Below, one piece after another: positions 1 through 64,000 of a stretch of DNA of 64,000 bases. Position 1 is the stretch's first letter. Each line of letters opens with the position of its first letter. A program made the position numbers and the translations under genes. The notes beneath the pieces were generated by a model. It was not told where the DNA came from and searched no databases. It saw only the letters and a list, made by a program, of their open reading frames with translations. The stretch comes from Allochromatium vinosum DSM 180 (GTDB taxonomy: Bacteria; Pseudomonadota; Gammaproteobacteria; Chromatiales; Chromatiaceae): positions 1,341,154 to 1,405,153 of the forward strand of contig NC_013851.1 in NCBI RefSeq assembly GCF_000025485.1. The letters run 5' to 3'.

Positions 1-359
1 TGGAGATCGGCAAGCAGTTGCTGGTCACACGCGGTGCGCTGACGACCTTCTCACTGGCCAACGACGTGGCCAAATACTTCGCCATCCTCCCGGCCATTTT
101 CGTCGCCAGCGTACCGGCCATGCAGGCGCTCGACATCATGCAGCTCAACAGCCCGGCCACGGCGGTGCTGGCGGCGGTGATCTTCAATGCCCTGGTGATC
201 CCGGCGCTGATCCCCTTCGCCCTGCGCGGGGTGCGCCTCCGACCGGTCAGTGCCGACGCGCTGTTGCGCCGCAACCTCTTGATCTACGGTTTGGGCGGAC
301 TGGTGCTGCCGTTCCCGGCGATCAAGCTCATCGATCTTGGTCTTGGCTTGGTGATGTAG
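1..359 (+). CDS. kdpB: Potassium-transporting ATPase ATP-binding subunit KdpB, C-terminal part (5' end outside window)
   Basis: This is the C-terminal end of KdpB, the P-type ATPase subunit that energises high-affinity K+ uptake by KdpFABC. The frame is open from the first base (it reads E-I-G-K-Q-L-L before the first possible start), so the gene is cut by the window edge. The visible part has the family's conserved [18 protein letters not shown] segment followed by three hydrophobic stretches that match the last KdpB transmembrane helices. It ends with TAG, 9 nt before kdpC. The neighbours kdpC-kdpD-kdpE confirm the identity. Confidence 0.95.
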
Positions 360-368
360 GAGGTCGTC

Positions 369-995
369 ATGAATCACACCCAATCCGTTGCCCGGACATC
401 CCCCGCAACGCCTGTCGCACACTGGCTCCAGGCGCTACGCGGCGCCTTGGTGCTGATGGTCCTGTGTGGAGGTCTGTACCCGCTCTTTACCGTGGCGATC
501 GGTGCCGCCCTGTTCCATGTTCAGTCGACCGGCAGTCTCATCGAACGCGACGGCCAGATGATCGGCTCGGCGCTGGTGGGGCAGCCGTTCAGTGCGCCAG
601 GGTATTTTCACGGCCGCCCCTCGGTCGCCGGGTACGATCCATTCGCCGTGTCCGGCTCCAATCTGGCACCGAGCAATCCGACGCTGCGCGAACGGGCCTC
701 GGTCAGCTCAAGCGCCGTTTCCGCCGCCAACGGCGTAGCACCGACGGCGATCCCCGTCGATCTCGTCGCCGCGTCCGGGTCGGGCATCGATCCGCACATC
801 AGTCCGGCCGCCGCCGAGATCCAGATCGACCGGGTCGCCGCCGCACGCGGACGGCCGCGTTCAGAGGTCGCGGCCCTGGTGGCGGCGCGGGTGGAGCGCC
901 CGGTGCTGGGCGTTCTGGGACAGCCGCGCGTCAATGTGCTCCAGTTGAATCTGGCACTCGACGCCCTCGGCCCAGAGGCCGGCCTAACGCCATGA
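369..995 (+). CDS. kdpC: Potassium-transporting ATPase subunit KdpC
   Basis: KdpC (208 aa) is the single-span periplasmic subunit that stabilises the KdpFABC pump and raises ATP affinity. A transmembrane helix lies at about residues 24-48 (LRGALVLMVLCGGLYPLF region), followed by the family hallmarks SALVGQPFSAPGYFHGRPS and SGSGIDPHISPAAAEIQ. The length is usual for the family. A GGAGG at about 359-363 precedes the ATG by 5 nt. The stop overlaps the kdpD start as ATGA, so translation of the two genes is probably coupled. The ORF continues the structural operon from kdpB. Confidence 0.96.
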   Translation: MNHTQSVARTSPATPVAHWLQALRGALVLMVLCGGLYPLFTVAIGAALFHVQSTGSLIERDGQMIGSALVGQPFSAPGYFHGRPSVAGYDPFAVSGSNLAPSNPTLRERASVSSSAVSAANGVAPTAIPVDLVAASGSGIDPHISPAAAEIQIDRVAAARGRPRSEVAALVAARVERPVLGVLGQPRVNVLQLNLALDALGPEAGLTP

Positions 996-3667
996 ACGCG
1001 ACAGCGGACGACCGGCCAGATCCGCAGGCCCTGCTATCGGCCATCGAGCGCGAGCGACACGGGGCGCTCAAGATCTTCCTGGGTGCCTCCCCCGGCGTCG
1101 GCAAGACCTACAAGATGCTGGAGGCGGCGCGCGAGGCACGGCGCGAGGGCGCCGATATCATCATCGGGATCATCGAGAGCCACGGACGGCAGGAAACCGA
1201 GGCACTGTGCGAGGGGCTGGAGTCCATTCCGCTGATGCAGATGGCCTATCGCGGGGCCCAGTTCCGTGAGCTGAACCTGGATGCCATTCTCAAACGTGCG
1301 CCGGCCGTGGTGCTGATCGACGAACTGGCTCATCGCAACATTCCGGGTACCCGCCACCTGCGTCGTTACCAGGATATCGAGGAATTGCTGGAACACGGCA
1401 TCGATGTCTGGACCACGGTCAATATCCAGCACCTGGAGAGTCTGAACGATGTGGTCGCGCGCATCACCGGCGTGCGCATGCGGGAGACGGTTCCGGACAC
1501 CGTGCTCAGTGAGGCGCGCGACGTCGTGCTGGTGGATCTGACGCCCCGCGAGCTGATCGAGCGGCTCAAGCAGGGCAAGGTCTACATCCCCGAGCAGGCC
1601 CGCGCGGCCCTCGATGGTTTCTTCAGTCCGACGAATCTGGCGGCACTGCGCGAACTGGCCTTACAGACCGTAGCCGAGCGCATCGACCGGGATGTGCGTG
1701 AGGTCATGCGCAGCCAGGGAGTCACGGGTCCGTGGCCGGTACGGGCGCGCATCGTCGTCGCCATCGACGGCATCGGTAACGGTGAGGAACTGGTGCGTCT
1801 CGGCCGGCGTCTCGCCGAGCGTCGTCGGGCGCCATGGAGCGCGGTGTTCGTCGATCGCGGCGACACCGGCCCCGAACAGCAGGCCGGTGTCGAGCGCACC
1901 TTCGATCTGGCCGCACGCCTGGGGGGCGAAACCCTGACCCTGCGCGGCCATGATCCCGTGGAGGAGTTACTGGCCTTCGCGCGCGAACAAAATGCCACTA
2001 CGCTGGTGGTGGGGCGTAGCCGGCACCGGCCCCTGGCGGGATTTTTCAGCCAGTCCTTGAGTCAACGTCTGCTGCGTTGCGGCGAAGACTTCGAGATTAC
2101 GTTCGTTTCCTCACGGGTCGCCCGCGTGCGTCGGCGCCGGCACTGGTTCCGGCGACTCGAACCGATGCGTGACTATGTCTTGACGCTGGCCGTGGTGGCG
2201 GCGGCGACCGGCATCGCGGCGGTCATCGAGCCTCTGGTTCCCTTGCCCAACCTCTCGCTGGTCTTCCTGACCGCCGTGTTGCTGGTCGCGGTGCGAACGG
2301 CCATCCGCCCGGCCCTGATCGCCGCCGTCCTGAGCGCCGCCGCTTACAACTTCTTTTTCACGGAACCGCGTTTCACCTTGGCCATGCATCGGACGCACGA
2401 GCTGGCGACCGTCGGCTTTTTTCTGATCATGGGCCTGATCGGCGGCCAGTTGGCCGGGCGTCTGCGCCACCAGGTGCTCGCGCTGCGCGGTACCAACGAA
2501 CAGACCCAGCGGCTACTGTCCTTGAGCCGCCGGCTGGCGACCGCCGTCGATCTCCCGACCATCCATCGCGAGTCCACCACGGCGATCGCCGAGCATCTGC
2601 ACGTCCCGGTCGTCCTGCTCGCACCAGGTGACAGCGGTCGGCTGGCACAGGCAGCCGCCTCGCAGGACGAGGTGGTGCTGAATGACAAAGCCTGGTCGGC
2701 GGCACAATGGGCCTATGATCATCGGCAACCCAGCGGTTTTCAAACCCAAACCCTCTCGGCCATCGATTGGCGCTTTCTGCCGCTGGCGATCGAGCAGGAG
2801 TGCTTTGGTGTGCTCGGCGTATACCGACCAAATCCGGGCTTCCAGAGTGAACAGCTCGCCGCCATCGACGCGCTGATCACGCAGGTGACCATGGCCATGG
2901 CCCGTACCCGCCTGACCACCACTCTGGAGCAGGCCAAGGTCGCCGAAGAGACCGAGCGCTTGCGTTCGGCGCTCCTGTCATCGGTGTCCCATGATTTGCG
3001 CACCCCGCTGGCTTCGATGATCGGCGCGGCCAGCAGCTTGCGTTCTTTGGACGAGGCCCTGTCCACGGACGACAGACGCGAGCTGCTCGACTCCGTGATC
3101 AGTGAAGGCGAGCGACTCAACCGCTACATCCAGAATCTGCTCGATATGACCCGGCTCGGGCACGGCACCTTGAAACTGGAGCGGGACTGGATCGGCATCG
3201 ACGACATCCTCAACTCGGCACTGCGACGTACCCGCGAGTTACTGCACCACTGTCGGCTGATCAGACACATCGAGCCGGGCCTGCCGTTGCTCTATGTTCA
3301 CCCTGCATTGATCGAGCAGGCGCTGGTCAATGTCATCGAAAACGCGGCAAAATTTTCGCCCGAAGGCAGCGAAGTGCGGGTCGCAGCGATGCGCGACGAC
3401 GGTGAACTGCTGATCACGGTCGCCGATGAGGGACCGGGCATTCCGGCCGATCACCGTGAAAAGGTGTTCAACATGTTCTTCACCGGCGGCGAAGGCGATC
3501 GCGGCAAGCATGGCAGCGGGTTGGGACTGGCCATCTGCAGCGGCATGATCGGCGCTCATGGTGGGCGCATCGAGGCGCTGCCGGGGCCGGGCGGCCGTGG
3601 GACCACCATCGCCACCCACCTACCGCTGATCGAGCCTCCCGACGACGATAACGAGGAACGCGCATGA
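992..3667 (+). CDS. kdpD: Osmosensitive K+ channel / turgor sensor histidine kinase KdpD
   Basis: KdpD (891 aa) is the membrane sensor kinase that reports K+ limitation to KdpE. The order of parts is: N-terminal KdpD domain with Walker-A GASPGVGKT near residue 31, a universal-stress-protein-like domain (about 250-370), four clustered transmembrane helices (about 395-500), a GAF-type region, a HisKA domain with phospho-acceptor H667 in SVSHDLRTPL, and a HATPase domain with the G box GSGLGLAIC. The frame stays open upstream to 464, but that stretch is only the shadow of kdpC. The ATG at 992 overlaps the kdpC stop and gives the usual family length. It overlaps kdpE by 4 nt. Confidence 0.97.
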   Translation: MNATADDRPDPQALLSAIERERHGALKIFLGASPGVGKTYKMLEAAREARREGADIIIGIIESHGRQETEALCEGLESIPLMQMAYRGAQFRELNLDAILKRAPAVVLIDELAHRNIPGTRHLRRYQDIEELLEHGIDVWTTVNIQHLESLNDVVARITGVRMRETVPDTVLSEARDVVLVDLTPRELIERLKQGKVYIPEQARAALDGFFSPTNLAALRELALQTVAERIDRDVREVMRSQGVTGPWPVRARIVVAIDGIGNGEELVRLGRRLAERRRAPWSAVFVDRGDTGPEQQAGVERTFDLAARLGGETLTLRGHDPVEELLAFAREQNATTLVVGRSRHRPLAGFFSQSLSQRLLRCGEDFEITFVSSRVARVRRRRHWFRRLEPMRDYVLTLAVVAAATGIAAVIEPLVPLPNLSLVFLTAVLLVAVRTAIRPALIAAVLSAAAYNFFFTEPRFTLAMHRTHELATVGFFLIMGLIGGQLAGRLRHQVLALRGTNEQTQRLLSLSRRLATAVDLPTIHRESTTAIAEHLHVPVVLLAPGDSGRLAQAAASQDEVVLNDKAWSAAQWAYDHRQPSGFQTQTLSAIDWRFLPLAIEQECFGVLGVYRPNPGFQSEQLAAIDALITQVTMAMARTRLTTTLEQAKVAEETERLRSALLSSVSHDLRTPLASMIGAASSLRSLDEALSTDDRRELLDSVISEGERLNRYIQNLLDMTRLGHGTLKLERDWIGIDDILNSALRRTRELLHHCRLIRHIEPGLPLLYVHPALIEQALVNVIENAAKFSPEGSEVRVAAMRDDGELLITVADEGPGIPADHREKVFNMFFTGGEGDRGKHGSGLGLAICSGMIGAHGGRIEALPGPGGRGTTIATHLPLIEPPDDDNEERA

Positions 3668-4374
3668 CTGAAGGCAACGCCTCCGCACGCCTCCTCATCA
3701 TCGACGATGAGGAACAGATCCGGCGATTCCTGCGCATCAGTCTCAGGAGCCAGGGGTATCAGGTCATCGAGGCGGAGACGGCCGGCAAGGGACTCGAACT
3801 TGCGGCGACCCAGACGCCGGACTTGATCGTGCTCGACCTGGGTCTGCCCGATGCCGATGGAAAATCCGTGCTGAATGAACTGCGTCACTGGTCGACCGTG
3901 CCGGTCATGATCCTGTCTGTTCGGTCATCGGAGAGCGAAAAGGTCGCCGTGTTGGACGCGGGTGCCAACGACTATGTGACCAAGCCGTTCGGCATTCAGG
4001 AGTTCCTGGCGCGTGTGCGTGCGCTATTGCGCCTGCCTCGGGCGACTGAGCGGCCGGATGCCGGAATTTACGATGATGGCTATCTCCATATCGATCTGAT
4101 CAAGCGTATTGTGTCCGTGATGGGCGAAGAGGTGCATCTCACGCGCAAGGAATTCGCCATTTTCAAGATGCTGGTCTCCAACCCCGGCCAGGTGATCACC
4201 CAGACCCAGCTACTGCGCGAAATCTGGGGACCAACGCATGCCGGCGACACCCACTATTTGCGCAACTTCATCGGTCGCATTCGCCAGAAGCTCCGCGAAG
4301 ACACCGATGAACCGCGCTATCTGCGCACGGAACCCGGCGTGGGTTATCGCTTTCTCGATGGCCGAGGCGATTGA
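3664..4374 (+). CDS. kdpE: Two-component response regulator KdpE (OmpR family)
   Basis: KdpE (236 aa) is the transcription factor phosphorylated by KdpD that activates the kdp structural genes. The N-terminal receiver domain has acidic pocket D14-D15, phospho-acceptor D58 in LDLGLPDADG and the conserved lysine in VTKPF. The C-terminal half is an OmpR/PhoB winged helix (LTRKEFAIFKMLVSNPGQVI through LRTEPGVGYRF). The start overlaps kdpD as ATGA. Having regulator genes directly downstream of kdpC is the standard arrangement, so the operon probably autoregulates. No clear terminator follows. Confidence 0.96.
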   Translation: MTEGNASARLLIIDDEEQIRRFLRISLRSQGYQVIEAETAGKGLELAATQTPDLIVLDLGLPDADGKSVLNELRHWSTVPVMILSVRSSESEKVAVLDAGANDYVTKPFGIQEFLARVRALLRLPRATERPDAGIYDDGYLHIDLIKRIVSVMGEEVHLTRKEFAIFKMLVSNPGQVITQTQLLREIWGPTHAGDTHYLRNFIGRIRQKLREDTDEPRYLRTEPGVGYRFLDGRGD

Positions 4375-4599
4375 AGGGCGCCGGAGAAAGACCAAGCGCC
4401 ATCGTCGGTGCCGATAAGAACCGGCTTGCTCCCCTGATCCAGCGTGGCGGACGGAGCCTCCACCGAGCGCCACGACAATGTGCGTCACCGTACAGACAAA
4501 CGGTGCCGTGAAGACGATCCTGACAGCCGGGCATCGACATCTCCATCGTCGGCTCAGTGGCGTGAACTCCCAAAAAAATGCTGAATCAGGTAACGACAG

Positions 4600-4761
4600 A
4601 TGAACACTATCTCTACAAACGCTCTTCTTCTTATCGCCATGACCTCAGTGTTGCTGCTCACGGCCTGCAGCACCGCCTCGAAGCATGAGCCGGCACCATA
4701 CGTTGCCGCCCCGCAAGCCCCGATGACGCCGATGTATGAGCCAAAACCGGATCGTAATTGA
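4600..4761 (+). CDS. Small predicted lipoprotein (53 aa)
   Basis: This short ORF encodes a 53-residue protein. It has a basic-poor but strongly hydrophobic N-terminus (residues 8-20) ending in a lipobox LTAC with Cys23, followed by a proline- and alanine-rich tail ending in EPKPDRN. This reads as a signal-peptidase-II lipoprotein that would be anchored to a membrane with about 30 exposed residues. I recognise no family. Its 3' end overlaps the next gene by 26 nt in another frame, so the two may be translationally linked. No strong ribosome-binding site is seen; the only candidate is a weak CAGG. It was too short to appear in a 60-residue ORF scan. Confidence 0.6.
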   Translation: MNTISTNALLLIAMTSVLLLTACSTASKHEPAPYVAAPQAPMTPMYEPKPDRN

Positions 4762-5503
4762 TCCATTAATTGTGGCCTTTGTTCGTTTCCGGTTCGCTGT
4801 GATCGGCTTCTTCGCCATACTCATCAGCCACACAGGTTCGGCGGGTACAGCCTTGATGCAGCCGATGCTCGATGACGCTCAGGGATCGGTTTCGCGGCCA
4901 CTTCCACCAGAGTACGCGCTCGACCTGCGGGGGGCCGTCACGCTGCGGATCTGCTTCAACTGGTCATGCGCACGTAGACAGACCATGACCTTTACGTCCA
5001 AGGACATGGCGCGCCTGAAAAGATATCTGGCGCTGTGTCCGGGCGCGAGTCTTCACAACCGATTGCAGCGTGTGCGTATCGGCATCTGGCAGATGGAATT
5101 GCTGGCACAAACCTATCAGCCGTTGCTGGCCAACGACCTGGCCATCAACGACTCCGAGGCGGAAGTCGAGGGGCGGATGGATTGCATCGACAATGCCAGC
5201 AATACCACGACCTATCTGCATATTCTCCGGGATATCCGGGAGTTGGCCGGTTGGACGGTCTCATCGCCCACGGTGCGCCGTCTGTTCGATATCACAGCGG
5301 TCCACTGGACAGCCGTCATCCTCGATACTGAAACCGGACAGCCCTGGAGCGTCGACTCCTGGTTCCGTCCGAACGGCCATCTGCCGATGGTCATGCCCCT
5401 GTCGAGCTGGAGCGACATGAAGAAGGCTTGGGAGCCGCCCTTCGAACGGCTCAATGTCAGCCCGCGCTCGATCGACGCGCTCTGTGATACGCCGCCGCCT
5501 TAA
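4736..5503 (+). CDS. Secreted transglutaminase-like (papain-fold) protein of unknown function
   Basis: This 255-residue protein has an N-terminal hydrophobic segment (about residues 12-37) resembling a signal peptide or anchor. The distal half carries an ordered Cys-His-Asp pattern: Cys in GRMDCIDNASNT, His in DITAVHWTAVI and Asp in WSVDSWF. That order and spacing are typical of bacterial transglutaminase-like cysteine proteases or amidases, and the motif match is my reading of the sequence rather than a database hit. An extra Cys pair (CFNWSC) lies before the domain. The start is uncertain: the ATG at 4736 lies inside the lipoprotein gene, and a GTG 30-40 nt later is possible. It converges with an L,D-transpeptidase, hinting at an envelope role. 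Confidence 0.55.
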   Translation: MSQNRIVIDPLIVAFVRFRFAVIGFFAILISHTGSAGTALMQPMLDDAQGSVSRPLPPEYALDLRGAVTLRICFNWSCARRQTMTFTSKDMARLKRYLALCPGASLHNRLQRVRIGIWQMELLAQTYQPLLANDLAINDSEAEVEGRMDCIDNASNTTTYLHILRDIRELAGWTVSSPTVRRLFDITAVHWTAVILDTETGQPWSVDSWFRPNGHLPMVMPLSSWSDMKKAWEPPFERLNVSPRSIDALCDTPPP

Positions 5504-5532
5504 GTTGTGTGACTCGCATCATTCAAGGATGA

Positions 5533-6399
5533 TCAGGATCCGGCCCGCCTGGCTTCCGGCATGACATAAACGACACCGGCCGTCCCGGAGAAAAGGCGAT
5601 GTATCACGTCCGTGAAGAATTCCGGCGGCACATTGATGCAGCCATAGGAAATACGGTTATCGAGCGGCGTTGGGCTGGCCAGGCGTTGCGGTCGGCGCTG
5701 TTTGGGCAGGCTGGTAATGATCGGATGCATGGAGATGGCGTTTTTGTAGTCCAGCCAGAGTATTTCCTTGCCATAGGAATTGCGGCCCATGGCCGTCAGG
5801 AAACGACCCGCCGGGGTTGTACGATCGGCGGGAGGGATACGCGACATCGGCATGTCACTGATGCCGGGGGCGACGTCATCACCTTTCCCCATACCCAGCA
5901 GCACGGGGGCCGCGCCCTTGAGTTGTCCGTCCACGCTGAAGACATAGACCTTCGCGTTGACCTTATCGACAATCGCGAACGGCATGTTGCGATGGTCTCT
6001 TGAAGCGACAACCCAATCCGCCGTCTCCCGTGTCCTGCGCGATGCGCTCTCCGACCCGAAGTCGGCCTGCCAGGTGTGCAATGGCATGGCCGTTTTTGCG
6101 TCCGTCACGAACGGAATCTCGGCCTCTTGCGTATGGTTTGCATTGAGCATCGGGTTGGGCCGATGAGCGGCATCGTCCAGCTGCATGGCCAGACGCGGGC
6201 CGCATCCGGCAGTCAATAGAACACAACACAGGCTGAGTGCCGTGCCGATCACAGGTCGATCGAGGCTCCTGTTACGAACGCGCGTCCGACGCGGGTAGCC
6301 GGTTTCCGGTCGCGCTATGTCGCCTCTTTCCAATGTCTCACCTCCGCAGATGCTCGGCGATAGGGTTGTAACACCGTTAAAGCACAGCCTTATATCCAC
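5533..6399 (-). CDS. L,D-transpeptidase (YkuD family) lipoprotein
   Basis: The product is a YkuD-type L,D-transpeptidase, a periplasmic enzyme that makes 3-3 peptidoglycan cross-links or attaches proteins to the wall. The catalytic motif is NRISYGCINVP with Cys254 near the C-terminus, and an upstream His lies in AISMHPI. Before the domain lies a lipobox LTAGC after a hydrophobic stretch, so it is probably a lipoprotein. The frame opens at a GTG (6399), giving 288 residues with an unusually long pre-signal region; a downstream TTG is an alternative start. The 3' end faces the transglutaminase-like gene with a gap of 29 bp. Confidence 0.8.
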   Translation of the reverse strand: MDIRLCFNGVTTLSPSICGGETLERGDIARPETGYPRRTRVRNRSLDRPVIGTALSLCCVLLTAGCGPRLAMQLDDAAHRPNPMLNANHTQEAEIPFVTDAKTAMPLHTWQADFGSESASRRTRETADWVVASRDHRNMPFAIVDKVNAKVYVFSVDGQLKGAAPVLLGMGKGDDVAPGISDMPMSRIPPADRTTPAGRFLTAMGRNSYGKEILWLDYKNAISMHPIITSLPKQRRPQRLASPTPLDNRISYGCINVPPEFFTDVIHRLFSGTAGVVYVMPEARRAGS

Positions 6400-6430
6400 G
6401 GATCAGCTCTCGGGAGCCGCCGCGATCCAG

Positions 6431-6745
6431 TCAAACATCCCACATCACGTTTTCGTGTTCGGCAGCCGCCGCCGTCAGCAGCTCGATCAGCGGCAATGCC
6501 CGATGGGCGAGGCTGACGTGCGGGCCGTCCTCGTCATCACTTGCCGATCTGCGGGTCAGATCCAGTGGGTCGTCCGGTTGCGTCTGAACCGCTGCCTTCA
6601 GACGATCCAGTGCAGCCGGCACGTCGTCGGCCATGAGGGCACCGGGCACGTTTCCGCTATGCCCCATCAGCTTGAGCAGGGCGGTGGCGACATCGCCAAA
6701 CATCGTGATGCTGGCGTAGGCTTTGGTTTCGAATGTGATCAACAT
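6431..6745 (-). CDS. DUF1840 domain protein
   Basis: This 104-residue cytoplasmic protein starts MLITFETKAY and has the compact pattern of the DUF1840 family (ASITMFGDVATALLKLMG, then an alpha-helical C-terminus with RALPLIELL). The function is unknown. The open frame extends 30 codons further upstream, but the family start and the lack of conservation in that extension favour 6745. It lies downstream of, and on the same strand as, the DUF2254 gene, about 100 nt away, so co-transcription is possible. Nothing in the sequence suggests catalysis or membrane insertion. Confidence 0.75.
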   Translation of the reverse strand: MLITFETKAYASITMFGDVATALLKLMGHSGNVPGALMADDVPAALDRLKAAVQTQPDDPLDLTRRSASDDEDGPHVSLAHRALPLIELLTAAAAEHENVMWDV

Positions 6746-6851
6746 GGTCGCTTCAACTCCTGTCTTGATGAATACGTCACCGACGTAGCGCCAAAGGTGG
6801 CGGTCAGGCCAATGCCTCGAAACCGGCGATGACATCGAACAGTATCCTGAT

Positions 6852-8201
6852 TCAGTTGCGGCTGGTTTGGACGAGCGACACCGGTTCCGCGATCAGGGCC
6901 TGGCGCACCTGTATCAAGCGGTTCGCTAGCCGGTCGCGGTCAGACGGGGACGCAATGCGGCGCTCGGCCGCCTCGGCGATCGCGTCGACTGTTTGTCCGA
7001 TGGCCCGGCGTCTGTTGGGGCTTGGGGTCGCGCCGGCGATGGTGTGCAGCGCGCCGAGCAGCCGCAACAGGATGGCGACATTGCCTTCGGCGTTCTGCCG
7101 GATCTGGTCGAAGGCCACGCCCAGCAGGCTCTCGAAGCTCGGGCCACGGATGATCACGCGCAACGCCCCCTGATCCAGCCAATGGGGAGTCGCGATCCGG
7201 CGCGCCGCCAGTCGCGTCAGGATCGCCGCCAGATAGTCCACGCACATCACGGCGGTCGTGGTGTCGTTGATGCCGGGCGACAGAGCCTTCATGGCGACGT
7301 CGACGATCTGGCGAATGCCGAAGGCGACATCCTGCTCCACCGTGCGCTGGCGACCGATCACATAGACCGCGTTCAGCCGGACCGTCGTCGACGCGTCCAG
7401 ATCACCCGGATCGATCAGTGAGATTAGGGGCGTGCCCGCGACGACGAACTCCCCAACGCCGCGCTCCATGCGCAGCAGGGTCTTCAGGCTCCGGGCCAGA
7501 TCCCGCAGCGCATCGGCGTCGAGGCTCTCGATATAGCCGGTCTTACTGGCCGGGACGGCCGACCAGGGCTGCCCGGCGAGCGCGCTCGCCAGGTCGCCGC
7601 CGGTGTTCTCACGTTCAGTCTCTCCCGATGCCTCGGGAAACAGGTGATCCACGGCGGCGAGGGTCTCCAGCGCGGCCGTGGACACGATGCTCGACGCCTG
7701 GATGGAGGTCGCAATGTGATGGATGAAGTGGATCAGCACCGCGATCCCGACGAAGGCGAGCATCAGTCCGGCCCATACCGCCAGCGCTGGGACGAAGGCC
7801 TCTTCGTCACCGCCACGAATCGTCCGCAGAACCACCAGGCAGTAGGCGAAGATCCCGAGGAAGACACCGAGCACCCATTGGTTGATGCGGTCGCGCATGA
7901 AGGTGCGAATGACACGCGAGCTGTACTGGCTGGAGGTCAGCGAGAGCGCCACGAGGGTGATCGAGAACACCAGTCCGGCCACTGTGATCATCGACCCGGC
8001 GACGGTCGTGAGCAGACCGCGGGCGCCGGCCGCGCCCGCGCCGAAGAGCAGCGGCCAGCGCGCCGCCAGATGCAGATCGACGTTCATGTCCAGGGTGATC
8101 AGAAGGATGGCCAGCACCACGGCATCCACCACCAGCAGTGCCGGAACGAACCAGAAGCTCGACCGCATCGCTTGCCACCCATGCTGGAGTTTCGTGATCA
8201 T
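6852..8201 (-). CDS. DUF2254 family membrane protein
   Basis: The protein (449 aa) has an N-terminal membrane domain with four hydrophobic helices (about residues 16-40, 60-90, 110-130 and 140-170), followed by a long soluble helical domain. The motifs SMITVAGLVFSITLVALSLTSSQYSSRVIRTFMRD and SPGINDTTTAVMCVDYL are characteristic of DUF2254. The function is not established. The start is the ATG of MITKLQHGW. No partner gene other than the DUF1840 gene is obvious. Membrane topology suggests an inner-membrane protein with a cytoplasmic C-terminal domain. Confidence 0.85.
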   Translation of the reverse strand: MITKLQHGWQAMRSSFWFVPALLVVDAVVLAILLITLDMNVDLHLAARWPLLFGAGAAGARGLLTTVAGSMITVAGLVFSITLVALSLTSSQYSSRVIRTFMRDRINQWVLGVFLGIFAYCLVVLRTIRGGDEEAFVPALAVWAGLMLAFVGIAVLIHFIHHIATSIQASSIVSTAALETLAAVDHLFPEASGETERENTGGDLASALAGQPWSAVPASKTGYIESLDADALRDLARSLKTLLRMERGVGEFVVAGTPLISLIDPGDLDASTTVRLNAVYVIGRQRTVEQDVAFGIRQIVDVAMKALSPGINDTTTAVMCVDYLAAILTRLAARRIATPHWLDQGALRVIIRGPSFESLLGVAFDQIRQNAEGNVAILLRLLGALHTIAGATPSPNRRRAIGQTVDAIAEAAERRIASPSDRDRLANRLIQVRQALIAEPVSLVQTSRN

Positions 8202-8377
8202 GCTCGGAGATCCTTCCGTAAGGCGCCGGGTTCGTGCGTCTGCCTATGGGTGTCTCATGGGGCGGTCGCTGGTTTGGGCGCCCGCGCCTGCGTGGCGCGG
8301 CCGCGATTGACTAATGGAGTGCGCCGGCAGTTCATGCTTTGGCCCAGACGGGCAGCCAATGCACTGGAGTCGAGGGG

Positions 8378-8737
8378 TTATCTGGTCCGATCGTACCCTG
8401 GACCGGAGCCGCCCATCAGGCCGGGATCCATGCCGTAGCCTGGAGCCTGACCGTATCCCGGCCCGTAGCCACCCATCAGGCCGGGATGCCCCATTCCATA
8501 GCCCGGAACCTGACCGTATCCCGGCCCGTAACCGCCCATCAGGCCGGGATGTCCGATTCCATAGCCCGGACGCTGACCGTATCCCGGCCCATAGCCGCCC
8601 ATCAGGCCGGGATCCATTCCATAGCCCGGTCCGTACCCGCCTTGCGGCGGTTGGGCAAAAGCGCTGACGGTCGCCAACGTTCCTATGAGAATAAGATGGG
8701 CCGCGTGCAGCGTCGTGCGAAGATTCATGCGTTTCAT
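8378..8737 (-). CDS. Secreted Gly-Tyr-Pro repeat protein
   Basis: The product (119 aa) has a signal peptide (cleavage likely after SAFA, residue 28) and then an almost pure repeat region. The repeat unit is GGYGPGYGQ-x-PGYG-(M/I)-(G/D)-(H)PGLM, 14-21 residues, in about four and a half copies. The mature protein lacks cysteine and has very few charged residues, so it is probably an extended, self-associating structural protein. Sulfur globule envelope proteins of purple sulfur bacteria are also exported and Gly/Tyr-rich, which makes that a reasonable but unproven idea. GGAG 7 nt upstream of the ATG at 8737 supports this start over one 14 codons earlier. Confidence 0.7.
   Translation of the reverse strand: MKRMNLRTTLHAAHLILIGTLATVSAFAQPPQGGYGPGYGMDPGLMGGYGPGYGQRPGYGIGHPGLMGGYGPGYGQVPGYGMGHPGLMGGYGPGYGQAPGYGMDPGLMGGSGPGYDRTR
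8405..8640. repeat. In-frame coding minisatellite (unit about 42-63 bp, ~4 copies)
   Basis: The + strand shows a repeated block around the core CCCATCAGGCCGGGAT followed by CCATAGCCCGG-type sequence and TGACCGTATCCCGGCCC. The blocks are near-identical at DNA level and keep the reading frame of the Gly-Tyr repeat protein on the - strand. Units are 42, 63, 63 and 60 bp, so copy number probably changes by slippage or recombination without frameshift. Units abut each other without unique spacers, so this is not a CRISPR array. Confidence 0.85.
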
Positions 8738-9014
8738 GGTGAAACTCCATCCGGGTTTTGTTTCGAAGCGTGTCTTCACAACGGGGCAACTGGCTCATCG
8801 GCAGTCAACCGCAATCATTGTGATACGGCCCTTATAGGCTCAGTGGCGATGGCTGTCGGTACGCTGCCGCACAGAATGGCCGGTCAGCGGCCTTGCGGAT
8901 CAGCTCCTTGAGCGGTGTGGCGCGAGCTTCGACGGATTTCACCATCGGGTGATCCAGTGGAAGGCATTGCTCCTGATGGTTGGGCGTCTTGTCTCCTGAG
9001 TCATTGCAGCACCC
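8738..9014. other. Non-coding stretch upstream of the repeat protein
   Basis: This 277-bp stretch holds no convincing gene on either strand. It must contain the promoter of the - strand repeat protein, but I see no confident sigma-70 or sigma-54 box. Open frames crossing it have shadow-like composition. Confidence 0.4.
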
Positions 9015-9236
9015 CTATCGCAGCCTGTCGATTAGAGGCTGGACACCCACACCCCGACGCTGAGCATTGCCCCCTTCGGTCCCAGACAGAGCGGCGGGCG
9101 GTTCGATGGTCAGGGTCGATGACTCAATGCGCAACTCATGATCTTCACGCAGCCGAAGGTGCAGGACGTGTGGCCTGAGCCGTGCCGGTGCGCTGAAGCT
9201 GTAGCAGGTCCGATGCAGGATGCGATAGCGTTGCAT
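9015..9236 (-). pseudogene. Remnant of a transglutaminase-like protein (N-terminal domain only)
   Basis: The 73-residue frame starting MQRYRILHRTCYSFSAP resembles the N-terminal beta-rich domain found at the start of bacterial transglutaminase-like proteins, continuing through RLRPHVLHLRLRE and LRIESSTLTIEPPA. After about 50 matching residues the similarity stops and the frame runs out into unrelated sequence. The downstream catalytic transglutaminase core that such proteins carry is not present in the following bases. I therefore call it a decayed gene fragment left by a deletion. An intact short gene with only this domain cannot be excluded. Confidence 0.5.
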
Positions 9237-9385
9237 GATCCACCTTGCAAGTTCTATTGTGGTCAGCGTGCACTGGGCCGCAGTTCTTCCGGCGCCCTGT
9301 TTTCCGTCGCCGCAAGACGAGACCGAACACCCGGCACAGTGACGCCGAACAGGAGGCGAGACTTGATTAGGACAGAGCGAATCTG

Positions 9386-12300
9386 ATGAAAAACAACATA
9401 CCGGACGCCGCCGCGATGGACACTGGCCTGTCACCCAATCGACCCGAAATGCCGGCCGGCCCGGGCGATGTCCCGGATCGTTGCGCCGATCCGGCTTCCG
9501 AGTCCGGCGTCCCGTTGCACCCGCCGCTCTTTCCGATCGTCGGTCTCGGCGCCTCGGCCGGCGGACTCGCCGCCTTCGAGGCGTTCTTTTCGGCCATCCC
9601 GCCCGATCTGAACACCGGCATGGCCTTCGTGCTGGTGCAGCATCTGGCGCCCGACCACAAGAGTCTGCTGACCGAACTGGTCAAACGCTATACCGGCATG
9701 CGGGTGCAGGAGGTCGAGGATGGCATGCAGGTCGAGCCGGACTGTATCTATATCATCCCGCCCAGTCTCGACATGGCGCTGTTCCAGGGCACGCTGCGTC
9801 TGTTGGAACCCACGGTGGCCCAGGGACGGCGGCTGTCGATCGACTTCTTCTTCCGTTCGCTGGCGCTCGATCAGCACGAACGGGCGATCGGTGTCCTGCT
9901 CTCGGGCTCCGGCAGCGACGGCACCCTGGGCGCGCGCGCCATCAAGGGCGAGGGCGGACTGGTCATGGCCCAGTCGCCCCAGACAGCGGCCTACGACGCC
10001 ATGCCGCGCAGCGTCATCGCCACCGGGCTGACCGATTTCGTACTGCCGCCCGCCGAGATGCCGGCCCAGCTCATGGCCTATGTCGCCCATGCTTTCGGCA
10101 AGGGGAAGAGACTGAGCAACGCGACCGGCCGGCCCGAGGATGCTCTGAGCAAGATCTGCATCCTGCTGCGCGACCGCACCGGCCATGACTTCTCTCAGTA
10201 CAAGCAGAGCACCCTGATCCGCCGCACCGAACGGCGCATGGCGCTGCACCAGATCGACCACCAGGGCGATTATGTCCGGTATCTGCAGCAAAGCCCCGGC
10301 GAACTCGATGAGCTCTTCCGCGACCTGCTGATCGGTGTCACCAGTTTCTTCCGCGACCCGGAGTCCTTCGAGGTGCTGGAGCGCGACGTCGTTCCGCGTC
10401 TGTTCGCCGGCAAACCGTCCGGCGCCCAGGTGCGGGTCTGGGTCTGCGGCTGTTCGACCGGGGAAGAGGCCTACTCCATCGCCATCCTGTTGCAAGAGCA
10501 CCTCGAGACCCTGAAACAGAGTTTCCGCGTCCAGGTGTTCGCCACCGATGTCGATGCGCGCGCCATCGAGCGGGCACGGGTCGGACGCTATCCGGCCAGC
10601 ATCGCCGCCGATGTTTCGGAAGAACGTCTGGCACGCTATTTTTCGCGCGATCCCGACGGCGACGGCTACCGCATTCAGAAAGGCATCCGCGATCTGCTGA
10701 TCTTCTCCGAACAGGATGTGATCAAGGATCCGCCCTTCTCGCGTCTGGATCTGATCAGTTGCCGCAATCTGCTGATCTATTTCAATGGCGAGCTGCAAAA
10801 GCGCCTGATGCCGATCTTTCACTACGCACTCAATCCGGAGGGTGTGCTCTTTCTGGGCAACTCGGAGACCGTCGGCGACTCGTTCAGCCTCTTCAGTCCG
10901 CTCAACCGCAAGTGCAAGCTCTTTCTGCGGCGCGAGCATGTGTTCGGGGTGCCGGCGCCGGCCATGAGCGAGTTCCTGAGCGCGAACGTCCATGTCAGCC
11001 ATCCGGCGCCGTCACCCACGCCGCGTGAGCGGCGCACGACCAAGGTCGATCTGCGCGTGCTGACCGAACAGGCTTTGTTGACGCACTACAGCCCGGTGGC
11101 CATTCTCGTCAACAGCCGTGGCGACATCCTCCATATCCTGGGCCGGACCGGTCAACTGCTGGAGCTGCCTTCGGGTGACACGGCCACCAATATCCTGAGC
11201 ATGGCCCGCGACGGTCTTGCCCGCCCGCTCGCCGCCGCCCTGCACCGGAGTGTGGCGCGCAAGGAAGTGGTCCAGGTTCCGGACATCCGGGTCGACACCC
11301 AGGGTGACGGCGTTCGCGTCGATCTGACCGTGCGTCCGTTGCGGCCGGATCCGTCCGACAACCATCAGTCGACGAGCCTCTATCTGGTGGTGTTCGAATC
11401 CCCGCGCTCCCTGGCCGCGTCGGAACATCTCAGCGAGGGAGAGGAGCCCCAGCCTGAGTCAGAGCGCGATCGGCGCATCGCCGATCTGGAACTGGAACTG
11501 CGTGCCAAGGAGGAATATCTCCAGACCACGCTGGAGGAAATGGAAACCGCTAACGAAGAGCTGAAATCGACCAACGAGGAGATGCAGTCGGTCAATGAAG
11601 AGCTGCAATCGACCAACGAGGAACTGGAGACCTCGAAAGAAGAGCTGCAATCGGTCAACGAGGAACTGGCGACCGTCAATGTCGAGCTACAGAACAAGGT
11701 CGTCGATCTCTCGCGTGCCAACAACGACATGAACAATCTGCTCGCCGGCACCGGCGTGGCCACGCTCTTCGTCGACCATCACCTGCGCATCACCCGTTTT
11801 ACGCCCACGGCCACCCATCTCATCAAGCTCATCCAGACCGACATCGGGCGCTCGGTGGGGGACATCGTTTCCAACCTGGTCAACTATACTGATCTCGTGG
11901 AGGACACGCTGGCCGTGCTCAAGACCCTGGTTCCGCGCGAGCAAGAGGTGCAAACGCAACAGGGCGACTGGTATCTGATGCGCATCGGCCCCTATCGCAC
12001 CCTGGAGAACGTCATCGAGGGTGCGGTGATCACCTTTGTCGATATCTCCGGTCGTAAACACATGGAAGACGCGCTGCGTTCGGCACGAGCCATGGCCGAG
12101 GCGATCGTGGATACGGTGCGCGAGCCCCTGCTGGTGCTGAGCGAGGCCTGGCGGGTGGTATCGGCCAACCGGGCCTTCTACTGCTGTTTCCAGGTCAGTC
12201 CGTCCGAAATATTGAATCAGCCGCTGTTCGAGCTGGGCGATGGTCAATGGGACATTCCGGCACTGCGCCGGCTCCTGCTCGAGATCCAGTCGACCGGCGC

Positions 12301-12469
12301 CTCCTTCGAAGACTACGAAGTCAGCCATGACTTTACCGGCAGCGGGGTGCGCACCATGCGGCTCAACGCCCGCCGGATCGATCCGGGCGACGATCGTGGC
12401 GGTCTGATCCTGCTGGCCATTGAGGATCTCGGGGCATATCACGTCGAAGCGAATACGGCAAGCGCTTGA
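9386..12469 (+). CDS. CheB-CheR fusion signalling protein with coiled coil and PAS domains
   Basis: This 1027-residue protein fuses chemotaxis methylesterase and methyltransferase domains. CheB part (about 45-240): GASAGGL nucleophile serine near residue 55, LVQHLAPDHKS histidine and LLSGSGSDGTLG aspartate. CheR part (about 250-525): SAM-binding GCSTGEEAYSIA near residue 354 and LDLISCRNLLIYF. A long heptad-like coiled coil (about 690-775, repeats of EEL-STNEE) leads into two PAS-like regions (about 780-890 and 910-1020). The CheB catalytic triad is complete, but no receiver domain is present. No chemoreceptor, cheA or cheW lies nearby; the next gene is a diguanylate cyclase, so it probably works in a non-flagellar sensory pathway. 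Confidence 0.9.
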   Translation: MKNNIPDAAAMDTGLSPNRPEMPAGPGDVPDRCADPASESGVPLHPPLFPIVGLGASAGGLAAFEAFFSAIPPDLNTGMAFVLVQHLAPDHKSLLTELVKRYTGMRVQEVEDGMQVEPDCIYIIPPSLDMALFQGTLRLLEPTVAQGRRLSIDFFFRSLALDQHERAIGVLLSGSGSDGTLGARAIKGEGGLVMAQSPQTAAYDAMPRSVIATGLTDFVLPPAEMPAQLMAYVAHAFGKGKRLSNATGRPEDALSKICILLRDRTGHDFSQYKQSTLIRRTERRMALHQIDHQGDYVRYLQQSPGELDELFRDLLIGVTSFFRDPESFEVLERDVVPRLFAGKPSGAQVRVWVCGCSTGEEAYSIAILLQEHLETLKQSFRVQVFATDVDARAIERARVGRYPASIAADVSEERLARYFSRDPDGDGYRIQKGIRDLLIFSEQDVIKDPPFSRLDLISCRNLLIYFNGELQKRLMPIFHYALNPEGVLFLGNSETVGDSFSLFSPLNRKCKLFLRREHVFGVPAPAMSEFLSANVHVSHPAPSPTPRERRTTKVDLRVLTEQALLTHYSPVAILVNSRGDILHILGRTGQLLELPSGDTATNILSMARDGLARPLAAALHRSVARKEVVQVPDIRVDTQGDGVRVDLTVRPLRPDPSDNHQSTSLYLVVFESPRSLAASEHLSEGEEPQPESERDRRIADLELELRAKEEYLQTTLEEMETANEELKSTNEEMQSVNEELQSTNEELETSKEELQSVNEELATVNVELQNKVVDLSRANNDMNNLLAGTGVATLFVDHHLRITRFTPTATHLIKLIQTDIGRSVGDIVSNLVNYTDLVEDTLAVLKTLVPREQEVQTQQGDWYLMRIGPYRTLENVIEGAVITFVDISGRKHMEDALRSARAMAEAIVDTVREPLLVLSEAWRVVSANRAFYCCFQVSPSEILNQPLFELGDGQWDIPALRRLLLEIQSTGASFEDYEVSHDFTGSGVRTMRLNARRIDPGDDRGGLILLAIEDLGAYHVEANTASA

Positions 12470-12502
12470 AACACATCGGAGTCCAGGTCACAGGGGAGCG
12501 AC

Positions 12503-14011
12503 ATGAGCGAACTGCCGAATGATGGAACCGGCCCGAGCGAAGGGTCCGCCGCACTGGATACGGGATTGCGTGAACGCGCCGAGGAACGTTTGCGAACGCG
12601 GCTGTATGAACCCCGCGCGCGCCTGACACCCGAGGCGGCCGAGCGGTTGATCCATGAGCTGCGCGTGCATCAGATCGAGCTGGAATTGCAGAACGAGGAA
12701 CTGCACCGCACACAGGACGAGCTAGAGCTCCTGCACGCGCGCTACTTCGATCTCTACGAACTCGCGCCTGCCGGCTATCTCACGCTGAGCGAAACAGGTG
12801 TGATCCAGGAGGCCAATCTCGCGGCGGCTACTCTGCTCGGGGTCGAGCGCCGTCTCTTGACGCAGCAGCGACTGACCCGTTTCATCCATCCAGACGACCA
12901 GGACACGCATTACCAGGCACAACGCCGGCTCAGGTCCACGCGCAAGCCCCAGTCCTACGAGCTGCGTCTGCGACGCGAGCAGCCCCGGCCGGCGTGCTGG
13001 GTGTCGCTGGAGGTCTGTCTGGTGCCCGAGTCTCAGCCGCCGCCGGCTGGCTCCTGTCGCGTCATCCTGGTCGACATCACGGCGCGCAAGCGCGTCGAGC
13101 AGGCGCTGCGCGACAGCCAGGAGCGTCTGCGCCGAGTGACCGAGATCGCTGATGTGAGCTGCTGGGAGTGGGAGCCGCGCACAGATCACGTCCTGTTTCC
13201 GCCCGACTGGCACTGGCCGCCCCGCGAGGCGCAGGACATCCGCCCGACCTGTCTCGTCGACTGGTCGGATTGGCTGCACATCGAGGATCGTGTACGAATC
13301 CTGGCGCGACTGGCCGAATTCGTCGCCCATCCAACCGACGCCTGCGAGATCCAGTATCGGTTGCGGCGTGGGGATGGGCACTATGACTGGTTCCTGACCC
13401 GCCTGATGCCGATCCGCGACACCCAGGGTACCCTGGAGCGCGTGCTGCTGGTCGATCAGGACGTCACCCGCCGCAAGGAATCCGAGGAGCAGGCCATCCG
13501 GCTGGCCCAGCACGACCCGCTGACCGGCCTGCCGACGCGCGCCCTGCTCGACCAGCTCGCCCAGCACATGCTGGCCGGCACCCGCCGCGCAGGCACCCTA
13601 CTGGCGGTGCTGTTTTTCGATCTGGACGGCTTCAAGTCGGTCAATGACCAGTACGGCCATGCCGTCGGCGATCAACTGCTACGGGCTGTCGCGCAGCGGC
13701 TACGCACAGCCTTCCGTGCCGAGGATCTGGTCGCCCGGCTCGGCGGGGATGAATTCGTCGTGGTGCTGGCCAATGTGCGGGATATCGAACAGGCCCGGCG
13801 CATGGCCCGTCATGCCATCGACATCCTGACACCGGCCTACAGGTTGGATGGACTGGAGCTGGAGTGCGTCTCCAGTCTGGGCGTCAGTCTTTTTCCGCGC
13901 GATGGCGACAGTATCCAGACCCTGCTGCAACAGGCCGATCTGGCGCTCTACCAGGCCAAACGCTCGAACCCAGGCGGCTATTGGTTCGCTGGCGATTCAG
14001 TCAAGCCATGA
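12503..14011 (+). CDS. PAS-domain diguanylate cyclase (GGDEF)
   Basis: The product (502 aa) has a helical N-terminus, two PAS/PAC regions (about 75-200 and 200-325) and a C-terminal GGDEF domain. The active-site loop is intact (ARLGGDEFVVVL, residues 414-418), as is the DPLTGLPTR entry motif, so it should make c-di-GMP from GTP. No EAL domain and no transmembrane helix are visible, so it is a soluble sensor enzyme. It begins 34 nt after the CheB-CheR fusion with GGGAG before the ATG, suggesting one transcript and a shared PAS-sensed input. Confidence 0.88.
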   Translation: MSELPNDGTGPSEGSAALDTGLRERAEERLRTRLYEPRARLTPEAAERLIHELRVHQIELELQNEELHRTQDELELLHARYFDLYELAPAGYLTLSETGVIQEANLAAATLLGVERRLLTQQRLTRFIHPDDQDTHYQAQRRLRSTRKPQSYELRLRREQPRPACWVSLEVCLVPESQPPPAGSCRVILVDITARKRVEQALRDSQERLRRVTEIADVSCWEWEPRTDHVLFPPDWHWPPREAQDIRPTCLVDWSDWLHIEDRVRILARLAEFVAHPTDACEIQYRLRRGDGHYDWFLTRLMPIRDTQGTLERVLLVDQDVTRRKESEEQAIRLAQHDPLTGLPTRALLDQLAQHMLAGTRRAGTLLAVLFFDLDGFKSVNDQYGHAVGDQLLRAVAQRLRTAFRAEDLVARLGGDEFVVVLANVRDIEQARRMARHAIDILTPAYRLDGLELECVSSLGVSLFPRDGDSIQTLLQQADLALYQAKRSNPGGYWFAGDSVKP

Positions 14012-14303
14012 CGCCCGGTCGACACAGTCATCAGCCAAAGCGCATCGAAACGCCACAATGTGTGCTGAAAAAGTGGATCGATAATGTTCGATCAGGTTTC
14101 AATACTCACGATTTACATAATTTGTAATTTTAATAGATCATAATTCCGTAAACTTTCCCCCGCTTCACGCTGGCGGTCTCTGCGTGCCCTTCCTCCAACG
14201 AGTACGGCTCAGACCTCCAGACATCCGAATTCCGAGTTGGTAAGCGCCGTCATCATCCTCGGCGTCGCGCTCCCCTGACTGTCTCTGCCGGATTTAGCTG
14301 TCT
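14012..14303. promoter_or_regulatory. A+T-rich upstream region of the rnf-PFOR operon
   Basis: The 292-bp gap has a markedly A+T-rich core at about 14100-14150 (TTTACATAATTTGTAATTT then AATAGATCATAATTCC) in otherwise GC-rich DNA. A TTTACA box followed by TAATAG or CATAAT could form a promoter, but the spacing is not ideal (alternatives of about 14-21 nt). No sigma-54 -24/-12 element was found. This is the only sizeable gap before rnfB and is where the operon promoter should lie. Confidence 0.45.
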
Positions 14304-15179
14304 ATGGCAACCATCCTAACCGCCGTGGGCTTCATGGCCACGCTCGGCCTGCTGCTCGCCCTGATGTTGGTCATCGCCAACAAACGGCTCTATGTATTCG
14401 AAGATCCCCGCATCGACCAGGTCGAGGATCTGCTGCCCAAAGCCAACTGCGGCGCCTGTGGCGAGGCCGGCTGTCGGCCCTTCGCCGAAAAGCTGGTCAA
14501 GGGCGAGATCGACCCGGCACGCTGTACCGTCAACGCCAAGTCGATGAACCAGATCATCGCCGACTTCCTGGGCGTCGAGCTGAGTGCGCGCGAGCGCTGG
14601 GTGGCGCGTCTGGCCTGCGACGGCGGCGGCAATGTCGCCTATCTGCGCGCCAACTACAGCGGACTGCCGTCCTGCCGCGCCGCCGCACTGGTTTCGGGCG
14701 GTGGGCGTGGCTGCACCTGGGGCTGTCTGGGGTTCGGAGACTGTGAGACGGTGTGCGACTTCGATGCTATTTATATGAACCGCCAGGGCATCCCGGTCGT
14801 CATCGAAGACAAATGCACCGCCTGCGGCGAGTGCGTCACCGTCTGCCCCAAGGATCTGTTCGAGCTGCATCCGGTCAGTCACCGGCTGTGGGTCGCCTGC
14901 AAGAACCTGGAGTTCGGCGATCAGGCCGAGCATCACTGCGAAGTCGCCTGCACCGCGTGCGGGCGCTGCGTCCAGGACTCACCCGAGGGTTTGATCCAGC
15001 TCCAGGACAACCTCGCGGTGATCGATTATTCCAACAATGCACTGGCCTCCAAGGTCGCGATCGAGCGCTGCCCGACCGGCGCCATCGTCTGGCTGGAGGC
15101 CGATGGAACCGTCGTCAAGGGACGTGACGCGCGCAAGGTGCTGCGCAAGGGGACAAAGGGCGCCTTGCCGGCCGTCTGA
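14304..15179 (+). CDS. rnfB: Electron transport complex subunit RnfB (long form)
   Basis: RnfB (291 aa) is the Fe-S subunit that takes electrons from ferredoxin into the membrane Rnf complex. It has an N-terminal membrane helix (residues 5-27), a 4Fe-4S domain with KANCGACGEAGCRPFAE and a distal Cys, a further Cys-rich block (CTWGCLGFGDCETVCDFDAI) and two ferredoxin-type motifs. The first is CTACGECVTVCP. The second is CTACGRCVQDSPEG, whose usual fourth Cys is serine; a later Cys in ERCPTGAI may replace it. The long multi-cluster form resembles RnfB of acetogens. It heads the operon, 138 nt before the PFOR gene. Confidence 0.93.
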   Translation: MATILTAVGFMATLGLLLALMLVIANKRLYVFEDPRIDQVEDLLPKANCGACGEAGCRPFAEKLVKGEIDPARCTVNAKSMNQIIADFLGVELSARERWVARLACDGGGNVAYLRANYSGLPSCRAAALVSGGGRGCTWGCLGFGDCETVCDFDAIYMNRQGIPVVIEDKCTACGECVTVCPKDLFELHPVSHRLWVACKNLEFGDQAEHHCEVACTACGRCVQDSPEGLIQLQDNLAVIDYSNNALASKVAIERCPTGAIVWLEADGTVVKGRDARKVLRKGTKGALPAV

Positions 15180-15317
15180 GGCTGCGCGAGGTGGCGATGG
15201 CCCGCCCGTAAACCGCCGTCAGAGCGGTCGCGGTCGGGCGACTCGACATCGAATCGGTTGTGAGCCGCCGACCTGCGTCCGACGGCTCCCCTTAGAGAAT
15301 CAACACAGAGAAGGCCC

Positions 15318-18300
15318 ATGTTCGGTAAGAAAGACGAAAAGCAGTTCAAGTACCCTGGCACCCGTATGGCGATGGACGGCAACAGTGCCGTCATCATGTG
15401 CGAGCGCGAGGCCTCGGATGCCGCCGGTGCCTATCCGATCACGCCTTCCACCCAGATGGGCGAGTACTGGGCCGAGGAAGTGGCCAATGGGCATCTGAAT
15501 ATCTCGGGCAATCCGCTGATCTTCGTCGAGCCGGAGTCCGAGCACGCGGCGGCGGCCGTGACCGCCGGCATGTCGATGACGGGACTGCGCGCCACCAATT
15601 TCTCGTCGGCGCAGGGCGTGGCCTTCATGCACGAATCGCTCTATACGGCGGTCGGCAAGCGCCTGCCCTATGTGCTCAACATCGGCTCGCGCGCCATCAC
15701 CAAGGCCAGTCTCAACGTCCACTGCGCCCACGACGACTATCACTGTATCGACGACACCGGCTTCTTCCAGGTCTTCGGCAAGAACGCCCAGGAAGCGGCC
15801 GACCTGAACCTGATCGCGCGCAAGATCGCCGAGCTGACCCTGACGCCGGCCGCCGTCGGTCAGGACGGCTTCCTGACCACGCATCTGATCGAGCCGCTCA
15901 ATGTGCCCGAACGCGCGCTGGTCGAGGAGTTCTGCGGCCGTCCCGACGACATCATCGAGTGCCCGACCCCGGCCCAGCGTCTGGTCTATGGCCCGACCCG
16001 TCGCCGCGTGCCCCTGGTCTGGGACGTCGACAACCCGGTCAGCTCGGGCACGGTGCAGAACCAGGACGCCTACATGCAGGCGGTCGCCGCACAGCGTCCC
16101 TATTTCTTCGATCACATCGGGCCAATCGCCGATCAGGTGATGGCTGAGTACTACGAGCTGACCGGGCGTCGCTATGCGCGCGCTTGCGGCTATCGCTGCG
16201 AGGACGCCGAGTACGTGATCGTCGGTCAGGGCAGCATGGTCGTCCAGGCCGAGGCGGTGGCCGACTATCTGCGCGAGACCCGCAAGCTCAAGATCGGCGT
16301 CATCAATCTGACCATGTTCCGTCCCTTCCCCGGCGAGCTGATCGGCCGGATGTTGCAGGGCAAGAAGGGCGTGGCGATCCTGGAGCGCACCGACCAGCCG
16401 CTGGCCGAGGATCTGCCGATCATGTGCGAAGTGCGCGCGGCCCTGGCCAAGTGCATGGAGAACGGTCTGGCCGGCAAGGGCGAGGAGATCCCCTATGCGC
16501 CCTATCCGACCTACAAGGCCGGCGACATGCCGCGCCTCTACTCGGGCTGCTATGGTCTGGGTTCGCGCGACCTCCAGCCGGAAGGACTGATCGCCGCCGT
16601 CGAGAACATGATTCCGGGCGGTGCCGGTCGCAAGTTCTTCTATCTCTCGATCGACTTCATGCGCGAAGCGGCCGATCCCAAGGACGAGATCCGCATCCAG
16701 CAGTTGAAGGACGCCTATCCGCGCATCGGCGAGCTGGCCCTGCGCGGCAGCGAGAACCCGAACCTGCTGCCCAAGGGCGCGGTGACGGTGCGCATGCACT
16801 CGGTCGGCGGCTGGGGCGCCGTGACCACCGGCAAGAACCTGGCGATGACCCTCTATGATCTGCTGGGTTACGACATCCGCGCCAATCCCAAGTACGGCTC
16901 GGAGAAGAAGGGGCAGCCGACCACCTACTTCCTGTCGGCCGCGCCCGAGCCGATTCGCCTGAACTGCGAATACACCTATGTCGACGTGGTCCTGAGCCCG
17001 GACCCGAACGTCTTCACCCACTCCAACCCGCTCGCGGGTCTGCATCGCGGCGGACGCTTCGTCATCCAGTCGAGTCTGGAGAACGCCGAGCAGGTGTGGG
17101 CCAGCTTCCCGCCGGCGGCGCGCAAGTTCATCGTCGACAACGAGATCCGCGTCTATTACATCGACGGCTTCAGGATCGCGCGTGAAGAGGCCTCCAACGC
17201 CGAGCTGCAATTCCGCATGCAGGGCAACGCCTTCCAGGGCGCCTTCTTCGCCGCCTCGCCGCTGATGGAGCGTTCGGGACTCAATGAAACCGGTCTGTTC
17301 AACGCCATCGAGGAGCAGTTGCGCTCCAAGTTCGGTGCCAAGGGCGAGCGCGTGGTGCAGGACAACCTGCGCATCGTGCGCCGTGGTTTCGACGAGATCG
17401 TCGAGATCACCGACAAGCCGCTGGTCGCCGGTCAGCTCCTGACCCGCAAGGCACCGAGCCTGCCGATCATGCTCAAGGCCCTGCCCGAGGGCGACGGCCG
17501 TATCTCCGACGTGCATCGCTTCTGGGATCAGACCGGCGCCTTCTATGCCAGCGGCCGCGGCAGCGACAACCTGACCGATCCGCACATGGCCCTGTCGCTG
17601 ATGCCGGCCTCCACCGGCGTCTATCGCGACATGACCCAGATCCGCTTCGAGTATCCGAAGTTCCTGCCCGAGAACTGTACCGCCTGCGGCAACTGCTTCT
17701 CGATCTGTCCGGACAGCGCCATTCCGGGTCTGGTCAACAAGGTGTCCGATGTCTTCGCCACCGCGATCAATCGCGTCGAGCGCGGGATGCCGACCCAGTA
17801 TCTGCGCCGCGAGACCCGCAACGTCGAGAAGCGTCTGCGCGAGCTGGTCGAGACCGCCGGTGAGACGGCCGACATGCGCACGCTCATGGATCAGGCTGTG
17901 CTCGAAACCCTGGCCGCCTTCAGCGGCGAGCCGGAGCAGAAGGCCGTCGCCGAGAAGGAATTCGGTCTGATGATGGAGGCGCTCGGCGACTATCAGTTCG
18001 CCATCACCAAGCCCTACTGGACCAATCGCGAGAAGAAGCAGAAGGGCAGCGGCGGTCTGTTCAGCATCACCGTCAACCCCTACACCTGTAAGGGCTGTAT
18101 GGAGTGTATCGAGGTCTGTAACGACGGCGCCCTGGTCGCTGAGCCGCAGACCACCGAGAGCATCCAGCAGATGCAGAACCGCTGGGCCATGTGGCTGGAC
18201 CTGCCGACCACCGATCCGGACTTCATCCGCATCGAGGATCTCGACGACAAGGTCGGCGCGCTCGAAACCCTGCTGCTCGACAAGACCAACTACCAGTCGA

Positions 18301-20252
18301 TGGTCTCGGGCGACGGCTCCTGCATGGGCTGCGGCGAGAAGACCGCGATCCATCTGTTCACCGCCACGGTCACGGCGCTGATGCAGTCGCGCGTCAAGAA
18401 GCACCTGGCTGAGATCGACGACCTGATCAACCGTCTGGAAACCCACATCCGGCTCAAGCTGGCTTCGGGCATGGATCTGTCCAACTCGGCGGCCATTGCC
18501 AAGGCGCTCGACAGCCACAAGGACGCCGATCTGACCCTGTCCGGTCTCTCGGCCGAACTGGTGCACCAGGGCGCCCAGCCGGTCGATCCCGACTGGCTCA
18601 AGTGGGTCACTGGACTGCTGGCCAAGCTGCGTCATCTCAAGGCGCAGTACACCGACAAGCAGCCGCGCGCCAACATGGGCTTCGTCAACGCCACCGGCTG
18701 TACCTCGGTCTGGGGCGCGACCTTCCCTTACAACCCCTATCCCTTCCCCTGGTCGAACAACCTGTTCCAGGACTCGCCCTCGGTGGCCCTGGGTCTGTTC
18801 GAAGGTCACATGCGCAAGATGGGCGAGGGCTTCAAGGCCATCCGTCAGGCACGCATGGAGCTGGATGGGAAGTTCAAGCTGAACGATCCCGCGTGTGAGC
18901 TGAGCTATTTCGGCTGGAAGGACTTCAGCGACGAAGAGTGGCTGCTGTGTCCGCCGGTGGTCGCGGTCGGCGGCGACGGCGCCATGTATGACATCGGCTT
19001 CCAGAACCTGTCGCGTGCGCTCATGTCCGGCACCCCGGTCAAGATCCTGGTGGTCGACACGCAGAGCTATTCCAACACCGGCGGTCAGTCCTGTACCTCG
19101 GGCTTCGTCGGTCAGGTCGCCGACATGGCGCCCTACGGCAAGCAGTGGAAGGGCAAGACCGAGATCCGCAAGGAGATGGGCCTGATCGGCATGGCGCATC
19201 GCTCGGCCTTTGTGCTCTCCAGCTCGGCCTCGCACCTGACGCACCTGCTGGAAGGCTACATCGATGGTCTGAACGCGCGCCGTCCGGCCCTGTTCAACAT
19301 CTACACCTCGTGCCAGCCCGAGCACGGTATCGGCGACGACATGTCCAACAAGCATGGTCGCATGGCCGTGGAGTCGCGCGCCTATCCGCTGTTCCGCTTC
19401 GACCCGGACGCCGGCACCAGCCTGGAAGAGTGCTGCTCGATCGAGGGCAACCCGGACATCGACCGCGACTGGATCAGCTGGACGCTCAAGTACACCGACG
19501 AGAAGGGCAACCCGGCCGAGATGGAAGTGCCCTTCACCTTCGTCGACTTCGCCATGATCGAGGGCCGCTTCCGCAAGCACTTCCGCAAAGCGCCGCCCGA
19601 GACCTGGAACGACACCATGATCCCGGTGCACGAGTTCCTGGATCTGGCCGAGGACGAGCGCGAGGGGCTGCATCCCTACGTCTGGGGCGTGGACGGCAAG
19701 AACCGTCTGATGCGCGTCCTGGTCGCTCAGGAGCTGATCCACAGCTGCGAGGAGCGGCGCGCCTACTGGACCCAGTTGCGCGGACTCTGCGGCGAGCTCA
19801 ACAAGGTCGATGTCGAGTCGGTACGCCAGCAGGCCAAGGCCGAGATCGCCCAGAAGCTCACCAGCAGCCTGCTGGCACTGGCGGTCGGCGAGGGCGGACT
19901 GTCCGGTCTGGCCGGCGCGGCGCCCTCCAACGGCGCGGGTCACGGCGGAAATGGCGCGGCGCATCCGGGCGCCAACGGCTCGGGCAACGGCAGCGCCGAA
20001 GGCTGGGAGCCGGTGTGGGTCGAGACCCCCGAGTGCACCGCCTGCGACGAGTGCGTCACCATCAACCCCAAGATCTTCAAGTACAACGGTGACAAGAAGA
20101 TCGAGATCGTCGATCCCAAGGGCGGACCCTACAAGGACATCGTCAAGGCGGCCGAGAAGTGCGCCGCCGGCTGCATCCATCCGGGAATGCCCTGGAACCC
20201 GGCCGAGGCGGGCGTCGACAAGCTCGTCAAGCGCGCCGAGAAGTACCAGTAG
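15318..20252 (+). CDS. Pyruvate:ferredoxin (2-oxoacid) oxidoreductase, single-chain, with C-terminal ferredoxin domain
   Basis: This 1644-residue enzyme oxidises pyruvate with CoA to acetyl-CoA and CO2, giving reduced ferredoxin; reversal would fix CO2. Order: alpha domain (DAAGAYPITPSTQMGE), gamma and CoA-binding domains (VRMHSVGGWGAVTTGKNLA), then Fe-S motifs CTACGNCFSICP (from C787) and CKGCMECIEVCN (from C924), CMGCGEKT and the thiamine-diphosphate motif GDG at 1219-1221 with a later NTGGQ. A Gly/Asn/Ala-rich linker at about 1535-1560 leads to an extra ferredoxin domain starting CTACDEC (C1573). Single-chain PFORs are normally near 1170-1200 residues, so this is much longer; a helical insert of about 125 residues separates the two main Fe-S motifs. 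It sits between rnfB and rnfC. Confidence 0.9.
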   Translation: MFGKKDEKQFKYPGTRMAMDGNSAVIMCEREASDAAGAYPITPSTQMGEYWAEEVANGHLNISGNPLIFVEPESEHAAAAVTAGMSMTGLRATNFSSAQGVAFMHESLYTAVGKRLPYVLNIGSRAITKASLNVHCAHDDYHCIDDTGFFQVFGKNAQEAADLNLIARKIAELTLTPAAVGQDGFLTTHLIEPLNVPERALVEEFCGRPDDIIECPTPAQRLVYGPTRRRVPLVWDVDNPVSSGTVQNQDAYMQAVAAQRPYFFDHIGPIADQVMAEYYELTGRRYARACGYRCEDAEYVIVGQGSMVVQAEAVADYLRETRKLKIGVINLTMFRPFPGELIGRMLQGKKGVAILERTDQPLAEDLPIMCEVRAALAKCMENGLAGKGEEIPYAPYPTYKAGDMPRLYSGCYGLGSRDLQPEGLIAAVENMIPGGAGRKFFYLSIDFMREAADPKDEIRIQQLKDAYPRIGELALRGSENPNLLPKGAVTVRMHSVGGWGAVTTGKNLAMTLYDLLGYDIRANPKYGSEKKGQPTTYFLSAAPEPIRLNCEYTYVDVVLSPDPNVFTHSNPLAGLHRGGRFVIQSSLENAEQVWASFPPAARKFIVDNEIRVYYIDGFRIAREEASNAELQFRMQGNAFQGAFFAASPLMERSGLNETGLFNAIEEQLRSKFGAKGERVVQDNLRIVRRGFDEIVEITDKPLVAGQLLTRKAPSLPIMLKALPEGDGRISDVHRFWDQTGAFYASGRGSDNLTDPHMALSLMPASTGVYRDMTQIRFEYPKFLPENCTACGNCFSICPDSAIPGLVNKVSDVFATAINRVERGMPTQYLRRETRNVEKRLRELVETAGETADMRTLMDQAVLETLAAFSGEPEQKAVAEKEFGLMMEALGDYQFAITKPYWTNREKKQKGSGGLFSITVNPYTCKGCMECIEVCNDGALVAEPQTTESIQQMQNRWAMWLDLPTTDPDFIRIEDLDDKVGALETLLLDKTNYQSMVSGDGSCMGCGEKTAIHLFTATVTALMQSRVKKHLAEIDDLINRLETHIRLKLASGMDLSNSAAIAKALDSHKDADLTLSGLSAELVHQGAQPVDPDWLKWVTGLLAKLRHLKAQYTDKQPRANMGFVNATGCTSVWGATFPYNPYPFPWSNNLFQDSPSVALGLFEGHMRKMGEGFKAIRQARMELDGKFKLNDPACELSYFGWKDFSDEEWLLCPPVVAVGGDGAMYDIGFQNLSRALMSGTPVKILVVDTQSYSNTGGQSCTSGFVGQVADMAPYGKQWKGKTEIRKEMGLIGMAHRSAFVLSSSASHLTHLLEGYIDGLNARRPALFNIYTSCQPEHGIGDDMSNKHGRMAVESRAYPLFRFDPDAGTSLEECCSIEGNPDIDRDWISWTLKYTDEKGNPAEMEVPFTFVDFAMIEGRFRKHFRKAPPETWNDTMIPVHEFLDLAEDEREGLHPYVWGVDGKNRLMRVLVAQELIHSCEERRAYWTQLRGLCGELNKVDVESVRQQAKAEIAQKLTSSLLALAVGEGGLSGLAGAAPSNGAGHGGNGAAHPGANGSGNGSAEGWEPVWVETPECTACDECVTINPKIFKYNGDKKIEIVDPKGGPYKDIVKAAEKCAAGCIHPGMPWNPAEAGVDKLVKRAEKYQ

Positions 20253-20265
20253 GAGACAGTGAGGA

Positions 20266-20299
20266 GCGAACCGCATCGGTTGCGACCGATGCGGTTCGC
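20266..20299 (+). other. Intra-operon hairpin between PFOR gene and rnfC
   Basis: A perfect inverted repeat with 15-bp arms (GCGAACCGCATCGGT and its complement) encloses a TGCG loop, beginning 14 nt after the PFOR stop. It is not followed by a T-run, so it is unlikely to be a simple intrinsic terminator. In this position it probably stabilises the long upstream mRNA segment or sets relative expression of PFOR and rnfC. Confidence 0.75.
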
Positions 20300-20392
20300 G
20301 ACGCTCACCCCATCCTACGCGGGGCCGGCGAGACTCCGTGTTCTCTTCGCGTCCTGTGCGTCTTTGCGGTTCCAATTTGAGTGGATCTTGGT

Positions 20393-21841
20393 ATGAAGCA
20401 TCAAGCAGCGGCACTGGGTTCCAACTGCGCGCCCGACGCCGGGCATTCCAACCTGATGAAGCGAATCGGCCTGGGTTTCACGCGGCTCATCCATGGCCAC
20501 AAGACCTTCGATCACGGCATCTATCCGATCGAGCACAAGGAACTCACGGCCGGCAAGCCGATTCGGCGCCTGCCGTTCGCCGACGAGCTGGTCATCCCCT
20601 TGCAGCAGCACAAGGGCCGCGCCTCGGTGCCGATCGTCAAGGTCGGCCAGGAGGTCGTGCGCGGCGAGCCGATCGCGGTGGCCGATCATTTCGTCTCCGT
20701 GCCCATGCACGCACCGGCGACCGGCGTGATCCGCGCCATCGGGCTGGCGCCGACCGCCGAGGGTCCGAAGACCCAGGCGATCTTCCTCAAGGTCTACCAT
20801 GCCGCCAGCCAGCAGGTGCTCTACGGCAGCGCGTGCGAACCCGAGCAGATGAACGTCAAGGACATCATCCAGGCGGTTCAGGATGCGGGGCTGGTCGGAC
20901 TCGGCGGCGGGGCGTTTCCGAGCCACGTCAAGATGCAGCCGCCCGCCGGTCGGGTGATCCATACGGTGCTGGTCAACGGCTGCGAGTGTGAGCCGTATCT
21001 CACCTGCGACCATCGCATCATGCTGGAGCAGACCGAGAATCTGATCCGGGGCATTCGGATCGCCCTGCGGGCCACGCGCGCCGAACGCGCCATCATCGGC
21101 GTCGAGGACAACAAGCTCGATGCCGTGAGCCATCTGCGCGCGCGCCTCCCCAAGCATCTGCCGATCACGGTCGAGGCGGTCCGGACCAAGTATCCGCAGG
21201 GCGCCGAGAAGATGCTCATCACCGCGCTGCTCGATGCCGAAGTTCCGGCCGGCGGTTTGCCCGCCGATGTCGGCGTGGCGGTGTTCAACGTCGGCACCCT
21301 GGCGCAGATGGGTGAACTGGTGCCCAGGGGACAGGGACTCATCGAGCGCGTGGTCACGGTCAGCGGACCGGCGGTCAAGAATCCGGGCAACTTCCTGGTG
21401 CCGATCGGCACCCCAGTGCGCTTCCTGCTCGATCAGGTCGGCTTCAAGGGGCCGCTGGGGCAGGTGATCCTGGGTGGCCCCATGATGGGTATGGCTGTGG
21501 CCTCGCTCGATGTGCCCGTCACCAAGTCGGTCTCGGGCGTGGTGGCGCTGGAGCCGGAAGATCCGGCGCTGGCGCGGCGTCAGGTCTATCCCTGCATCAA
21601 GTGCGGCGAGTGTCTGCGTGCCTGTCCGGTCTCGCTCAATCCCTCGATGCTCGGTGAGCTGGCGGTGGCGCGCGAATACGGCGTCATGGCCGAGCAGTTC
21701 AATCTCGACCAGTGCTTCGAGTGCGGCTGCTGTGCTTTCGTCTGTCCGTCCAACATCCCGCTGACCCAATATTTCCGCATCGCCAAGTCGATCAATCGCG
21801 ATGCCCGGCGGCGGGACGAGGCCAAGCAAACCCAGCACTGA
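20393..21841 (+). CDS. rnfC: Electron transport complex subunit RnfC
   Basis: RnfC (482 aa) is the peripheral subunit that exchanges electrons with NAD(H) through FMN. The nucleotide/FMN loop GLGGGAFPSHVKM and the two 4Fe-4S motifs CIKCGECLRACP and CFECGCCAFVCPSNIP are complete. The N-terminal KTFDHGIYPIEHKELT segment is typical. I chose the ATG at 20393; a GTG four codons earlier is open but has no better ribosome-binding site. It ends about 100 nt before rnfD, a gap that contains a GC-rich hairpin element. Confidence 0.94.
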   Translation: MKHQAAALGSNCAPDAGHSNLMKRIGLGFTRLIHGHKTFDHGIYPIEHKELTAGKPIRRLPFADELVIPLQQHKGRASVPIVKVGQEVVRGEPIAVADHFVSVPMHAPATGVIRAIGLAPTAEGPKTQAIFLKVYHAASQQVLYGSACEPEQMNVKDIIQAVQDAGLVGLGGGAFPSHVKMQPPAGRVIHTVLVNGCECEPYLTCDHRIMLEQTENLIRGIRIALRATRAERAIIGVEDNKLDAVSHLRARLPKHLPITVEAVRTKYPQGAEKMLITALLDAEVPAGGLPADVGVAVFNVGTLAQMGELVPRGQGLIERVVTVSGPAVKNPGNFLVPIGTPVRFLLDQVGFKGPLGQVILGGPMMGMAVASLDVPVTKSVSGVVALEPEDPALARRQVYPCIKCGECLRACPVSLNPSMLGELAVAREYGVMAEQFNLDQCFECGCCAFVCPSNIPLTQYFRIAKSINRDARRRDEAKQTQH

Positions 21842-21852
21842 GCGGCCTGAGC

Positions 21853-21896
21853 ATCCCCCTCTCCCCAACCCCGCTCCCGCGAGGGAGGAGGGGGCG
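21853..21896. repeat. CCCTCTC / GAGGGGG imperfect inverted repeat between rnfC and rnfD
   Basis: The element has an outer CCCCCTC arm paired with GGAGGGGG and an inner perfect CTCCC-GCGA-GGGAG hairpin. A similar arrangement (CCCCTC ... GAGGGG) occurs at about 48971-48994 between apbC and modD. Such dispersed CCCTC/GAGGG hairpins are common in proteobacterial intergenic DNA. It may act as an mRNA processing or stability site within the rnf operon. Confidence 0.5.
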
Positions 21897-21943
21897 TGCC
21901 GGCACCGAGAAATCACTGAATCACTGAAGACTGATGACGAACC

Positions 21944-22972
21944 ATGTCTAGAGGCATCGAAATCCGCACCTCCCCGCATCTCAAGCGGGTGGTGACGGTC
22001 GACAAGATCATGCGCACCGTGGTGCTGGCGCTACTGCCGATCGCGGCCTTCGCGGTCTGGCAGTTCGGGCTGAGCGCGCTGCTGCTGCTCCTGACCACCA
22101 CGGGCGTGGCCATCCTGACCGAAGCGTTCTTCGCCCGCGCCAGCGGTCGAGGCAACACGGTCTCAGACTGGTCGGTGGTCATCACCGGTCTGCTGCTGGG
22201 ACTGACCCTGCCGCCCGGCTTTCCGTTGTGGATGGCGGCGGTGGCGGCGTTCGTCGGTGTGGCGCTCGGCAAGGCGCTGTTCGGCGGGCTGGGCTACAAC
22301 GTCATGAATCCGGCCCTGGTCGGACGCGCCTTCGTGCAGGCGGCCTTTCCGGTGGCCATCACCACCTGGACGCCGGCCTTCGCGCCCGGTCGCTTCACCG
22401 AAGTCATTCCCTCGACCCTGACGCTGCCCTTCATGCAGCCGATCCCGGTCGGCGACTGGATCGCGAGTCTGAACCTGGACGGCTGGAGCGGAGCTACGCC
22501 CCTGGCGATCCAGAAGTTCCAGCACATCGAAACGCCGATCATGGATACCTTCAGCGGGATGATCGCCGGTTCGGCGGGCGAGACCTCGGCGATCCTGATC
22601 CTGATCTGCGGTCTGTGGCTGGCCTGGCAGCGGATGCTCGACTGGCGTATCCCGGTCAGCGTCATGGCCGGCGCGGTCCTGGTGGCGCTGCCGTTCTGGC
22701 TGCTCGATCCGAGTCTCTATCCGAGTCCCTGGTTCGTGCTCTGCTCGGGCGGGCTGATGCTGGGCGCCTGGTTCATGGCCAGCGACATGGTGGCCTCGCC
22801 GGTGACGGCGACCGGCGTGGTGATCTACGGACTCTTCATCGGTGCGCTGACGGTCGTCATCCGGCTGTTCGGCGGTCTGGTCGAGGGCATCATGTACGCC
22901 ATCCTGCTCGCCAATGCGCTCGGGCCGCTGATTTCGAGCTGGACCCAGCCGCGCGTTTACGGCTCCAAATAG
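21944..22972 (+). CDS. rnfD: Electron transport complex subunit RnfD
   Basis: RnfD (342 aa) is a polytopic inner-membrane subunit with covalently bound FMN. About nine or ten hydrophobic helices are visible. The flavinylation motif SGATPLA is present with the predicted FMN-carrying Thr185. The N-terminal SPHLKRVVTVDKIMRTV and the GYNVMNPALVGRAF segment are typical. Paired with RnfE and RnfA, it forms the ion-translocating membrane core. It is followed by rnfG after 12 nt. Confidence 0.95.
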   Translation: MSRGIEIRTSPHLKRVVTVDKIMRTVVLALLPIAAFAVWQFGLSALLLLLTTTGVAILTEAFFARASGRGNTVSDWSVVITGLLLGLTLPPGFPLWMAAVAAFVGVALGKALFGGLGYNVMNPALVGRAFVQAAFPVAITTWTPAFAPGRFTEVIPSTLTLPFMQPIPVGDWIASLNLDGWSGATPLAIQKFQHIETPIMDTFSGMIAGSAGETSAILILICGLWLAWQRMLDWRIPVSVMAGAVLVALPFWLLDPSLYPSPWFVLCSGGLMLGAWFMASDMVASPVTATGVVIYGLFIGALTVVIRLFGGLVEGIMYAILLANALGPLISSWTQPRVYGSK

Positions 22973-22984
22973 AGTAGGGTAGAG

Positions 22985-23677
22985 ATGACGACCGAAGTAC
23001 AGATTCAACCTCAAGCGGCGAGCACGCCGGCCTGGGCCATGCTGCGCACCCTGGGCGGCATCGCGCTGCTCTCCGGGCTGCTGGTGGCCCTGGTCTACCA
23101 GTTCACCCTGCCGATCATCGCCGAGAATCAGCGTGTCCTGACCGAGAAGGCCGTGTTCCGCGTGCTGCCGGGCGCGGTCGGCAAGCGCGATTTCGTCATC
23201 ACGCCCGAGGGCGGACTGGCGCCCGCCGAGGCGGGTGCGAGCGGCGATCTCATCTACGGCGCCTATGATGCCGGCGGCCGGTTGCTGGGTCTGGCCATCA
23301 CCGGCTCGGGTCCGGGCTATGCCGGTCCGGTCAAAGTGATGTTCGCCTATGACCCGAGCTGCGACTGCATCACCGGCAGCAAGGTGCTCCAGTCCAACGA
23401 GACGCCCGGTTTCGGCGACAAGCTCGACTTCGACCCCGACTTCCTCAAGAACTTCGAGGCACTCGACGCGCGTCTGGATGCCGCCGGCACGGCGCTCGCC
23501 AATGCCATCGTCACCGTCAAGCACGGCACCAAATCCGAGCCTTGGCAGATCGACGCCATCACGGGCGCGACCATCTCATCCAAGGCGATGGGCCGCGCGG
23601 CCAACAGCGCCGCGCAACGCGCCGTACCGGCCATCGAGCGTGATCTGGCCGTGCTCACGTCGCCACCCTCGCCCTGA
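22985..23677 (+). CDS. rnfG: Electron transport complex subunit RnfG
   Basis: RnfG (230 aa) has one N-terminal membrane helix (about residues 20-42) and a periplasmic FMN-binding domain. The ApbE-type flavinylation motif D-A-I-T-G-A-T is intact, with Thr196 predicted to carry FMN. The motif GSGPGYAGPVKVMFAYDP and the run ETPGFGDKLDF are family hallmarks. It relays electrons on the outer face of the membrane between RnfC/RnfB-side carriers and RnfD. No apbE flavin transferase gene is in the window, so it must be encoded elsewhere. Confidence 0.95.
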   Translation: MTTEVQIQPQAASTPAWAMLRTLGGIALLSGLLVALVYQFTLPIIAENQRVLTEKAVFRVLPGAVGKRDFVITPEGGLAPAEAGASGDLIYGAYDAGGRLLGLAITGSGPGYAGPVKVMFAYDPSCDCITGSKVLQSNETPGFGDKLDFDPDFLKNFEALDARLDAAGTALANAIVTVKHGTKSEPWQIDAITGATISSKAMGRAANSAAQRAVPAIERDLAVLTSPPSP

Positions 23678-23710
23678 ACAACCGAGAGAGCCACTGCGAG
23701 ACTCCGAGTC

Positions 23711-24373
23711 ATGCCTGAATTGCTCAATCCACAAGAAAAACTCACCCCGGACACCTTCCTGCGCGGTCTGTGGGAGGAGAACCCGGTGTTCGTGATGCTG
23801 CTCGGCATGTGTCCGGTGCTGGCGGTCACGAGCACGACCCTGAATGCCATTGCGATGGGACTGGCGACCACCTTCGTGCTGGTCTGCTCCAGCCTGCTGA
23901 TCTCGCTGCTGCGCAACTGGATACCCAAGCAGGTGCGCATCGCCAGCTACATCGTCATCATCGCCACCTTCGTCACTATCGTCGACTATGCCATCCAGGC
24001 CATCAGTCTGGAGCTGTACGCGGCGCTCGGCGCCTTCATCCAGCTCATCGTCGTCAACTGTGTGATCCTGGGCCGCGCCGAGGCCTATGCCTCCAAGCAG
24101 CGGCTGCACACCACCCTAGTCAACAGTCTAGGCATGGGTGTGGGCTTCACCTTGGCGCTGCTGGCGCTCGGCACGGTGCGCGAGGTGCTGGGCAATGGCA
24201 CCCTGCTCGGTATTCCACTCTTCGGGCCGGATTTCCAGCCCTGGCTGGTGATGATCCTGCCGCCGGGCGGTTTCTTCGTGCTCGGCGTCTGGCTGTTGCT
24301 GTTCAACTGGCTGCGTCAGAGCAAGGTCCGCCGCGCCGCGCAATTCTCGGGAGCACCCGCCGATGCACGCTGA
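23711..24373 (+). CDS. rnfE: Electron transport complex subunit RnfE
   Basis: RnfE (220 aa) is a six-helix membrane subunit homologous to RnfA and NqrD. The conserved GMCPVLAVTSTTLNAIAMG contains the half-membrane Cys that, with RnfA, ligates a 2Fe-2S cluster within the bilayer. VNCVILGRAEAYASK contributes the second Cys. The start ATG follows GAGAG about 20 nt upstream, with no clear strong site closer. It overlaps rnfA by 11 nt. Confidence 0.95.
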   Translation: MPELLNPQEKLTPDTFLRGLWEENPVFVMLLGMCPVLAVTSTTLNAIAMGLATTFVLVCSSLLISLLRNWIPKQVRIASYIVIIATFVTIVDYAIQAISLELYAALGAFIQLIVVNCVILGRAEAYASKQRLHTTLVNSLGMGVGFTLALLALGTVREVLGNGTLLGIPLFGPDFQPWLVMILPPGGFFVLGVWLLLFNWLRQSKVRRAAQFSGAPADAR

Positions 24374-24953
24374 ACCCTTGTCGCTGATCTTTCTCAACGC
24401 CGCCATCGTCAACAACTTCGTGCTGGCGCTGTTTCTCGGCATCTGTCCCTTCCTCGGCGTCTCGGGCAAGAAGGAGACGGCCTGGAACATGGGTCTGGCC
24501 ACGATGTTCGTGATGCTGGTCAGCTCGGCCGCCGCCTATGGCATCAACTGGCTGCTGACCCAGCTCGGGCTGGAGTTCCTGCGTCTGATCTGCTACATCG
24601 CCGTGATCGCCTCGGCGGTGCAACTGGTCGAGATGTTCGTCAAGAAGACCAGTCCGGCGCTGTTTCGCTCGCTCGGTATCTTCCTGCCGCTCATCACCAC
24701 GAACTGCGCCATCCTGGGTCTGGCGCTGTTCCAGACCTCCAAGGAATACGACTTCGTGCAGAGTCTGGTCTATGCGCTGGGCGCGGGTGTGGGCTTCACC
24801 CTGGCGCTGATGCTGATGGCCGGTCTGCGCGAAAAGCTGGCGCTGGCCAGGGTGCCGAGCGTCAGTCAGGGCGCGGCCCTGAGCCTGATGCTGGCGGGGC
24901 TGCTGTCGCTGGCGTTCATGGGTTTCGCCGGACTGGGAGGCGGGCATGGTTGA
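24363..24953 (+). CDS. rnfA: Electron transport complex subunit RnfA
   Basis: RnfA (196 aa) is the six-helix partner of RnfE with inverted topology. Its conserved cysteines lie in FLGICPFLGVSGK and TTNCAILGLALFQ and should complete the intramembrane 2Fe-2S site. The gene overlaps rnfE by 11 nt and the following mini-gene by 8 nt, so the three are probably translationally coupled. The order rnfC-D-G-E-A matches acetogenic clostridia rather than the A-B-C-D-G-E order of the E. coli rsx operon. Confidence 0.95.
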   Translation: MHAEPLSLIFLNAAIVNNFVLALFLGICPFLGVSGKKETAWNMGLATMFVMLVSSAAAYGINWLLTQLGLEFLRLICYIAVIASAVQLVEMFVKKTSPALFRSLGIFLPLITTNCAILGLALFQTSKEYDFVQSLVYALGAGVGFTLALMLMAGLREKLALARVPSVSQGAALSLMLAGLLSLAFMGFAGLGGGHG

Positions 24954-25122
24954 GATACTGCTCGCGCCGCTGGTCGTCTTTCTGGCGCTTGCCGGCTGGG
25001 TCGGGGTGCAGCAGCTCTATGCACGCTTTCAGGCCCGCTATCCGCAACTTGGCCCTTTCCGCGACTCGGGCGGGGGCTGCTCTTGCACCAAGGGGCACTG
25101 CTCCTCTAAAAACGCTTGCTGA
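24946..25122 (+). CDS. Cys-rich single-span mini membrane protein (58 aa), probable Rnf accessory
   Basis: This short ORF overlaps the rnfA end by 8 nt. It encodes a 58-residue protein with one N-terminal transmembrane helix (residues 3-20), a short basic/aromatic linker and a C-terminal cysteine cluster, C-S-C-x4-C-x5-C at the extreme end. The layout of one helix plus four clustered cysteines resembles NqrM, the small maturation factor of the related Na+-NQR, and FeoB-associated Cys-rich proteins; I see layout similarity, not proven homology. The role suggested by position is iron delivery for the RnfA/RnfE intramembrane 2Fe-2S cluster. Confidence 0.7.
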   Translation: MVEILLAPLVVFLALAGWVGVQQLYARFQARYPQLGPFRDSGGGCSCTKGHCSSKNAC

Positions 25123-25216
25123 TTCGCACCGATCCGCTCGGTTCGCGTTTCTCTCGATCACATCAATGCATCCTCTCGCGTCCAGCCAGCGGTCGCCAGA
25201 GTGAAGGAGTGACTGG

Positions 25217-26080
25217 ATGAGTCAACAAGACATCAGATACATCGGCCCGACCGCACCGGCGGTCATCAAGGCCAGCCAGCGCATCACGCCCGAGACCACG
25301 GATGAGGTGCGCCACATCACGCTCGAGGTGCTCGACCCGGCCTTCCAGTTCGTCGAGGGCCAGAGCATCGGCGTGCTGGTGCCCGGACCGCACGAATTCG
25401 GCAATGCGATGCACGTGCGCCGTTACTCGATCGCCAATGCGCGCAACGTCCCGATTGGCGGCGGGGTGCATCTGGACGTTCTGGTGCGTCGCTGTTTCTA
25501 CCTCGACGAAGTCAGCGGCGAGCGCTATCCGGGCGTGGCCTCGAACTATCTGTGCGATGCCAAGCCGGGCGACCAGATCACCATCAGCGGCCCCTATCTC
25601 AGCCCCTTCCGTATGCCGCTCGACAATCGCGCCAATCTGCTGATGATCGGTACCGGCACCGGCATTGCGCCCTTCCGCGCCTTCGCTCAGCTCATCTACG
25701 AGCGTCGCGGCGACTGGAAAGGGCAGGTGCGGCTCTACTACGGCGGTCACAGCGGTCTGGACCTGATGTACGCCAACGACGAGACCAGCGACCTGACGCA
25801 CTACTACGACGAGAAGACCTTCCAGGCCTTCCGCGCGCTGGGCACGAAGCCGCTGATGAGTTCCTCGCAGGCGCTGGAGCAGGGTTTGACCGAGCACGCC
25901 GCCGAGGCCTGGCGTCTGATGCGCGAGCCGAACACCCATGTGTTCCTGTCCGGTCTGAGCAAGGTCACGCAGGCGTTCGATCGGGTCATGGCCAAGCAGG
26001 CCGGCTCCGAGGCGGAGTGGAAGCGGCTCAAGCAGCGTCTGATCGACGATGGACGCTGGTCGGAGCTGATCTACGACTGA
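25217..26080 (+). CDS. Ferredoxin-NADP+ reductase (plant-type FNR fold)
   Basis: The 287-residue flavoprotein has the FAD-binding motif RRYSIANA near residue 72 and the pyridine-nucleotide motif GTGTGIAPFRAF near residue 143. It ends with a C-terminal region in which ELIYD closes the chain, as in plant-type reductases. It should transfer electrons between reduced ferredoxin and NADP+. GGAG at about 25204 is 8-9 nt before the ATG at 25217. It lies 94 nt after the Cys-rich mini-gene, on the same strand as the rnf genes, and is followed by a hairpin terminator, so it is probably the last gene of the operon. Confidence 0.88.
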   Translation: MSQQDIRYIGPTAPAVIKASQRITPETTDEVRHITLEVLDPAFQFVEGQSIGVLVPGPHEFGNAMHVRRYSIANARNVPIGGGVHLDVLVRRCFYLDEVSGERYPGVASNYLCDAKPGDQITISGPYLSPFRMPLDNRANLLMIGTGTGIAPFRAFAQLIYERRGDWKGQVRLYYGGHSGLDLMYANDETSDLTHYYDEKTFQAFRALGTKPLMSSSQALEQGLTEHAAEAWRLMREPNTHVFLSGLSKVTQAFDRVMAKQAGSEAEWKRLKQRLIDDGRWSELIYD

Positions 26081-26105
26081 TCGCAAACCACAGGGATGCG
26101 CCCAC

Positions 26106-26158
26106 CGCCAAAGGCTCGTATGCCCCAGCCGATATGGATGGGGTGTGCGCCTTTGGCG
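26106..26158. terminator. Bidirectional hairpin between FNR gene and ribF
   Basis: A perfect 10-bp outer stem CGCCAAAGGC / GCCTTTGGCG encloses a second stem CCCCA / TGGGG. It lies in the 97-bp gap between the convergent rnf-FNR operon and ribF. A T-run is weak on both strands, so terminator function is inferred mainly from the strong fold and convergent position. Confidence 0.55.
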
Positions 26159-26177
26159 TCGCTGTGATCCCGGCGGC

Positions 26178-27119
26178 TCAGGCGCCCAGAAACGCCCGCG
26201 CCGTCCCGGCGTCGCGCTGGATCTGCCCCCGAAGCGCCTCGAACGACTCGAAACGCTGCTCGTCGCGCAGACGCAGCACCAGTTCGACTTCCAGATGCCG
26301 GCCGTAGATCGACTGGTCGAAGTCGAACAGATGCACCTCCAGCCGCGCGCCGGTCCCGTCGACCGTCGGGCGCGTGCCGATGTTGGCCACGCCCGGCCAG
26401 GGTTCCGAACCCAGCCCCTTCACCCGCACCGCATAGACTCCGCGTACCGGGCTGACACGCCTGTGCAGCGCGATATTGGCCGTCGGGAAACCGATGGCGC
26501 GACCGCGCTTGTCGCCATGCACCACGCGCCCTTCCAGGCAATAAGGTCGGCCGAGCAAATGCCGCGCCTGTTCCAGATCGCCGCGCGCCAGCGCCTCGCG
26601 CACCCGTGTGCTGCTGATGCGCTCGGCGCCATGGGTGATGGTGTGCAGATCCTCGACCGCGAATCCGGCCCCGTTCGCCTCGGCTACGCGCCCCATGTCC
26701 CGCAGCAGCGCGAAATCGCCCGTGCGTCCGCGTCCGAACCGGAAGTCGTCGCCGACCAGCAGGAAGCGCACGCCCAGCCCCTCGATCAGCAGCCGCTGAA
26801 CGAACTCCGGCGCCGGCATCGCCGCCAACCTTGGCCCGAACTCCAGCAGCATCACCCGTTCGATGTCGCTCGCGCGCAGTGCCCCGAGCTTCTCGCGCAA
26901 CCGGGTCAACCGCGCCGGCGCCGACTCGGGTGCGAACACCTCCATCGGCTGAGGCTCGAAGGTGATCACGGTCGCCGGCAAGCCCAGCTCACACCCGCGC
27001 GCCAGCAACCGCTGGAAGACCGCGCGATGCCCCAGATGCACCCCGTCGAAGTTGCCGATCGTGGCGACACAGCCGCGATCGGCGGGGCGCAGATTGTGCA
27101 GGCCCCGGATCAGTCTCAT
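26178..27119 (-). CDS. ribF: Bifunctional riboflavin kinase / FAD synthetase RibF
   Basis: RibF (313 aa) converts riboflavin to FMN and FMN to FAD. The N-terminal nucleotidyltransferase domain has GNFDGVHLGHRAVFQRL near residue 22 and SSTRVREALARGD. The C-terminal kinase domain has GRAIGFPTANI and GVYAVRV. Its start codon overlaps the stop of the upstream bciB gene as ATGA. Flavin supply is relevant to both neighbours: BciB and the Rnf/FNR proteins use flavins. In many gammaproteobacteria ribF sits beside ileS and lspA instead, so this context is different. Confidence 0.93.
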   Translation of the reverse strand: MRLIRGLHNLRPADRGCVATIGNFDGVHLGHRAVFQRLLARGCELGLPATVITFEPQPMEVFAPESAPARLTRLREKLGALRASDIERVMLLEFGPRLAAMPAPEFVQRLLIEGLGVRFLLVGDDFRFGRGRTGDFALLRDMGRVAEANGAGFAVEDLHTITHGAERISSTRVREALARGDLEQARHLLGRPYCLEGRVVHGDKRGRAIGFPTANIALHRRVSPVRGVYAVRVKGLGSEPWPGVANIGTRPTVDGTGARLEVHLFDFDQSIYGRHLEVELVLRLRDEQRFESFEALRGQIQRDAGTARAFLGA

Positions 27120-28387
27120 TCTTCGGTCTGCGAAGCGAGTGGACGCCCGAAGACCTCCCGGTAGGTGTCGGCATAGGGTTCAAGCGTCTGATAGACATGC
27201 TCGGGCACCACGCGCGCCTCGAAGCGCGGAAACTTGCTGCGCACATAGTTCAGGTTGCGCAGCAGCTTCATTTCGATGATGGCGCGCGCGAACTCCAGTC
27301 CCTTCGAACCCTTCTTGCGCTGCATGTAGGCGACCAGCTTGCGCACCAGGAACGGCGGCTTCTTGGCCCCCGGCGGCTGGGTCAACCGCGCGATGTAGTG
27401 CGGCATGCCGCGCGTGCGGTCCCCGCTCGAGGTCAGCTCGCCGATCTCCAGATCCGGGCGGATCAGCTCGAACAGCTCCTCGCCGATCTCGGTACGCGCC
27501 AGCACCCACTGCCAGCCCAGTTCGGCGCCCATGTAGCCGACGGTCAGGTCGCACAGCGTATTCGGATAATCGAAGCAGGACAGACACGACGACGGGAAGA
27601 TCCCGTGCAGCTTGTCCATCGGGAAGTCGATGTAGTTGACGCGCTCCTTGTGGCCGTCCTCGTGGCGCATCCAGAGACTGAAGTCCTGCATGAACTCGTA
27701 GTGCACGATGGTCTGCGGCGAGCGCGAAACCTGGGTCAGGAAATATTCCAGATCCGGATAGGTGACGTTGTCGCTACAGGGGATGCCGATCACATAGAGC
27801 TTCTCAAGCCCGAGTTCGGCCTCAACCGCGCGCAGCATGTGCACCTGACAGCTTGTACCTATGAAAGCCAGACGCTTGATGCCCTGTTCGCGCACCTGAT
27901 CGAGCAGGCGCAGGTTGGGTGACAGACAGGGCTTGTTGCCGGCGGTGGCCAGGACTTCGGCGGGCGTGCGCGCGAGCACCGGCTCGGACTTGAAACGGGT
28001 GCCGGGCGCCGCGCCCGTGGTGATGACGGCCTCGACCCGACCCTGTTCGAGCAGACGCGCGCCGAGCGAGGTGACGATGCCGCTCCACTGCGCCTGGGGG
28101 TTGGGACGGCGCATCCGGGCGGCATACTGGGTGCGATGGATGCCGAAGCGCCGCTCGTCGTCGGGCCGGCGCGCGCGACCGTGCAGGCGCTGCTCGATCT
28201 CGGCGGTCTGGTTGCGCACGAAGATACAGGCCGATGACATCCGTCCCTTGAGCGTGCTGTCGCAGAGTCCGCAGTCGCTACAGAGCTTGGGACGGCCCTT
28301 GAGCCGCTCGTCGCTGCTCAGGAGCGAGATGGTGGCGAGTCCCTTGGAGGGGCCGGTGTCCTGTGGGTCGAGCACGGCGTCGTTCAT
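27116..28387 (-). CDS. bciB: Ferredoxin-dependent divinyl (proto)chlorophyllide 8-vinyl reductase, BciB type (FrhB family)
   Basis: The 423-residue protein belongs to the coenzyme-F420-hydrogenase beta-subunit superfamily. It has an N-terminal CSDCGLCDSTLKGRMSSACIF cluster, FIGTSCQVHMLRA, and SSCLSCFDYPNTLCDLTVGYMGA, which closely matches the BciB branch of cyanobacteria and green sulfur bacteria as I remember it. BciB reduces the C8 vinyl group of divinyl chlorophyllide using reduced ferredoxin, FAD and 4Fe-4S clusters. Divergent placement from bchI-bchD supports this. The ORF opens further upstream, but the ATG at 28387 (MNDAVLDPQD) gives the family length. A general F420-type enzyme is the alternative. 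Confidence 0.75.
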   Translation of the reverse strand: MNDAVLDPQDTGPSKGLATISLLSSDERLKGRPKLCSDCGLCDSTLKGRMSSACIFVRNQTAEIEQRLHGRARRPDDERRFGIHRTQYAARMRRPNPQAQWSGIVTSLGARLLEQGRVEAVITTGAAPGTRFKSEPVLARTPAEVLATAGNKPCLSPNLRLLDQVREQGIKRLAFIGTSCQVHMLRAVEAELGLEKLYVIGIPCSDNVTYPDLEYFLTQVSRSPQTIVHYEFMQDFSLWMRHEDGHKERVNYIDFPMDKLHGIFPSSCLSCFDYPNTLCDLTVGYMGAELGWQWVLARTEIGEELFELIRPDLEIGELTSSGDRTRGMPHYIARLTQPPGAKKPPFLVRKLVAYMQRKKGSKGLEFARAIIEMKLLRNLNYVRSKFPRFEARVVPEHVYQTLEPYADTYREVFGRPLASQTEE

Positions 28388-28692
28388 GCGGCGGCCTCGA
28401 TGGCGCGCGCGGCGCGCGTGCTGGCGGGAAGGGTGGCGAAGATCATCGTTGTCGTCCTCCGGCAGATGGATCTGTGCTCGGGTCGAGCCGAACGGGGCGC
28501 TATTGTATGCCATAAGCGCTTCGGACTCGCCGCCGACACATTAAACTTGACCTTGCCTAGCGATGGGCGCTAGGGTCGCGAGTTCGATTTTCGCGCCCGC
28601 GCCTGAGCGCGCTCGATTCGGGTGCTCGCGCTCGCCAGACCCTGTACACCCATTTCGACACACTAGAAACACTAGAACTAGGTTCGCCGCGT
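28388..28692. promoter_or_regulatory. Divergent bciB / bchI promoter region
   Basis: This 305-bp gap separates bciB from bchI and must hold both promoters. It contains a palindrome CTAGCG-ATGGG-CGCTAG at 28557-28573, a TTGACC box at 28547-28552 and a TGT-N12-ACA motif close to bchI (separate entry). A TACAAT hexamer on the - strand (28502-28507) could be a -10 box for bciB, although I find no good -35 partner. No coding potential is seen in the gap. Confidence 0.55.
28643..28660 (+). promoter_or_regulatory. TGT-N12-ACA palindrome (CrtJ/PpsR-type operator)
   Basis: The 18-mer TGTACACCCATTTCGACA matches the TGT-N12-ACA consensus bound by the aerobic photosynthesis repressors CrtJ/PpsR. It lies 32 bp before the bchI start codon, a position where binding could block initiation. 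Only one such site was noticed in this gap, whereas CrtJ/PpsR often uses two. Redox control of bchI-bchD is therefore likely but not proven. Confidence 0.55.
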
Positions 28693-29721
28693 ATGCCCAT
28701 CCCTTTTCCCTTTTCCGCCGTCGTCGCCCAGGAGGAGATGAAACGCTCCCTGCTGATGGCGGCCATCGATCCCTCCATCGGCGGCGTGCTCGTCTTCGGT
28801 GATCGTGGCACGGGTAAGTCCACCGCCATCCGTGGACTGGCCGCCCTGCTGCCGAAGATGCGCGCGGTCGACTGCACCTACAACTGCGACCCCGAGGCCG
28901 GCGACGACTACCTGTGCCAGGAGTGCCGCACCAAGAAGGCCGAGAAAGGCAGTCTCAAGAGCCGGCAGGTGCCTGTGCCCGTGGTCGATCTGCCGCTCGG
29001 CGCCACCGAAGACCGCGTCATCGGCGCACTCGATCTGGAGCGCGCCCTGACCAAGGGCGAGAAAGCCTTCGAGCCGGGCCTGCTGGCGCGCGCCCATCGC
29101 GGCTTCCTCTACATCGACGAGGTCAACCTGCTCGAAGACCATCTGGTCGACTCGCTGCTGGACGTGGCCGCGTCCGGTCAGAACCTGGTCGAGCGCGAGG
29201 GGTTGAGCGTGCGTCACCCGGCGCGCTTCGTGCTGGTCGGCTCGGGCAACCCGGAAGAGGGCGAACTGCGTCCGCAGTTGCAGGACCGTTTCGGCCTTTC
29301 GGTCGAGGTCAAGACGCCCACCGATCTGCCCACACGTATGAAGGTCGTGCGTCTGCGCGACGAGTTCGAGCGTGATCCCGAAGCCTTCGTCGAGAAGTGG
29401 AAGGCCAAGGACGCCAAGGTCAGCCGCCAGATCCAGAAGGCCAAGAAGCTGCTGCCCGAGGTCGAGGTGCCGGATCGGACGCTCGAAGAGACCGCCAAGC
29501 TCTGCATCAAGCTCGGCACCGACGGTCTGCGCGGTGAGCTGACCGTGATCCGCTCGGCGCGTGCGCTCGCCGCGCTCCAGGGCGACAAGACCGTCACCGT
29601 CGATCACGTCAAGACCATCGCCGTCTCGGCGCTGCGCCATCGTCTGCGCCGCGATCCGCTCGACGAGTCCGGCTCGACCAGCCGTGTCGAGCGCGCGATC
29701 AAGGAGCTGTTCGGCGAATGA
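28693..29721 (+). CDS. bchI: Magnesium chelatase ATPase subunit I
   Basis: BchI (342 aa) is the AAA+ motor subunit that, with BchD and BchH, inserts Mg2+ into protoporphyrin IX at the first committed step of bacteriochlorophyll synthesis. Walker A GDRGTGKST lies near residue 37; Walker B is FLYIDEVNLLEDH; the sensor region GSGNPEEGELRPQLQDRFGL is intact. The conserved N-terminal PFSAVVAQEEMK and CNCDPEAGD-type insertion are present. It overlaps bchD by 4 nt (ATGA). No bchH occurs in the window. Confidence 0.97.
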   Translation: MPIPFPFSAVVAQEEMKRSLLMAAIDPSIGGVLVFGDRGTGKSTAIRGLAALLPKMRAVDCTYNCDPEAGDDYLCQECRTKKAEKGSLKSRQVPVPVVDLPLGATEDRVIGALDLERALTKGEKAFEPGLLARAHRGFLYIDEVNLLEDHLVDSLLDVAASGQNLVEREGLSVRHPARFVLVGSGNPEEGELRPQLQDRFGLSVEVKTPTDLPTRMKVVRLRDEFERDPEAFVEKWKAKDAKVSRQIQKAKKLLPEVEVPDRTLEETAKLCIKLGTDGLRGELTVIRSARALAALQGDKTVTVDHVKTIAVSALRHRLRRDPLDESGSTSRVERAIKELFGE

Positions 29722-31538
29722 GCACACCCGGCCCGAATCCCGCTGTCGCGGACGGCGGCACACCGGCCCCGCTTCAGGCGGGTCCGGGCCACTCGCCCTG
29801 GGACGATGCCGTCCTGGCCGCCGTCCTGATGACGATCGATCCGGTCGGTACCGGCGGCGTGGCGCTGCGTGCGCTGCCCGGTCCGGTGCGCGATCAGTGG
29901 CTGTCGATCATGCGCGACCTCCAGCCCGAGGGCACGCCGATGCGGCGCATTCCGCTGCATGTGGCCGATGGGCGACTGCTCGGCGGTCTGGATCTGGCCG
30001 CCACGCTCAATGCCGGGCGTCCGGTGGCCGAGAAAGGGCTGCTGGTCGAGGCCGATGGCGGTGTCGTCGAGCTGGCGATGGCCGAGCGCATCGCGCCCGG
30101 CACGGCCGCGCGGCTCAACATGGCCTTCGACTCGGGCGAGGTGGTCCTGGAACGCGATGGGCTGGCCATGCGCACGCCGTCGCGCTTCGCCGTGGTCGCG
30201 CTCGACGAGGGCGTGGGCGAGGACGAGGGACTGTTGAACGCGCTGCTCGACCGGCTGGCCTTCCATCTGGAACTCAACTACGTCCGCTACGATCAGGCCA
30301 TCGCCTGTAACTACGACGTTGAGGACGTGCTCGCCGCGCGACCGCGTCTGCCCGGCGTCACGATCACCGATACCCAGGTCGAGACCCTGTGCAATATCGC
30401 GCTGGCGCTCGGCATCCCCTCGCTGCGCGCCTCGATCTTCGCCAGCCGCGTGGCCTGTGCCCATGCCGCGCTCGAAGAACGCACCGAAGTGACCGACGAG
30501 GATCTCGCCGTCGCTGGACGTCTGGTGCTCGCTCCGCGCGCGACCCAGCTCCCGCCGATGGAGCCGCCGCCGGACGCCGAACCGCCGCCGCCCGAGCCGG
30601 AAGAGCCGAATCAGGACGAGGAACAGTCCAACCAGGAGCCGCAGGAACCCCAGGAGCTTCAGGACAAGATCCTGGACGCCACCAAGGCGGCGATCCCGGC
30701 CGGTCTGCTGGCCCAGCTCCAGATGGGCAAGCTGCGCCGCTCGCGCGCGCGCGCCACCGGCAAGGCGGGGGCAGTCCAGAATGCGCCCTCGCGCGGACGG
30801 CCGGCTGGGGTGCTGCGCGGCGAGCCGCGTGCCGGACAGCGGTTGAACGTGATCGAAACCCTGCGTTCCGCCGCGCCCTGGCAGCGCATCCGCCGCGAGG
30901 AACGCGCGCGCGCCGGCAAGCCGTCCAACCGGCTCGAAATCCGTCAGGACGACTTCCGCATCACCCGCTTCAAGCACAAGTCCGAGAGCACGACCATCTT
31001 CGTGGTCGATGCCTCCGGCTCTTCGGCGCTGCACCGTCTGGCCGAGGCCAAGGGTGCGGTCGAGCTGCTGCTGGCCGACTGCTATGTGCGGCGCGATCAG
31101 GTCGCGCTGGTGGCGTTCCGGGGGCAGGGGGCCGAGGTGCTGCTGCCGCCGACGCGCTCGCTGGTGCGTGCCAAGCGCAGTCTGGCCGGGCTGCCGGGCG
31201 GCGGCGGCACGCCGCTGGCCTCGGGCATCGACCTGGGGATGATGCTGGCCGATGGCGTGCAGCGTCGCGGCGGCACCCCGGTGCTGATCGTCATGACCGA
31301 CGGTCGGGCCAATGTCGCGCGCGACGGTACGGGCGGGCGCACGCGCGCCAACGAGGAAGCGCTGGCCGCCGCGCGCGCGGTACGCTCGCTGGAGATCCCC
31401 GCACTGGTGATCGACACCTCGCCGCGTCCGCAGCCGCAGGGGCGTGAACTGGCCAAGGAAATGGGCGCGGTCTATCTGCCGCTGCCGCATGCCGATGCCA
31501 ACGCGCTCAATCAGGCCGTGCGGGCGACGGCGGGCTGA
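29718..31538 (+). CDS. bchD: Magnesium chelatase subunit D
   Basis: BchD (606 aa) couples the BchI ATPase ring to the BchH catalytic subunit. The N-terminal AAA+-like domain (about 1-260) is degenerate with no good Walker A, as usual for BchD. A Pro/Glu/Gln-rich acidic linker spans about 275-315 ([19 protein letters not shown]). The C-terminal von Willebrand A domain has an intact MIDAS motif DASGS at 431-435 and a later [10 protein letters not shown]. It starts within the bchI stop codon. It is followed by a hairpin and a tRNA gene rather than bchO. Confidence 0.96.
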
Positions 31539-31586
31539 TCGCCGCTTCGCACCGCTTGTCACGCCGGTCGGAATGACGCAGAATGA

Positions 31587-31623
31587 CAGCCGCTCGTCCT
31601 CCCCATCGCGGGGAGGGCGGCTG
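31587..31623. terminator. Two-part GC-rich hairpin after bchD
   Basis: An outer stem CAGCCGC / GCGGCTG and an inner stem CCTCCCC / GGGGAGG are joined by a TCGT bulge, with an ATCGC loop. It begins about 50 nt after bchD and ends 15 nt before the tRNA. There is no T-run, so it may be a Rho-assisted terminator or an RNA stability element for the bchI-bchD transcript. Confidence 0.55.
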
Positions 31624-31638
31624 TCGATACCCGATCAT

Positions 31639-31714
<76 letters not shown>

Positions 31715-31798
31715 CTCACTCTTGAACGGCTTCGAGCCGGTCTCCGTTCTTGCAGGGCAGGCTCTTCGCCCCTGGAAGCCAAAGGCTGGAAGCTGGAT

Positions 31799-33115
<1,317 letters not shown>

Positions 33116-33182
33116 GCATCGAGTGATGCCGGTCAGTCCCAGGGGAGACATCGATCCAAACCTCGTGCAGGTCGGGTGAGTC

Positions 33183-33224
33183 TTGACGCACCTTGCATGC
33201 GATGCGCACAATGCATGCATCGCA
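33183..33224 (+). promoter_or_regulatory. Promoter and palindromic operator of the FitAB/VapBC module
   Basis: TTGACG (33183-33188) and CACAAT (33207-33212), 18 nt apart, form a good sigma-70 promoter. An inverted repeat TGCGATGC (33198-33205) / GCATCGCA (33217-33224) straddles the -10 box. This is the position expected for the operator of a ribbon-helix-helix antitoxin, so the module is probably autorepressed. Confidence 0.65.
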
Positions 33225-33246
33225 ATCAATTTGGGAGTGATGTTTG

Positions 33247-33489
33247 ATGGCGGCTTTGACGATCCGTAACCTGGATGAATCGATCAAGTCGGCGATTCGC
33301 GTGCGCGCGGCGCAACATGGGATATCCATGGAAGAGGAAGCGCGGCGTCTGCTGCGCGAGGCGGTGTCTCGCTCCAGTTCTCCAGTGCCCATGGGGCAGT
33401 GTTTGCTCGCGCGTTTCGGCGAGACGGCGACCGAGGACTTCAGTGTTCCCGAGCGCCATCGGCCGCGCGTAGCGCCCGAGTGGGACTGA
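33247..33489 (+). CDS. FitA/VapB-like ribbon-helix-helix antitoxin
   Basis: The 80-residue protein begins MAALTIRNLDESIKSAIRVR, a beta-strand plus helix typical of Arc/FitA ribbon-helix-helix antitoxins, followed by HGISMEEEARRLLREAV. It would bind DNA as a dimer and neutralise the PIN-domain toxin encoded 3 nt downstream through its C-terminus. A TTG one codon earlier is open, but ATG with GGGAG upstream is preferred. Confidence 0.85.
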   Translation: MAALTIRNLDESIKSAIRVRAAQHGISMEEEARRLLREAVSRSSSPVPMGQCLLARFGETATEDFSVPERHRPRVAPEWD

Positions 33490-33492
33490 GTG

Positions 33493-33939
33493 ATGCTGTT
33501 GCTCGATACGAATGTTTTGTCGGAATTCATGCGGCCACGGCCTGATGCCGGCGTGGTGGCCTGGCTCGATGCGCAGGATCAGCCGGATCTGTTCATCAGT
33601 GCTATCAGCCGCGCCGAGATCGAGCTGGGATTGGCGTTGATGCCGGCCGGTAAACGGCAAGCCGGGCTGGCGCGGGCGGCGCGAGCCATGTTCGAGCACG
33701 ACTTCGAGAGCCGTTGTCTGGCGTTCGACGATAGCGCGGCGAGTCATTATGCGCGCCTGGTGGCCGAACGGACTCGTCGGGGACGTCCGATCAGTGTGGA
33801 GGATGCGCAGATTGCCGCGATTGCTTTGGCGCGGGGGTTGCGGCTGGCGACGCGCAATACGTCTGATTTCACGGATATCGACGGGTTGGTCTTGGTCGAT
33901 CCATGGCGTTGGCATGGCGCAACGATCGCTCAGGACTGA
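33493..33939 (+). CDS. PIN-domain ribonuclease toxin (FitB/VapC type)
   Basis: The 148-residue protein is a PIN-domain endoribonuclease. The first acidic residue lies in LLLDTNVLSEFM, the glutamate in SRAEIELGLALM, and the C-terminal Asp residues in ISVEDAQIAAIA and NTSDFTDIDGL. These form the metal-binding quartet that cleaves RNA. It is the toxin of the pair with the preceding antitoxin. GTG just before the ATG is an alternative start. The 3' end overlaps the convergent HTH-Sel1 gene by 10 nt. Confidence 0.88.
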   Translation: MLLLDTNVLSEFMRPRPDAGVVAWLDAQDQPDLFISAISRAEIELGLALMPAGKRQAGLARAARAMFEHDFESRCLAFDDSAASHYARLVAERTRRGRPISVEDAQIAAIALARGLRLATRNTSDFTDIDGLVLVDPWRWHGATIAQD

Positions 33940-34505
33940 TCGGTGCCGGCTGTCGCGTTCAGGGCATTCAGGAGCGTTTGGCGCTCGATGTCGTCGAGGG
34001 CGGTCTTGAGGGCGGTGTGGTTCTGGGCGTGCAGGAGTTCCTGGCCGGCGGGGCTGTGCAGGAAGGCGTGCAGGGCTTGGGCGAGTGGGTGGCCTTTGCG
34101 GGCGGCTGTGTCGAGCCAGTGGAGGCCGGTTTCGAGGTGGCATTCGACGCCCTCGCCGGACAGGTAGGCGCGTGCGAGCCAGCACATGGCGTCGGGGTAG
34201 AAGGCGTTGGCGGCGCTTTGGAACCAGGGGATGGCGTCGGCGGGGCGGTCGGCGGTGAGGAGGAGGATGCCGAGGTCGCATTGGGCGGCGGGGTCGCCAC
34301 GGTCGGCGTCGACGATGATGGGGTGGTGTTCGGGGGCGATGTTGAGGTGTGAGAGTGGGAGGATGTCTTGCAGGCGGACGCGGGTCTTGTCTCCCGGCTC
34401 GGTGGGGCCGGCGGCGGTCAGGCGGCCGCTGTCGATGTAGCGCCAGAGGGTGCGTTTGGTCAGGCCGGTGAGGGCGACGGCGGTGTTGAGGCTGATCAGG
34501 TGCAT
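33930..34505 (-). CDS. Helix-turn-helix plus Sel1-like repeat protein
   Basis: The 191-residue protein starts with a MerR/excisionase-like helix-turn-helix (LNTAVALTGLTKRTLWRYIDSGRLTA, about residues 5-30) and continues with alpha-helical Sel1/TPR-type repeats (AAQCDLGILLL, ADAIPWFQSAANAFYPDAMCWLARAYLSGEGV, TGLHWLDTAARKGHPLAQ). The combination suggests a DNA-binding regulator with a protein-interaction domain. No specific target is known. It is transcribed away from the pilin promoter, so it shares the 330-bp regulatory gap at 34506-34835. An upstream TTG start is possible. Confidence 0.65.
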   Translation of the reverse strand: MHLISLNTAVALTGLTKRTLWRYIDSGRLTAAGPTEPGDKTRVRLQDILPLSHLNIAPEHHPIIVDADRGDPAAQCDLGILLLTADRPADAIPWFQSAANAFYPDAMCWLARAYLSGEGVECHLETGLHWLDTAARKGHPLAQALHAFLHSPAGQELLHAQNHTALKTALDDIERQTLLNALNATAGTDQS

Positions 34506-34584
34506 CGGGCTTGGGTGCAGCAAGGCGGCGATGGATTGGGGCTTTAGTTTATACAGTCATGGGGGGTGTGACATCGGTCCGCAT

Positions 34585-34606
34585 CTGTCACTGTGTGGAG
34601 TGACAG
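34585..34606. promoter_or_regulatory. TGTC/GACA site cluster with perfect palindrome (PilR-type enhancer)
   Basis: CTGTCACT - 6 nt - AGTGACAG is an 8-bp-arm inverted repeat. Further TGACA, TGTCA, GACAG and ACAG half-sites occur between about 34568 and 34656, all upstream of the sigma-54 promoter. PilR of Pseudomonas binds several TGTC-containing sites at the same relative position upstream of pilA, so this region is a likely activator enhancer. Confidence 0.55.
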
Positions 34607-34662
34607 GAGCGGGGGCTGTCATTGGGGGGGGCGACAGAGGCATGTGGGGCAGACAGCGAAAG

Positions 34663-34678
34663 TGTGATATCGATCACA
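34663..34678. promoter_or_regulatory. Perfect CRP/Vfr-type site
   Basis: TGTGATATCGATCACA is an exact TGTGA-N6-TCACA match, the consensus for CRP and its homologue Vfr. It lies about 50 bp upstream of the sigma-54 -24 box. It could serve cAMP control of the pilin gene or, in the other direction, of the HTH-Sel1 gene. Confidence 0.6.
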
Positions 34679-34728
34679 GGAAAACCCCGGATTTGGGCAT
34701 GGATGACTCATCCGCTGCATAAAGATGG

Positions 34729-34745
34729 TTGGCACGTAAGCTGCT
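34729..34745 (+). promoter_or_regulatory. Sigma-54 promoter of the pilin gene
   Basis: TTGGCACGTAAGCTGCT matches the -24/-12 consensus (TGGCACG-N4-TTGCT) at all key positions except one T to C change in the -12 element; the GG and GC pairs have the required spacing. It lies about 90 bp before the pilin start codon. Confidence 0.75.
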
Positions 34746-34835
34746 CTATGGCGTGCGGAAGGCTGTGAAGGCAGAAGCAAATCGCATTTTGCTTTCCACT
34801 TCAGGCGAGGTTAATCATCTACTGCGGAGCAGATT

Positions 34836-35267
34836 ATGAAAAAGCATCAACAAGGCTTCACCTTGATCGAACTCATGATCGTGGTGGCGATCATTGGTAT
34901 TTTGGCGGCGCTTGCTTTGCCAGCTTACACGGATTATACCGTTCGCGCAAAAGTCGCAGAGTGTGTTGGTATTATTTCTGCCTGCAAGACCTCGGTATCC
35001 GATTATTACGCATCGATGAACGCACTTCCAGCTGATGAAACTGCAGCCGGATGCGCGACCACCACTACGCAATACTGCGCGGCACCAACAGTAGTAGATG
35101 GTGTTGTTACTGTTGATATTGACGATGCTGCCGTCGGAGGAGACTGGACTGGAGATGGGGATCTAGTATTAACGCCTGATGCGACTGTTTCGGCGTGGAC
35201 TGGTGGTACTAACGCTGATGCTGCGGATTATAAATATTTGCCGGCTAATTTCCGTGCAGCTCCGTAA
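34836..35267 (+). CDS. Type IV major pilin (PilA-like)
   Basis: The 143-residue protein has a short leader MKKHQQG ending in Gly7, then F-T-L-I-E-L-M with the conserved Glu5 and a hydrophobic helix (to about residue 35), the signature processed by prepilin peptidase PilD. Four cysteines are present ([20 protein letters not shown]); a C-terminal disulfide loop as in other pilins is possible but shifted toward the middle. The body is Thr/Asp-rich, and the DNA is noticeably less GC-rich than its surroundings, as often seen for variable surface pilins. GGAG precedes the ATG by about 9 nt. Confidence 0.92.
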
Positions 35268-35333
35268 GGAGGGGATAAGGGGTTAGGTTCGGTTTTCTGC
35301 TGATCCTAAACCCTGACCCGGATGTCACACCAT

Positions 35334-35362
35334 AACGCCCTCGGACCACCGGGGGCGTTTTA
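35334..35362 (+). terminator. Intrinsic terminator after the pilin gene
   Basis: AACGCCCTCGG / CCGGGGGCGTT forms an 11-bp stem with one G-T pair and an ACCA loop, followed by a short T-run. It lies 67 nt after the pilin stop, between convergent genes. Confidence 0.8.
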
Positions 35363-35369
35363 CATGGGA

Positions 35370-35648
35370 TCAGCTATCCAGCCGCTTGAGATCGCGGTAG
35401 AAATTCTCGTGCGGACCAAACATCAGCAGCTTGAGTGTGCACTCATCGAAAATCCGGTAGGCCAGCAGGCAGAGCAAGCGGTCCATGCGGAACTTGTAAA
35501 CCCGCACGCCGGCCAGATTCCCCACCTTTGTTTCGCCGGCCTCGGGCTGACCGGTAATGGTCCGCACCGCTTCGTCGAGCGCCGCTTTCTGTGGCTTGTT
35601 CAGCTTCTTGACCGCCCGCTCGAATGTCGGAGTGACGAGCAGGCGCAT
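35370..35648 (-). CDS. RelE/ParE-superfamily toxin
   Basis: The 92-residue basic protein has the RelE/ParE fold pattern: VTPTFERAVKKLNKPQKAALDEAV helices followed by strands with LAGVRVYKFRMDRLLCLLAYR and FGPHENFYRDLKR. It is probably an mRNA interferase or gyrase poison. The start overlaps the stop of the upstream antitoxin gene by 1 nt, the usual arrangement with the antitoxin translated first. Confidence 0.8.
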   Translation of the reverse strand: MRLLVTPTFERAVKKLNKPQKAALDEAVRTITGQPEAGETKVGNLAGVRVYKFRMDRLLCLLAYRIFDECTLKLLMFGPHENFYRDLKRLDS

Positions 35649-35857
35649 CAGCCGAACCGGTACTCGCCGACAGGCTCTTCCTGATCGGCAATGAGGATGT
35701 CGCGGATGACACTGAACGGCAGATCGGGATTCTCAGCCGCAATCTTGCCGATCTGCGACCAGTACTCGATCTGCTTCGGTACCGAGCGATGCTCGATAGC
35801 GCCGTAGCGCTTTGCGCTTTCGACAAGGGCTTCCGACAGTTTGACGTTGATGGCCAT
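35648..35857 (-). CDS. ParD-like antitoxin
   Basis: The 69-residue protein starts MAINVKLSEALVESAKRYG and continues HRSVPKQIEYWSQIGKIA, which fits the ParD-like antitoxins that carry a degenerate ribbon-helix-helix. It should bind and neutralise the adjacent RelE/ParE toxin. GGAGG 6 nt before the ATG at 35857 fixes the start; the frame is open two codons further to a TTG. ATGAG/CTCAT repeats at 35869-35898 just upstream may be its operator. Confidence 0.75.
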   Translation of the reverse strand: MAINVKLSEALVESAKRYGAIEHRSVPKQIEYWSQIGKIAAENPDLPFSVIRDILIADQEEPVGEYRFG

Positions 35858-35915
35858 AACCAACCTCCATGAGAGTGGGCCTCATAATAGCCCCTCATAG
35901 ACCAAAACGGAACCT

Positions 35916-36509
35916 TTGTTGTTTCTCCGTCACAGCACCAGCCTGGATGTCGCACTCGATCCGCCAAGACCCTGGCCACACCTCCACATGCTCTTCCGGC
36001 AACGGAATCGCCCACTCATGCGCGACAGCACCGGACGTCTGCTGCTCGACCACGGCGGCATCTGGCTGCTGGAGCTGAACAAATTCCACGCCGACGCCGT
36101 CCACACCGAACAGGAACGCTGGCTGAAATTCTTCACCGAAGGCGAACGACTCGACCCCGACGCCCTGCCGACCTGGATGCACACCGACGAGATGAGGCAA
36201 GCCATGAGCACCCTGAAAGCCTTCTCCGACAAAGACCGTGCCTATCACGCCTACCAGGCGCGCCAAAACTACCTGCGCGAACAGCGCAGCATCCAGCGCC
36301 ATCTGCAAGAGCTGAAGACTGAAACCGAACAGCAACGTATCGCACTGGAACAGGCGCAAGCCGAGAGGGAGCGGGCGCAAGCCGAGAAGGAGCGGGCGCA
36401 AGCCGAGACAGAACAGGAGCGAGCCGCGAAAGAAGCGGCCCTGGCCGAAATCGCACGCCTCAAAGCCCAACTGCACGACCAGGGCCGCATGGATTCGATG
36501 CCCGACTGA
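35916..36509 (+). pseudogene. Rpn-family nuclease/transposase-like protein, 3' part only
   Basis: The C-terminal two-thirds (LLELNKFHADAVHTEQERWLKFFTEGE, DEMRQAMSTLKAFSDKDRAYHAYQARQNYLREQ) match the C-terminal half of Rpn (recombination-promoting nuclease) proteins, which are about 290 residues. The N-terminal PD-(D/E)XK nuclease domain is missing; the first 45 residues look unrelated or frameshifted. A strongly charged coiled coil of ERAQAE heptads closes the protein (about 145-185). I regard it as a truncated relic; expression of the remaining piece is not excluded. Confidence 0.6.
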
Positions 36510-36561
36510 GCCGGACTGCGCCAAAGCCGTCCCAGCCATCTGCCCCGTTGCGCGCGTAGGA

Positions 36562-39050
36562 TCAGTTGCTCCCGCCTCTCAATGCCCGCAACGGCGGATG
36601 GATCAGCAGCGGATAGGTCGCCAGCGTCCCCGCCAGCCCGATCGCCAGCCCCGACCCCAGGACGCCAACCGCCCAGAGTCCTGGATTGAACCCGAACTCC
36701 AGCTCGAAGATCTGCTCGGCGAGCAACCAGCCGGTCGCCTCGGCGAAGACCGACGCCAGCAGCCCCGCCAGCAATCCCGCCGCCGTGAACTCGACCGCGA
36801 GACTGGTCAGGAGCGTGCGCCGTCCGGCCCCCAGCGTGCGCAGAATGCCATGCTCGGCCCGACGCTGCTCCAGACTGGCCTGAATACCGGCGTACATGAC
36901 CAGTAGCCCCGCCCCCAGCGTGAACAGGAAGACGTACTCGACCGCCAGCACGCCCCGATCGATGACCTGACGCACCTGCCCCAGAATCGCCTCGACATCG
37001 AGCGTGGTCACGCTCGGAAAGCGCCGCGCCAGTTCCGCGACCACCGCCTCGCGCTCGGCCGGCAGATGGAAGCTGGTGATGAAGGTCGCCGCCTCGTCCC
37101 GGAGCAGGGCGGGGGAGGCGACGACGAAGAAGTTGACGTTGAAACTGTCCCAGCGCACCTCGCGCAAACTGGTGACGGGTCCGCTGACTTCGTGCCCCGA
37201 GACCCAGAAGGTCAGGGTGTCGCCCAGCGCGATCCCGAGCGTCTCGGCGATACCGCTTTCGACCGAGAACTGCGGCGCGGCCTCGGCGCCCTCTGTCCAC
37301 CAGCGCCCGGCGACGATCCGGTTGTCCGATTGCGGCTCGGTGCCGTAACTGAGATTGAACTCACGGCTGGCGAGCCGCTCGGCACGCGGGTCGTCGTAGT
37401 CCGACGGCTCGACCGCACGCTCGCCAATCCGGGTCAGCCGGCCGCTGATCATCGGATGGAGTCTGGCCGTGGCGATCCCGGAGTCGTTCAGAAACGCCCG
37501 CAACGGCTCGACCTCGTGCGGCTGGATGTTGATGAGGAAGTAGTTGGGTGCGCCCTCGGGCAGGGTCTCGCGCCAGGATTCGAGCAGATCCACCCGCACC
37601 ACCGCGAGCAGCAGCAGCGCCAGAATCCCGATGCCGAAGCCGGCGATCTGGAGCACGGCCGCGCCCGGACGCCGGGTCAGGGCCGCCAGCCCGAGCCGCC
37701 AGACCCCGCGCGCGCGCCCGGCGAGCCGTCCGGCCAGATGCACCAGCAGCCGCACGACGCCGATCAGGGCCAGCAGGGTCGCCAGCACCCCGCCCAGGAG
37801 CTTCAGCCCGAGTTCCAGATCCTGGGCCTGCCACAGGATCAGCAGCGCCAGCGCCAGCCCGGCCGCGCCAAGAGCGAGCGCCGCCGAGACGCGCGGCGTG
37901 CCCAGATCGCGCCGGATCGCGCGCAACGGCGGCACCCGCGCCAGTTGGATCAGCGGCGGCACGGCAAAGCCGAGCAGCGTGATCAGCCCCGTCGCCAGCC
38001 CGACCAGGACAGGGGCGGGCGAGGCCGGCGGCAGATCGGTCCCCAGCCAGTCGGCCAGTGCCGCCAGCAGCCCCGCCTGACCCAGCCAGCCGAGCAGACA
38101 GCCGATCAGACTGGCCGCCAGTCCGAACAGCACCAGACGCCCGATCAGCACCCGCATCAGCAGATGACGCGGCGCACCCAGACAGCGCATCACGGCCACG
38201 GCATCGGTCTGGCGCTCGACCAGACGCTGACTGGCGAGCGCGATCGCCGCGCCGGCCACCAGCAGCGTGACCAGGGTCGCCAGATGCAGGAAGCGCGAAG
38301 CGCGTTCCACCGCCGAGCCGAACTCGGGCCGCGCCTCCAGCGCGTCGGTCAGGGTGACATTGGCTGCGAGCCGGGTGCCGGCCCAGTCGCGATAGGCGTC
38401 GATCGCCGTGGCCGCGCCCGCGATCAGCAGCCGGTGGGTGACACGGCTCGCCGGGCCGATCAGCCCGGTCGCGTCGAGATCGGCGCGGTTCATCAGCACA
38501 CGCGGGGCGATGTTGAAGAAGCTACGGCCCTGATCCGGCTCGTCGGTCAGGATGGCACCAAGGCGCAGACGCGCCTCGCCCACGCTCAGGCTGTCGCCGA
38601 TCCGGAGATCCAGGAGCCGCAGGAGTCTGGATTCGACCCAGACCTCACCGACGGGCGGACCGGAGTCGACGGGACGATCGGGCGCGTCCGGCGCCTCGCT
38701 GATACGCAACTGGCCGCGCAGCGGATAGTCAGGGTCGACCGCTTTCATCAGCACCAGTTGCGGTCGCTCGCCCATGACGACGCTGCGGAATTCCAGCGTG
38801 CGCGCGGATCGGAGACCCCGTGCCTGGGCCTCGGCGCTGAAACGCACGTCGAGCGGCTGGGAGGATTCGAGCGCCAGATCGGCGGCGATCAGCTCGCTGC
38901 CCTGGCGCTCCAGGGTCGCCTCGACCCGATCGGTGAAGAAACCGACGGCTGTGATGGCCGCGACCGTCAGCACCAGCGCCGCCGACAGCAGATAGAGTTC
39001 GCCGCTGCGCCAGTCCTGGCGCAGCAGACGCAACGTCAGACGCCAGGCGT

Positions 39051-39054
<4 letters not shown>
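36562..39054 (-). CDS. ybbP: ABC transporter permease YbbP-type (FtsX/MacB-like)
   Basis: The 830-residue membrane protein has one N-terminal helix, a large periplasmic domain, then two FtsX-type blocks each with several helices (about residues 255-450 and 710-820). The features LVERQTDAVAVMRCLGAPRHLL and LEQRRAEHGILRTLGAGRRTLL are the coupling regions of this permease family. Together with the ATPase encoded 4 nt upstream (overlapping) it resembles the YbbA-YbbP system next to tesA in E. coli, thought to act in lipoprotein or lipid handling; the substrate is not established. Confidence 0.88.
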
Positions 39055-39744
<690 letters not shown>

Positions 39745-39746
<2 letters not shown>

Positions 39747-40362
39747 GAGACATCGACTCCTGATTCTGATTGCGACGCTGTGTCTGCCGCTGGGAGCGGC
39801 ATTGGCCGAGGCGCCCGTGGTGCTGGTGCTGGGCGACAGTCTGAGCGCCGGGTATGGCATCGACACCGAACGCGGTTGGGTGGCGCAGCTCGCCGCTCGC
39901 ATCGAGCGTGCCGGTCTGCCGCATCGCGTGGTCAATGCCAGTGTGTCCGGCGAGACCACGGTCGGTGGGCTGACGCGCCTGCCGGCGCTGCTCGAACGCC
40001 ATCGTCCGGCCGTGCTCGTCATCGAACTCGGTGCCAACGATGGACTGCGCGGCTGGGATTTCGCCGTGATGCGCGAGAATCTCACGCGGCTCGTCGTCCA
40101 GGGGCGTGAAGCGGGCGCGCGCGTATTGCTCATTGGGGTACGACTGCCGCCAAACTATGGTGCGTCCTACACGGACGGCTTTCAAGCCGTGTTTATGGAG
40201 GTCGCCGCCGAGCAGGGCGTGCCCCTGGTGCCGACCCTGCTCAAGGGCGTGGCCGAGGACTGGAGTCTGATGCAGGCGGATGGGCTTCACCCGACCGCCG
40301 AGGCGCAGGAGCGAATCCTCGACAATGTCTGGCCGACGCTGCAACCCGTGCTAGCGGACTGA
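39745..40362 (+). CDS. tesA: Arylesterase / acyl-CoA thioesterase I TesA-type (SGNH hydrolase)
   Basis: The 205-residue protein has a signal peptide (cleavage near ALAEA, residue 22) and SGNH hydrolase blocks: GDSLSAGYGI (nucleophile Ser), the NASVSGETTVGG Gly, IELGANDGLRG (Asn) and the C-terminal DGLHPTAEAQ (Asp-His). It is a periplasmic thioesterase/lysophospholipase. The divergent ybbA-ybbP arrangement is the same as in E. coli. The start codon is embedded in the overlap with ybbA, so both promoters must lie inside coding sequence. Confidence 0.92.
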
Positions 40363-40486
40363 CGGTCGGCCATGTCAATGCGCCCCAGGCCGGCGCATGG
40401 TATCAAGGCCGGGTGCGATTCGAGCCTTCCGGTCGGATCGCGATCGAACTGGAATTCAACCTTTCTGGACTGGAGTCACTGACATC

Positions 40487-41614
40487 ATGCAACGCGTCAC
40501 TATCGTCGGTTCCGGTTTCGCCGCGCTGACGGCCGTTATCGAATTGCGCAAGCGTGCCCCTGAAATCGAGATCACGCTCGTCAGCCGCCGACCCGAGTTC
40601 GTCTACTATCCAGGGCTGATCTGGGTGCCCAGCGGTCTGCGCACGGGCGACGATCTGGTCATCGATCTGCGCCGGTTCTTCGAGCGCATGAAGGTCCGGC
40701 ATCTGGCCGGCGAGGCGACCGGACTCAAGAACGGCGGTCGCCTGCTGGAGACCACGCACGGCTCGGTCGAGAACGATGGTCTGATCATCGCCAGCGGCGG
40801 GCGCTTCATCAAGAAGCTCCCCGGCATCGAGCACGCCATCGTGCCCTGCGAGGGCGTCGTGGCGGCGAAGGAGATCCGCGACCGGGTGCGTGCGATGGAT
40901 GGCGGTCACATCGCCATGGGCTTCGCCGGCAATCCCAACGAACCCAGCTCGATGCGCGGCGGTCCGGTCTTCGAGTTCCTGTTCGGTATGGACAATCAGC
41001 TCAAGCGCGAAGGGCGGCGCGACAAGTTCACTCTGCATTTCTTCACGCCTGCCGAGCGTCCCGGCAACCGGCTCGGACCCAAGGCGGTCGATGGTCTGCT
41101 CGCCGAGATGGCGCGTCGCGGCATCCGGACCCATCTGGGCCACAAGCTCAAGGGCTTCAGCGACAGCCAGGTCACGACCGAGGCCGAGACCTTCGACGCC
41201 GATCTGATCCTCTTCATGCCGGGTCTGACGGGCAACGCCTGGTTCGACGACACGGATCTGCCGCGCTCGCCGGGCGGCCTGCTCCAGGCCGATGCCCACT
41301 GCCGGGTGCCGGGCTTCGAGCGGGTCTATGTCGCGGGCGACTCGGGCAGTTTCCCCGGTCCCGACTGGATGCCCAAGCAGGGTCACATGGCCGATCTTCA
41401 GGCGCGGGCGGCGGTGCGCAATCTGCTCGCCGAGTTCGCCGGTCGGGAGCCGAAGGAGACCTTCCGCGTCGAGTTGCTCTGTATCGTCGACACCAACGAC
41501 AGCGGCATGCTGGTCGCGCGCACCGAGAAGTTCAACCTGGTCCTGCCCTCGATGCGGCTGTTCCACTGGCTCAAGCGGTTTTTCGAGTGGCTGTATCTGC
41601 GCCGCTATCGCTAA
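40487..41614 (+). CDS. Sulfide:quinone oxidoreductase-family flavoprotein
   Basis: The 375-residue FAD protein begins with the dinucleotide-binding VTIVGSGFAALTAVIELRK motif and has the VYVAGDSGSF FAD motif and a C-terminal amphipathic basic/aromatic stretch (FHWLKRFFEWLYLRRYR) suited to membrane contact. This is the SQR/flavocytochrome-c-sulfide-dehydrogenase superfamily, and in a purple sulfur bacterium sulfide oxidation is the likely role. Only three cysteines exist, C121, C272 and C332. C121 and C332 fall near SQR active-site positions, but the Cys near 156 found in classical SQRs has no counterpart. The subtype is thus uncertain. GGAG lies 11 nt before the ATG. Confidence 0.75.
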   Translation: MQRVTIVGSGFAALTAVIELRKRAPEIEITLVSRRPEFVYYPGLIWVPSGLRTGDDLVIDLRRFFERMKVRHLAGEATGLKNGGRLLETTHGSVENDGLIIASGGRFIKKLPGIEHAIVPCEGVVAAKEIRDRVRAMDGGHIAMGFAGNPNEPSSMRGGPVFEFLFGMDNQLKREGRRDKFTLHFFTPAERPGNRLGPKAVDGLLAEMARRGIRTHLGHKLKGFSDSQVTTEAETFDADLILFMPGLTGNAWFDDTDLPRSPGGLLQADAHCRVPGFERVYVAGDSGSFPGPDWMPKQGHMADLQARAAVRNLLAEFAGREPKETFRVELLCIVDTNDSGMLVARTEKFNLVLPSMRLFHWLKRFFEWLYLRRYR

Positions 41615-41813
41615 TCGAATCAATGGGTTGATCGCTATTTCGCAGTAAAATAGTGCGATATTTCCACGGACTAAAAGCGGTATTCGTTGAAGTCGCTGGA
41701 AAGGCGACTATCTTGGTCACCGTAGGCGGATGGATGGAGCGACATAGCGCAGGAGTCGAAGTCGAGCCATTCCACGCCTCTTTCGATCAAACATCGATTC
41801 AAAGGTGACCAAG

Positions 41814-41912
41814 ATGAGCGAAGAAGCACTGCGCACTCAAGACCGTCGGGCCTTCTGGTATATCGTCGCCATTTGCCTGCTGCCCCTGGTGCCCTACGCG
41901 ATTCGGGGCTGA
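41814..41912 (+). CDS. 32-residue single-span membrane peptide, copy 1
   Basis: The peptide begins MSEEALRTQDRRAFWYI and has one hydrophobic helix (about residues 14-29) with a proline near the end, then a basic C-terminal tail. The ribosome-binding site AAGGTG is 6 nt before the ATG. It has no histidine, so it cannot ligate bacteriochlorophyll through His as light-harvesting polypeptides do. I recognise no family. Retention of an identical protein in two tandem copies argues that it is really translated. A small subunit of a membrane complex is the simplest idea. Confidence 0.65.
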   Translation: MSEEALRTQDRRAFWYIVAICLLPLVPYAIRG

Positions 41913-41965
41913 GGCGTCGAATCATCCTGCAATCGATCAACCATTTGACTCACAAGGTGACCAAG

Positions 41966-42064
41966 ATGAGCGAAGAAGCACTGCGCACTCAAGACCGTCG
42001 GGCCTTCTGGTACATCGTCGCCATTTGCCTGCTGCCCCTGGTGCCCTACGCGATTCGCGGCTGA
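41966..42064 (+). CDS. 32-residue single-span membrane peptide, copy 2
   Basis: The encoded peptide is identical to copy 1; the two nucleotide differences are synonymous. It has the same AAGGTG ribosome-binding site, and the strong hairpin terminator at 42102-42127 follows, so both copies probably sit on one short transcript, possibly starting in the 199-bp gap after the SQR-family gene. Confidence 0.65.
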   Translation: MSEEALRTQDRRAFWYIVAICLLPLVPYAIRG

Positions 42065-42101
42065 TGTCTGCGAGTCGTCATTGATCCGACACTGAGAACG
42101 A

Positions 42102-42127
42102 ACGACGGGGCCTGATGGCCCCGTCGT
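42102..42127. terminator. Hairpin between the mini-gene pair and secF
   Basis: ACGACGGGGCC / GGCCCCGTCGT is a perfect 11-bp stem with a TGAT loop. Flanking T-runs are short on both strands. It separates the + strand membrane peptides from the convergent secF, so it probably terminates in both directions. Confidence 0.7.
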
Positions 42128-42149
42128 CGTGTCAGCTTTCTTCTCGCGG

Positions 42150-43100
42150 TTAAGGCAGCGGATCCAGCTCAGCGCCTTCCTTCTTGACCGGCAGCAGGTC
42201 GTCGCGGCTCAGGCCGAGCCAGACCACGATCGCCGTGGCGACATAGATGGTCGAGTAGGTGCCGACCAGGATACCGATGATGAGCGCCAGCGCGAAGCCG
42301 TTGATGGTCTCGCCGCCCAGGAAGTAGAGCGCCACCAGCACCAGCAGCGTGGTGCCCGAGGTGACGATGGTGCGCGAGAGCGTCTCGTTGATCGAGTTGT
42401 TGATGATGCCGATCACCGTGCCCTTGCGCATCCGGCGGAAGTTCTCGCGCACCCGGTCGAAGATGACGATGGTGTCGTTGAGCGAGTAGCCGATCACCGC
42501 GAGCACCGCCGCGAGCACCGTCAGATCGAAGGGGATCTGCAACAGCGAGAAGACGCCGACGGTGAAGAGCACGTCATGGATGAGCGCCACCACGGCGCCG
42601 ACCGCGAAGCGCCATTCGAAACGCAGCGCGACATAGATCAGGATGCCGATCAGCGAGAACAGCACGGCCAGTCCGCCCTGTTCGCGCAGTTCCTCGCCGA
42701 CCTGGGGACCGACGAACTCGACTCGGCGCAGTTCGACCTGACCCTCGGCGGCGCGGCTCAGCGCGGCGAAGACGCGATCGCTGAGCTGGGCGCTCGCCTC
42801 CTCCTCACCGTCCTGCGGCGCCAGCCGGATCAGGATGTCGGTCCGCGAGCCGAAATACTGGATGGTCGCGCTACCCAGTCCTTCGGTCTCCAGGGCGGTG
42901 CGCACGTCGCTCAGCTCGGTCGGCTGGGCATAGCCCAGTTCGATCACCGTACCGCCGGTGAAATCCAGCCCGAAGTCGAAGCCGCGAAAGACGATCGACA
43001 GCAGACAGACGATCAGGACCGCGCCCGAGAGCCAGGCCGCCGCCTTGCGCTGGCGCATGAAGTCGATGTTGAGTTCGTTGATGGTGCGTTTTTGAGTCAT
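42150..43100 (-). CDS. secF: Protein translocase subunit SecF
   Basis: SecF (316 aa) is a six-helix membrane protein that with SecD uses the proton or sodium gradient to promote late steps of Sec export. It has the FRGFDFGLDFTGGTVIEL motif, periplasmic domain P1 and the YSLNDTIVIFDRVRENFR segment with conserved charged residues. It follows secD on the same strand with a 13-nt gap. Length and motifs are typical. Confidence 0.97.
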   Translation of the reverse strand: MTQKRTINELNIDFMRQRKAAAWLSGAVLIVCLLSIVFRGFDFGLDFTGGTVIELGYAQPTELSDVRTALETEGLGSATIQYFGSRTDILIRLAPQDGEEEASAQLSDRVFAALSRAAEGQVELRRVEFVGPQVGEELREQGGLAVLFSLIGILIYVALRFEWRFAVGAVVALIHDVLFTVGVFSLLQIPFDLTVLAAVLAVIGYSLNDTIVIFDRVRENFRRMRKGTVIGIINNSINETLSRTIVTSGTTLLVLVALYFLGGETINGFALALIIGILVGTYSTIYVATAIVVWLGLSRDDLLPVKKEGAELDPLP

Positions 43101-43113
43101 GGCGCGCGCTCCC

Positions 43114-44970
43114 TCAGATGGCCAGCTTGTTCAGTCGCCGACCGCCGTAGATCAGATTGATCAGGGCGCGCGAGCCGAGGATGGCGGTGAACATGGAGGT
43201 GACGATACCGATGAACAGCGTCACCGCGAAACCCTTGACCGGTCCGGTACCGAAGCTGAACAGCACCACGGCGGCGATCAGCGTGGTCACGTTGGCGTCG
43301 ACGATGGTCGAGAACGCCTTGTCATAGCCGGCATGGATGCTGGCCTGGGGCGAGTTGCCGTTGCGGATCTCTTCGCGGATGCGCTCGTAGATGAGCACGT
43401 TGGCATCCACGGCCATGCCGATGGTGAGCACGATACCGGCGATGCCGGGCAGGGTGAGGGTCGCTTGCAGCATCGAGAGCACGGCGATGGTCAGCACCAG
43501 ATTGACCACCAGGGCCAGATTCGCGACCAGACCGAACACCCGGTAGTAGACGGCCATGAACAGCAGGACCAGTCCCAGGCCGAGCATGACCGATTCCAGA
43601 CCCTGATCGATGTTGTCCTGACCCAGACTGGGGCCGATGGTGCGTTCCTCGACGATCTCGATCGGGGCGGCGAGCGCGCCGGAGCGCAGCAGGAGCGCCG
43701 TGTCGTGGGCCTCGTTGCTGCTGTCGAGTCCGGTGGTCTGGAAGCGCCGTCCGAACGGCTCGCGGATGGTCGCGACACTGATGACTTCCTCGACCTTGCG
43801 CGTGGTCTTGACCGGCTCGCCGTCGACCATCTGCGTCGTGGTGCGGTTCTCGATGAAGACCACGGCCATCGGCTTGCCGACGTTCTCGGTGGTCACGTCG
43901 CGCATGCGCCGCGCGCCCTGGCCGTCGAGATTGACGAACACCGCCGGGCTGCCGCTCTGGCTGTCGAAACCGGCCGAGGCGTCGGTGATCTGGTCGCCGG
44001 TGACGATCACCCGGCGCTTGAGCAGGATCGGGGTGCCGTTGCGTTCGTAGTAGAGCTTGCTGCCCACGGGCGGGCGTCCGGCGACGGCGTCGGCGACACT
44101 GCCCTCGGTGTCGACCAGACGGTATTCGAGCGTGGCGGTGGCGCCGAGGATATCCTTCAGCCGGCCCGGGTCCTGTGCGCCCGGCAGCTCGACGACGATG
44201 CGCCGATCGCCCTGACGGGCGATGCTCGGCTCGGCCACGCCGAGCGCGTTGACGCGGTTGCGCAGGGTGGTGATGTTCTGCTGGAGCGCGAAGTCCTTGA
44301 TCTTCTGCTGCTCGGTCTCGGGCAGGCCGGCGCGCAGCACGAAGGCGCCGGACTCTTCGCTCGGCTGGAAGTCGAGTTCGCGGAACTCGCGCTTGAGCTT
44401 CTTTTCGCCGGCTTCGCGGGAGGCGGCATCCTCGAAGCGGATCAGGATGTTGGTGCCGTCGCGGGTCAGGGTCAGATAGCGGATTTTGTCCTCGCGCAGC
44501 AGGGTGCGCAGATCGCCGCTGTAGCGCTCGACGGCCTGTTCGATCGCGGCCTCCATGTCGACGTCGATGACGACGTGGATACCGCCGCGCAGATCCAGAC
44601 CGAGCGACATCTGATTGAGACCCAGCCAGCGCATCCAGCCGGGCAGGTCGGCCGACTGGGTGAGCGCGGTGCGGTAGCGTTCGGACAGGGTGCGCTCGAT
44701 GGCCTCCTGACCGCGCAACTGTTCGCCGGGCGTGTCGAAACGGGCGAGCAGCTTGCCGCCTTCCAGGGACTCGATGCCCTTGAGCGGCACCTTGGCGTTC
44801 TCGAGCGCGGCCTTGATCTCGCCGGAACTGGCCGCGCCGATCTCATGACCGCGCGCGGCCGTGATCTCGATCGATGGGTCCTGGGAATAGAGGTTCGGCC
44901 AGGCCAGCAGCAGGCCGACCAGGATGACGCCCAGGATGAGTAGATTCTTCCACAAGGGGTATCGGTTCAT
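43114..44970 (-). CDS. secD: Protein translocase subunit SecD
   Basis: SecD (618 aa) is the larger partner of SecF, with one N-terminal helix, large periplasmic domains (P1 head and base) and five C-terminal helices. Signature stretches are LGLDLRGGIHVVIDVD, RIVVELPGAQDPGRLKDILG and GMAVDANVLIYERIREE. The ORF lies between yajC upstream and secF downstream, the standard order yajC-secD-secF. No tgt or queA gene precedes yajC in this window. Confidence 0.97.
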   Translation of the reverse strand: MNRYPLWKNLLILGVILVGLLLAWPNLYSQDPSIEITAARGHEIGAASSGEIKAALENAKVPLKGIESLEGGKLLARFDTPGEQLRGQEAIERTLSERYRTALTQSADLPGWMRWLGLNQMSLGLDLRGGIHVVIDVDMEAAIEQAVERYSGDLRTLLREDKIRYLTLTRDGTNILIRFEDAASREAGEKKLKREFRELDFQPSEESGAFVLRAGLPETEQQKIKDFALQQNITTLRNRVNALGVAEPSIARQGDRRIVVELPGAQDPGRLKDILGATATLEYRLVDTEGSVADAVAGRPPVGSKLYYERNGTPILLKRRVIVTGDQITDASAGFDSQSGSPAVFVNLDGQGARRMRDVTTENVGKPMAVVFIENRTTTQMVDGEPVKTTRKVEEVISVATIREPFGRRFQTTGLDSSNEAHDTALLLRSGALAAPIEIVEERTIGPSLGQDNIDQGLESVMLGLGLVLLFMAVYYRVFGLVANLALVVNLVLTIAVLSMLQATLTLPGIAGIVLTIGMAVDANVLIYERIREEIRNGNSPQASIHAGYDKAFSTIVDANVTTLIAAVVLFSFGTGPVKGFAVTLFIGIVTSMFTAILGSRALINLIYGGRRLNKLAI

Positions 44971-45072
44971 TGGGACTCCAACATTGGAGGATGGCGGTTC
45001 GCCGTGCGTGCTGGCGGGAGGCGTCTGGAGGGATCGCCGGACGGCGATCCGCTCCGGATCAGGAAGGCGGGA

Positions 45073-45408
45073 TCAGAGTTCCTGCAGCGTGCCCTTCGGC
45101 AGCACGGATTCCACGGCGGAGCGACGGATCTTGACCTTCATGCCGTCGGCGACCTCGACCAGGGCGAAGTTCTCGCCGAGATCGGCGATGCGTCCGGCCA
45201 TGCCGCCCATGGTGATGATCTCGTCACCCTTGGCCAGGGCCTCGATCATCTTGCGATGTTCTTTCTGGCGCTTGGCCTGCGGACGGATCAGCAGAAAGTA
45301 GAAGACGACCGCAAACAGCACCAGCGGCAGCAGGGCCATGAAGGGATCGCCGGCTGCCGGCGCGACGGCCTCGCCCTGGGCCAGGGCGTCGGAGATGAGA
45401 AAGCTCAT
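45073..45408 (-). CDS. yajC: Preprotein translocase accessory subunit YajC
   Basis: YajC (111 aa) has one transmembrane helix (about residues 22-44, FMALLPLVLFAVVFYFLLIRP) followed by the conserved RPQAKRQKEHRKMIEALAKGDEIIT segment. It associates with the SecDF complex. A GGAACC-rich upstream segment and the 161-bp gap to metG hold its promoter; none is clear to me. Confidence 0.95.
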   Translation of the reverse strand: MSFLISDALAQGEAVAPAAGDPFMALLPLVLFAVVFYFLLIRPQAKRQKEHRKMIEALAKGDEIITMGGMAGRIADLGENFALVEVADGMKVKIRRSAVESVLPKGTLQEL

Positions 45409-45569
45409 GGATCGGTTCCTTGGTTCAAGTGTCAGGTGGATCGCGCGACCAGCGGCGATTCACATTGGGCGCCAAGGGGCGCAAACGGGCCGTCGCGTTC
45501 GGGTCGAGGGACGGCCCACGAAAACAGCGCGGGATTATCGCACAGCCGGGACGCTGGAGTCTCCGCGCC

Positions 45570-47621
45570 TCACTTTACCTTCATCCCCGGCTCGGCCCCC
45601 GAATCCGGGCTGAGGATGAAGAGATCCTTTCCGCCCGGACCGGCCGCCAGCACCATGCCCTCGGAGACGCCGAAGCGCATCTTGCGCGGAGCCAGGTTGG
45701 CGACCATGACCGTCATCCGGCCTTCGAGTTCCTTGGGGTCATAAGCCGAGCGGATGCCGGCGAAAACGTTGCGCGTCTCGCCGCCAAGGTCGAGCGTGAG
45801 TTGCAGCAGCTTGTCGGCGCCCTCGACCAGACGGGCCTCGCGGATCAGGGCCACGCGCAGGTCGACCTTGGCAAAGCTGTCGTAGTCGATCGGCGCGGCG
45901 ACGGGGTCGCGTTCGAGGTGCGGATTGACTGCGGCCGGAGCGGCGGCGGCCACTGTCGACCCGGTGGCGCTCAGGTCTTCCTTGGACGCCTCCAGCATGG
46001 CTTCGATCTGCTTCGGGTCGACGCGCGTCATCAGCGGTTTGAAGGGAGCGATGACGTGATCGATCAGGGGCGTGGCCAGCGCCTCCCAGGTGAGCGGATC
46101 GATCCGGAGGAAGGACTCGGACTCGGCCGCCGTGGCGGGCAGGATGGGGCGCAGATAGCCGATCAGCACCCGGAACAGGTTGAGTCCCATGGAGCAGATG
46201 TCCTGCAACTCGGCCTCGCGTCCGTCCTGCTTGGCCACGACCCAGGGCGCCTTCTCGTCGATGTACTGATTGGCGCGGTCGGCCAGCGCCATGATCTCGC
46301 GCACGGCACGGCTGAACTCGCGCTTCTCATACGCCGCCGCGATCGAGTCACCGGCCGCGATGAACTCAGCGAACAGCTCGGGTTCGGCCAGCGCGCCCGA
46401 GAGCCGCCCGTCGAACCGCTTGCCGATGAACCCGGCGCAGCGGCTGGCGATGTTGACCACCTTGCCGACCAGATCGGCGTTGACGCGCGCCGTGAAGTCT
46501 TCGAGGTTCAGGTCGATGTCGTCGACGCTCGACCCCAGCTTGGCGGCGAAGTAGTAACGCAGATACTCGGGATTCAAGTGATCCAGGTAGGTGCGCGCCT
46601 TGATGAAGGTGCCGCGCGACTTGGACATCTTCTGTCCGTCGACGGTGAGGAAGCCGTGGGCGAAGATGGCGCTCGGCGTACGGAAGCCGGCCCCGTGCAG
46701 CATGGCCGGGAAGAACAGGGCATGGAAATAGATGATGTCCTTGCCGATGAAGTGATAGAGCTCAGCGGTCGAGTCCCGGCCCCAGAAGCGGTCGAAGTCC
46801 AGTCCGGGCGTCTTGTCACACAGGTTCTGGAAACTGGCCATGTAGCCGATGGGCGCATCCAGCCAGACATAGAAGAACTTGCCCGGATGGTCCGGGATCT
46901 CGAAGCCGAAGTAGGGCGCATCGCGCGAGATGTCCCACTCCTGGAGTCCGGCCTCGAACCATTCGTCGAGCTTGTTGGCGACCTCCTTCTGGAGACTGCC
47001 GCCGCGCGTCCATTCCTTGAGCATCGTCTCGAAATCGCCGAGCCGGAAGAAATAGTGATCCGACTCGCGCTGTTCGGGCACCGCGCCCGAGACCGCCGAG
47101 CGCGGATTCTTCAGCTCGGCCGGCGAATAGCTCGCCCCGCACGCCTCGCAGTTGTCGCCGTACTGATCGGGCGCGCCGCACTTGGGGCACTCGCCCTTGA
47201 TGAAGCGATCGGGCAGAAACATCTGCTCCACCGGATCATACGCCTGGGTGATCATGCGCTTGGCGATGTGTCCGGCATCGCGGTTGCGTTCGTAGATCAG
47301 GGTCGCGTAGTGCTGGTTCTCGGGCGAGTGGGTCGAGTGATAGTTGTCGAAGCCGACGCGGAAGGCGGCGAAGTCGGCCTGATGCTCCTCGGCGACCCGG
47401 GCGATGAGCTGCTCGGGCGTGATGCCCTCCTGGCGCGCGCGCAGCATGATCGGCGTGCCGTGGGCGTCGTCGGCGCAGACGTACCAGCAGTTGTGACCGC
47501 GCATCTTCTGGAACCGCGCCCAGATGTCGGTCTGGATGTACTCGACCAGATGGCCGATGTGGATCGGGCCGTTGGCATAGGGGAGGGCGCTGGTGATGAG
47601 GATGTCGCGGGGCTGGCTCAT
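45570..47621 (-). CDS. metG: Methionyl-tRNA synthetase
   Basis: MetG (683 aa) charges tRNA-Met. The class I signature reads [19 protein letters not shown]; the zinc knuckle has [18 protein letters not shown] (two CxxC pairs); the KMSKS loop is intact. The C-terminal tRNA-binding (Trbp/EMAP-like) domain follows an Ala/Pro-rich linker near residue 550. The full-length form with this dimerisation domain is usual for proteobacteria. It is divergent from apbC, the same neighbour as in E. coli. Confidence 0.97.
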
Positions 47622-47863
47622 GGAGTGGCTCGGATACTCTGGGTGCGGATTGGATGTCTGGACGGCGAGGGCGGCGCTGCGCGCCCGCGCCCTTGGCCGG
47701 GAATTATCTCATGATTCGCGGTCGCCGCAGCCGGGTGTCTCTGGCGCGGAACTCATCCCATGCCTTATCCTTAGCGTTTTTCGCGGTTTTATCCGCGTTG
47801 AATTAGCGGCGGCTGATACCAAACTTGCAGCCAGCATCCGACCCAATCCAAGTGGAGTACCCC

Positions 47864-48955
47864 ATGTCCCAACCCACGAAAGACGCCATCGAATCCGCCA
47901 TCAAGGAGTACAGGGAGCCGCATCTCGGGCGCGACCTGGTCGCCGCCCATGCCATCCAGGACATCGCCATCGAAGGCGATCAGGTGCGGATCAAGGTCGT
48001 GCTCGGGTTTCCGGCCAAGGGGATTCAGCAAACCATCGCCGAGGCGCTCACCGAGCGGGTCTCAAAGGTGGACGGCGTCGGCGCGGTCGCAGTCGACGTG
48101 AGCTGGGAGATCAAGGCCCATTCGGTCCAGAAGTCCTTGAAGCCCATCGACAACGTCAAGAACATCATCGCCGTGGCATCGGGCAAGGGCGGCGTGGGCA
48201 AATCGACCACGGCCGTCAATCTGGCCCTGGCGCTGGCGGCCGAAGGGGCCAAGGTCGGACTGCTGGACGCCGACATCTATGGCCCCTCGCAGCCGCGCAT
48301 GCTCGGCATCAGCGGCCAGCCCGAGTCGAAGGACGGACGCACGCTCGAACCCATGGTCAGCCATGACATCCAGACCATGTCGATCGGGTTCCTGATCGAG
48401 GAAGAGACCCCGATGATCTGGCGCGGCCCCATGGTCACTCAGGCGCTGGAGCAGCTGCTCAACGACACCAACTGGTCGGATCTCGACTATCTGGTCATCG
48501 ACCTGCCGCCGGGCACGGGCGACACCCAGCTCACCCTGGCGCAGAAGGTGCCGGTCTCGGGCGCGATCATCGTCACCACGCCGCAGGACATCGCGCTGCT
48601 GGACGCGCGCAAGGGTCTGAAGATGTTCCAGAAGGTCGAGGTGCCGGTGCTCGGCATCGTCGAGAACATGAGCATCCACATCTGCTCCAAGTGCGGTCAC
48701 GAAGAACACATCTTCGGTCAGGGCGGCGGCCAGAGCATGTCGGATCAATACGGGATCGATCTGCTGGGCGCGCTGCCGCTCGACATCCAGATCCGCCAGG
48801 AGACCGACGGCGGCAAGCCCACGGTCGCCGCTCAGCCCGAGTCGCGTATCACCCAGATCTATCGCGAGATCGCCCGCAAGACCGCCGCCAAGCTCTCGCT
48901 CCAGGCCAAGGACTATGCGTCCAAGTTCCCGCGCATCGTGATCCAGAACACCTGA
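47864..48955 (+). CDS. apbC: Iron-sulfur cluster carrier protein ApbC/Mrp
   Basis: The 363-residue P-loop ATPase has an N-terminal MIP18-like domain (residues 1-95), the deviant Walker A SGKGGVGKSTTAVNLA near residue 105 and the Fe-S-binding CxxC motif in ICSKCGHEEHIFG. It carries 4Fe-4S clusters to apo-proteins. I chose the ATG at 47864 (GTGGAG upstream); the frame is open 13 codons earlier. The gene is divergent from metG over a 242-bp gap. Confidence 0.95.
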   Translation: MSQPTKDAIESAIKEYREPHLGRDLVAAHAIQDIAIEGDQVRIKVVLGFPAKGIQQTIAEALTERVSKVDGVGAVAVDVSWEIKAHSVQKSLKPIDNVKNIIAVASGKGGVGKSTTAVNLALALAAEGAKVGLLDADIYGPSQPRMLGISGQPESKDGRTLEPMVSHDIQTMSIGFLIEEETPMIWRGPMVTQALEQLLNDTNWSDLDYLVIDLPPGTGDTQLTLAQKVPVSGAIIVTTPQDIALLDARKGLKMFQKVEVPVLGIVENMSIHICSKCGHEEHIFGQGGGQSMSDQYGIDLLGALPLDIQIRQETDGGKPTVAAQPESRITQIYREIARKTAAKLSLQAKDYASKFPRIVIQNT

Positions 48956-49004
48956 CAGCCCGCTCTCCGACCCCTCTCGCTCGCCGGGAGGGGGCGCAAA
49001 CGGT

Positions 49005-49859
49005 TCAGGCCGTGAAGCGGACCTGTACGTCCCGTGGCGGAGCCTGATGTGGGGCGCTCGTGACCAGCAAACGGGCGCCGGCGCGGACATAGTCTTCGGC
49101 ATTGCGCGCGTTGATGCCGCCGGCCGCACCCACCAGCACTGTCAAACCGCGCGCGCCGAGCGCGTCGACGACCTCGGCGACGCCTTCCGGCATGAACTTC
49201 TCCAGTTGCAGCACATCGGCTCCGGCCTTGGCCCAGTCGAGCGCTTCCTCCAGGCTATGCACCTCGACCACCACCCGCTTCTCGGGCGCCTGTCGCCGCA
49301 GGTCGGCGATGGCCGTGGCGGGTGAGGCGTCGGTCAGGAACTGGCGATGCTCAGCGAATACCAGGATAGTCTCCGACAACCCGCAGCGATGCATCACGGC
49401 TCCACCGGCGCGGAACGCCTTGACCGCCAGACGGCGCGTTCCAGGCACATTCTTGCGCGTGCCGGCGACGATGGCGTCGGGATGACCGCGCCGTGCGGCG
49501 GCCTGGATCGCCGCCGCGCTGCTGGCCATTCCCGAACACCATTCCATCAGCGTCTGCGCGCTCTTCCAGGCGCGATGCAGCGCGCCGGCCGACCCGGTCG
49601 CCGTGAGCAGCGGCGTTCCAGGTTCGGCCGTGCGTCCGGACGGTGCCTGGAGTTCGCTCCGGGCGCCGCACAGCGCAAACAGTCGCACCGCCTCCTCGGT
49701 CCCGCAGACGACCATGGGGTCGCGTGCCTCGAACCGGATACGGCCGGCACGTCCGGCGATGCCGAGCGCCTCGGTGGTGAGATCGCCGAAGGGAACGTCC
49801 TCGGCGAGCAGGGCCTGGAGTTCGTGGTCGCTGAGCACGGGTGTGTCTGTCGAATACAT
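49005..49859 (-). CDS. modD: ModD, NadC-like (quinolinate phosphoribosyltransferase-fold) protein of molybdenum metabolism
   Basis: The 284-residue protein has the nicotinate/quinolinate phosphoribosyltransferase fold: LLAEDVPFGDLTTEALG at the N-terminus, TLMEWCSGMAS, ATRKNVPGTRRLAVKAF-type active-site stretch (here AGTRKNVPGTR) and LEKFMPEGVAEVV. ModD proteins are distinguished from NadC by this pattern and usually lie with molybdate transport genes; none are visible here. The role of ModD is not firmly established. The ORF opens further upstream, but the start at 49859 gives the usual length. A NadC function is the alternative. Confidence 0.75.
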   Translation of the reverse strand: MYSTDTPVLSDHELQALLAEDVPFGDLTTEALGIAGRAGRIRFEARDPMVVCGTEEAVRLFALCGARSELQAPSGRTAEPGTPLLTATGSAGALHRAWKSAQTLMEWCSGMASSAAAIQAAARRGHPDAIVAGTRKNVPGTRRLAVKAFRAGGAVMHRCGLSETILVFAEHRQFLTDASPATAIADLRRQAPEKRVVVEVHSLEEALDWAKAGADVLQLEKFMPEGVAEVVDALGARGLTVLVGAAGGINARNAEDYVRAGARLLVTSAPHQAPPRDVQVRFTA

Positions 49860-50210
49860 CAGTATCGTGTCCTTGGGTCGAATCGAGTCTCGCCGATGGG
49901 CGGGTGTCGTGTTTCGCGCACGCGTCCTGGGGCCGCGAGCAGACGGGCTTCGCGCGGCCGGCCGTCGCCAAACGCTTGATTCCCTGACATCGGGAGGTCG
50001 AAAGGCGGGTTTTTTGGTAGTGTGTCCCAAACAGGGGCCGGCCGCATCGAAAAGCATCAAGGCAAAAAGCAGACCGATCTGCGCGTCTGTCGTCGCCGGC
50101 TGGTATTCGGGCGCGACGGATCACACATGGATTACAGTAGGATTCGTCCGGACTCTCGACATCCGCCATGTCGACAGCCTTAGAACCGTCAACTCAGGAG
50201 CACGCCCAGC
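49860..50210. other. Divergent gap between modD and ferritin
   Basis: These 351 bp hold the promoters of modD (-) and of the ferritin operon (+). I see a T6 run near 50009 and a GATTACAGTAGGATTC stretch before the ferritin gene but no promoter, Fur box or ModE site that I would defend. Open frames here are shadows. Confidence 0.4.
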
Positions 50211-50744
50211 ATGATTTCCCAAGCCATGGCTCAGCGCCTCAGCACCCAGATCAATCGCGAACTGTATTCGGCCTATTTCTATCTCGGACTCTCGGCCCAG
50301 GCCGAGTCCATGAACCTCCGGGGCGTGGCCGCTTGGTTCTTCGCCAAGCATGGCGAGGAGCAGACGCATGCGCTCAAGATGTACCGCTATCTGATCGACC
50401 AGGGCGCAACGGTCGCCTTCAGCGACGTGGCCGCACCGGCGAGCGTCGAGCGCGGCGTGCTCCCCATGTTCGAGCGCACCCTGGAGCACGAGCGCTCCGT
50501 GACAGCGGCCATCAACGAGCTGGTCGATCAGGCACTCTCCGAGAAGGATCATGCCACCCACATCTTCCTGCAATGGTTCATCACCGAGCAGATCGAGGAG
50601 GAGGCCACGGTCGACGACATCATCGGGCGGGTGCGGCTGTTCGGGGATCAGGGGCAGTCGCTGCTCATGATCGACAACGAACTCGGGGCTCTGGCCAAGC
50701 AGATGGCGACCGGCGCGGCGCCCGCCTCCGGTACCGCAGCCTGA
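50211..50744 (+). CDS. Non-haem ferritin (FtnA-like)
   Basis: The 177-residue four-helix protein stores iron as ferric mineral. Ferroxidase-centre residues are present: Glu in NRELYSAYFYLG, Glu/His in HGEEQTHALKMY, Glu in LEHERSVT and Gln/Glu in FITEQIEEEAT. AGGAG lies 12 nt before the ATG. The length and motifs match FtnA of gammaproteobacteria. A small Cys-rich peptide gene starts 30 nt downstream, possibly in the same transcript. Confidence 0.93.
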   Translation: MISQAMAQRLSTQINRELYSAYFYLGLSAQAESMNLRGVAAWFFAKHGEEQTHALKMYRYLIDQGATVAFSDVAAPASVERGVLPMFERTLEHERSVTAAINELVDQALSEKDHATHIFLQWFITEQIEEEATVDDIIGRVRLFGDQGQSLLMIDNELGALAKQMATGAAPASGTAA

Positions 50745-50774
50745 GATCGAGGCTATACGAGGCACGCGAGATCC

Positions 50775-50849
50775 ATGGCTAAGAAGTCCGACAAATGCTG
50801 TAAGAAGTACCGCGAGGGCAAGCGTTGCAAGAAGTGTCCAAAGGGCTGA
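50775..50849 (+). CDS. 24-residue Cys/Lys-rich peptide
   Basis: The tiny ORF encodes MAKKSDKCCKKYREGKRCKK followed by CPKG: four cysteines (CC-x9-C-x2-C) and eleven basic residues in 24. It resembles the short KCCKKY...CKKCP peptides that I recall from other proteobacteria, whose function is unknown. It could bind a metal (iron or zinc) or nucleic acid. No canonical ribosome-binding site is evident (GCGAGATCC precedes the ATG). It lies between ferritin and a gene that starts 4 nt later, so it is part of a compact gene set. Confidence 0.6.
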   Translation: MAKKSDKCCKKYREGKRCKKCPKG

Positions 50850-50853
50850 ACGC

Positions 50854-52233
50854 TTGAACGCTCGCCTCACCGATCGCTTCTCGCTCCAGCATCACATCGA
50901 GCATTCGGCACTCACAGCGGCCGCCCCGCTCCTGGAGGATCTCAGGACCAAGCCGGGGTTGATCTTTCGGCTGGGCATCAAGAGCGCCCCGCTGTTCGTC
51001 GGTCAGGCGCTTTTCATCGCCGAGCAGTCGATCATCGACGACGTCGAGGCGATCTATTTCTTCACCCGCGAGGGTGAATTCTTCGAGCGTGTCTTCGCGT
51101 CCGTGGTCCCGAACGGGCGTCTGGCCAATCATCGCCTGCCGAACAGCCGCCTGCTGGAGGTCAGCCGGCTGGCGACCTTCTCGGCTTCGCTGCGTACCGT
51201 GAGTCTCGACGAGATGCGCCGGCTCTGGAGTCTCTACGACAGCCAGTCGCTGTTCGCGCTCGCCCGCTCGCTCGGTCTGGAGCCGCAGGCTCTGGAGCCG
51301 ATCTGCGCACGGCACGGCCTGCCGCTCGCAGAGACCATCGTGCATCCCTGGCTCGATGTACGGGTCAAAGCGCTCTTCACCGATCCGGTCTTCGTGCGCT
51401 TCGTCTCCGACAAGATCGCCGCCGATCGGCGCGCGGCTCTGAGCTATTTTGCGCAACAGGGGTTGGTCGATGGGCGCGGCCCCTTTGGTCTGGTCGATAT
51501 CGGCTGGCGCGGCACCATCCAGGACAATCTTGCGTTGCTGCTGCCGAACACACGCTTCTTCGGGTATTACCTCGGGTTGCAGCGCTTCCTCAACCCCCAG
51601 CCACCGAACGGTCTCAAGCGCGCCTATGGTCCGGACGCCAACCTGAGTCTGTTCTTCAGTCACCTGCTCGACGCCGTCTCGCCGATGGAGATGCTCTGCA
51701 ATTCGCCGCACGGCAGCGTCATGGGCTATCGCCTGGAGGGAGGAGGCGCGCATGCGCTGCGTCTGAGCGAGCCGACCGAAAACACCGTCCATGCCGAAGT
51801 GGTGCGACACTTCCAGGACGGCGTGCTCTTCGCCTGTCGCCACTGGGCGCCTCATGTCGAGGCCCATTCGATCCGCAGTCAGGATCTGCGCGAGCAGGCC
51901 TGCCAGCTCTGGAACGACCTGATCGAGCGGCCCGACCGCCAGGTCTCGGAGGCCTATGCCGCGCTCAAGCACAACGACGTCTTCGGTGTCGGCGGCTTCG
52001 TCGACAAGCGTGTCGTGCCATCGCCTTGGCGCATGATTCGCGGGATCGTCTCGCCGGAGGACAGGCGCGCGGTCATCCTCTACATCAAGCAGACCCAATG
52101 GAGTTCGGGTCTGTGGCAGCGCCGCGACCTGCGGCCGGTGCATCGCCTGATGCTGATAGCCGCTCTGACCCTGGGGCGGACTTACAAACATCTGCGCATG
52201 TGGATGCATTACCATCTCGTGACCAGGCGTTGA
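50854..52233 (+). CDS. COG5610-like (HAD-related) protein, unknown function
   Basis: The 459-residue protein shows the pattern of the C-terminal part of COG5610 (predicted HAD hydrolases of surface-polysaccharide gene sets): IYFFTREGEFFERVF, FGLVDIGWRGTIQDNLALLL and FFGYYLGL. The N-terminal DxD HAD motif (usually FDIFDTL) is absent, so catalysis is doubtful. It starts with TTG at 50854 with AAGGG upstream, 4 nt after the Cys-rich peptide stop. No signal peptide. It precedes the Sia genes on the same strand and may share their transcript, which would suggest a link to surface or biofilm properties. Confidence 0.6.
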   Translation: MNARLTDRFSLQHHIEHSALTAAAPLLEDLRTKPGLIFRLGIKSAPLFVGQALFIAEQSIIDDVEAIYFFTREGEFFERVFASVVPNGRLANHRLPNSRLLEVSRLATFSASLRTVSLDEMRRLWSLYDSQSLFALARSLGLEPQALEPICARHGLPLAETIVHPWLDVRVKALFTDPVFVRFVSDKIAADRRAALSYFAQQGLVDGRGPFGLVDIGWRGTIQDNLALLLPNTRFFGYYLGLQRFLNPQPPNGLKRAYGPDANLSLFFSHLLDAVSPMEMLCNSPHGSVMGYRLEGGGAHALRLSEPTENTVHAEVVRHFQDGVLFACRHWAPHVEAHSIRSQDLREQACQLWNDLIERPDRQVSEAYAALKHNDVFGVGGFVDKRVVPSPWRMIRGIVSPEDRRAVILYIKQTQWSSGLWQRRDLRPVHRLMLIAALTLGRTYKHLRMWMHYHLVTRR

Positions 52234-52329
52234 CGGCATCGCAGATGACCGAGGATTGCATTGACCTCGGCCCCGTTCGGTCGCTACCTTAAGTCATCGA
52301 TGCGAATTACCGCTCTCAACGAGGCCCGC

Positions 52330-52884
52330 ATGCCGATCGCCACCCAGTACTTCGACGTTCACCAGCGGATGCGCGATCAGGGCGTGATTTTCTCCTTCGT
52401 CGGCTATGTCTCCGAGGGCATCCTGTTCTCGCTCGGCGAGGCGCTGAAACAGAAGATGCGCCTGGAGGAGACCGACGCCAATGTCACCAAACGTGTCTTC
52501 TCGATCTTCGTCGAACAGGTCCAGAACATCATCCGCTACTCGGCCGAGCGGCTGCACGCCGACAGCGGCACTCCGGCCGAGATGAGTTCGGGCCTGATCA
52601 CGGTCGGGCGCGATGCCACGCACTTCTTCGTGGTCTGCGGCAACATCGTCGGGCGCTCCGAGGGCGAGGATCTGCGCGTCCGGCTCGATGAGCTGGTGCG
52701 CATGGATCCCGACACGATCAAGAGCTACTACCGCGAGAAGCTGCGCGAGCCGCCCGAGGCCGGCAGTCGCGGCGCGAGCATCGGTCTGATCGAGATCGCG
52801 CGCCGCTCGACGCGCCCGATCGAGTTCGGACTGACTGAACTCGACGCGGATCGCGCCTTCTTTTGTCTCAAAGCCTATATCTGA
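52330..52884 (+). CDS. siaB: SiaB-type protein kinase
   Basis: The 184-residue protein resembles SiaB, the kinase that phosphorylates SiaC in the SiaABCD c-di-GMP switch. Typical features are FSFVGYVSEGILFSLGEALK at the start, VEQVQNIIRYS, ITVGRDATHFFVVCGNIV and the glycine-rich GASIGLIEIARRS resembling a GHKL ATP lid. ATG 52330 with GAGG 5 nt upstream is chosen; ATG 52300 and TTG 52261 are also open. It begins a run siaB-siaC-siaD on one strand. Confidence 0.8.
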   Translation: MPIATQYFDVHQRMRDQGVIFSFVGYVSEGILFSLGEALKQKMRLEETDANVTKRVFSIFVEQVQNIIRYSAERLHADSGTPAEMSSGLITVGRDATHFFVVCGNIVGRSEGEDLRVRLDELVRMDPDTIKSYYREKLREPPEAGSRGASIGLIEIARRSTRPIEFGLTELDADRAFFCLKAYI

Positions 52885-52898
52885 ATACAGTCCGACCG

Positions 52899-53294
52899 AT
52901 GGATAGACTCCAGCTTCCCCAGACCGAGCGCTCGCCCCTGGTCGATTTCGATTTCGACCGGCAGCAGCTGCGCCTTGAAGGCGAGTCCTACCCGGAGGAC
53001 GCGGCGGCCTTCTTCGGTCCGCTGATCGCGGCCCTGGATCGCTATCTGGAGCGTCTGCGGGCCGAGCCGCCCGCCTCGGCCCTGATCGTGGATCTGCGCC
53101 TCGCCTATTTCAACAGCAGTAGCGCCAAGGCGTTCATGAACATCTTCCAGCGTCTGGAAGCGGCGGCGCGCGACGGGATCGAGGTGCGGGTCAACTGGCA
53201 CTATCAGACCGATGACGAAACCATGATGGAGTTCGGCGAGGACTTCAGGGAGGATTTCCAGGCCGCTCGTTTCGAGCTGTGTGTCTTCGACTGA
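52899..53294 (+). CDS. siaC: SiaC-type regulatory phosphoprotein
   Basis: The 131-residue STAS-like protein belongs to the SiaC family. SiaC is phosphorylated by SiaB and dephosphorylated by SiaA; the unphosphorylated form activates the cyclase SiaD. The phosphosite region reads LAYFNSSSAKAF (Ser73-75), where Pseudomonas SiaC has a threonine (Thr68); a serine here is a conservative change. The gene begins 14 nt after siaB and ends 13 nt before the GGEEF gene. Confidence 0.82.
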   Translation: MDRLQLPQTERSPLVDFDFDRQQLRLEGESYPEDAAAFFGPLIAALDRYLERLRAEPPASALIVDLRLAYFNSSSAKAFMNIFQRLEAAARDGIEVRVNWHYQTDDETMMEFGEDFREDFQAARFELCVFD

Positions 53295-53307
53295 AACGGG
53301 ATCCCGT

Positions 53308-54129
53308 ATGTCCATCCACGACCTAGAGCCTCAGGAGACCTACTCGCTCTATGCCCACGAGGAGTCGGTCATCCGCCAGGCCGAGTCCATGCTGGGCAAG
53401 CTCGACGATGTCGCCAACGGGGTGCGCGTGCTGGCCCAGGCGTATCGCGAGGGCTATCGCGAGACGGTGCGGCTGGTGCGCATCAGCGATCGGATGCAGG
53501 AGGAACTGCATGCGGCCAATCGCACGCTCCTGGATCAGGCCGCCGATCTGCAACAGCTCAACGAAGTCTTGCACAAGGAAATCGAACGGCGCGAGGCGCT
53601 CGAACACGAGCTCAGGCGCATCGCCTCGCTCGACGAGCTGACCGGCACCCATACGCGGCGCCATGTGCTCGAACTCGGCGAGCACGAGCAGCGCCGGCGC
53701 GCCCGTCATGGCCATGATCTGGCGTTGCTCATGGTGGATCTCGATCACTTCAAGCGCGTCAACGATGGCTTCGGTCATGCCGCCGGTGATCAGGTGCTGC
53801 GTGATTTCGGTTTCCTGCTGCGCTCCTGTCTGCGCAAGGGTGATATCGCCGGGCGCTTCGGCGGCGAGGAATTCCTGGCGATCCTGCCCGAGACCGATCT
53901 GGCGACCGCCCGATCCATCGCCGAGCGTCTCTGCGATCGGGTGCGCGAGAACCGCACGCTGTGGAAGGATCACGTGCTGGCGGTCACGGTCAGCATCGGT
54001 CTGGTGACGGTTCACGGCGATGAGTCGCTGGACAAGGCCATCGCGCGCGCCGATCAGGCGCTCTATCTGGCCAAGCGTGCCGGGCGCGATCAGGTCATGG
54101 TCGGGACCGAGCCGGACGTTGATGACTAG
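53308..54129 (+). CDS. siaD: SiaD-type diguanylate cyclase
   Basis: The 273-residue protein has a helical coiled-coil N-terminus (about 15-110) and a GGDEF-family domain with an active GGEEF motif at 185-189 and ASLDELTGTHTRRH. It should make c-di-GMP when bound by unphosphorylated SiaC. No membrane segment is present. The ATG at 53308 follows AACGGGAT; its end overlaps the next gene by 8 nt. The arrangement after siaC is the same as in siaABCD. Confidence 0.85.
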   Translation: MSIHDLEPQETYSLYAHEESVIRQAESMLGKLDDVANGVRVLAQAYREGYRETVRLVRISDRMQEELHAANRTLLDQAADLQQLNEVLHKEIERREALEHELRRIASLDELTGTHTRRHVLELGEHEQRRRARHGHDLALLMVDLDHFKRVNDGFGHAAGDQVLRDFGFLLRSCLRKGDIAGRFGGEEFLAILPETDLATARSIAERLCDRVRENRTLWKDHVLAVTVSIGLVTVHGDESLDKAIARADQALYLAKRAGRDQVMVGTEPDVDD

Positions 54130-54928
54130 GGGCGCGCGCGCGAATGGCGCCACGGGGTGGGGCGATCGTGTCCTGGGTCTGCTCGTGCTCCTGGCGCTCA
54201 TCACGGGTGCGCCTGTTCCGGCGGCCGAGCACTATGTGGTGGGCGTGGAGAATATCGACTACCGACCCTATCAGGCTGGTCACGCCGGGGACTTCGAGGG
54301 CTTCGGGCGCGAACTGCTCGACGCCTTCGCCGCCGAGGCCGGCATTGTCTTCGAGTATCGGCCGCTGCCGCCACCGCGTCTGCTGGCGAGCCTGCTCCAG
54401 GATCGGGTCGACTTCAAATATCCCGACGACCCGGGCTGGACTCCCGAAGCGCGCGCCGGTCAGCTCATCCATTACAGCCGTCCCATCGTCGCCTACCTGG
54501 ACGGCACCCTGGTGCGGCCCGAGCGTCTCGAACAACCGGCGTCGATGCTGCGCGTACTCGGAACCGTGGTGGGTTTCACCCCGCTGGCCTGGCGCGCGGC
54601 GCTCGATTCGGGCGCCGTCAGTCTCAGGGAGAACGCCGATTTCAGTGCGCTCTTCCAGCAGGTTCTGAGCGGACGTGTCGATGGCGCCTATGCCAATGTC
54701 GCGGTGGCGCGCGATCAGTCGCGGCGTTTGCTCGGACATCCTGACGCCCTTGTCTTCGACCGTCGTCTTCCGTCCGCACGCGGCGACTATCGACTCTCGA
54801 CCCGCCATCATCCGGTTGTGATCGAACGCTTCGACCGCTGGCTCGTCGAGCGCGCCGACCGGATATCCGCGCTCAAGGAGCGCGCCGGTCTGAGCGAAAC
54901 GGATCGAAGCCGTGACGCAGTCGACTGA
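54122..54928 (+). CDS. Periplasmic amino-acid-type solute-binding protein (SBP_bac_3 fold) in the sia operon
   Basis: The 268-residue protein has a signal peptide (about residues 12-35, cut near PAAEH) and a bilobal-receptor pattern: YVVGVENIDYRPYQ, GFGRELLDAFAAEAGIVFEYRPLPPPRLLASLL and SRPIVAYLDGTLVRPE. No ABC permease or ATPase is adjacent, so it is more likely a sensory ligand-binding component than part of an importer. It overlaps siaD by 8 nt and siaA by 17 nt, so it is locked into this operon and may feed the membrane phosphatase. Confidence 0.75.
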   Translation: MTRGARANGATGWGDRVLGLLVLLALITGAPVPAAEHYVVGVENIDYRPYQAGHAGDFEGFGRELLDAFAAEAGIVFEYRPLPPPRLLASLLQDRVDFKYPDDPGWTPEARAGQLIHYSRPIVAYLDGTLVRPERLEQPASMLRVLGTVVGFTPLAWRAALDSGAVSLRENADFSALFQQVLSGRVDGAYANVAVARDQSRRLLGHPDALVFDRRLPSARGDYRLSTRHHPVVIERFDRWLVERADRISALKERAGLSETDRSRDAVD

Positions 54929-56657
54929 GCTCGCGGCCGGCACGACGCTCAGCCGTATTCCGCTTCGACATGGCCTGACTTTCAAACAGGCGGCCGTCAC
55001 GCTTCTGGTGGTCCTGCTGCTGGGGCTTTCGGTCGGTACGCTCGAACTGATCCTGGACTGGCGCGCCATGCGCGTCGAGGTCCGTGTGAATCTGGAAAAT
55101 ACCCTGGATCTGGTCGAGGGGTCGGCCGCCGAGGCGCTCTATCAGCTCAATCCCGAACTGGGGAGTCGGGTCGTCGATGGACTCCTGGTCTTCGATCTGG
55201 TGCGGTACGTCGAGCTGCGTGACGACTTCGGCCGGGTGCTCGCCAGTCGCCAGAACCCGCCCCTGGGCGCCAGTGCCTTTCATCGCTGGTCCGGGCTTTT
55301 CGCCGACATGACCGATTTCAGCCGACCGCTGCGTCAGGTCGAACCCGATGGTGCCCGGACCGAGGTCGGCGTACTCCGGGTCGAGCTGTCGCCCGAGCGG
55401 CTGACCGAGCGGTTCCTGCAACAGGCCGCACGTAGTGCCTTCTTCGGCGTTGCGCGCGCGGGCGGCATCTCGCTGCTGGTCGTGATCCTGTTCTATTTCA
55501 TGATCACCCGGCCGCTGCTCAGGCTGGCGCGCGCCGTCGCCGAGATCGACCCGACACGCCCGGGGTACTGGCCGACGCCCGAACTGCCCGGCCATGGGCA
55601 CGACGAACTGGGTCTGCTGCTGGCGCATCTGCGCCGGCTCCTGGGCGCCTCGCAGGATGGACTCGATCAGCGCGACCGGGCGCAGGCCGAGCTGACCGCG
55701 CTCACACGCGAGCTGGAGCAGCGCGTCCAGGAGCGCACCCAGGCACTCGAACAGGCCATGCTCGATCTGGAGACGCGCAAGGACGAAGTCGAGCGCGCCT
55801 TCGAAGAACTCGACTGGACCCATCGGCGTCTGAGTGAGGCCAATCGGCTCTTGCTCGAAAGTCATGCCTATGCACGGCGCATCCAGACCACGATGCTGCC
55901 CGATCCGGCGGTGCTCGGCGATGATGCCGGCGAACTCCGTGTCCACTGGGAGCCATTGCATCTGGTTGGCGGTGACTGGTATTGGCTGGAGCGGCGCGGC
56001 GATCAGTGCCTGATCCTGCTCGCCGACTGTACCGGGCATGGTGTGCCGGGCGCCTTCGTCACGCTGGTGCTGGCCTCGGTGACGGAGCAGGTGTTACGCG
56101 AGACGCCGGTCTGGGAGCCGGCGACGATCCTCGCCGACATCGACCGCCGGGTCAGGCGGCGTCTGGGTCAGGACCGATCGAGCGGCTGGACCGGGCTGGA
56201 TTCCGACGATGGACTCGACGCCGCCGTCCTGCTGTGGGAGGTCGGATCGGGCACTCTGGAGTTTGCCGGCGTGGGCAGCATTCCGCTGCTGTGCCTCGAC
56301 CCGGACAAGGGAATCGGCACGCTTCGCGGCACACGCGGCCATCTCGGCTACCAGAGTCTGAAGCCGCCGGCCGCCATCGCCACCCAGCGCCTCGTCCTGG
56401 CGCCCGGCGCGACCCTCTATCTGCTGACCGACGGTCTCACCGACCAGATGGGCGGCTCGCCGCGCCGCCTGCTTGGGCGGCGACGCCTCGTCGAATGGCT
56501 GGAGTCGCACGCCGCACTCGGTCTGAACGACCAGATCGCCGGGCTGTGCCGGATGCTCGCCGATTACCGCGCCGAGGAGTCGCGACGCGACGACATGACC
56601 CTGATCGCCTTCAGGCCGATCGTCAGGCCGCCGCTCGGAGCGGACGGGATCAAATGA
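54912..56657 (+). CDS. siaA: SiaA-type membrane PP2C/SpoIIE phosphatase
   Basis: The 581-residue protein has an N-terminal helix (about 25-45), a periplasmic sensor region, a second helix (about 180-200), HAMP-like and coiled-coil segments, and a C-terminal SpoIIE/PP2C phosphatase domain. Metal-binding aspartates lie in VGGDWYWLE, LLADCTGHGVPGAF and RRDDMTLIAF. It should dephosphorylate SiaC. It starts with GTG at 54912 inside the preceding gene. In Pseudomonas siaA comes first; here it comes last. Confidence 0.85.
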   Translation: MTQSTELAAGTTLSRIPLRHGLTFKQAAVTLLVVLLLGLSVGTLELILDWRAMRVEVRVNLENTLDLVEGSAAEALYQLNPELGSRVVDGLLVFDLVRYVELRDDFGRVLASRQNPPLGASAFHRWSGLFADMTDFSRPLRQVEPDGARTEVGVLRVELSPERLTERFLQQAARSAFFGVARAGGISLLVVILFYFMITRPLLRLARAVAEIDPTRPGYWPTPELPGHGHDELGLLLAHLRRLLGASQDGLDQRDRAQAELTALTRELEQRVQERTQALEQAMLDLETRKDEVERAFEELDWTHRRLSEANRLLLESHAYARRIQTTMLPDPAVLGDDAGELRVHWEPLHLVGGDWYWLERRGDQCLILLADCTGHGVPGAFVTLVLASVTEQVLRETPVWEPATILADIDRRVRRRLGQDRSSGWTGLDSDDGLDAAVLLWEVGSGTLEFAGVGSIPLLCLDPDKGIGTLRGTRGHLGYQSLKPPAAIATQRLVLAPGATLYLLTDGLTDQMGGSPRRLLGRRRLVEWLESHAALGLNDQIAGLCRMLADYRAEESRRDDMTLIAFRPIVRPPLGADGIK

Positions 56658-57129
56658 TGTCGGTGATCGTCCACTGGGTACCGATCCGCGACAGACGGAT
56701 GTGGGTGGCGTTCTCGCCGAGCCGGCCGAGCCGGATCAGGAAGCGGTCGTAGGACTCGAAGAAGGCGAAATCGACCGCGCCGATCAGATAGGGCGGACTC
56801 TGGCCCGTGACGCGCGTGATCGCATCGCCCAGCGCCTCGCGCACCCAGTCGAGCGTGATGGTCTGCTCCAGGGCCGAATCGCCCAGCCGCTCGACATTCT
56901 GCTGAATCCAGCCGCTGACGCTCTGCGGATCGGCCGCCGGAAGCATGCCGCTCACCCCGGCCGACAGACGGCGCTTGTAATTGGCGCGGATGGCTGGAAG
57001 ATCCACCAGGGTGGCCAGCTCGGTCGTGTCCGGGCGCACGAGGGCGCCGTCGAGCCGATAGAGGCTGTAATAGGGCCAGAGACCATAGGCGATGAGCGCC
57101 AGGAGCAGGAGATAACCGATGAATCGCAT
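56650..57129 (-). CDS. DUF2939 family protein
   Basis: The 159-residue protein has an N-terminal hydrophobic helix (residues 4-20) and an exported-looking domain with ATLVDLPAIRANYKRRL and SYDRFLIRLGR, matching DUF2939. Function unknown; a membrane-anchored periplasmic protein is likely. The 3' end overlaps siaA by 8 nt in convergent orientation. It is divergent from cca, whose start is 36 nt away. Confidence 0.75.
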   Translation of the reverse strand: MRFIGYLLLLALIAYGLWPYYSLYRLDGALVRPDTTELATLVDLPAIRANYKRRLSAGVSGMLPAADPQSVSGWIQQNVERLGDSALEQTITLDWVREALGDAITRVTGQSPPYLIGAVDFAFFESYDRFLIRLGRLGENATHIRLSRIGTQWTITDII

Positions 57130-57164
57130 GAGCGTCGTCTCAGTGTCAGTAGTGGAGCGATCGA

Positions 57165-58433
57165 TTGAAGTCTAAACCCTTTAGCGGCGCGGGCGCGACC
57201 CAGGGACTCGAAACCTATCTGGTCGGCGGCGCCGTGCGCGACCTTTTGCTCGGACGCACCACGCACGAGCACGACTATGTGGTGGTCGGCGCCAGCGTCG
57301 AGGAGATGCTGGCCCGAGGTTTTCGGCAGGTCGGCAAGGATTTCCCGGTCTTCCTGCACCCGGAGAACCAGGACGAGTACGCGCTCGCCCGCACCGAGCG
57401 CAAGACCGCGCCCGGTTATCGCGGCTTCCAGGTCCAGGCCCACCCTGACGTGACGCTGGAAGAGGACCTGCTGCGGCGTGATCTCACGGTCAATGCCATG
57501 GCGATGGACGCCGACGGCCGGGTGATCGACCCGCATGGCGGTCTGGCCGACCTGAAAGCGCGTATCCTGCGCCACGTCTCGCCGGCCTTCGCCGAAGATC
57601 CGGTGCGCATCCTGCGTCTGGCGCGGCTGGCCACGCGCTTCGTCGGACTCGGTTTTCGCATCGCCGAGGAGACGCTTGAGCTGACGCGCGCCATGGTCGC
57701 GGCCGGCGAGGTCGACGCCCTGGTGCCGGATCGCGTCTGGCAGGAGATGTCGCGCGCGCTCGGCGAGGAGCGGCCCGCGCGCTTCTTCGAGGTGTTGCGC
57801 GACTGCGGCGCCCTGGCGCGTCTGCTACCCGAGATCGACCGTCTCTGGGGCGTGCCCCAGACCCCGAAATGGCACCCGGAGATCGACACCGGGGTGCATG
57901 TGATGATGGTGCTCGACATGGCGGCGCGGATCTCGCCCGAGCTGGAGGTCCGTTTCGCCGCGCTCTGTCACGACCTGGGCAAGGGCACCACGCCGCCCGA
58001 GATCCTGCCCAGCCATCATGGCCACGAGGAACGCGGTCTGCCGATGGTGGAGGCCATCTGCGACCGCTTCCGCGTCCCCAACCGCTGCCGCGAGCTGGCG
58101 CGCCTGACCGCCGCCGAGCATGGCCGGGTCCACAAGGTCGATGAACTGCGCACCGGCACCATCCTGGATCTCTTCGAGCGCACCGACGCCTTCCGCCGTC
58201 CCGAACGCTTCGAACAACTGCTGGTCGCCTGCGAGGCCGATTTTCGCGGGCGCGGCGACTATGCCGAGCGTTCGTATCCGCAGGCCGATGTCTGGCGCCG
58301 TCTGTTCGAAGCCGCCGCAGCGGTCGACGCCGGTGCCATCGCACGCGCGGCGCGTGAGCCGCGCCTGATCCATCAGCGCATCCGCGCCGCGCGGCTGGAG
58401 TCCATCGGGCGCGTTCGTCCGGATTTGTCTTGA
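57165..58433 (+). CDS. cca: Multifunctional CCA-tRNA nucleotidyltransferase / phosphohydrolase
   Basis: The 422-residue enzyme adds or repairs the tRNA CCA end. The class II head has VGGAVRDLLLGR and a metal-binding motif reading E-H-D (HEHDYVVVG) in place of the D-R-D of the E. coli enzyme. LLRRDLTVNAMAMD, FAEDPVRILRLARLATRF and RVWQEMSRAL follow, then an HD phosphohydrolase domain (CHDLGKGTTP, HGHEERG). The start is TTG at 57165 with GGAG 8 nt upstream. Length is typical. Confidence 0.93.
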   Translation: MKSKPFSGAGATQGLETYLVGGAVRDLLLGRTTHEHDYVVVGASVEEMLARGFRQVGKDFPVFLHPENQDEYALARTERKTAPGYRGFQVQAHPDVTLEEDLLRRDLTVNAMAMDADGRVIDPHGGLADLKARILRHVSPAFAEDPVRILRLARLATRFVGLGFRIAEETLELTRAMVAAGEVDALVPDRVWQEMSRALGEERPARFFEVLRDCGALARLLPEIDRLWGVPQTPKWHPEIDTGVHVMMVLDMAARISPELEVRFAALCHDLGKGTTPPEILPSHHGHEERGLPMVEAICDRFRVPNRCRELARLTAAEHGRVHKVDELRTGTILDLFERTDAFRRPERFEQLLVACEADFRGRGDYAERSYPQADVWRRLFEAAAAVDAGAIARAAREPRLIHQRIRAARLESIGRVRPDLS

Positions 58434-58498
58434 TGCCGTGCATGTCGCATCATGCGTTTCCCTGATCGAACGAAACCTCAAGAACCCAAAGATTGCCG

Positions 58499-60745
58499 AT
58501 GCCGGACACTGCCATCTACACCGCCGAGGGCCTCGAACGCCGCCCGCTGAAGGACTTCACCGAAAAGGCGTATCTGGACTATTCCATGTACGTCATCCTC
58601 GACCGCGCCCTGCCGCACATCGGCGACGGCCTGAAGCCCGTGCAGCGGCGCATCCTCTATGCCATGTCCGAACTCGGACTCTCGGCCACGGCCAAGTTCA
58701 AGAAGTCCGCCCGCACCGTCGGCGACGTGCTCGGCAAGTTCCATCCGCACGGCGACTCGGCCTGTTACGAAGCCATGGTGCTCATGGCCCAGTCGTTCAG
58801 CTATCGCTATCCGCTGATCGACGGGCAGGGCAACTGGGGTTCACCCGACGATCCCAAGTCGTTCGCCGCCATGCGCTACACCGAGTCGCGGCTGACGCCC
58901 TATGCCGAGCTACTGCTGGCCGAGGCCGATCAGGGCACCATCGACTGGCAGCCCAACTTCGACGGCACGCTCGACGAGCCGCGCCTGCTCCCGGCGCGCC
59001 TGCCGAACCTGCTGCTCAACGGCGCCACCGGCATCGCGGTCGGCATGGCCACCGACATCCCGGCGCACAATCTGCGCGAGGTCGCCCGCGCCTGCATCCA
59101 TCTGCTCGAACATCCGGACGCGACCCTCGAAGACCTGGTCCGGATCATCCCCGCGCCCGACTTCCCGACCGAGGCCGAGATCGTCACGCCCGCCGACGAG
59201 ATCCTCAAGCTCTACCGCACCGGCAACGGCAGTCTCCGGCAGCGCGCCCGCTACACCCGCGAGCAGGGCGACATCGTCATCACCGCCTTGCCGTATCAGG
59301 TCTCGGGTAGCCGGGTGCTGGAGCAGATCGCCGCGCAGTTCAACGCCAAGAAACTGCCCATGATCGAGGACTTCCGCGACGAGTCCGATCATGAGTATCC
59401 GACCCGTCTGGTCATCGTTCCGCGCTCCAACCGGGTCGACGTCGAGCGGCTGATGTCGCATCTGTTCGCGACCACGGATCTAGAGCGCAGCTATCGCGTC
59501 AATCTCAACCTGATCGCGCTCAACGGCCGCCCGCGCGTCATGGATCTGCGCGAGATCCTGAGCGAGTGGCTGATCTATCGCACCGAGACCGTGCGCCGAC
59601 GGCTCCAGCACCGGCTGGAGAAGGTGCTGGAACGCCTGCATCTGCTCGACGGCCTGCTGATCGCCTTCCTCAATCTCGACGAGGTGATCCGCATCGTGCG
59701 CACCGAGGATGAGCCAAGGCCGGTGCTGATGGAGCGTTTCGGACTGACCGAGCCGCAGGCCGACTATGTGCTCAACACCCGCCTGCGCCAGCTCGCGCGT
59801 CTGGAAGAGATGAAGATCCGCGCCGAACAGGCCGAACTGGCCGCCGAACGCGACGGTTTGCAGCGTCTGCTGGGCGACGAGCGCGCGCTCAAGGGTCTGG
59901 TCCGCGACGAGATCGCCGCCGATGCCGAGCGCTATGGCGACGCACGTCGCTCGCCCCTGGTCGAACGCGCCGCCGCTGCCGCCATCGACGAAACCGAGCT
60001 GACTCCGAGCGAACCGCTGACCGTCGTCCTGTCCGAAAAGGGCTGGGTGCGCGCCGCCAAGGGGCACGAAGTCGATGCGACCACCCTGAGCTATCGTGCC
60101 GGCGACGCCTTCCTGAGTCTGGCGCGACTGCGCAGCAACCAGACCGCCGTCTTCCTCGACTCGACCGGGCGCAGTTATGCGCTCCCGGCGCATACCTTCC
60201 CCTCGGCGCGCGGCCAGGGCGAGCCGCTCACCGGACGGCTCGACCCGCCGCCCGGCGCGCGCTTCGTCACCGTGCTCGGCGACAACGCTGAGACGCGCTA
60301 TCTGCTCGCCTCCGATGCCGGCTATGGCTTCATCGTCCGCTTCGATGAGCTGATCGCCAAGCCCAAGGGCGGCAAGGCGGTGCTGACCCTGCCGGACGGG
60401 GCGCGCCTCCTGGACCCGGTGCGTATCGCCGGGATCGAAGGCTCCAGCGTAGCCGCCGTCACCACGGCCGGGCATCTGCTCCTGTTCCCGCTCGCCGAAC
60501 TGCCCGAGATGGCGCGCGGCAAGGGCAACAAGATCATCGGCATCCCCGCCGGACGCGCCGGTGCCGAGGGCGAGCGTCTGATCGCCGTCGCCGTGGTGGG
60601 GGAGGGCGCGAACCTGACCGTCCTGTCCGGCAAGCGCGAACTCACGCTCAAGCCCGCTGATCTCGCGCTCTACCGTGGCGAGCGTGGACGGCGTGGTAAA
60701 CTGCTGCCGCGCGGTTTTCAGCGAGTGGAGGGGCTGCGGGTCTGA
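58499..60745 (+). CDS. parC: DNA topoisomerase IV subunit A
   Basis: ParC (748 aa) is the cleavage subunit that decatenates daughter chromosomes. The catalytic tyrosine is Tyr127 in [10 protein letters not shown]; the quinolone-resistance region [14 protein letters not shown] keeps the sensitive-type Ser and Glu. [19 protein letters not shown] and the C-terminal beta-pinwheel follow. A TTG two codons upstream is open, but the ATG at 58499 gives the family N-terminus. No parE is adjacent. Confidence 0.96.
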
Positions 60746-60892
60746 GCGGGCGACTTGGCGCTGTTTCCGAGAATCGCCCCACGGCTTTGCCGGGTCCACA
60801 CAAACTGGAGATCCCTTGTCAACTGTCATTAGATCGATGGTCCGCGCCGGACAGGAAGGACAACGCCCCCTCGACCTCATACCGGAGACTCA

Positions 60893-62014
60893 ATGATGGA
60901 TGCTGGTCTGGCGACGATCCTCATCGTCGACGACTCGCCCGAGAACCTGGCGGTGCTCAGCGAGTTGCTGCAAACCGACTACCGCGTGCGCGCCGCCACA
61001 TCGGGTGACAAGGCGCTGCGTGTGGTCAAGACCGCACCCAAACCGGATCTGATCCTGCTCGACGTCATGATGCCGGAGATGGACGGTTACGAAGTCTTCT
61101 CCCGTCTGCGCGCCGACAGTGAGACGCGCGACATTCCGGTCATCTTCGTCACCGCCATGGACAGCACCGAGGCCGAGATCCGCGGGTTGGACGTCGGCGC
61201 GGTCGACTACATCGCCAAGCCGATCGTGCCGCCGATCCTGCGTGCGCGCGTCCACACCCAGCTCGAACTCAAACAGGCGCGCGACTGGCTCAAGAACCAG
61301 AACGACTATCTGGAGATCGAGCTGGCGCGACGCATGAGCGAGAATCTGGTGGTTCAGGACGTCAGCATCCATGCCCTGGCGCATCTGGCCGAGATCCGCG
61401 ACCCCGAGACCGGCAACCATCTGCGCCGCACCCAGGGCTATGTCCGCGCGCTGGCCGAGTACCTGTCCGATCATCCGCGTTTCGCCGATTTCCTCACGCC
61501 GCATGCCATCGATCTGCTGGTCAAGTCCGCGCCCCTGCACGACATCGGCAAGGTCGGCATCCCGGATCACATCCTGCTCAAACCCGGCAAGCTCACGCCC
61601 GAAGAGTGGGAGATCATGAAGACCCACGCCAAACTCGGGCGCGATGCCATCGAGCAGGCCGAGCGCGACGTCGACCGACCGCTCGAGTTCCTCGTCATGG
61701 CCAAGGACATCGCCCACTACCATCACGAGCGCTGGGACGGCAAGGGTTATCCCGAGGGACTGGCCGGCGACGACATCCCCATCGCCGCACGGCTCATGGC
61801 GTTGGCCGACGTCTTCGATGCGCTCATTTCGCAGCGCGTCTACAAGCCGCCGATGTCCTTCGAGGAAGCCTACACGATCATCGTCGCCGGGCGTGGAACC
61901 CATTTCGATCCCGACGTGGTGGATGCCTTCATCATCCGCTTCGATGAATTCCAGGACATCGCGATCCGTTACGGCGAGGCCGAGACGGCGGCTCTGGCAT
62001 TCGCCGTCGGTTGA
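60893..62014 (+). CDS. Response regulator with HD-GYP c-di-GMP phosphodiesterase domain
   Basis: The 373-residue protein has a receiver domain (about 1-125, phospho-Asp in LILLDVMMPEMDGYE, Lys in IAKPI), a linker helix and an HD-GYP domain with the HDIGKVGIPDHILLKPGKL core, HHERWDGKGYPEGL (GYP present) and MALADVFDAL. It should hydrolyse c-di-GMP. No histidine kinase is adjacent. ATG-ATG at 60893/60896 gives two near-equal starts. Confidence 0.9.
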   Translation: MMDAGLATILIVDDSPENLAVLSELLQTDYRVRAATSGDKALRVVKTAPKPDLILLDVMMPEMDGYEVFSRLRADSETRDIPVIFVTAMDSTEAEIRGLDVGAVDYIAKPIVPPILRARVHTQLELKQARDWLKNQNDYLEIELARRMSENLVVQDVSIHALAHLAEIRDPETGNHLRRTQGYVRALAEYLSDHPRFADFLTPHAIDLLVKSAPLHDIGKVGIPDHILLKPGKLTPEEWEIMKTHAKLGRDAIEQAERDVDRPLEFLVMAKDIAHYHHERWDGKGYPEGLAGDDIPIAARLMALADVFDALISQRVYKPPMSFEEAYTIIVAGRGTHFDPDVVDAFIIRFDEFQDIAIRYGEAETAALAFAVG

Positions 62015-62025
62015 TGGGGCGCGGT

Positions 62026-62457
62026 CTATAACCGAATCTTGTGGTGATCGGGTTCGTAGCCGCGTTCGCGATACGCCCGAAAACGCTCGCGTCCGGCCTG
62101 ACGCACCGCCGGGTCGTTGTCGACCAGATCGCACAGCCGTTCGAAGCGTTCCAATCCCGCCGGCAGTGCGCGTGAGAGATTGAGGAGCACCGGGCAGCCG
62201 TGTTCCGAGGCGCCGTCCAGGCTGATGAGGATGGGGGTCAGGTCCGTATCCACTGTCCCGACCAGACCATGCGGCAGGAAACTCTCCTGCCGCATGGTCC
62301 AGAGCAGACGGTCGAGATGGCGCGCCTCCTCGCGATCGGGGCAGAGGATGAGTACGCGCAGATCCTGGGCGCGGATACGCTCGACGAGCCGACAGGCCAG
62401 GATGAAGCGATCACCCCGGCTGTCGGGTTCGAGACTGTAGAAATCGACTCGAGTCAC
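62026..62457 (-). CDS. holC: DNA polymerase III subunit chi (HolC)
   Basis: The 143-residue protein begins VTRVDFYSLEPDSRGDRFILACRL and contains ILCPDREEARHLDRLLWT and HGCPVLLNLS, which are HolC features. Chi links the clamp-loader complex to single-stranded DNA-binding protein. The frame continues far upstream, but GTG at 62457 gives the family length. It is convergent with the HD-GYP gene, 11 nt away. Confidence 0.85.
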   Translation of the reverse strand: MTRVDFYSLEPDSRGDRFILACRLVERIRAQDLRVLILCPDREEARHLDRLLWTMRQESFLPHGLVGTVDTDLTPILISLDGASEHGCPVLLNLSRALPAGLERFERLCDLVDNDPAVRQAGRERFRAYRERGYEPDHHKIRL

Positions 62458-62507
62458 GTCGCGACCGGCTCGTCTTCGCGTTGCTCCGCGTTCCAGGTGT
62501 TCACGGC

Positions 62508-63023
62508 CTAGAAGCCGTCGGTCGAGGTGAAGAGTCCGACGCGCAGATCCTTGGCGGTATAGATGGTGCGTCCGTCGACCTGGACCACGCCGTCGCCGAT
62601 GCCGAGCACCAGCTTGCGGCTGATGACGCGCTTCATGTCGATGTGATACGTCACCTTGCTCGCCGTCGGCAGCACCTGACCGGTGAACTTGACCTCGCCC
62701 ACACCCAGTGCCCGGCCATGTCCGGGATTGCCGATCCAGCCCAGATAGAAGCCGACCATCTGCCAGAGCGCGTCGAGTCCCAGACAGCCGGGCATCACCG
62801 GATCGCCCGGAAAGTGGCACTCGAAGAACCAGAGATCCGGGCGGATGTCGAGTTCGGCCAGGATCTCGCCCTTGCCGTTGGCGCCGCCGAAGTTGGCGAT
62901 GCGCACGATGCGATCCATCATCAGCATGTTGGGCGTCGGCAACTGGGCATTGCCCGGGCCGAACATCTCGCCGCGCCCGCAGGCGAGCAGTTCATCGCGA
63001 GTGAAAGAGGCTTCTTTGTTCAC
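62508..63023 (-). CDS. fabA: 3-hydroxyacyl-ACP dehydratase/isomerase FabA
   Basis: FabA (171 aa) dehydrates 3-hydroxydecanoyl-ACP and isomerises the product, the branch point to unsaturated fatty acids. The catalytic His is in [13 protein letters not shown] and the Asp in LGLDALWQM. It starts with GTG at 63023 after AGGA. The usual partner fabB is not in the window. It is on the same strand as holC, with 50 nt between them. Confidence 0.95.
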
Positions 63024-63148
63024 ATTCGATCCTAGATTGAGGCACGCGGGGCGTGCTGGAGGCCGGGCGACACAGGGCCGCGTCAGGCGTTGGGGGTTGA
63101 TTTCGAGGCGGCGGCTCCACCCGGACGATGGAGTCCGCCCGCCGGGTT

Positions 63149-64000
63149 TCAGGCGCGCAGACGCTCGCGCACGAATTCGACGATGGTGTCGATCGGGATG
63201 AGCTGCATCTCCGCGTCGGCGCGGCCCTTGTACTCGACCTGTCCGTCGTCGAGTCCCTTGTCACCGACGACGATGCGATGCGGGATGCCGATCAGTTCCA
63301 TGTCGGCGAACATGAAGCCGGGGCGCGCATCGCGGTCGTCGAGCAGGACGTCGATCCCGGCGGCCTGGAGTTCGGCATAGAGCTTCTCGGTCGCCTCGCG
63401 CACCCGGTAGGACTTGCCGAGCTTCATCGGCAGCAGCGCGACCTCGAAGGGCGCGATCGGCGCCGGCCAGCAGATGCCGCGCTCGTCGTGATGCTGCTCG
63501 ATGGCGGCCGCGACCACGCGCGAGACGCCGATGCCGTAACAGCCCATGGTCATGACGGTCGCCTTGCCGTCCTCGCCGAGCACCGTGGCCTTCATCGCCT
63601 CGCTGTATTTGCGACCGAGCTGGAAGATGTGCCCGACCTCGATGCCGCGCGCGATGGTGAGCGTGCCCTGACCGTCCGGACTCGGATCGCCCTCGACCAC
63701 GTTGCGCAGATCCGCGACCTCGGGCAGCGGCAGATCGCGGCCCCAGTTCAGGCCGAACCAGTGCTTGCCGTCCTGATTGGCCCCGGCGCTGAAGTCGGCG
63801 GTGACGGCCACGGTGCGATCGACGATGCAGGGGATCGGCAGATCCTTCGGCCCGAGCGAGCCGGGGCCGGCACCGATGGCGGCGCGGATCTCGGCCTCGG
63901 TCGCCATACGCAGCGGCGAGGCGACCTGGGGCAGTTTCTGAGCCTTGATGGCATTGAGCTCGTGATCGCCACGCACCAGGAGCGCGACCAGATCGGCGTC
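63149..64000 (-). CDS. proS: Prolyl-tRNA synthetase, C-terminal part (5' end outside window)
   Basis: The frame is open to the window edge, giving the C-terminal about 284 residues of ProS. Visible parts are the end of the editing (INS) domain ([14 protein letters not shown]), the class II motif [22 protein letters not shown] and the anticodon-binding domain ending [13 protein letters not shown]. The gene ends 125 nt upstream of fabA on the same strand. Confidence 0.95.

What the first reader, a model, noticed from the sequence alone, without database searches (positions are those of the whole stretch)
14304..26080. Rnf, PFOR and ferredoxin-NADP reductase encoded as one redox operon
The gene order rnfB - PFOR - rnfC-D-G-E-A - Cys-rich mini protein - FNR is seen directly, with short gaps and overlaps. 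A PFOR inserted inside an rnf operon suggests that the pyruvate-derived (or CO2-fixing) ferredoxin pool is directly matched to Rnf and to NADP reduction. Rnf catalyses ferredoxin:NAD+ oxidoreduction coupled to ion transport, so the unit could exchange carbon, ion gradient, NADH and NADPH in light or dark anaerobic metabolism.
Basis: partly seen in the sequence, partly recalled or inferred. Interest (0 to 1): 0.75.

Follow-up and report, generated by a model that had tools for sequence, protein, structure and literature searches.

The report
Rnf ion pump with built-in PFOR
In a purple sulfur bacterium, a giant pyruvate-splitting enzyme with its own tethered ferredoxin is encoded inside the operon for the Rnf ion pump, and because this pairing recurs in bacteria of several phyla the enzyme looks like a dedicated part of the pump rather than a chance neighbour.

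Summary
The gene order is real: rnfB, giant PFOR, rnfC-D-G-E-A, Cys-rich mini protein and FNR-like gene lie on one strand at 14304-26080. The PFOR is no standard NifJ: 1644 residues, catalytic and Fe-S residues kept, with a predicted flexible linker carrying a ferredoxin domain. Of 110 distinct relatives, rnfB lies upstream in 98 of 101 testable loci and rnfC downstream in 96 of 99, in Gammaproteobacteria, Opitutaceae, Planctomycetota, Spirochaetia, Gemmatimonadota, Rokubacteria and others (record titles). Conversely, 103 of 106 relatives of this RnfB in the family precede such a PFOR or its paralogue. PFOR and Rnf trees largely mirror each other. A sister Rnf cluster pairs KorAB-type genes with a PFOR paralogue that lost most catalytic residues and the proximal cluster but kept both other [4Fe-4S] motifs, as a wire or scaffold would. 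Most likely this is an Rnf subtype with a dedicated 2-oxoacid oxidoreductase; contact, direction and ion are inferred. NADP reduction is unsupported. A 2014 symbiont genome paper noted PFOR between rnfB and rnfC; the breadth, the inactive paralogue and the mini protein were not found in my searches.

The parts
14304..15179 (+). rnfB, 291 aa, 20 Cys, long Fe-S type distinct from RnfB of the other two rnf clusters of this genome
   Evidence: TIGR01944 99.7 bits over cut-off 68.7, FeS PF04060; 27-28% identity to the other two
15318..20252 (+). giant PFOR, 1644 aa: POR_N, PFOR_II, POR, two [4Fe-4S] motifs, TPP domain, extra C-terminal domain, linker, ferredoxin-like domain
   Evidence: Pfam, residue conservation, AlphaFold of residues 1355-1644, Foldseek
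20031..20249 (+). tethered single-cluster ferredoxin-like domain of the PFOR (about residues 1572-1644), after a Gly/Ala/Asn-rich linker (about 1524-1561)
   Evidence: Fer4_13 8e-7; pLDDT under 50 at model residues 170-207; best fold match D. africanus ferredoxin I, TM 0.81 by target length, E 0.019
20266..20299 (+). perfect 15-bp stem-loop between PFOR and rnfC, no T tract
20381..21841 (+). rnfC, 486 aa (GTG; alternative ATG at 20393)
   Evidence: TIGR01945 482 bits, Complex1_51K, SLBB, two C..C..C...C-type motifs
21944..22972 (+). rnfD, FMN-type motif SGAT at residue 182
   Evidence: TIGR01946 300 bits
22985..23677 (+). rnfG, FMN-type motif TGAT at residue 193
   Evidence: PF04205; TIGR01947 90.1 bits, under its 102-bit cut-off
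23711..24373 (+). rnfE
   Evidence: TIGR01948 237.9 bits over cut-off 213.4
24363..24953 (+). rnfA, overlaps rnfE
   Evidence: TIGR01943 244 bits over cut-off 229.3
24946..25122 (+). 58-aa single-TM Cys-rich mini protein overlapping rnfA; companion of this Rnf type in most loci
   Evidence: homologues in 69 of 87 loci; feature test 80 of 85 clade A, 4 of 5 clade B, 0 after the other genes of the clusters; window protein has no Pfam/NCBIfam match
25217..26080 (+). FNR-like flavoprotein, cofactor specificity unproven
   Evidence: phmmer to cyanobacterial/plant FNR down to 1e-37; 2'-phosphate residues not conserved

Best explanation
The operon encodes an Rnf subtype with a dedicated pyruvate:ferredoxin oxidoreductase as its electron entry (or exit) module. 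Shown from sequence: gene order, its conservation and reciprocity, kept catalytic and Fe-S residues, and a predicted tethered ferredoxin domain. Inferred: the giant PFOR sits on the cytoplasmic face of Rnf near RnfB; electrons pass from thiamine diphosphate through the proximal and two further [4Fe-4S] clusters to the tethered ferredoxin domain, then to the RnfB clusters, the RnfA/E and flavin sites, RnfC and NAD. Net reversible reaction: pyruvate + CoA + NAD+ = acetyl-CoA + CO2 + NADH coupled to ion transport. In the light the pump could run backwards, using ion gradient and NADH to drive pyruvate synthesis from acetyl-CoA; in dark anaerobic metabolism it could run forwards. The Cys-rich mini protein is most likely an assembly factor for the membrane [2Fe-2S] site, by analogy with NqrM.
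For: Adjacency in 98 of 101 (rnfB) and 96 of 99 (rnfC) testable distinct loci, all of rnfC-D-G-E-A in 85 of 87. Reciprocal: of 106 RnfB relatives in 146 family genomes, 103 precede a giant PFOR or its clade B paralogue on the same strand, median gap 144 nt, largest 1864; by my recount of those rows, 71 of 71 RnfB at 58% identity or more and 32 of 35 at 49-53%. PFOR and Rnf distances correlate at r = 0.965 over 83 loci, largest of 500 permutations 0.25; the Opitutaceae copies sit with the same two gammaproteobacterial loci, and the Shewanella copies with the same one, in both trees. In clade A, Thr and Arg are kept in 108 of 109, Glu, TPP Asp/Asn, four proximal-cluster Cys and eight Cys of two further clusters in 109 of 109. 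Ferredoxin-tail Cys are kept in 101-102 of 109, behind a predicted disordered linker. In sister cluster B the PFOR paralogue has Thr 0, Glu 0, TPP Asn 0, CoA-site Lys 0, proximal Cys 0, 1, 0, 0 of 8, yet all eight ferredoxin-domain Cys 8 of 8, beside KorA/KorB-type genes (6 of 8 loci) and sucC-sucD (3 of 8). Contrast: none of 5 clade C giant PFORs and 11 split PFORs has rnfB next to it.
Against: No protein contact was tested; operon conservation is compatible with a shared diffusible ferredoxin. Two Rnf-linked PFORs (L107, L111) truly lack the ferredoxin tail, so the tether is not obligatory; of the other six without it, one has no Rnf neighbour (L146), one has a frame break (L055) and four end at a contig edge. 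Two clade A PFORs have no Rnf neighbour (L132, L146), and in L127 the module stops within rnfC. In the contrast set L061 has rnfE and rnfA 2.7 kb upstream of its clade C PFOR. The clade B paralogue keeps the Arg in 6 of 8 and the TPP Asp in 2 of 8, so its inactivity is very likely but not proven. PDH (aceE, 137 of 146) and OGDH (sucA, 136 of 146) occur in nearly all genomes of the family, the window's included, and the host also has a NifJ-like gene, so the module is not needed for pyruvate oxidation as such. 27 of 57 phototrophs have no clade A row. Tree agreement is partial: 44 of 80 splits. Foldseek E-values for the ferredoxin are weak (best 0.019). Substrate is inferred from residues only.
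Confidence: 0.62

Rival explanations
1. Co-regulation only: PFOR and Rnf share an operon because both use the same soluble ferredoxin; no physical complex exists and the C-terminal ferredoxin domain merely speeds electron release.
For: No contact data; two PFORs without Rnf neighbour; L107 and L111 lack the ferredoxin tail; gaps of 128-138 nt and a hairpin allow different protein amounts.
Against: Order kept between phyla, with near-complete reciprocity; a PFOR paralogue that lost most catalytic residues but kept its two other clusters stays in the second Rnf cluster.
Confidence: 0.3
2. The enzyme acts on another 2-oxoacid, for example 2-oxoglutarate, or on several, rather than mainly on pyruvate.
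For: 20 clade A loci carry KorA and/or KorB-type genes nearby; score far below the NifJ equivalog cut-off.
Against: Thr, Glu and Arg positions that line the pyruvate site in D. africanus PFOR (roles recalled) are kept; KorAB are separate genes there and are absent beside the window's cluster; nearest solved chains are PFORs.
Confidence: 0.2
3. One reading: carbon, ion gradient, NADH and NADPH exchange through PFOR, Rnf and a ferredoxin-NADP reductase.
For: FNR-like gene 94 nt after the mini protein, present in 19 of 19 phototroph loci tested; motifs R-x-Y-S and GTG-x-x-PFR kept.
Against: Plant-type 2'-phosphate residues not conserved; gene absent after rnfA in 13 of 25 non-phototroph loci and not detected in most loci outside Chromatiaceae-like bacteria and Opitutaceae.
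Confidence: 0.15

Closest known systems
Rnf complex (RnfABCDGE), ferredoxin:NAD oxidoreductase
   Same: All six subunits, FMN motifs of RnfD and RnfG, NADH/FMN and Fe-S domains of RnfC.
   Different: A giant PFOR gene lies between rnfB and rnfC, a Cys-rich mini gene follows rnfA, and RnfB is only 27-28% identical to RnfB of the host's other two clusters.
rnf2 operon of the Solemya velum symbiont (PMC4287430, passages seen)
   Same: Authors report PFOR genes between rnfB2 and rnfC2 and suggest pyruvate as donor.
   Different: One sentence for one genome in the passages seen; no giant size, tethered ferredoxin, mini protein, inactive paralogue or breadth there.
Homodimeric PFOR / NifJ (6cin; 1b0p and 7plm; organisms recalled as Moorella and Desulfovibrio africanus)
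   Same: Domain order, dicluster motifs and TPP domain; catalytic and Cys residues.
   Different: 410-470 residues longer, spaced Fe-S motifs, C-terminal domain without a convincing PDB match, linker and ferredoxin tail; 26-28% identity to the host's NifJ.
NqrM maturation factor of Na-NQR (review PMC12174285, passages seen)
   Same: Small, membrane-bound, encoded with the complex; recalled as Cys-rich.
   Different: No match of 14 mini proteins to NqrM at E up to 10.
Riftia symbiont rTCA genes with Rnf (PMC11636981, passages seen)
   Same: 2-oxoacid oxidoreductases and Rnf discussed together.
   Different: The passages do not describe PFOR inside rnf.

Membership tests
Rnf complex | All six subunit genes rnfA,B,C,D,G,E together | tested here: met
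   rnfG scores 90.1 against a 102-bit cut-off, the other five pass their TIGR subfamily cut-offs
Rnf complex | FMN-attachment motifs in RnfD and RnfG, NADH-binding RnfC | tested here: met
   SGAT and TGAT motifs, Complex1_51K and two 4Fe-4S motifs
Rnf complex | Ferredoxin:NAD activity with ion transport | not testable with these tools
   needs membranes or purified complex
NifJ-type PFOR (TIGR02176 equivalog) | Score over the curated cut-off | tested here: not met
   380.7 against 911.35 bits: a PFOR-superfamily member outside the NifJ equivalog
PFOR superfamily | TPP motif, substrate residues, proximal-cluster Cys and two ferredoxin-type clusters | tested here: met
   kept in 108-109 of 109 clade A rows; residue roles recalled
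Plant-type ferredoxin-NADP reductase | Flavin motif R-x-Y-S and nucleotide motif GTG-x-x-PFR | tested here: met
   42 of 46 and 46 of 46 rows (duplicates included)
Plant-type ferredoxin-NADP reductase | Ser-Arg ... Lys/Arg-x-Tyr for the NADP 2'-phosphate (recalled) | tested here: not met
   another way of binding NADP is not excluded
NqrM | Match to the curated family model | tested here: not met
   no NqrM hit among 14 members at E up to 10
NqrM | Small TM protein with a Cys cluster, encoded with the pump | tested here: met
   C45, C47, C52 invariant in 14 rows; NqrM layout recalled

The most novel reading that the evidence does not exclude
A distinct class of respiratory complex: 2-oxoacid oxidoreductases are built-in subunits of Rnf, giving an ion-pumping pyruvate:NAD (and, in sister clusters, 2-oxoglutarate:NAD) oxidoreductase. 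The giant PFOR is both catalyst and scaffold; in the sister cluster its paralogue has become an inactive scaffold that keeps only electron wires while KorAB supplies catalysis, much as complex I recruited old enzymes as subunits.
Probability: 0.45. Interest if true: 0.88.

Novelty: new variant of a known kind. Interest (0 to 1): 0.74.

Why it matters
If true, decarboxylation of pyruvate (and 2-oxoglutarate) can be coupled directly to an ion pump, and in reverse a light-made ion gradient can drive CO2 fixation into pyruvate without a free low-potential ferredoxin pool. It would give a role to one of the three rnf clusters whose function the genome paper calls entirely unclear (PMC3368242, passage), in a host that can be cultured. 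The apparently inactive paralogue that keeps only its electron-wire motifs would be a natural experiment on how enzymes become subunits of respiratory complexes. The small Cys-rich protein after rnfA is a candidate maturation factor for the Rnf membrane iron-sulfur site.

Tried and rejected
Replacement hypothesis: if the modules replaced PDH or OGDH, carriers should lack aceE or sucA. They mostly do not (137 and 136 of 146 genomes at E <= 1e-100). Cluster B carriers lack aceE slightly more often (4 of 33 against 5 of 113, Fisher p 0.12) and sucA not (3 of 33 against 7 of 113, p 0.69). Rejected as a general rule. Phototrophy-only hypothesis: rejected; 44 of 74 clade A carriers in the family have no reaction-centre hit and 27 of 57 phototrophs have no clade A row. 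NqrM membership of the mini protein: not found; weak hits to other families in one or two of 14 members (E 0.0016-0.22, PspB, FeoB-associated, a toxin-subunit model and others) are taken as chance. A recent Chromatiaceae duplication as origin of cluster B: rejected, since clade A including its other phyla forms one group (support 1.0 in both trees) with B outside, though the root support is only 0.72 and 0.84. Promoter scan: 2 sites against 1.7 expected, terminator-like 10 against 6.0, uninformative. The extra C-terminal domain (model residues 1-140) had no convincing PDB fold match. A locus-tag search for expression data found only the genome paper.

Papers: searched (open-licence PMC library only). 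Seen as passages: PMC3368242, PMC11636981, PMC4287430, PMC4949241, PMC3534657, PMC12174285; all others only as search listings. 'Not found in print' means within these searches.
Full report
WHAT IS THERE. The window is part of a 3,669,074-bp, three-contig genome whose size fits Allochromatium vinosum DSM 180 (recalled); the closest named record listed for this locus is A. humboldtianum, 99% in the PFOR (the host's own record may be left out there). The genome holds three RnfD-type hits, at about 652, 1363 and 3035 kb; the A. vinosum genome paper lists three rnf clusters and calls their role entirely unclear (PMC3368242, passages). The window's cluster is the middle one. It is followed, on the other strand, by ribF and an FrhB-like gene, then by bchI and bchD.

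THE PFOR IS NOT NIFJ. At 1644 residues it scores 381 bits against the 911-bit NifJ cut-off, while the host also carries a NifJ-like gene elsewhere (open frame 1238) that is only 26-28% identical. It keeps the POR_N, PFOR_II, POR and TPP regions. Residues that correspond to the thiamine, substrate and proximal-cluster sites (roles recalled) are kept in 108-109 of 109 clade A rows, and all eight Cys of the two further [4Fe-4S] motifs in 109 of 109. The tail (residues 1355-1644) is predicted as a folded domain without a convincing PDB match, a disordered Gly/Ala/Asn-rich linker (pLDDT below 50 at model residues 170-207), and a ferredoxin fold whose best match is D. africanus ferredoxin I. That ferredoxin is, from memory, a natural partner of D. 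africanus PFOR. The distance from the helix anchor to the first ferredoxin Cys varies from 34 to 182 residues over 101 sequences (median 92; the shortest comes from a sequence with a removed run of X), as expected of a flexible tether. Eight of 109 rows lack the first ferredoxin Cys: four end at a contig edge, one has a frame break (L055), and L107, L111 and L146 truly lack the domain.

IT BELONGS TO RNF. I searched 146 genomes of the family and one genome collection across bacteria and archaea (168 relatives, the best 80 kept), then read the neighbourhoods. After removing duplicates there were 110 distinct giant PFORs. Where at least 500 nt upstream were available, rnfB was there in 98 of 101; where 600 nt downstream were available, rnfC was there in 96 of 99; all of rnfC-D-G-E-A in 85 of 87. 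Of the exceptions, L128 is an artefact of an over-long ORF call (rnfB is seen) and L123 ends 639 nt after the PFOR; L132 and L146 are real, and in L127, a chromosome record, the module stops within rnfC. Record titles place Rnf-linked copies in Gammaproteobacteria (including two Shewanella strains), Opitutaceae, Planctomycetota, Spirochaetia, 'Deltaproteobacteria', Gemmatimonadota and Rokubacteria; apart from the Shewanella strains, those outside Chromatiaceae-like bacteria are metagenome bins, so single labels may be wrong. The reverse test: of 106 RnfB relatives at E <= 1e-60 in the same 146 genomes, 103 precede a giant PFOR or its clade B paralogue on the same strand within 1.9 kb (median 144 nt). 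By my recount of these rows, RnfB at 58% identity or more are 71 of 71, and those at 49-53% are 32 of 35; one of the three misses sits at a contig end and the PFOR list was cut. As contrast, none of five clade C giant PFORs and eleven split PFORs from the same searches has rnfB beside it; L061 has rnfE-rnfA 2.7 kb upstream and three split loci have a weak partial rnfC match.

UNIT INHERITANCE. Trees from PFOR and from concatenated RnfB-C-D-E-A give distances that correlate at r = 0.965 over 83 loci (permutation maximum 0.25). Of 61 well-supported Rnf splits 37 recur in the PFOR tree, of 46 well-supported PFOR splits 36 recur in the Rnf tree, and 44 of 80 splits are shared overall, so agreement is good but not complete. 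Vertical descent alone can give such correlation. The stronger point is that the two Opitutaceae copies join the same two gammaproteobacterial loci (L054, L056; support 0.997 and 0.999) and the two Shewanella copies the same locus (L043; 0.70 and 1.0) in both trees, as expected when the unit moves whole.

THE SISTER CLUSTER. The same searches exposed a paralogous cluster B in the family (8 loci with the PFOR paralogue read: L057-L060, L062, L063, L065, L067). Its order in the best cases is NuoF-like, KorA, KorB, an 832-aa protein with a ferredoxin tail, rnfB, a 1550-aa PFOR paralogue, sometimes sucC-sucD (3 of 8), rnfC-D-G-E-A; KorA in the same orientation is seen in 6 of 8. The names KorA and KorB are mine: Pfam shows 2-oxoacid oxidoreductase subunits, and 2-oxoglutarate is inferred from the look of the proteins and from sucCD. 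The paralogue has lost the substrate Thr and Glu, the TPP Asn and the CoA-site Lys (0 of 8 each) and the proximal Cys (0, 1, 0, 0 of 8); it keeps the Arg in 6 of 8 and the TPP Asp in 2 of 8; all eight Cys of the two other clusters are kept in 8 of 8. A protein that keeps its electron wires but little of its active site, beside a separate 2-oxoacid oxidoreductase and Rnf, is best read as a scaffold and wire between the two. In Gemmatimonadota-type loci KorA and KorB precede rnfB while the PFOR stays intact (20 clade A loci carry KorA and/or KorB), so the common ancestor may have had KorAB, PFOR and Rnf together. B branches outside clade A in both trees with moderate support at the root (0.72 and 0.84).

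THE MINI PROTEIN. A single-TM, Cys-rich small protein directly follows rnfA in 80 of 85 clade A and 4 of 5 clade B loci by a feature test that finds none after rnfE, G, D, C, PFOR or rnfB and none at one antisense place per locus. The clade B miss, L062, has one of 102 residues, just over the test's length limit. The two other rnf clusters of this genome gave none. No family model covers the window protein. I read it, by analogy with NqrM (PMC12174285, passages), as a maturation factor for the membrane [2Fe-2S] site; this is inference.

THE FNR-LIKE GENE. It is FNR-like by sequence and keeps the flavin and nucleotide motifs, but not the 2'-phosphate signature. It follows rnfA in 19 of 19 phototroph loci and 12 of 25 others (44 of the 46 fetched family loci, two left out because the stretch ends before that place; phototroph means a PF00124 hit). 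NADP is therefore open, and the link to phototrophy is worth testing.

PHYSIOLOGY. The module is not a replacement of PDH or OGDH and is not confined to phototrophs: 30 of 74 clade A carriers in the family have a reaction-centre gene. Direction is open. In the light I favour reverse operation (ion gradient and NADH into ferredoxin-level electrons for pyruvate synthesis), in the dark forward operation; neither is shown.

NOVELTY. One paper states that PFOR genes lie between rnfB2 and rnfC2 in the Solemya velum symbiont and suggests pyruvate as donor (PMC4287430, passage). In the 2025 RNF/NQR review the term PFOR occurs 0 times in the main text (PMC12174285). I found no report of the giant architecture, its breadth between phyla, the inactive paralogue or the mini protein in the searches named under Tried and rejected. 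I therefore file it as a new variant of a known kind, with a stronger reading kept open.

Noticed in passing
L057-L060, L062, L063, L065, L067 (e.g. L059:1-19945): Second Rnf cluster with KorA/KorB-type genes, NuoF-like gene, an 832-aa protein with ferredoxin tail, an apparently inactive PFOR paralogue and sometimes sucCD.
   Followed up: partly
L061, L064, L066, L154, L160: Clade C giant PFORs (about 1700 aa) with intact catalytic motifs and a variant ferredoxin tail, without rnfB beside them.
   Followed up: partly
L124:7112-8116, L129:7107-8102, L137:7114-8085: About 330-aa protein without any Pfam match between korB and rnfB in Gemmatimonadota-type loci; candidate further subunit.
   Followed up: partly
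window 20266-20299: Perfect 15-bp palindrome in the PFOR/rnfC gap with two looser copies elsewhere in the genome; REP-like element or mRNA stabiliser.
   Followed up: partly
window 31639-31714 and 31676-33115: A tRNA-Ala(CGC) overlaps the first start codon of the NtrC-type regulator ORF, so that gene probably starts later.
   Followed up: no
window 26178-28513, - strand: ribF and an FrhB/FpoF-like coenzyme F420-type beta-subunit gene convergent with the operon; bchI and bchD follow.
   Followed up: no
L039:17098-18825 (same locus as L086): Two tandem FNR-like genes (57% and 40% identity to the window's) after rnfA.
   Followed up: no
L149-L153, L155-L159, L161: Split PFORs (about 700-aa first part) elsewhere in the phylum, some near sucCD and Kor-like genes, without rnfB.
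   Followed up: no
L127:13900-23007: A chromosome record in which the module stops within rnfC, with no rnfD-A downstream.
   Followed up: no
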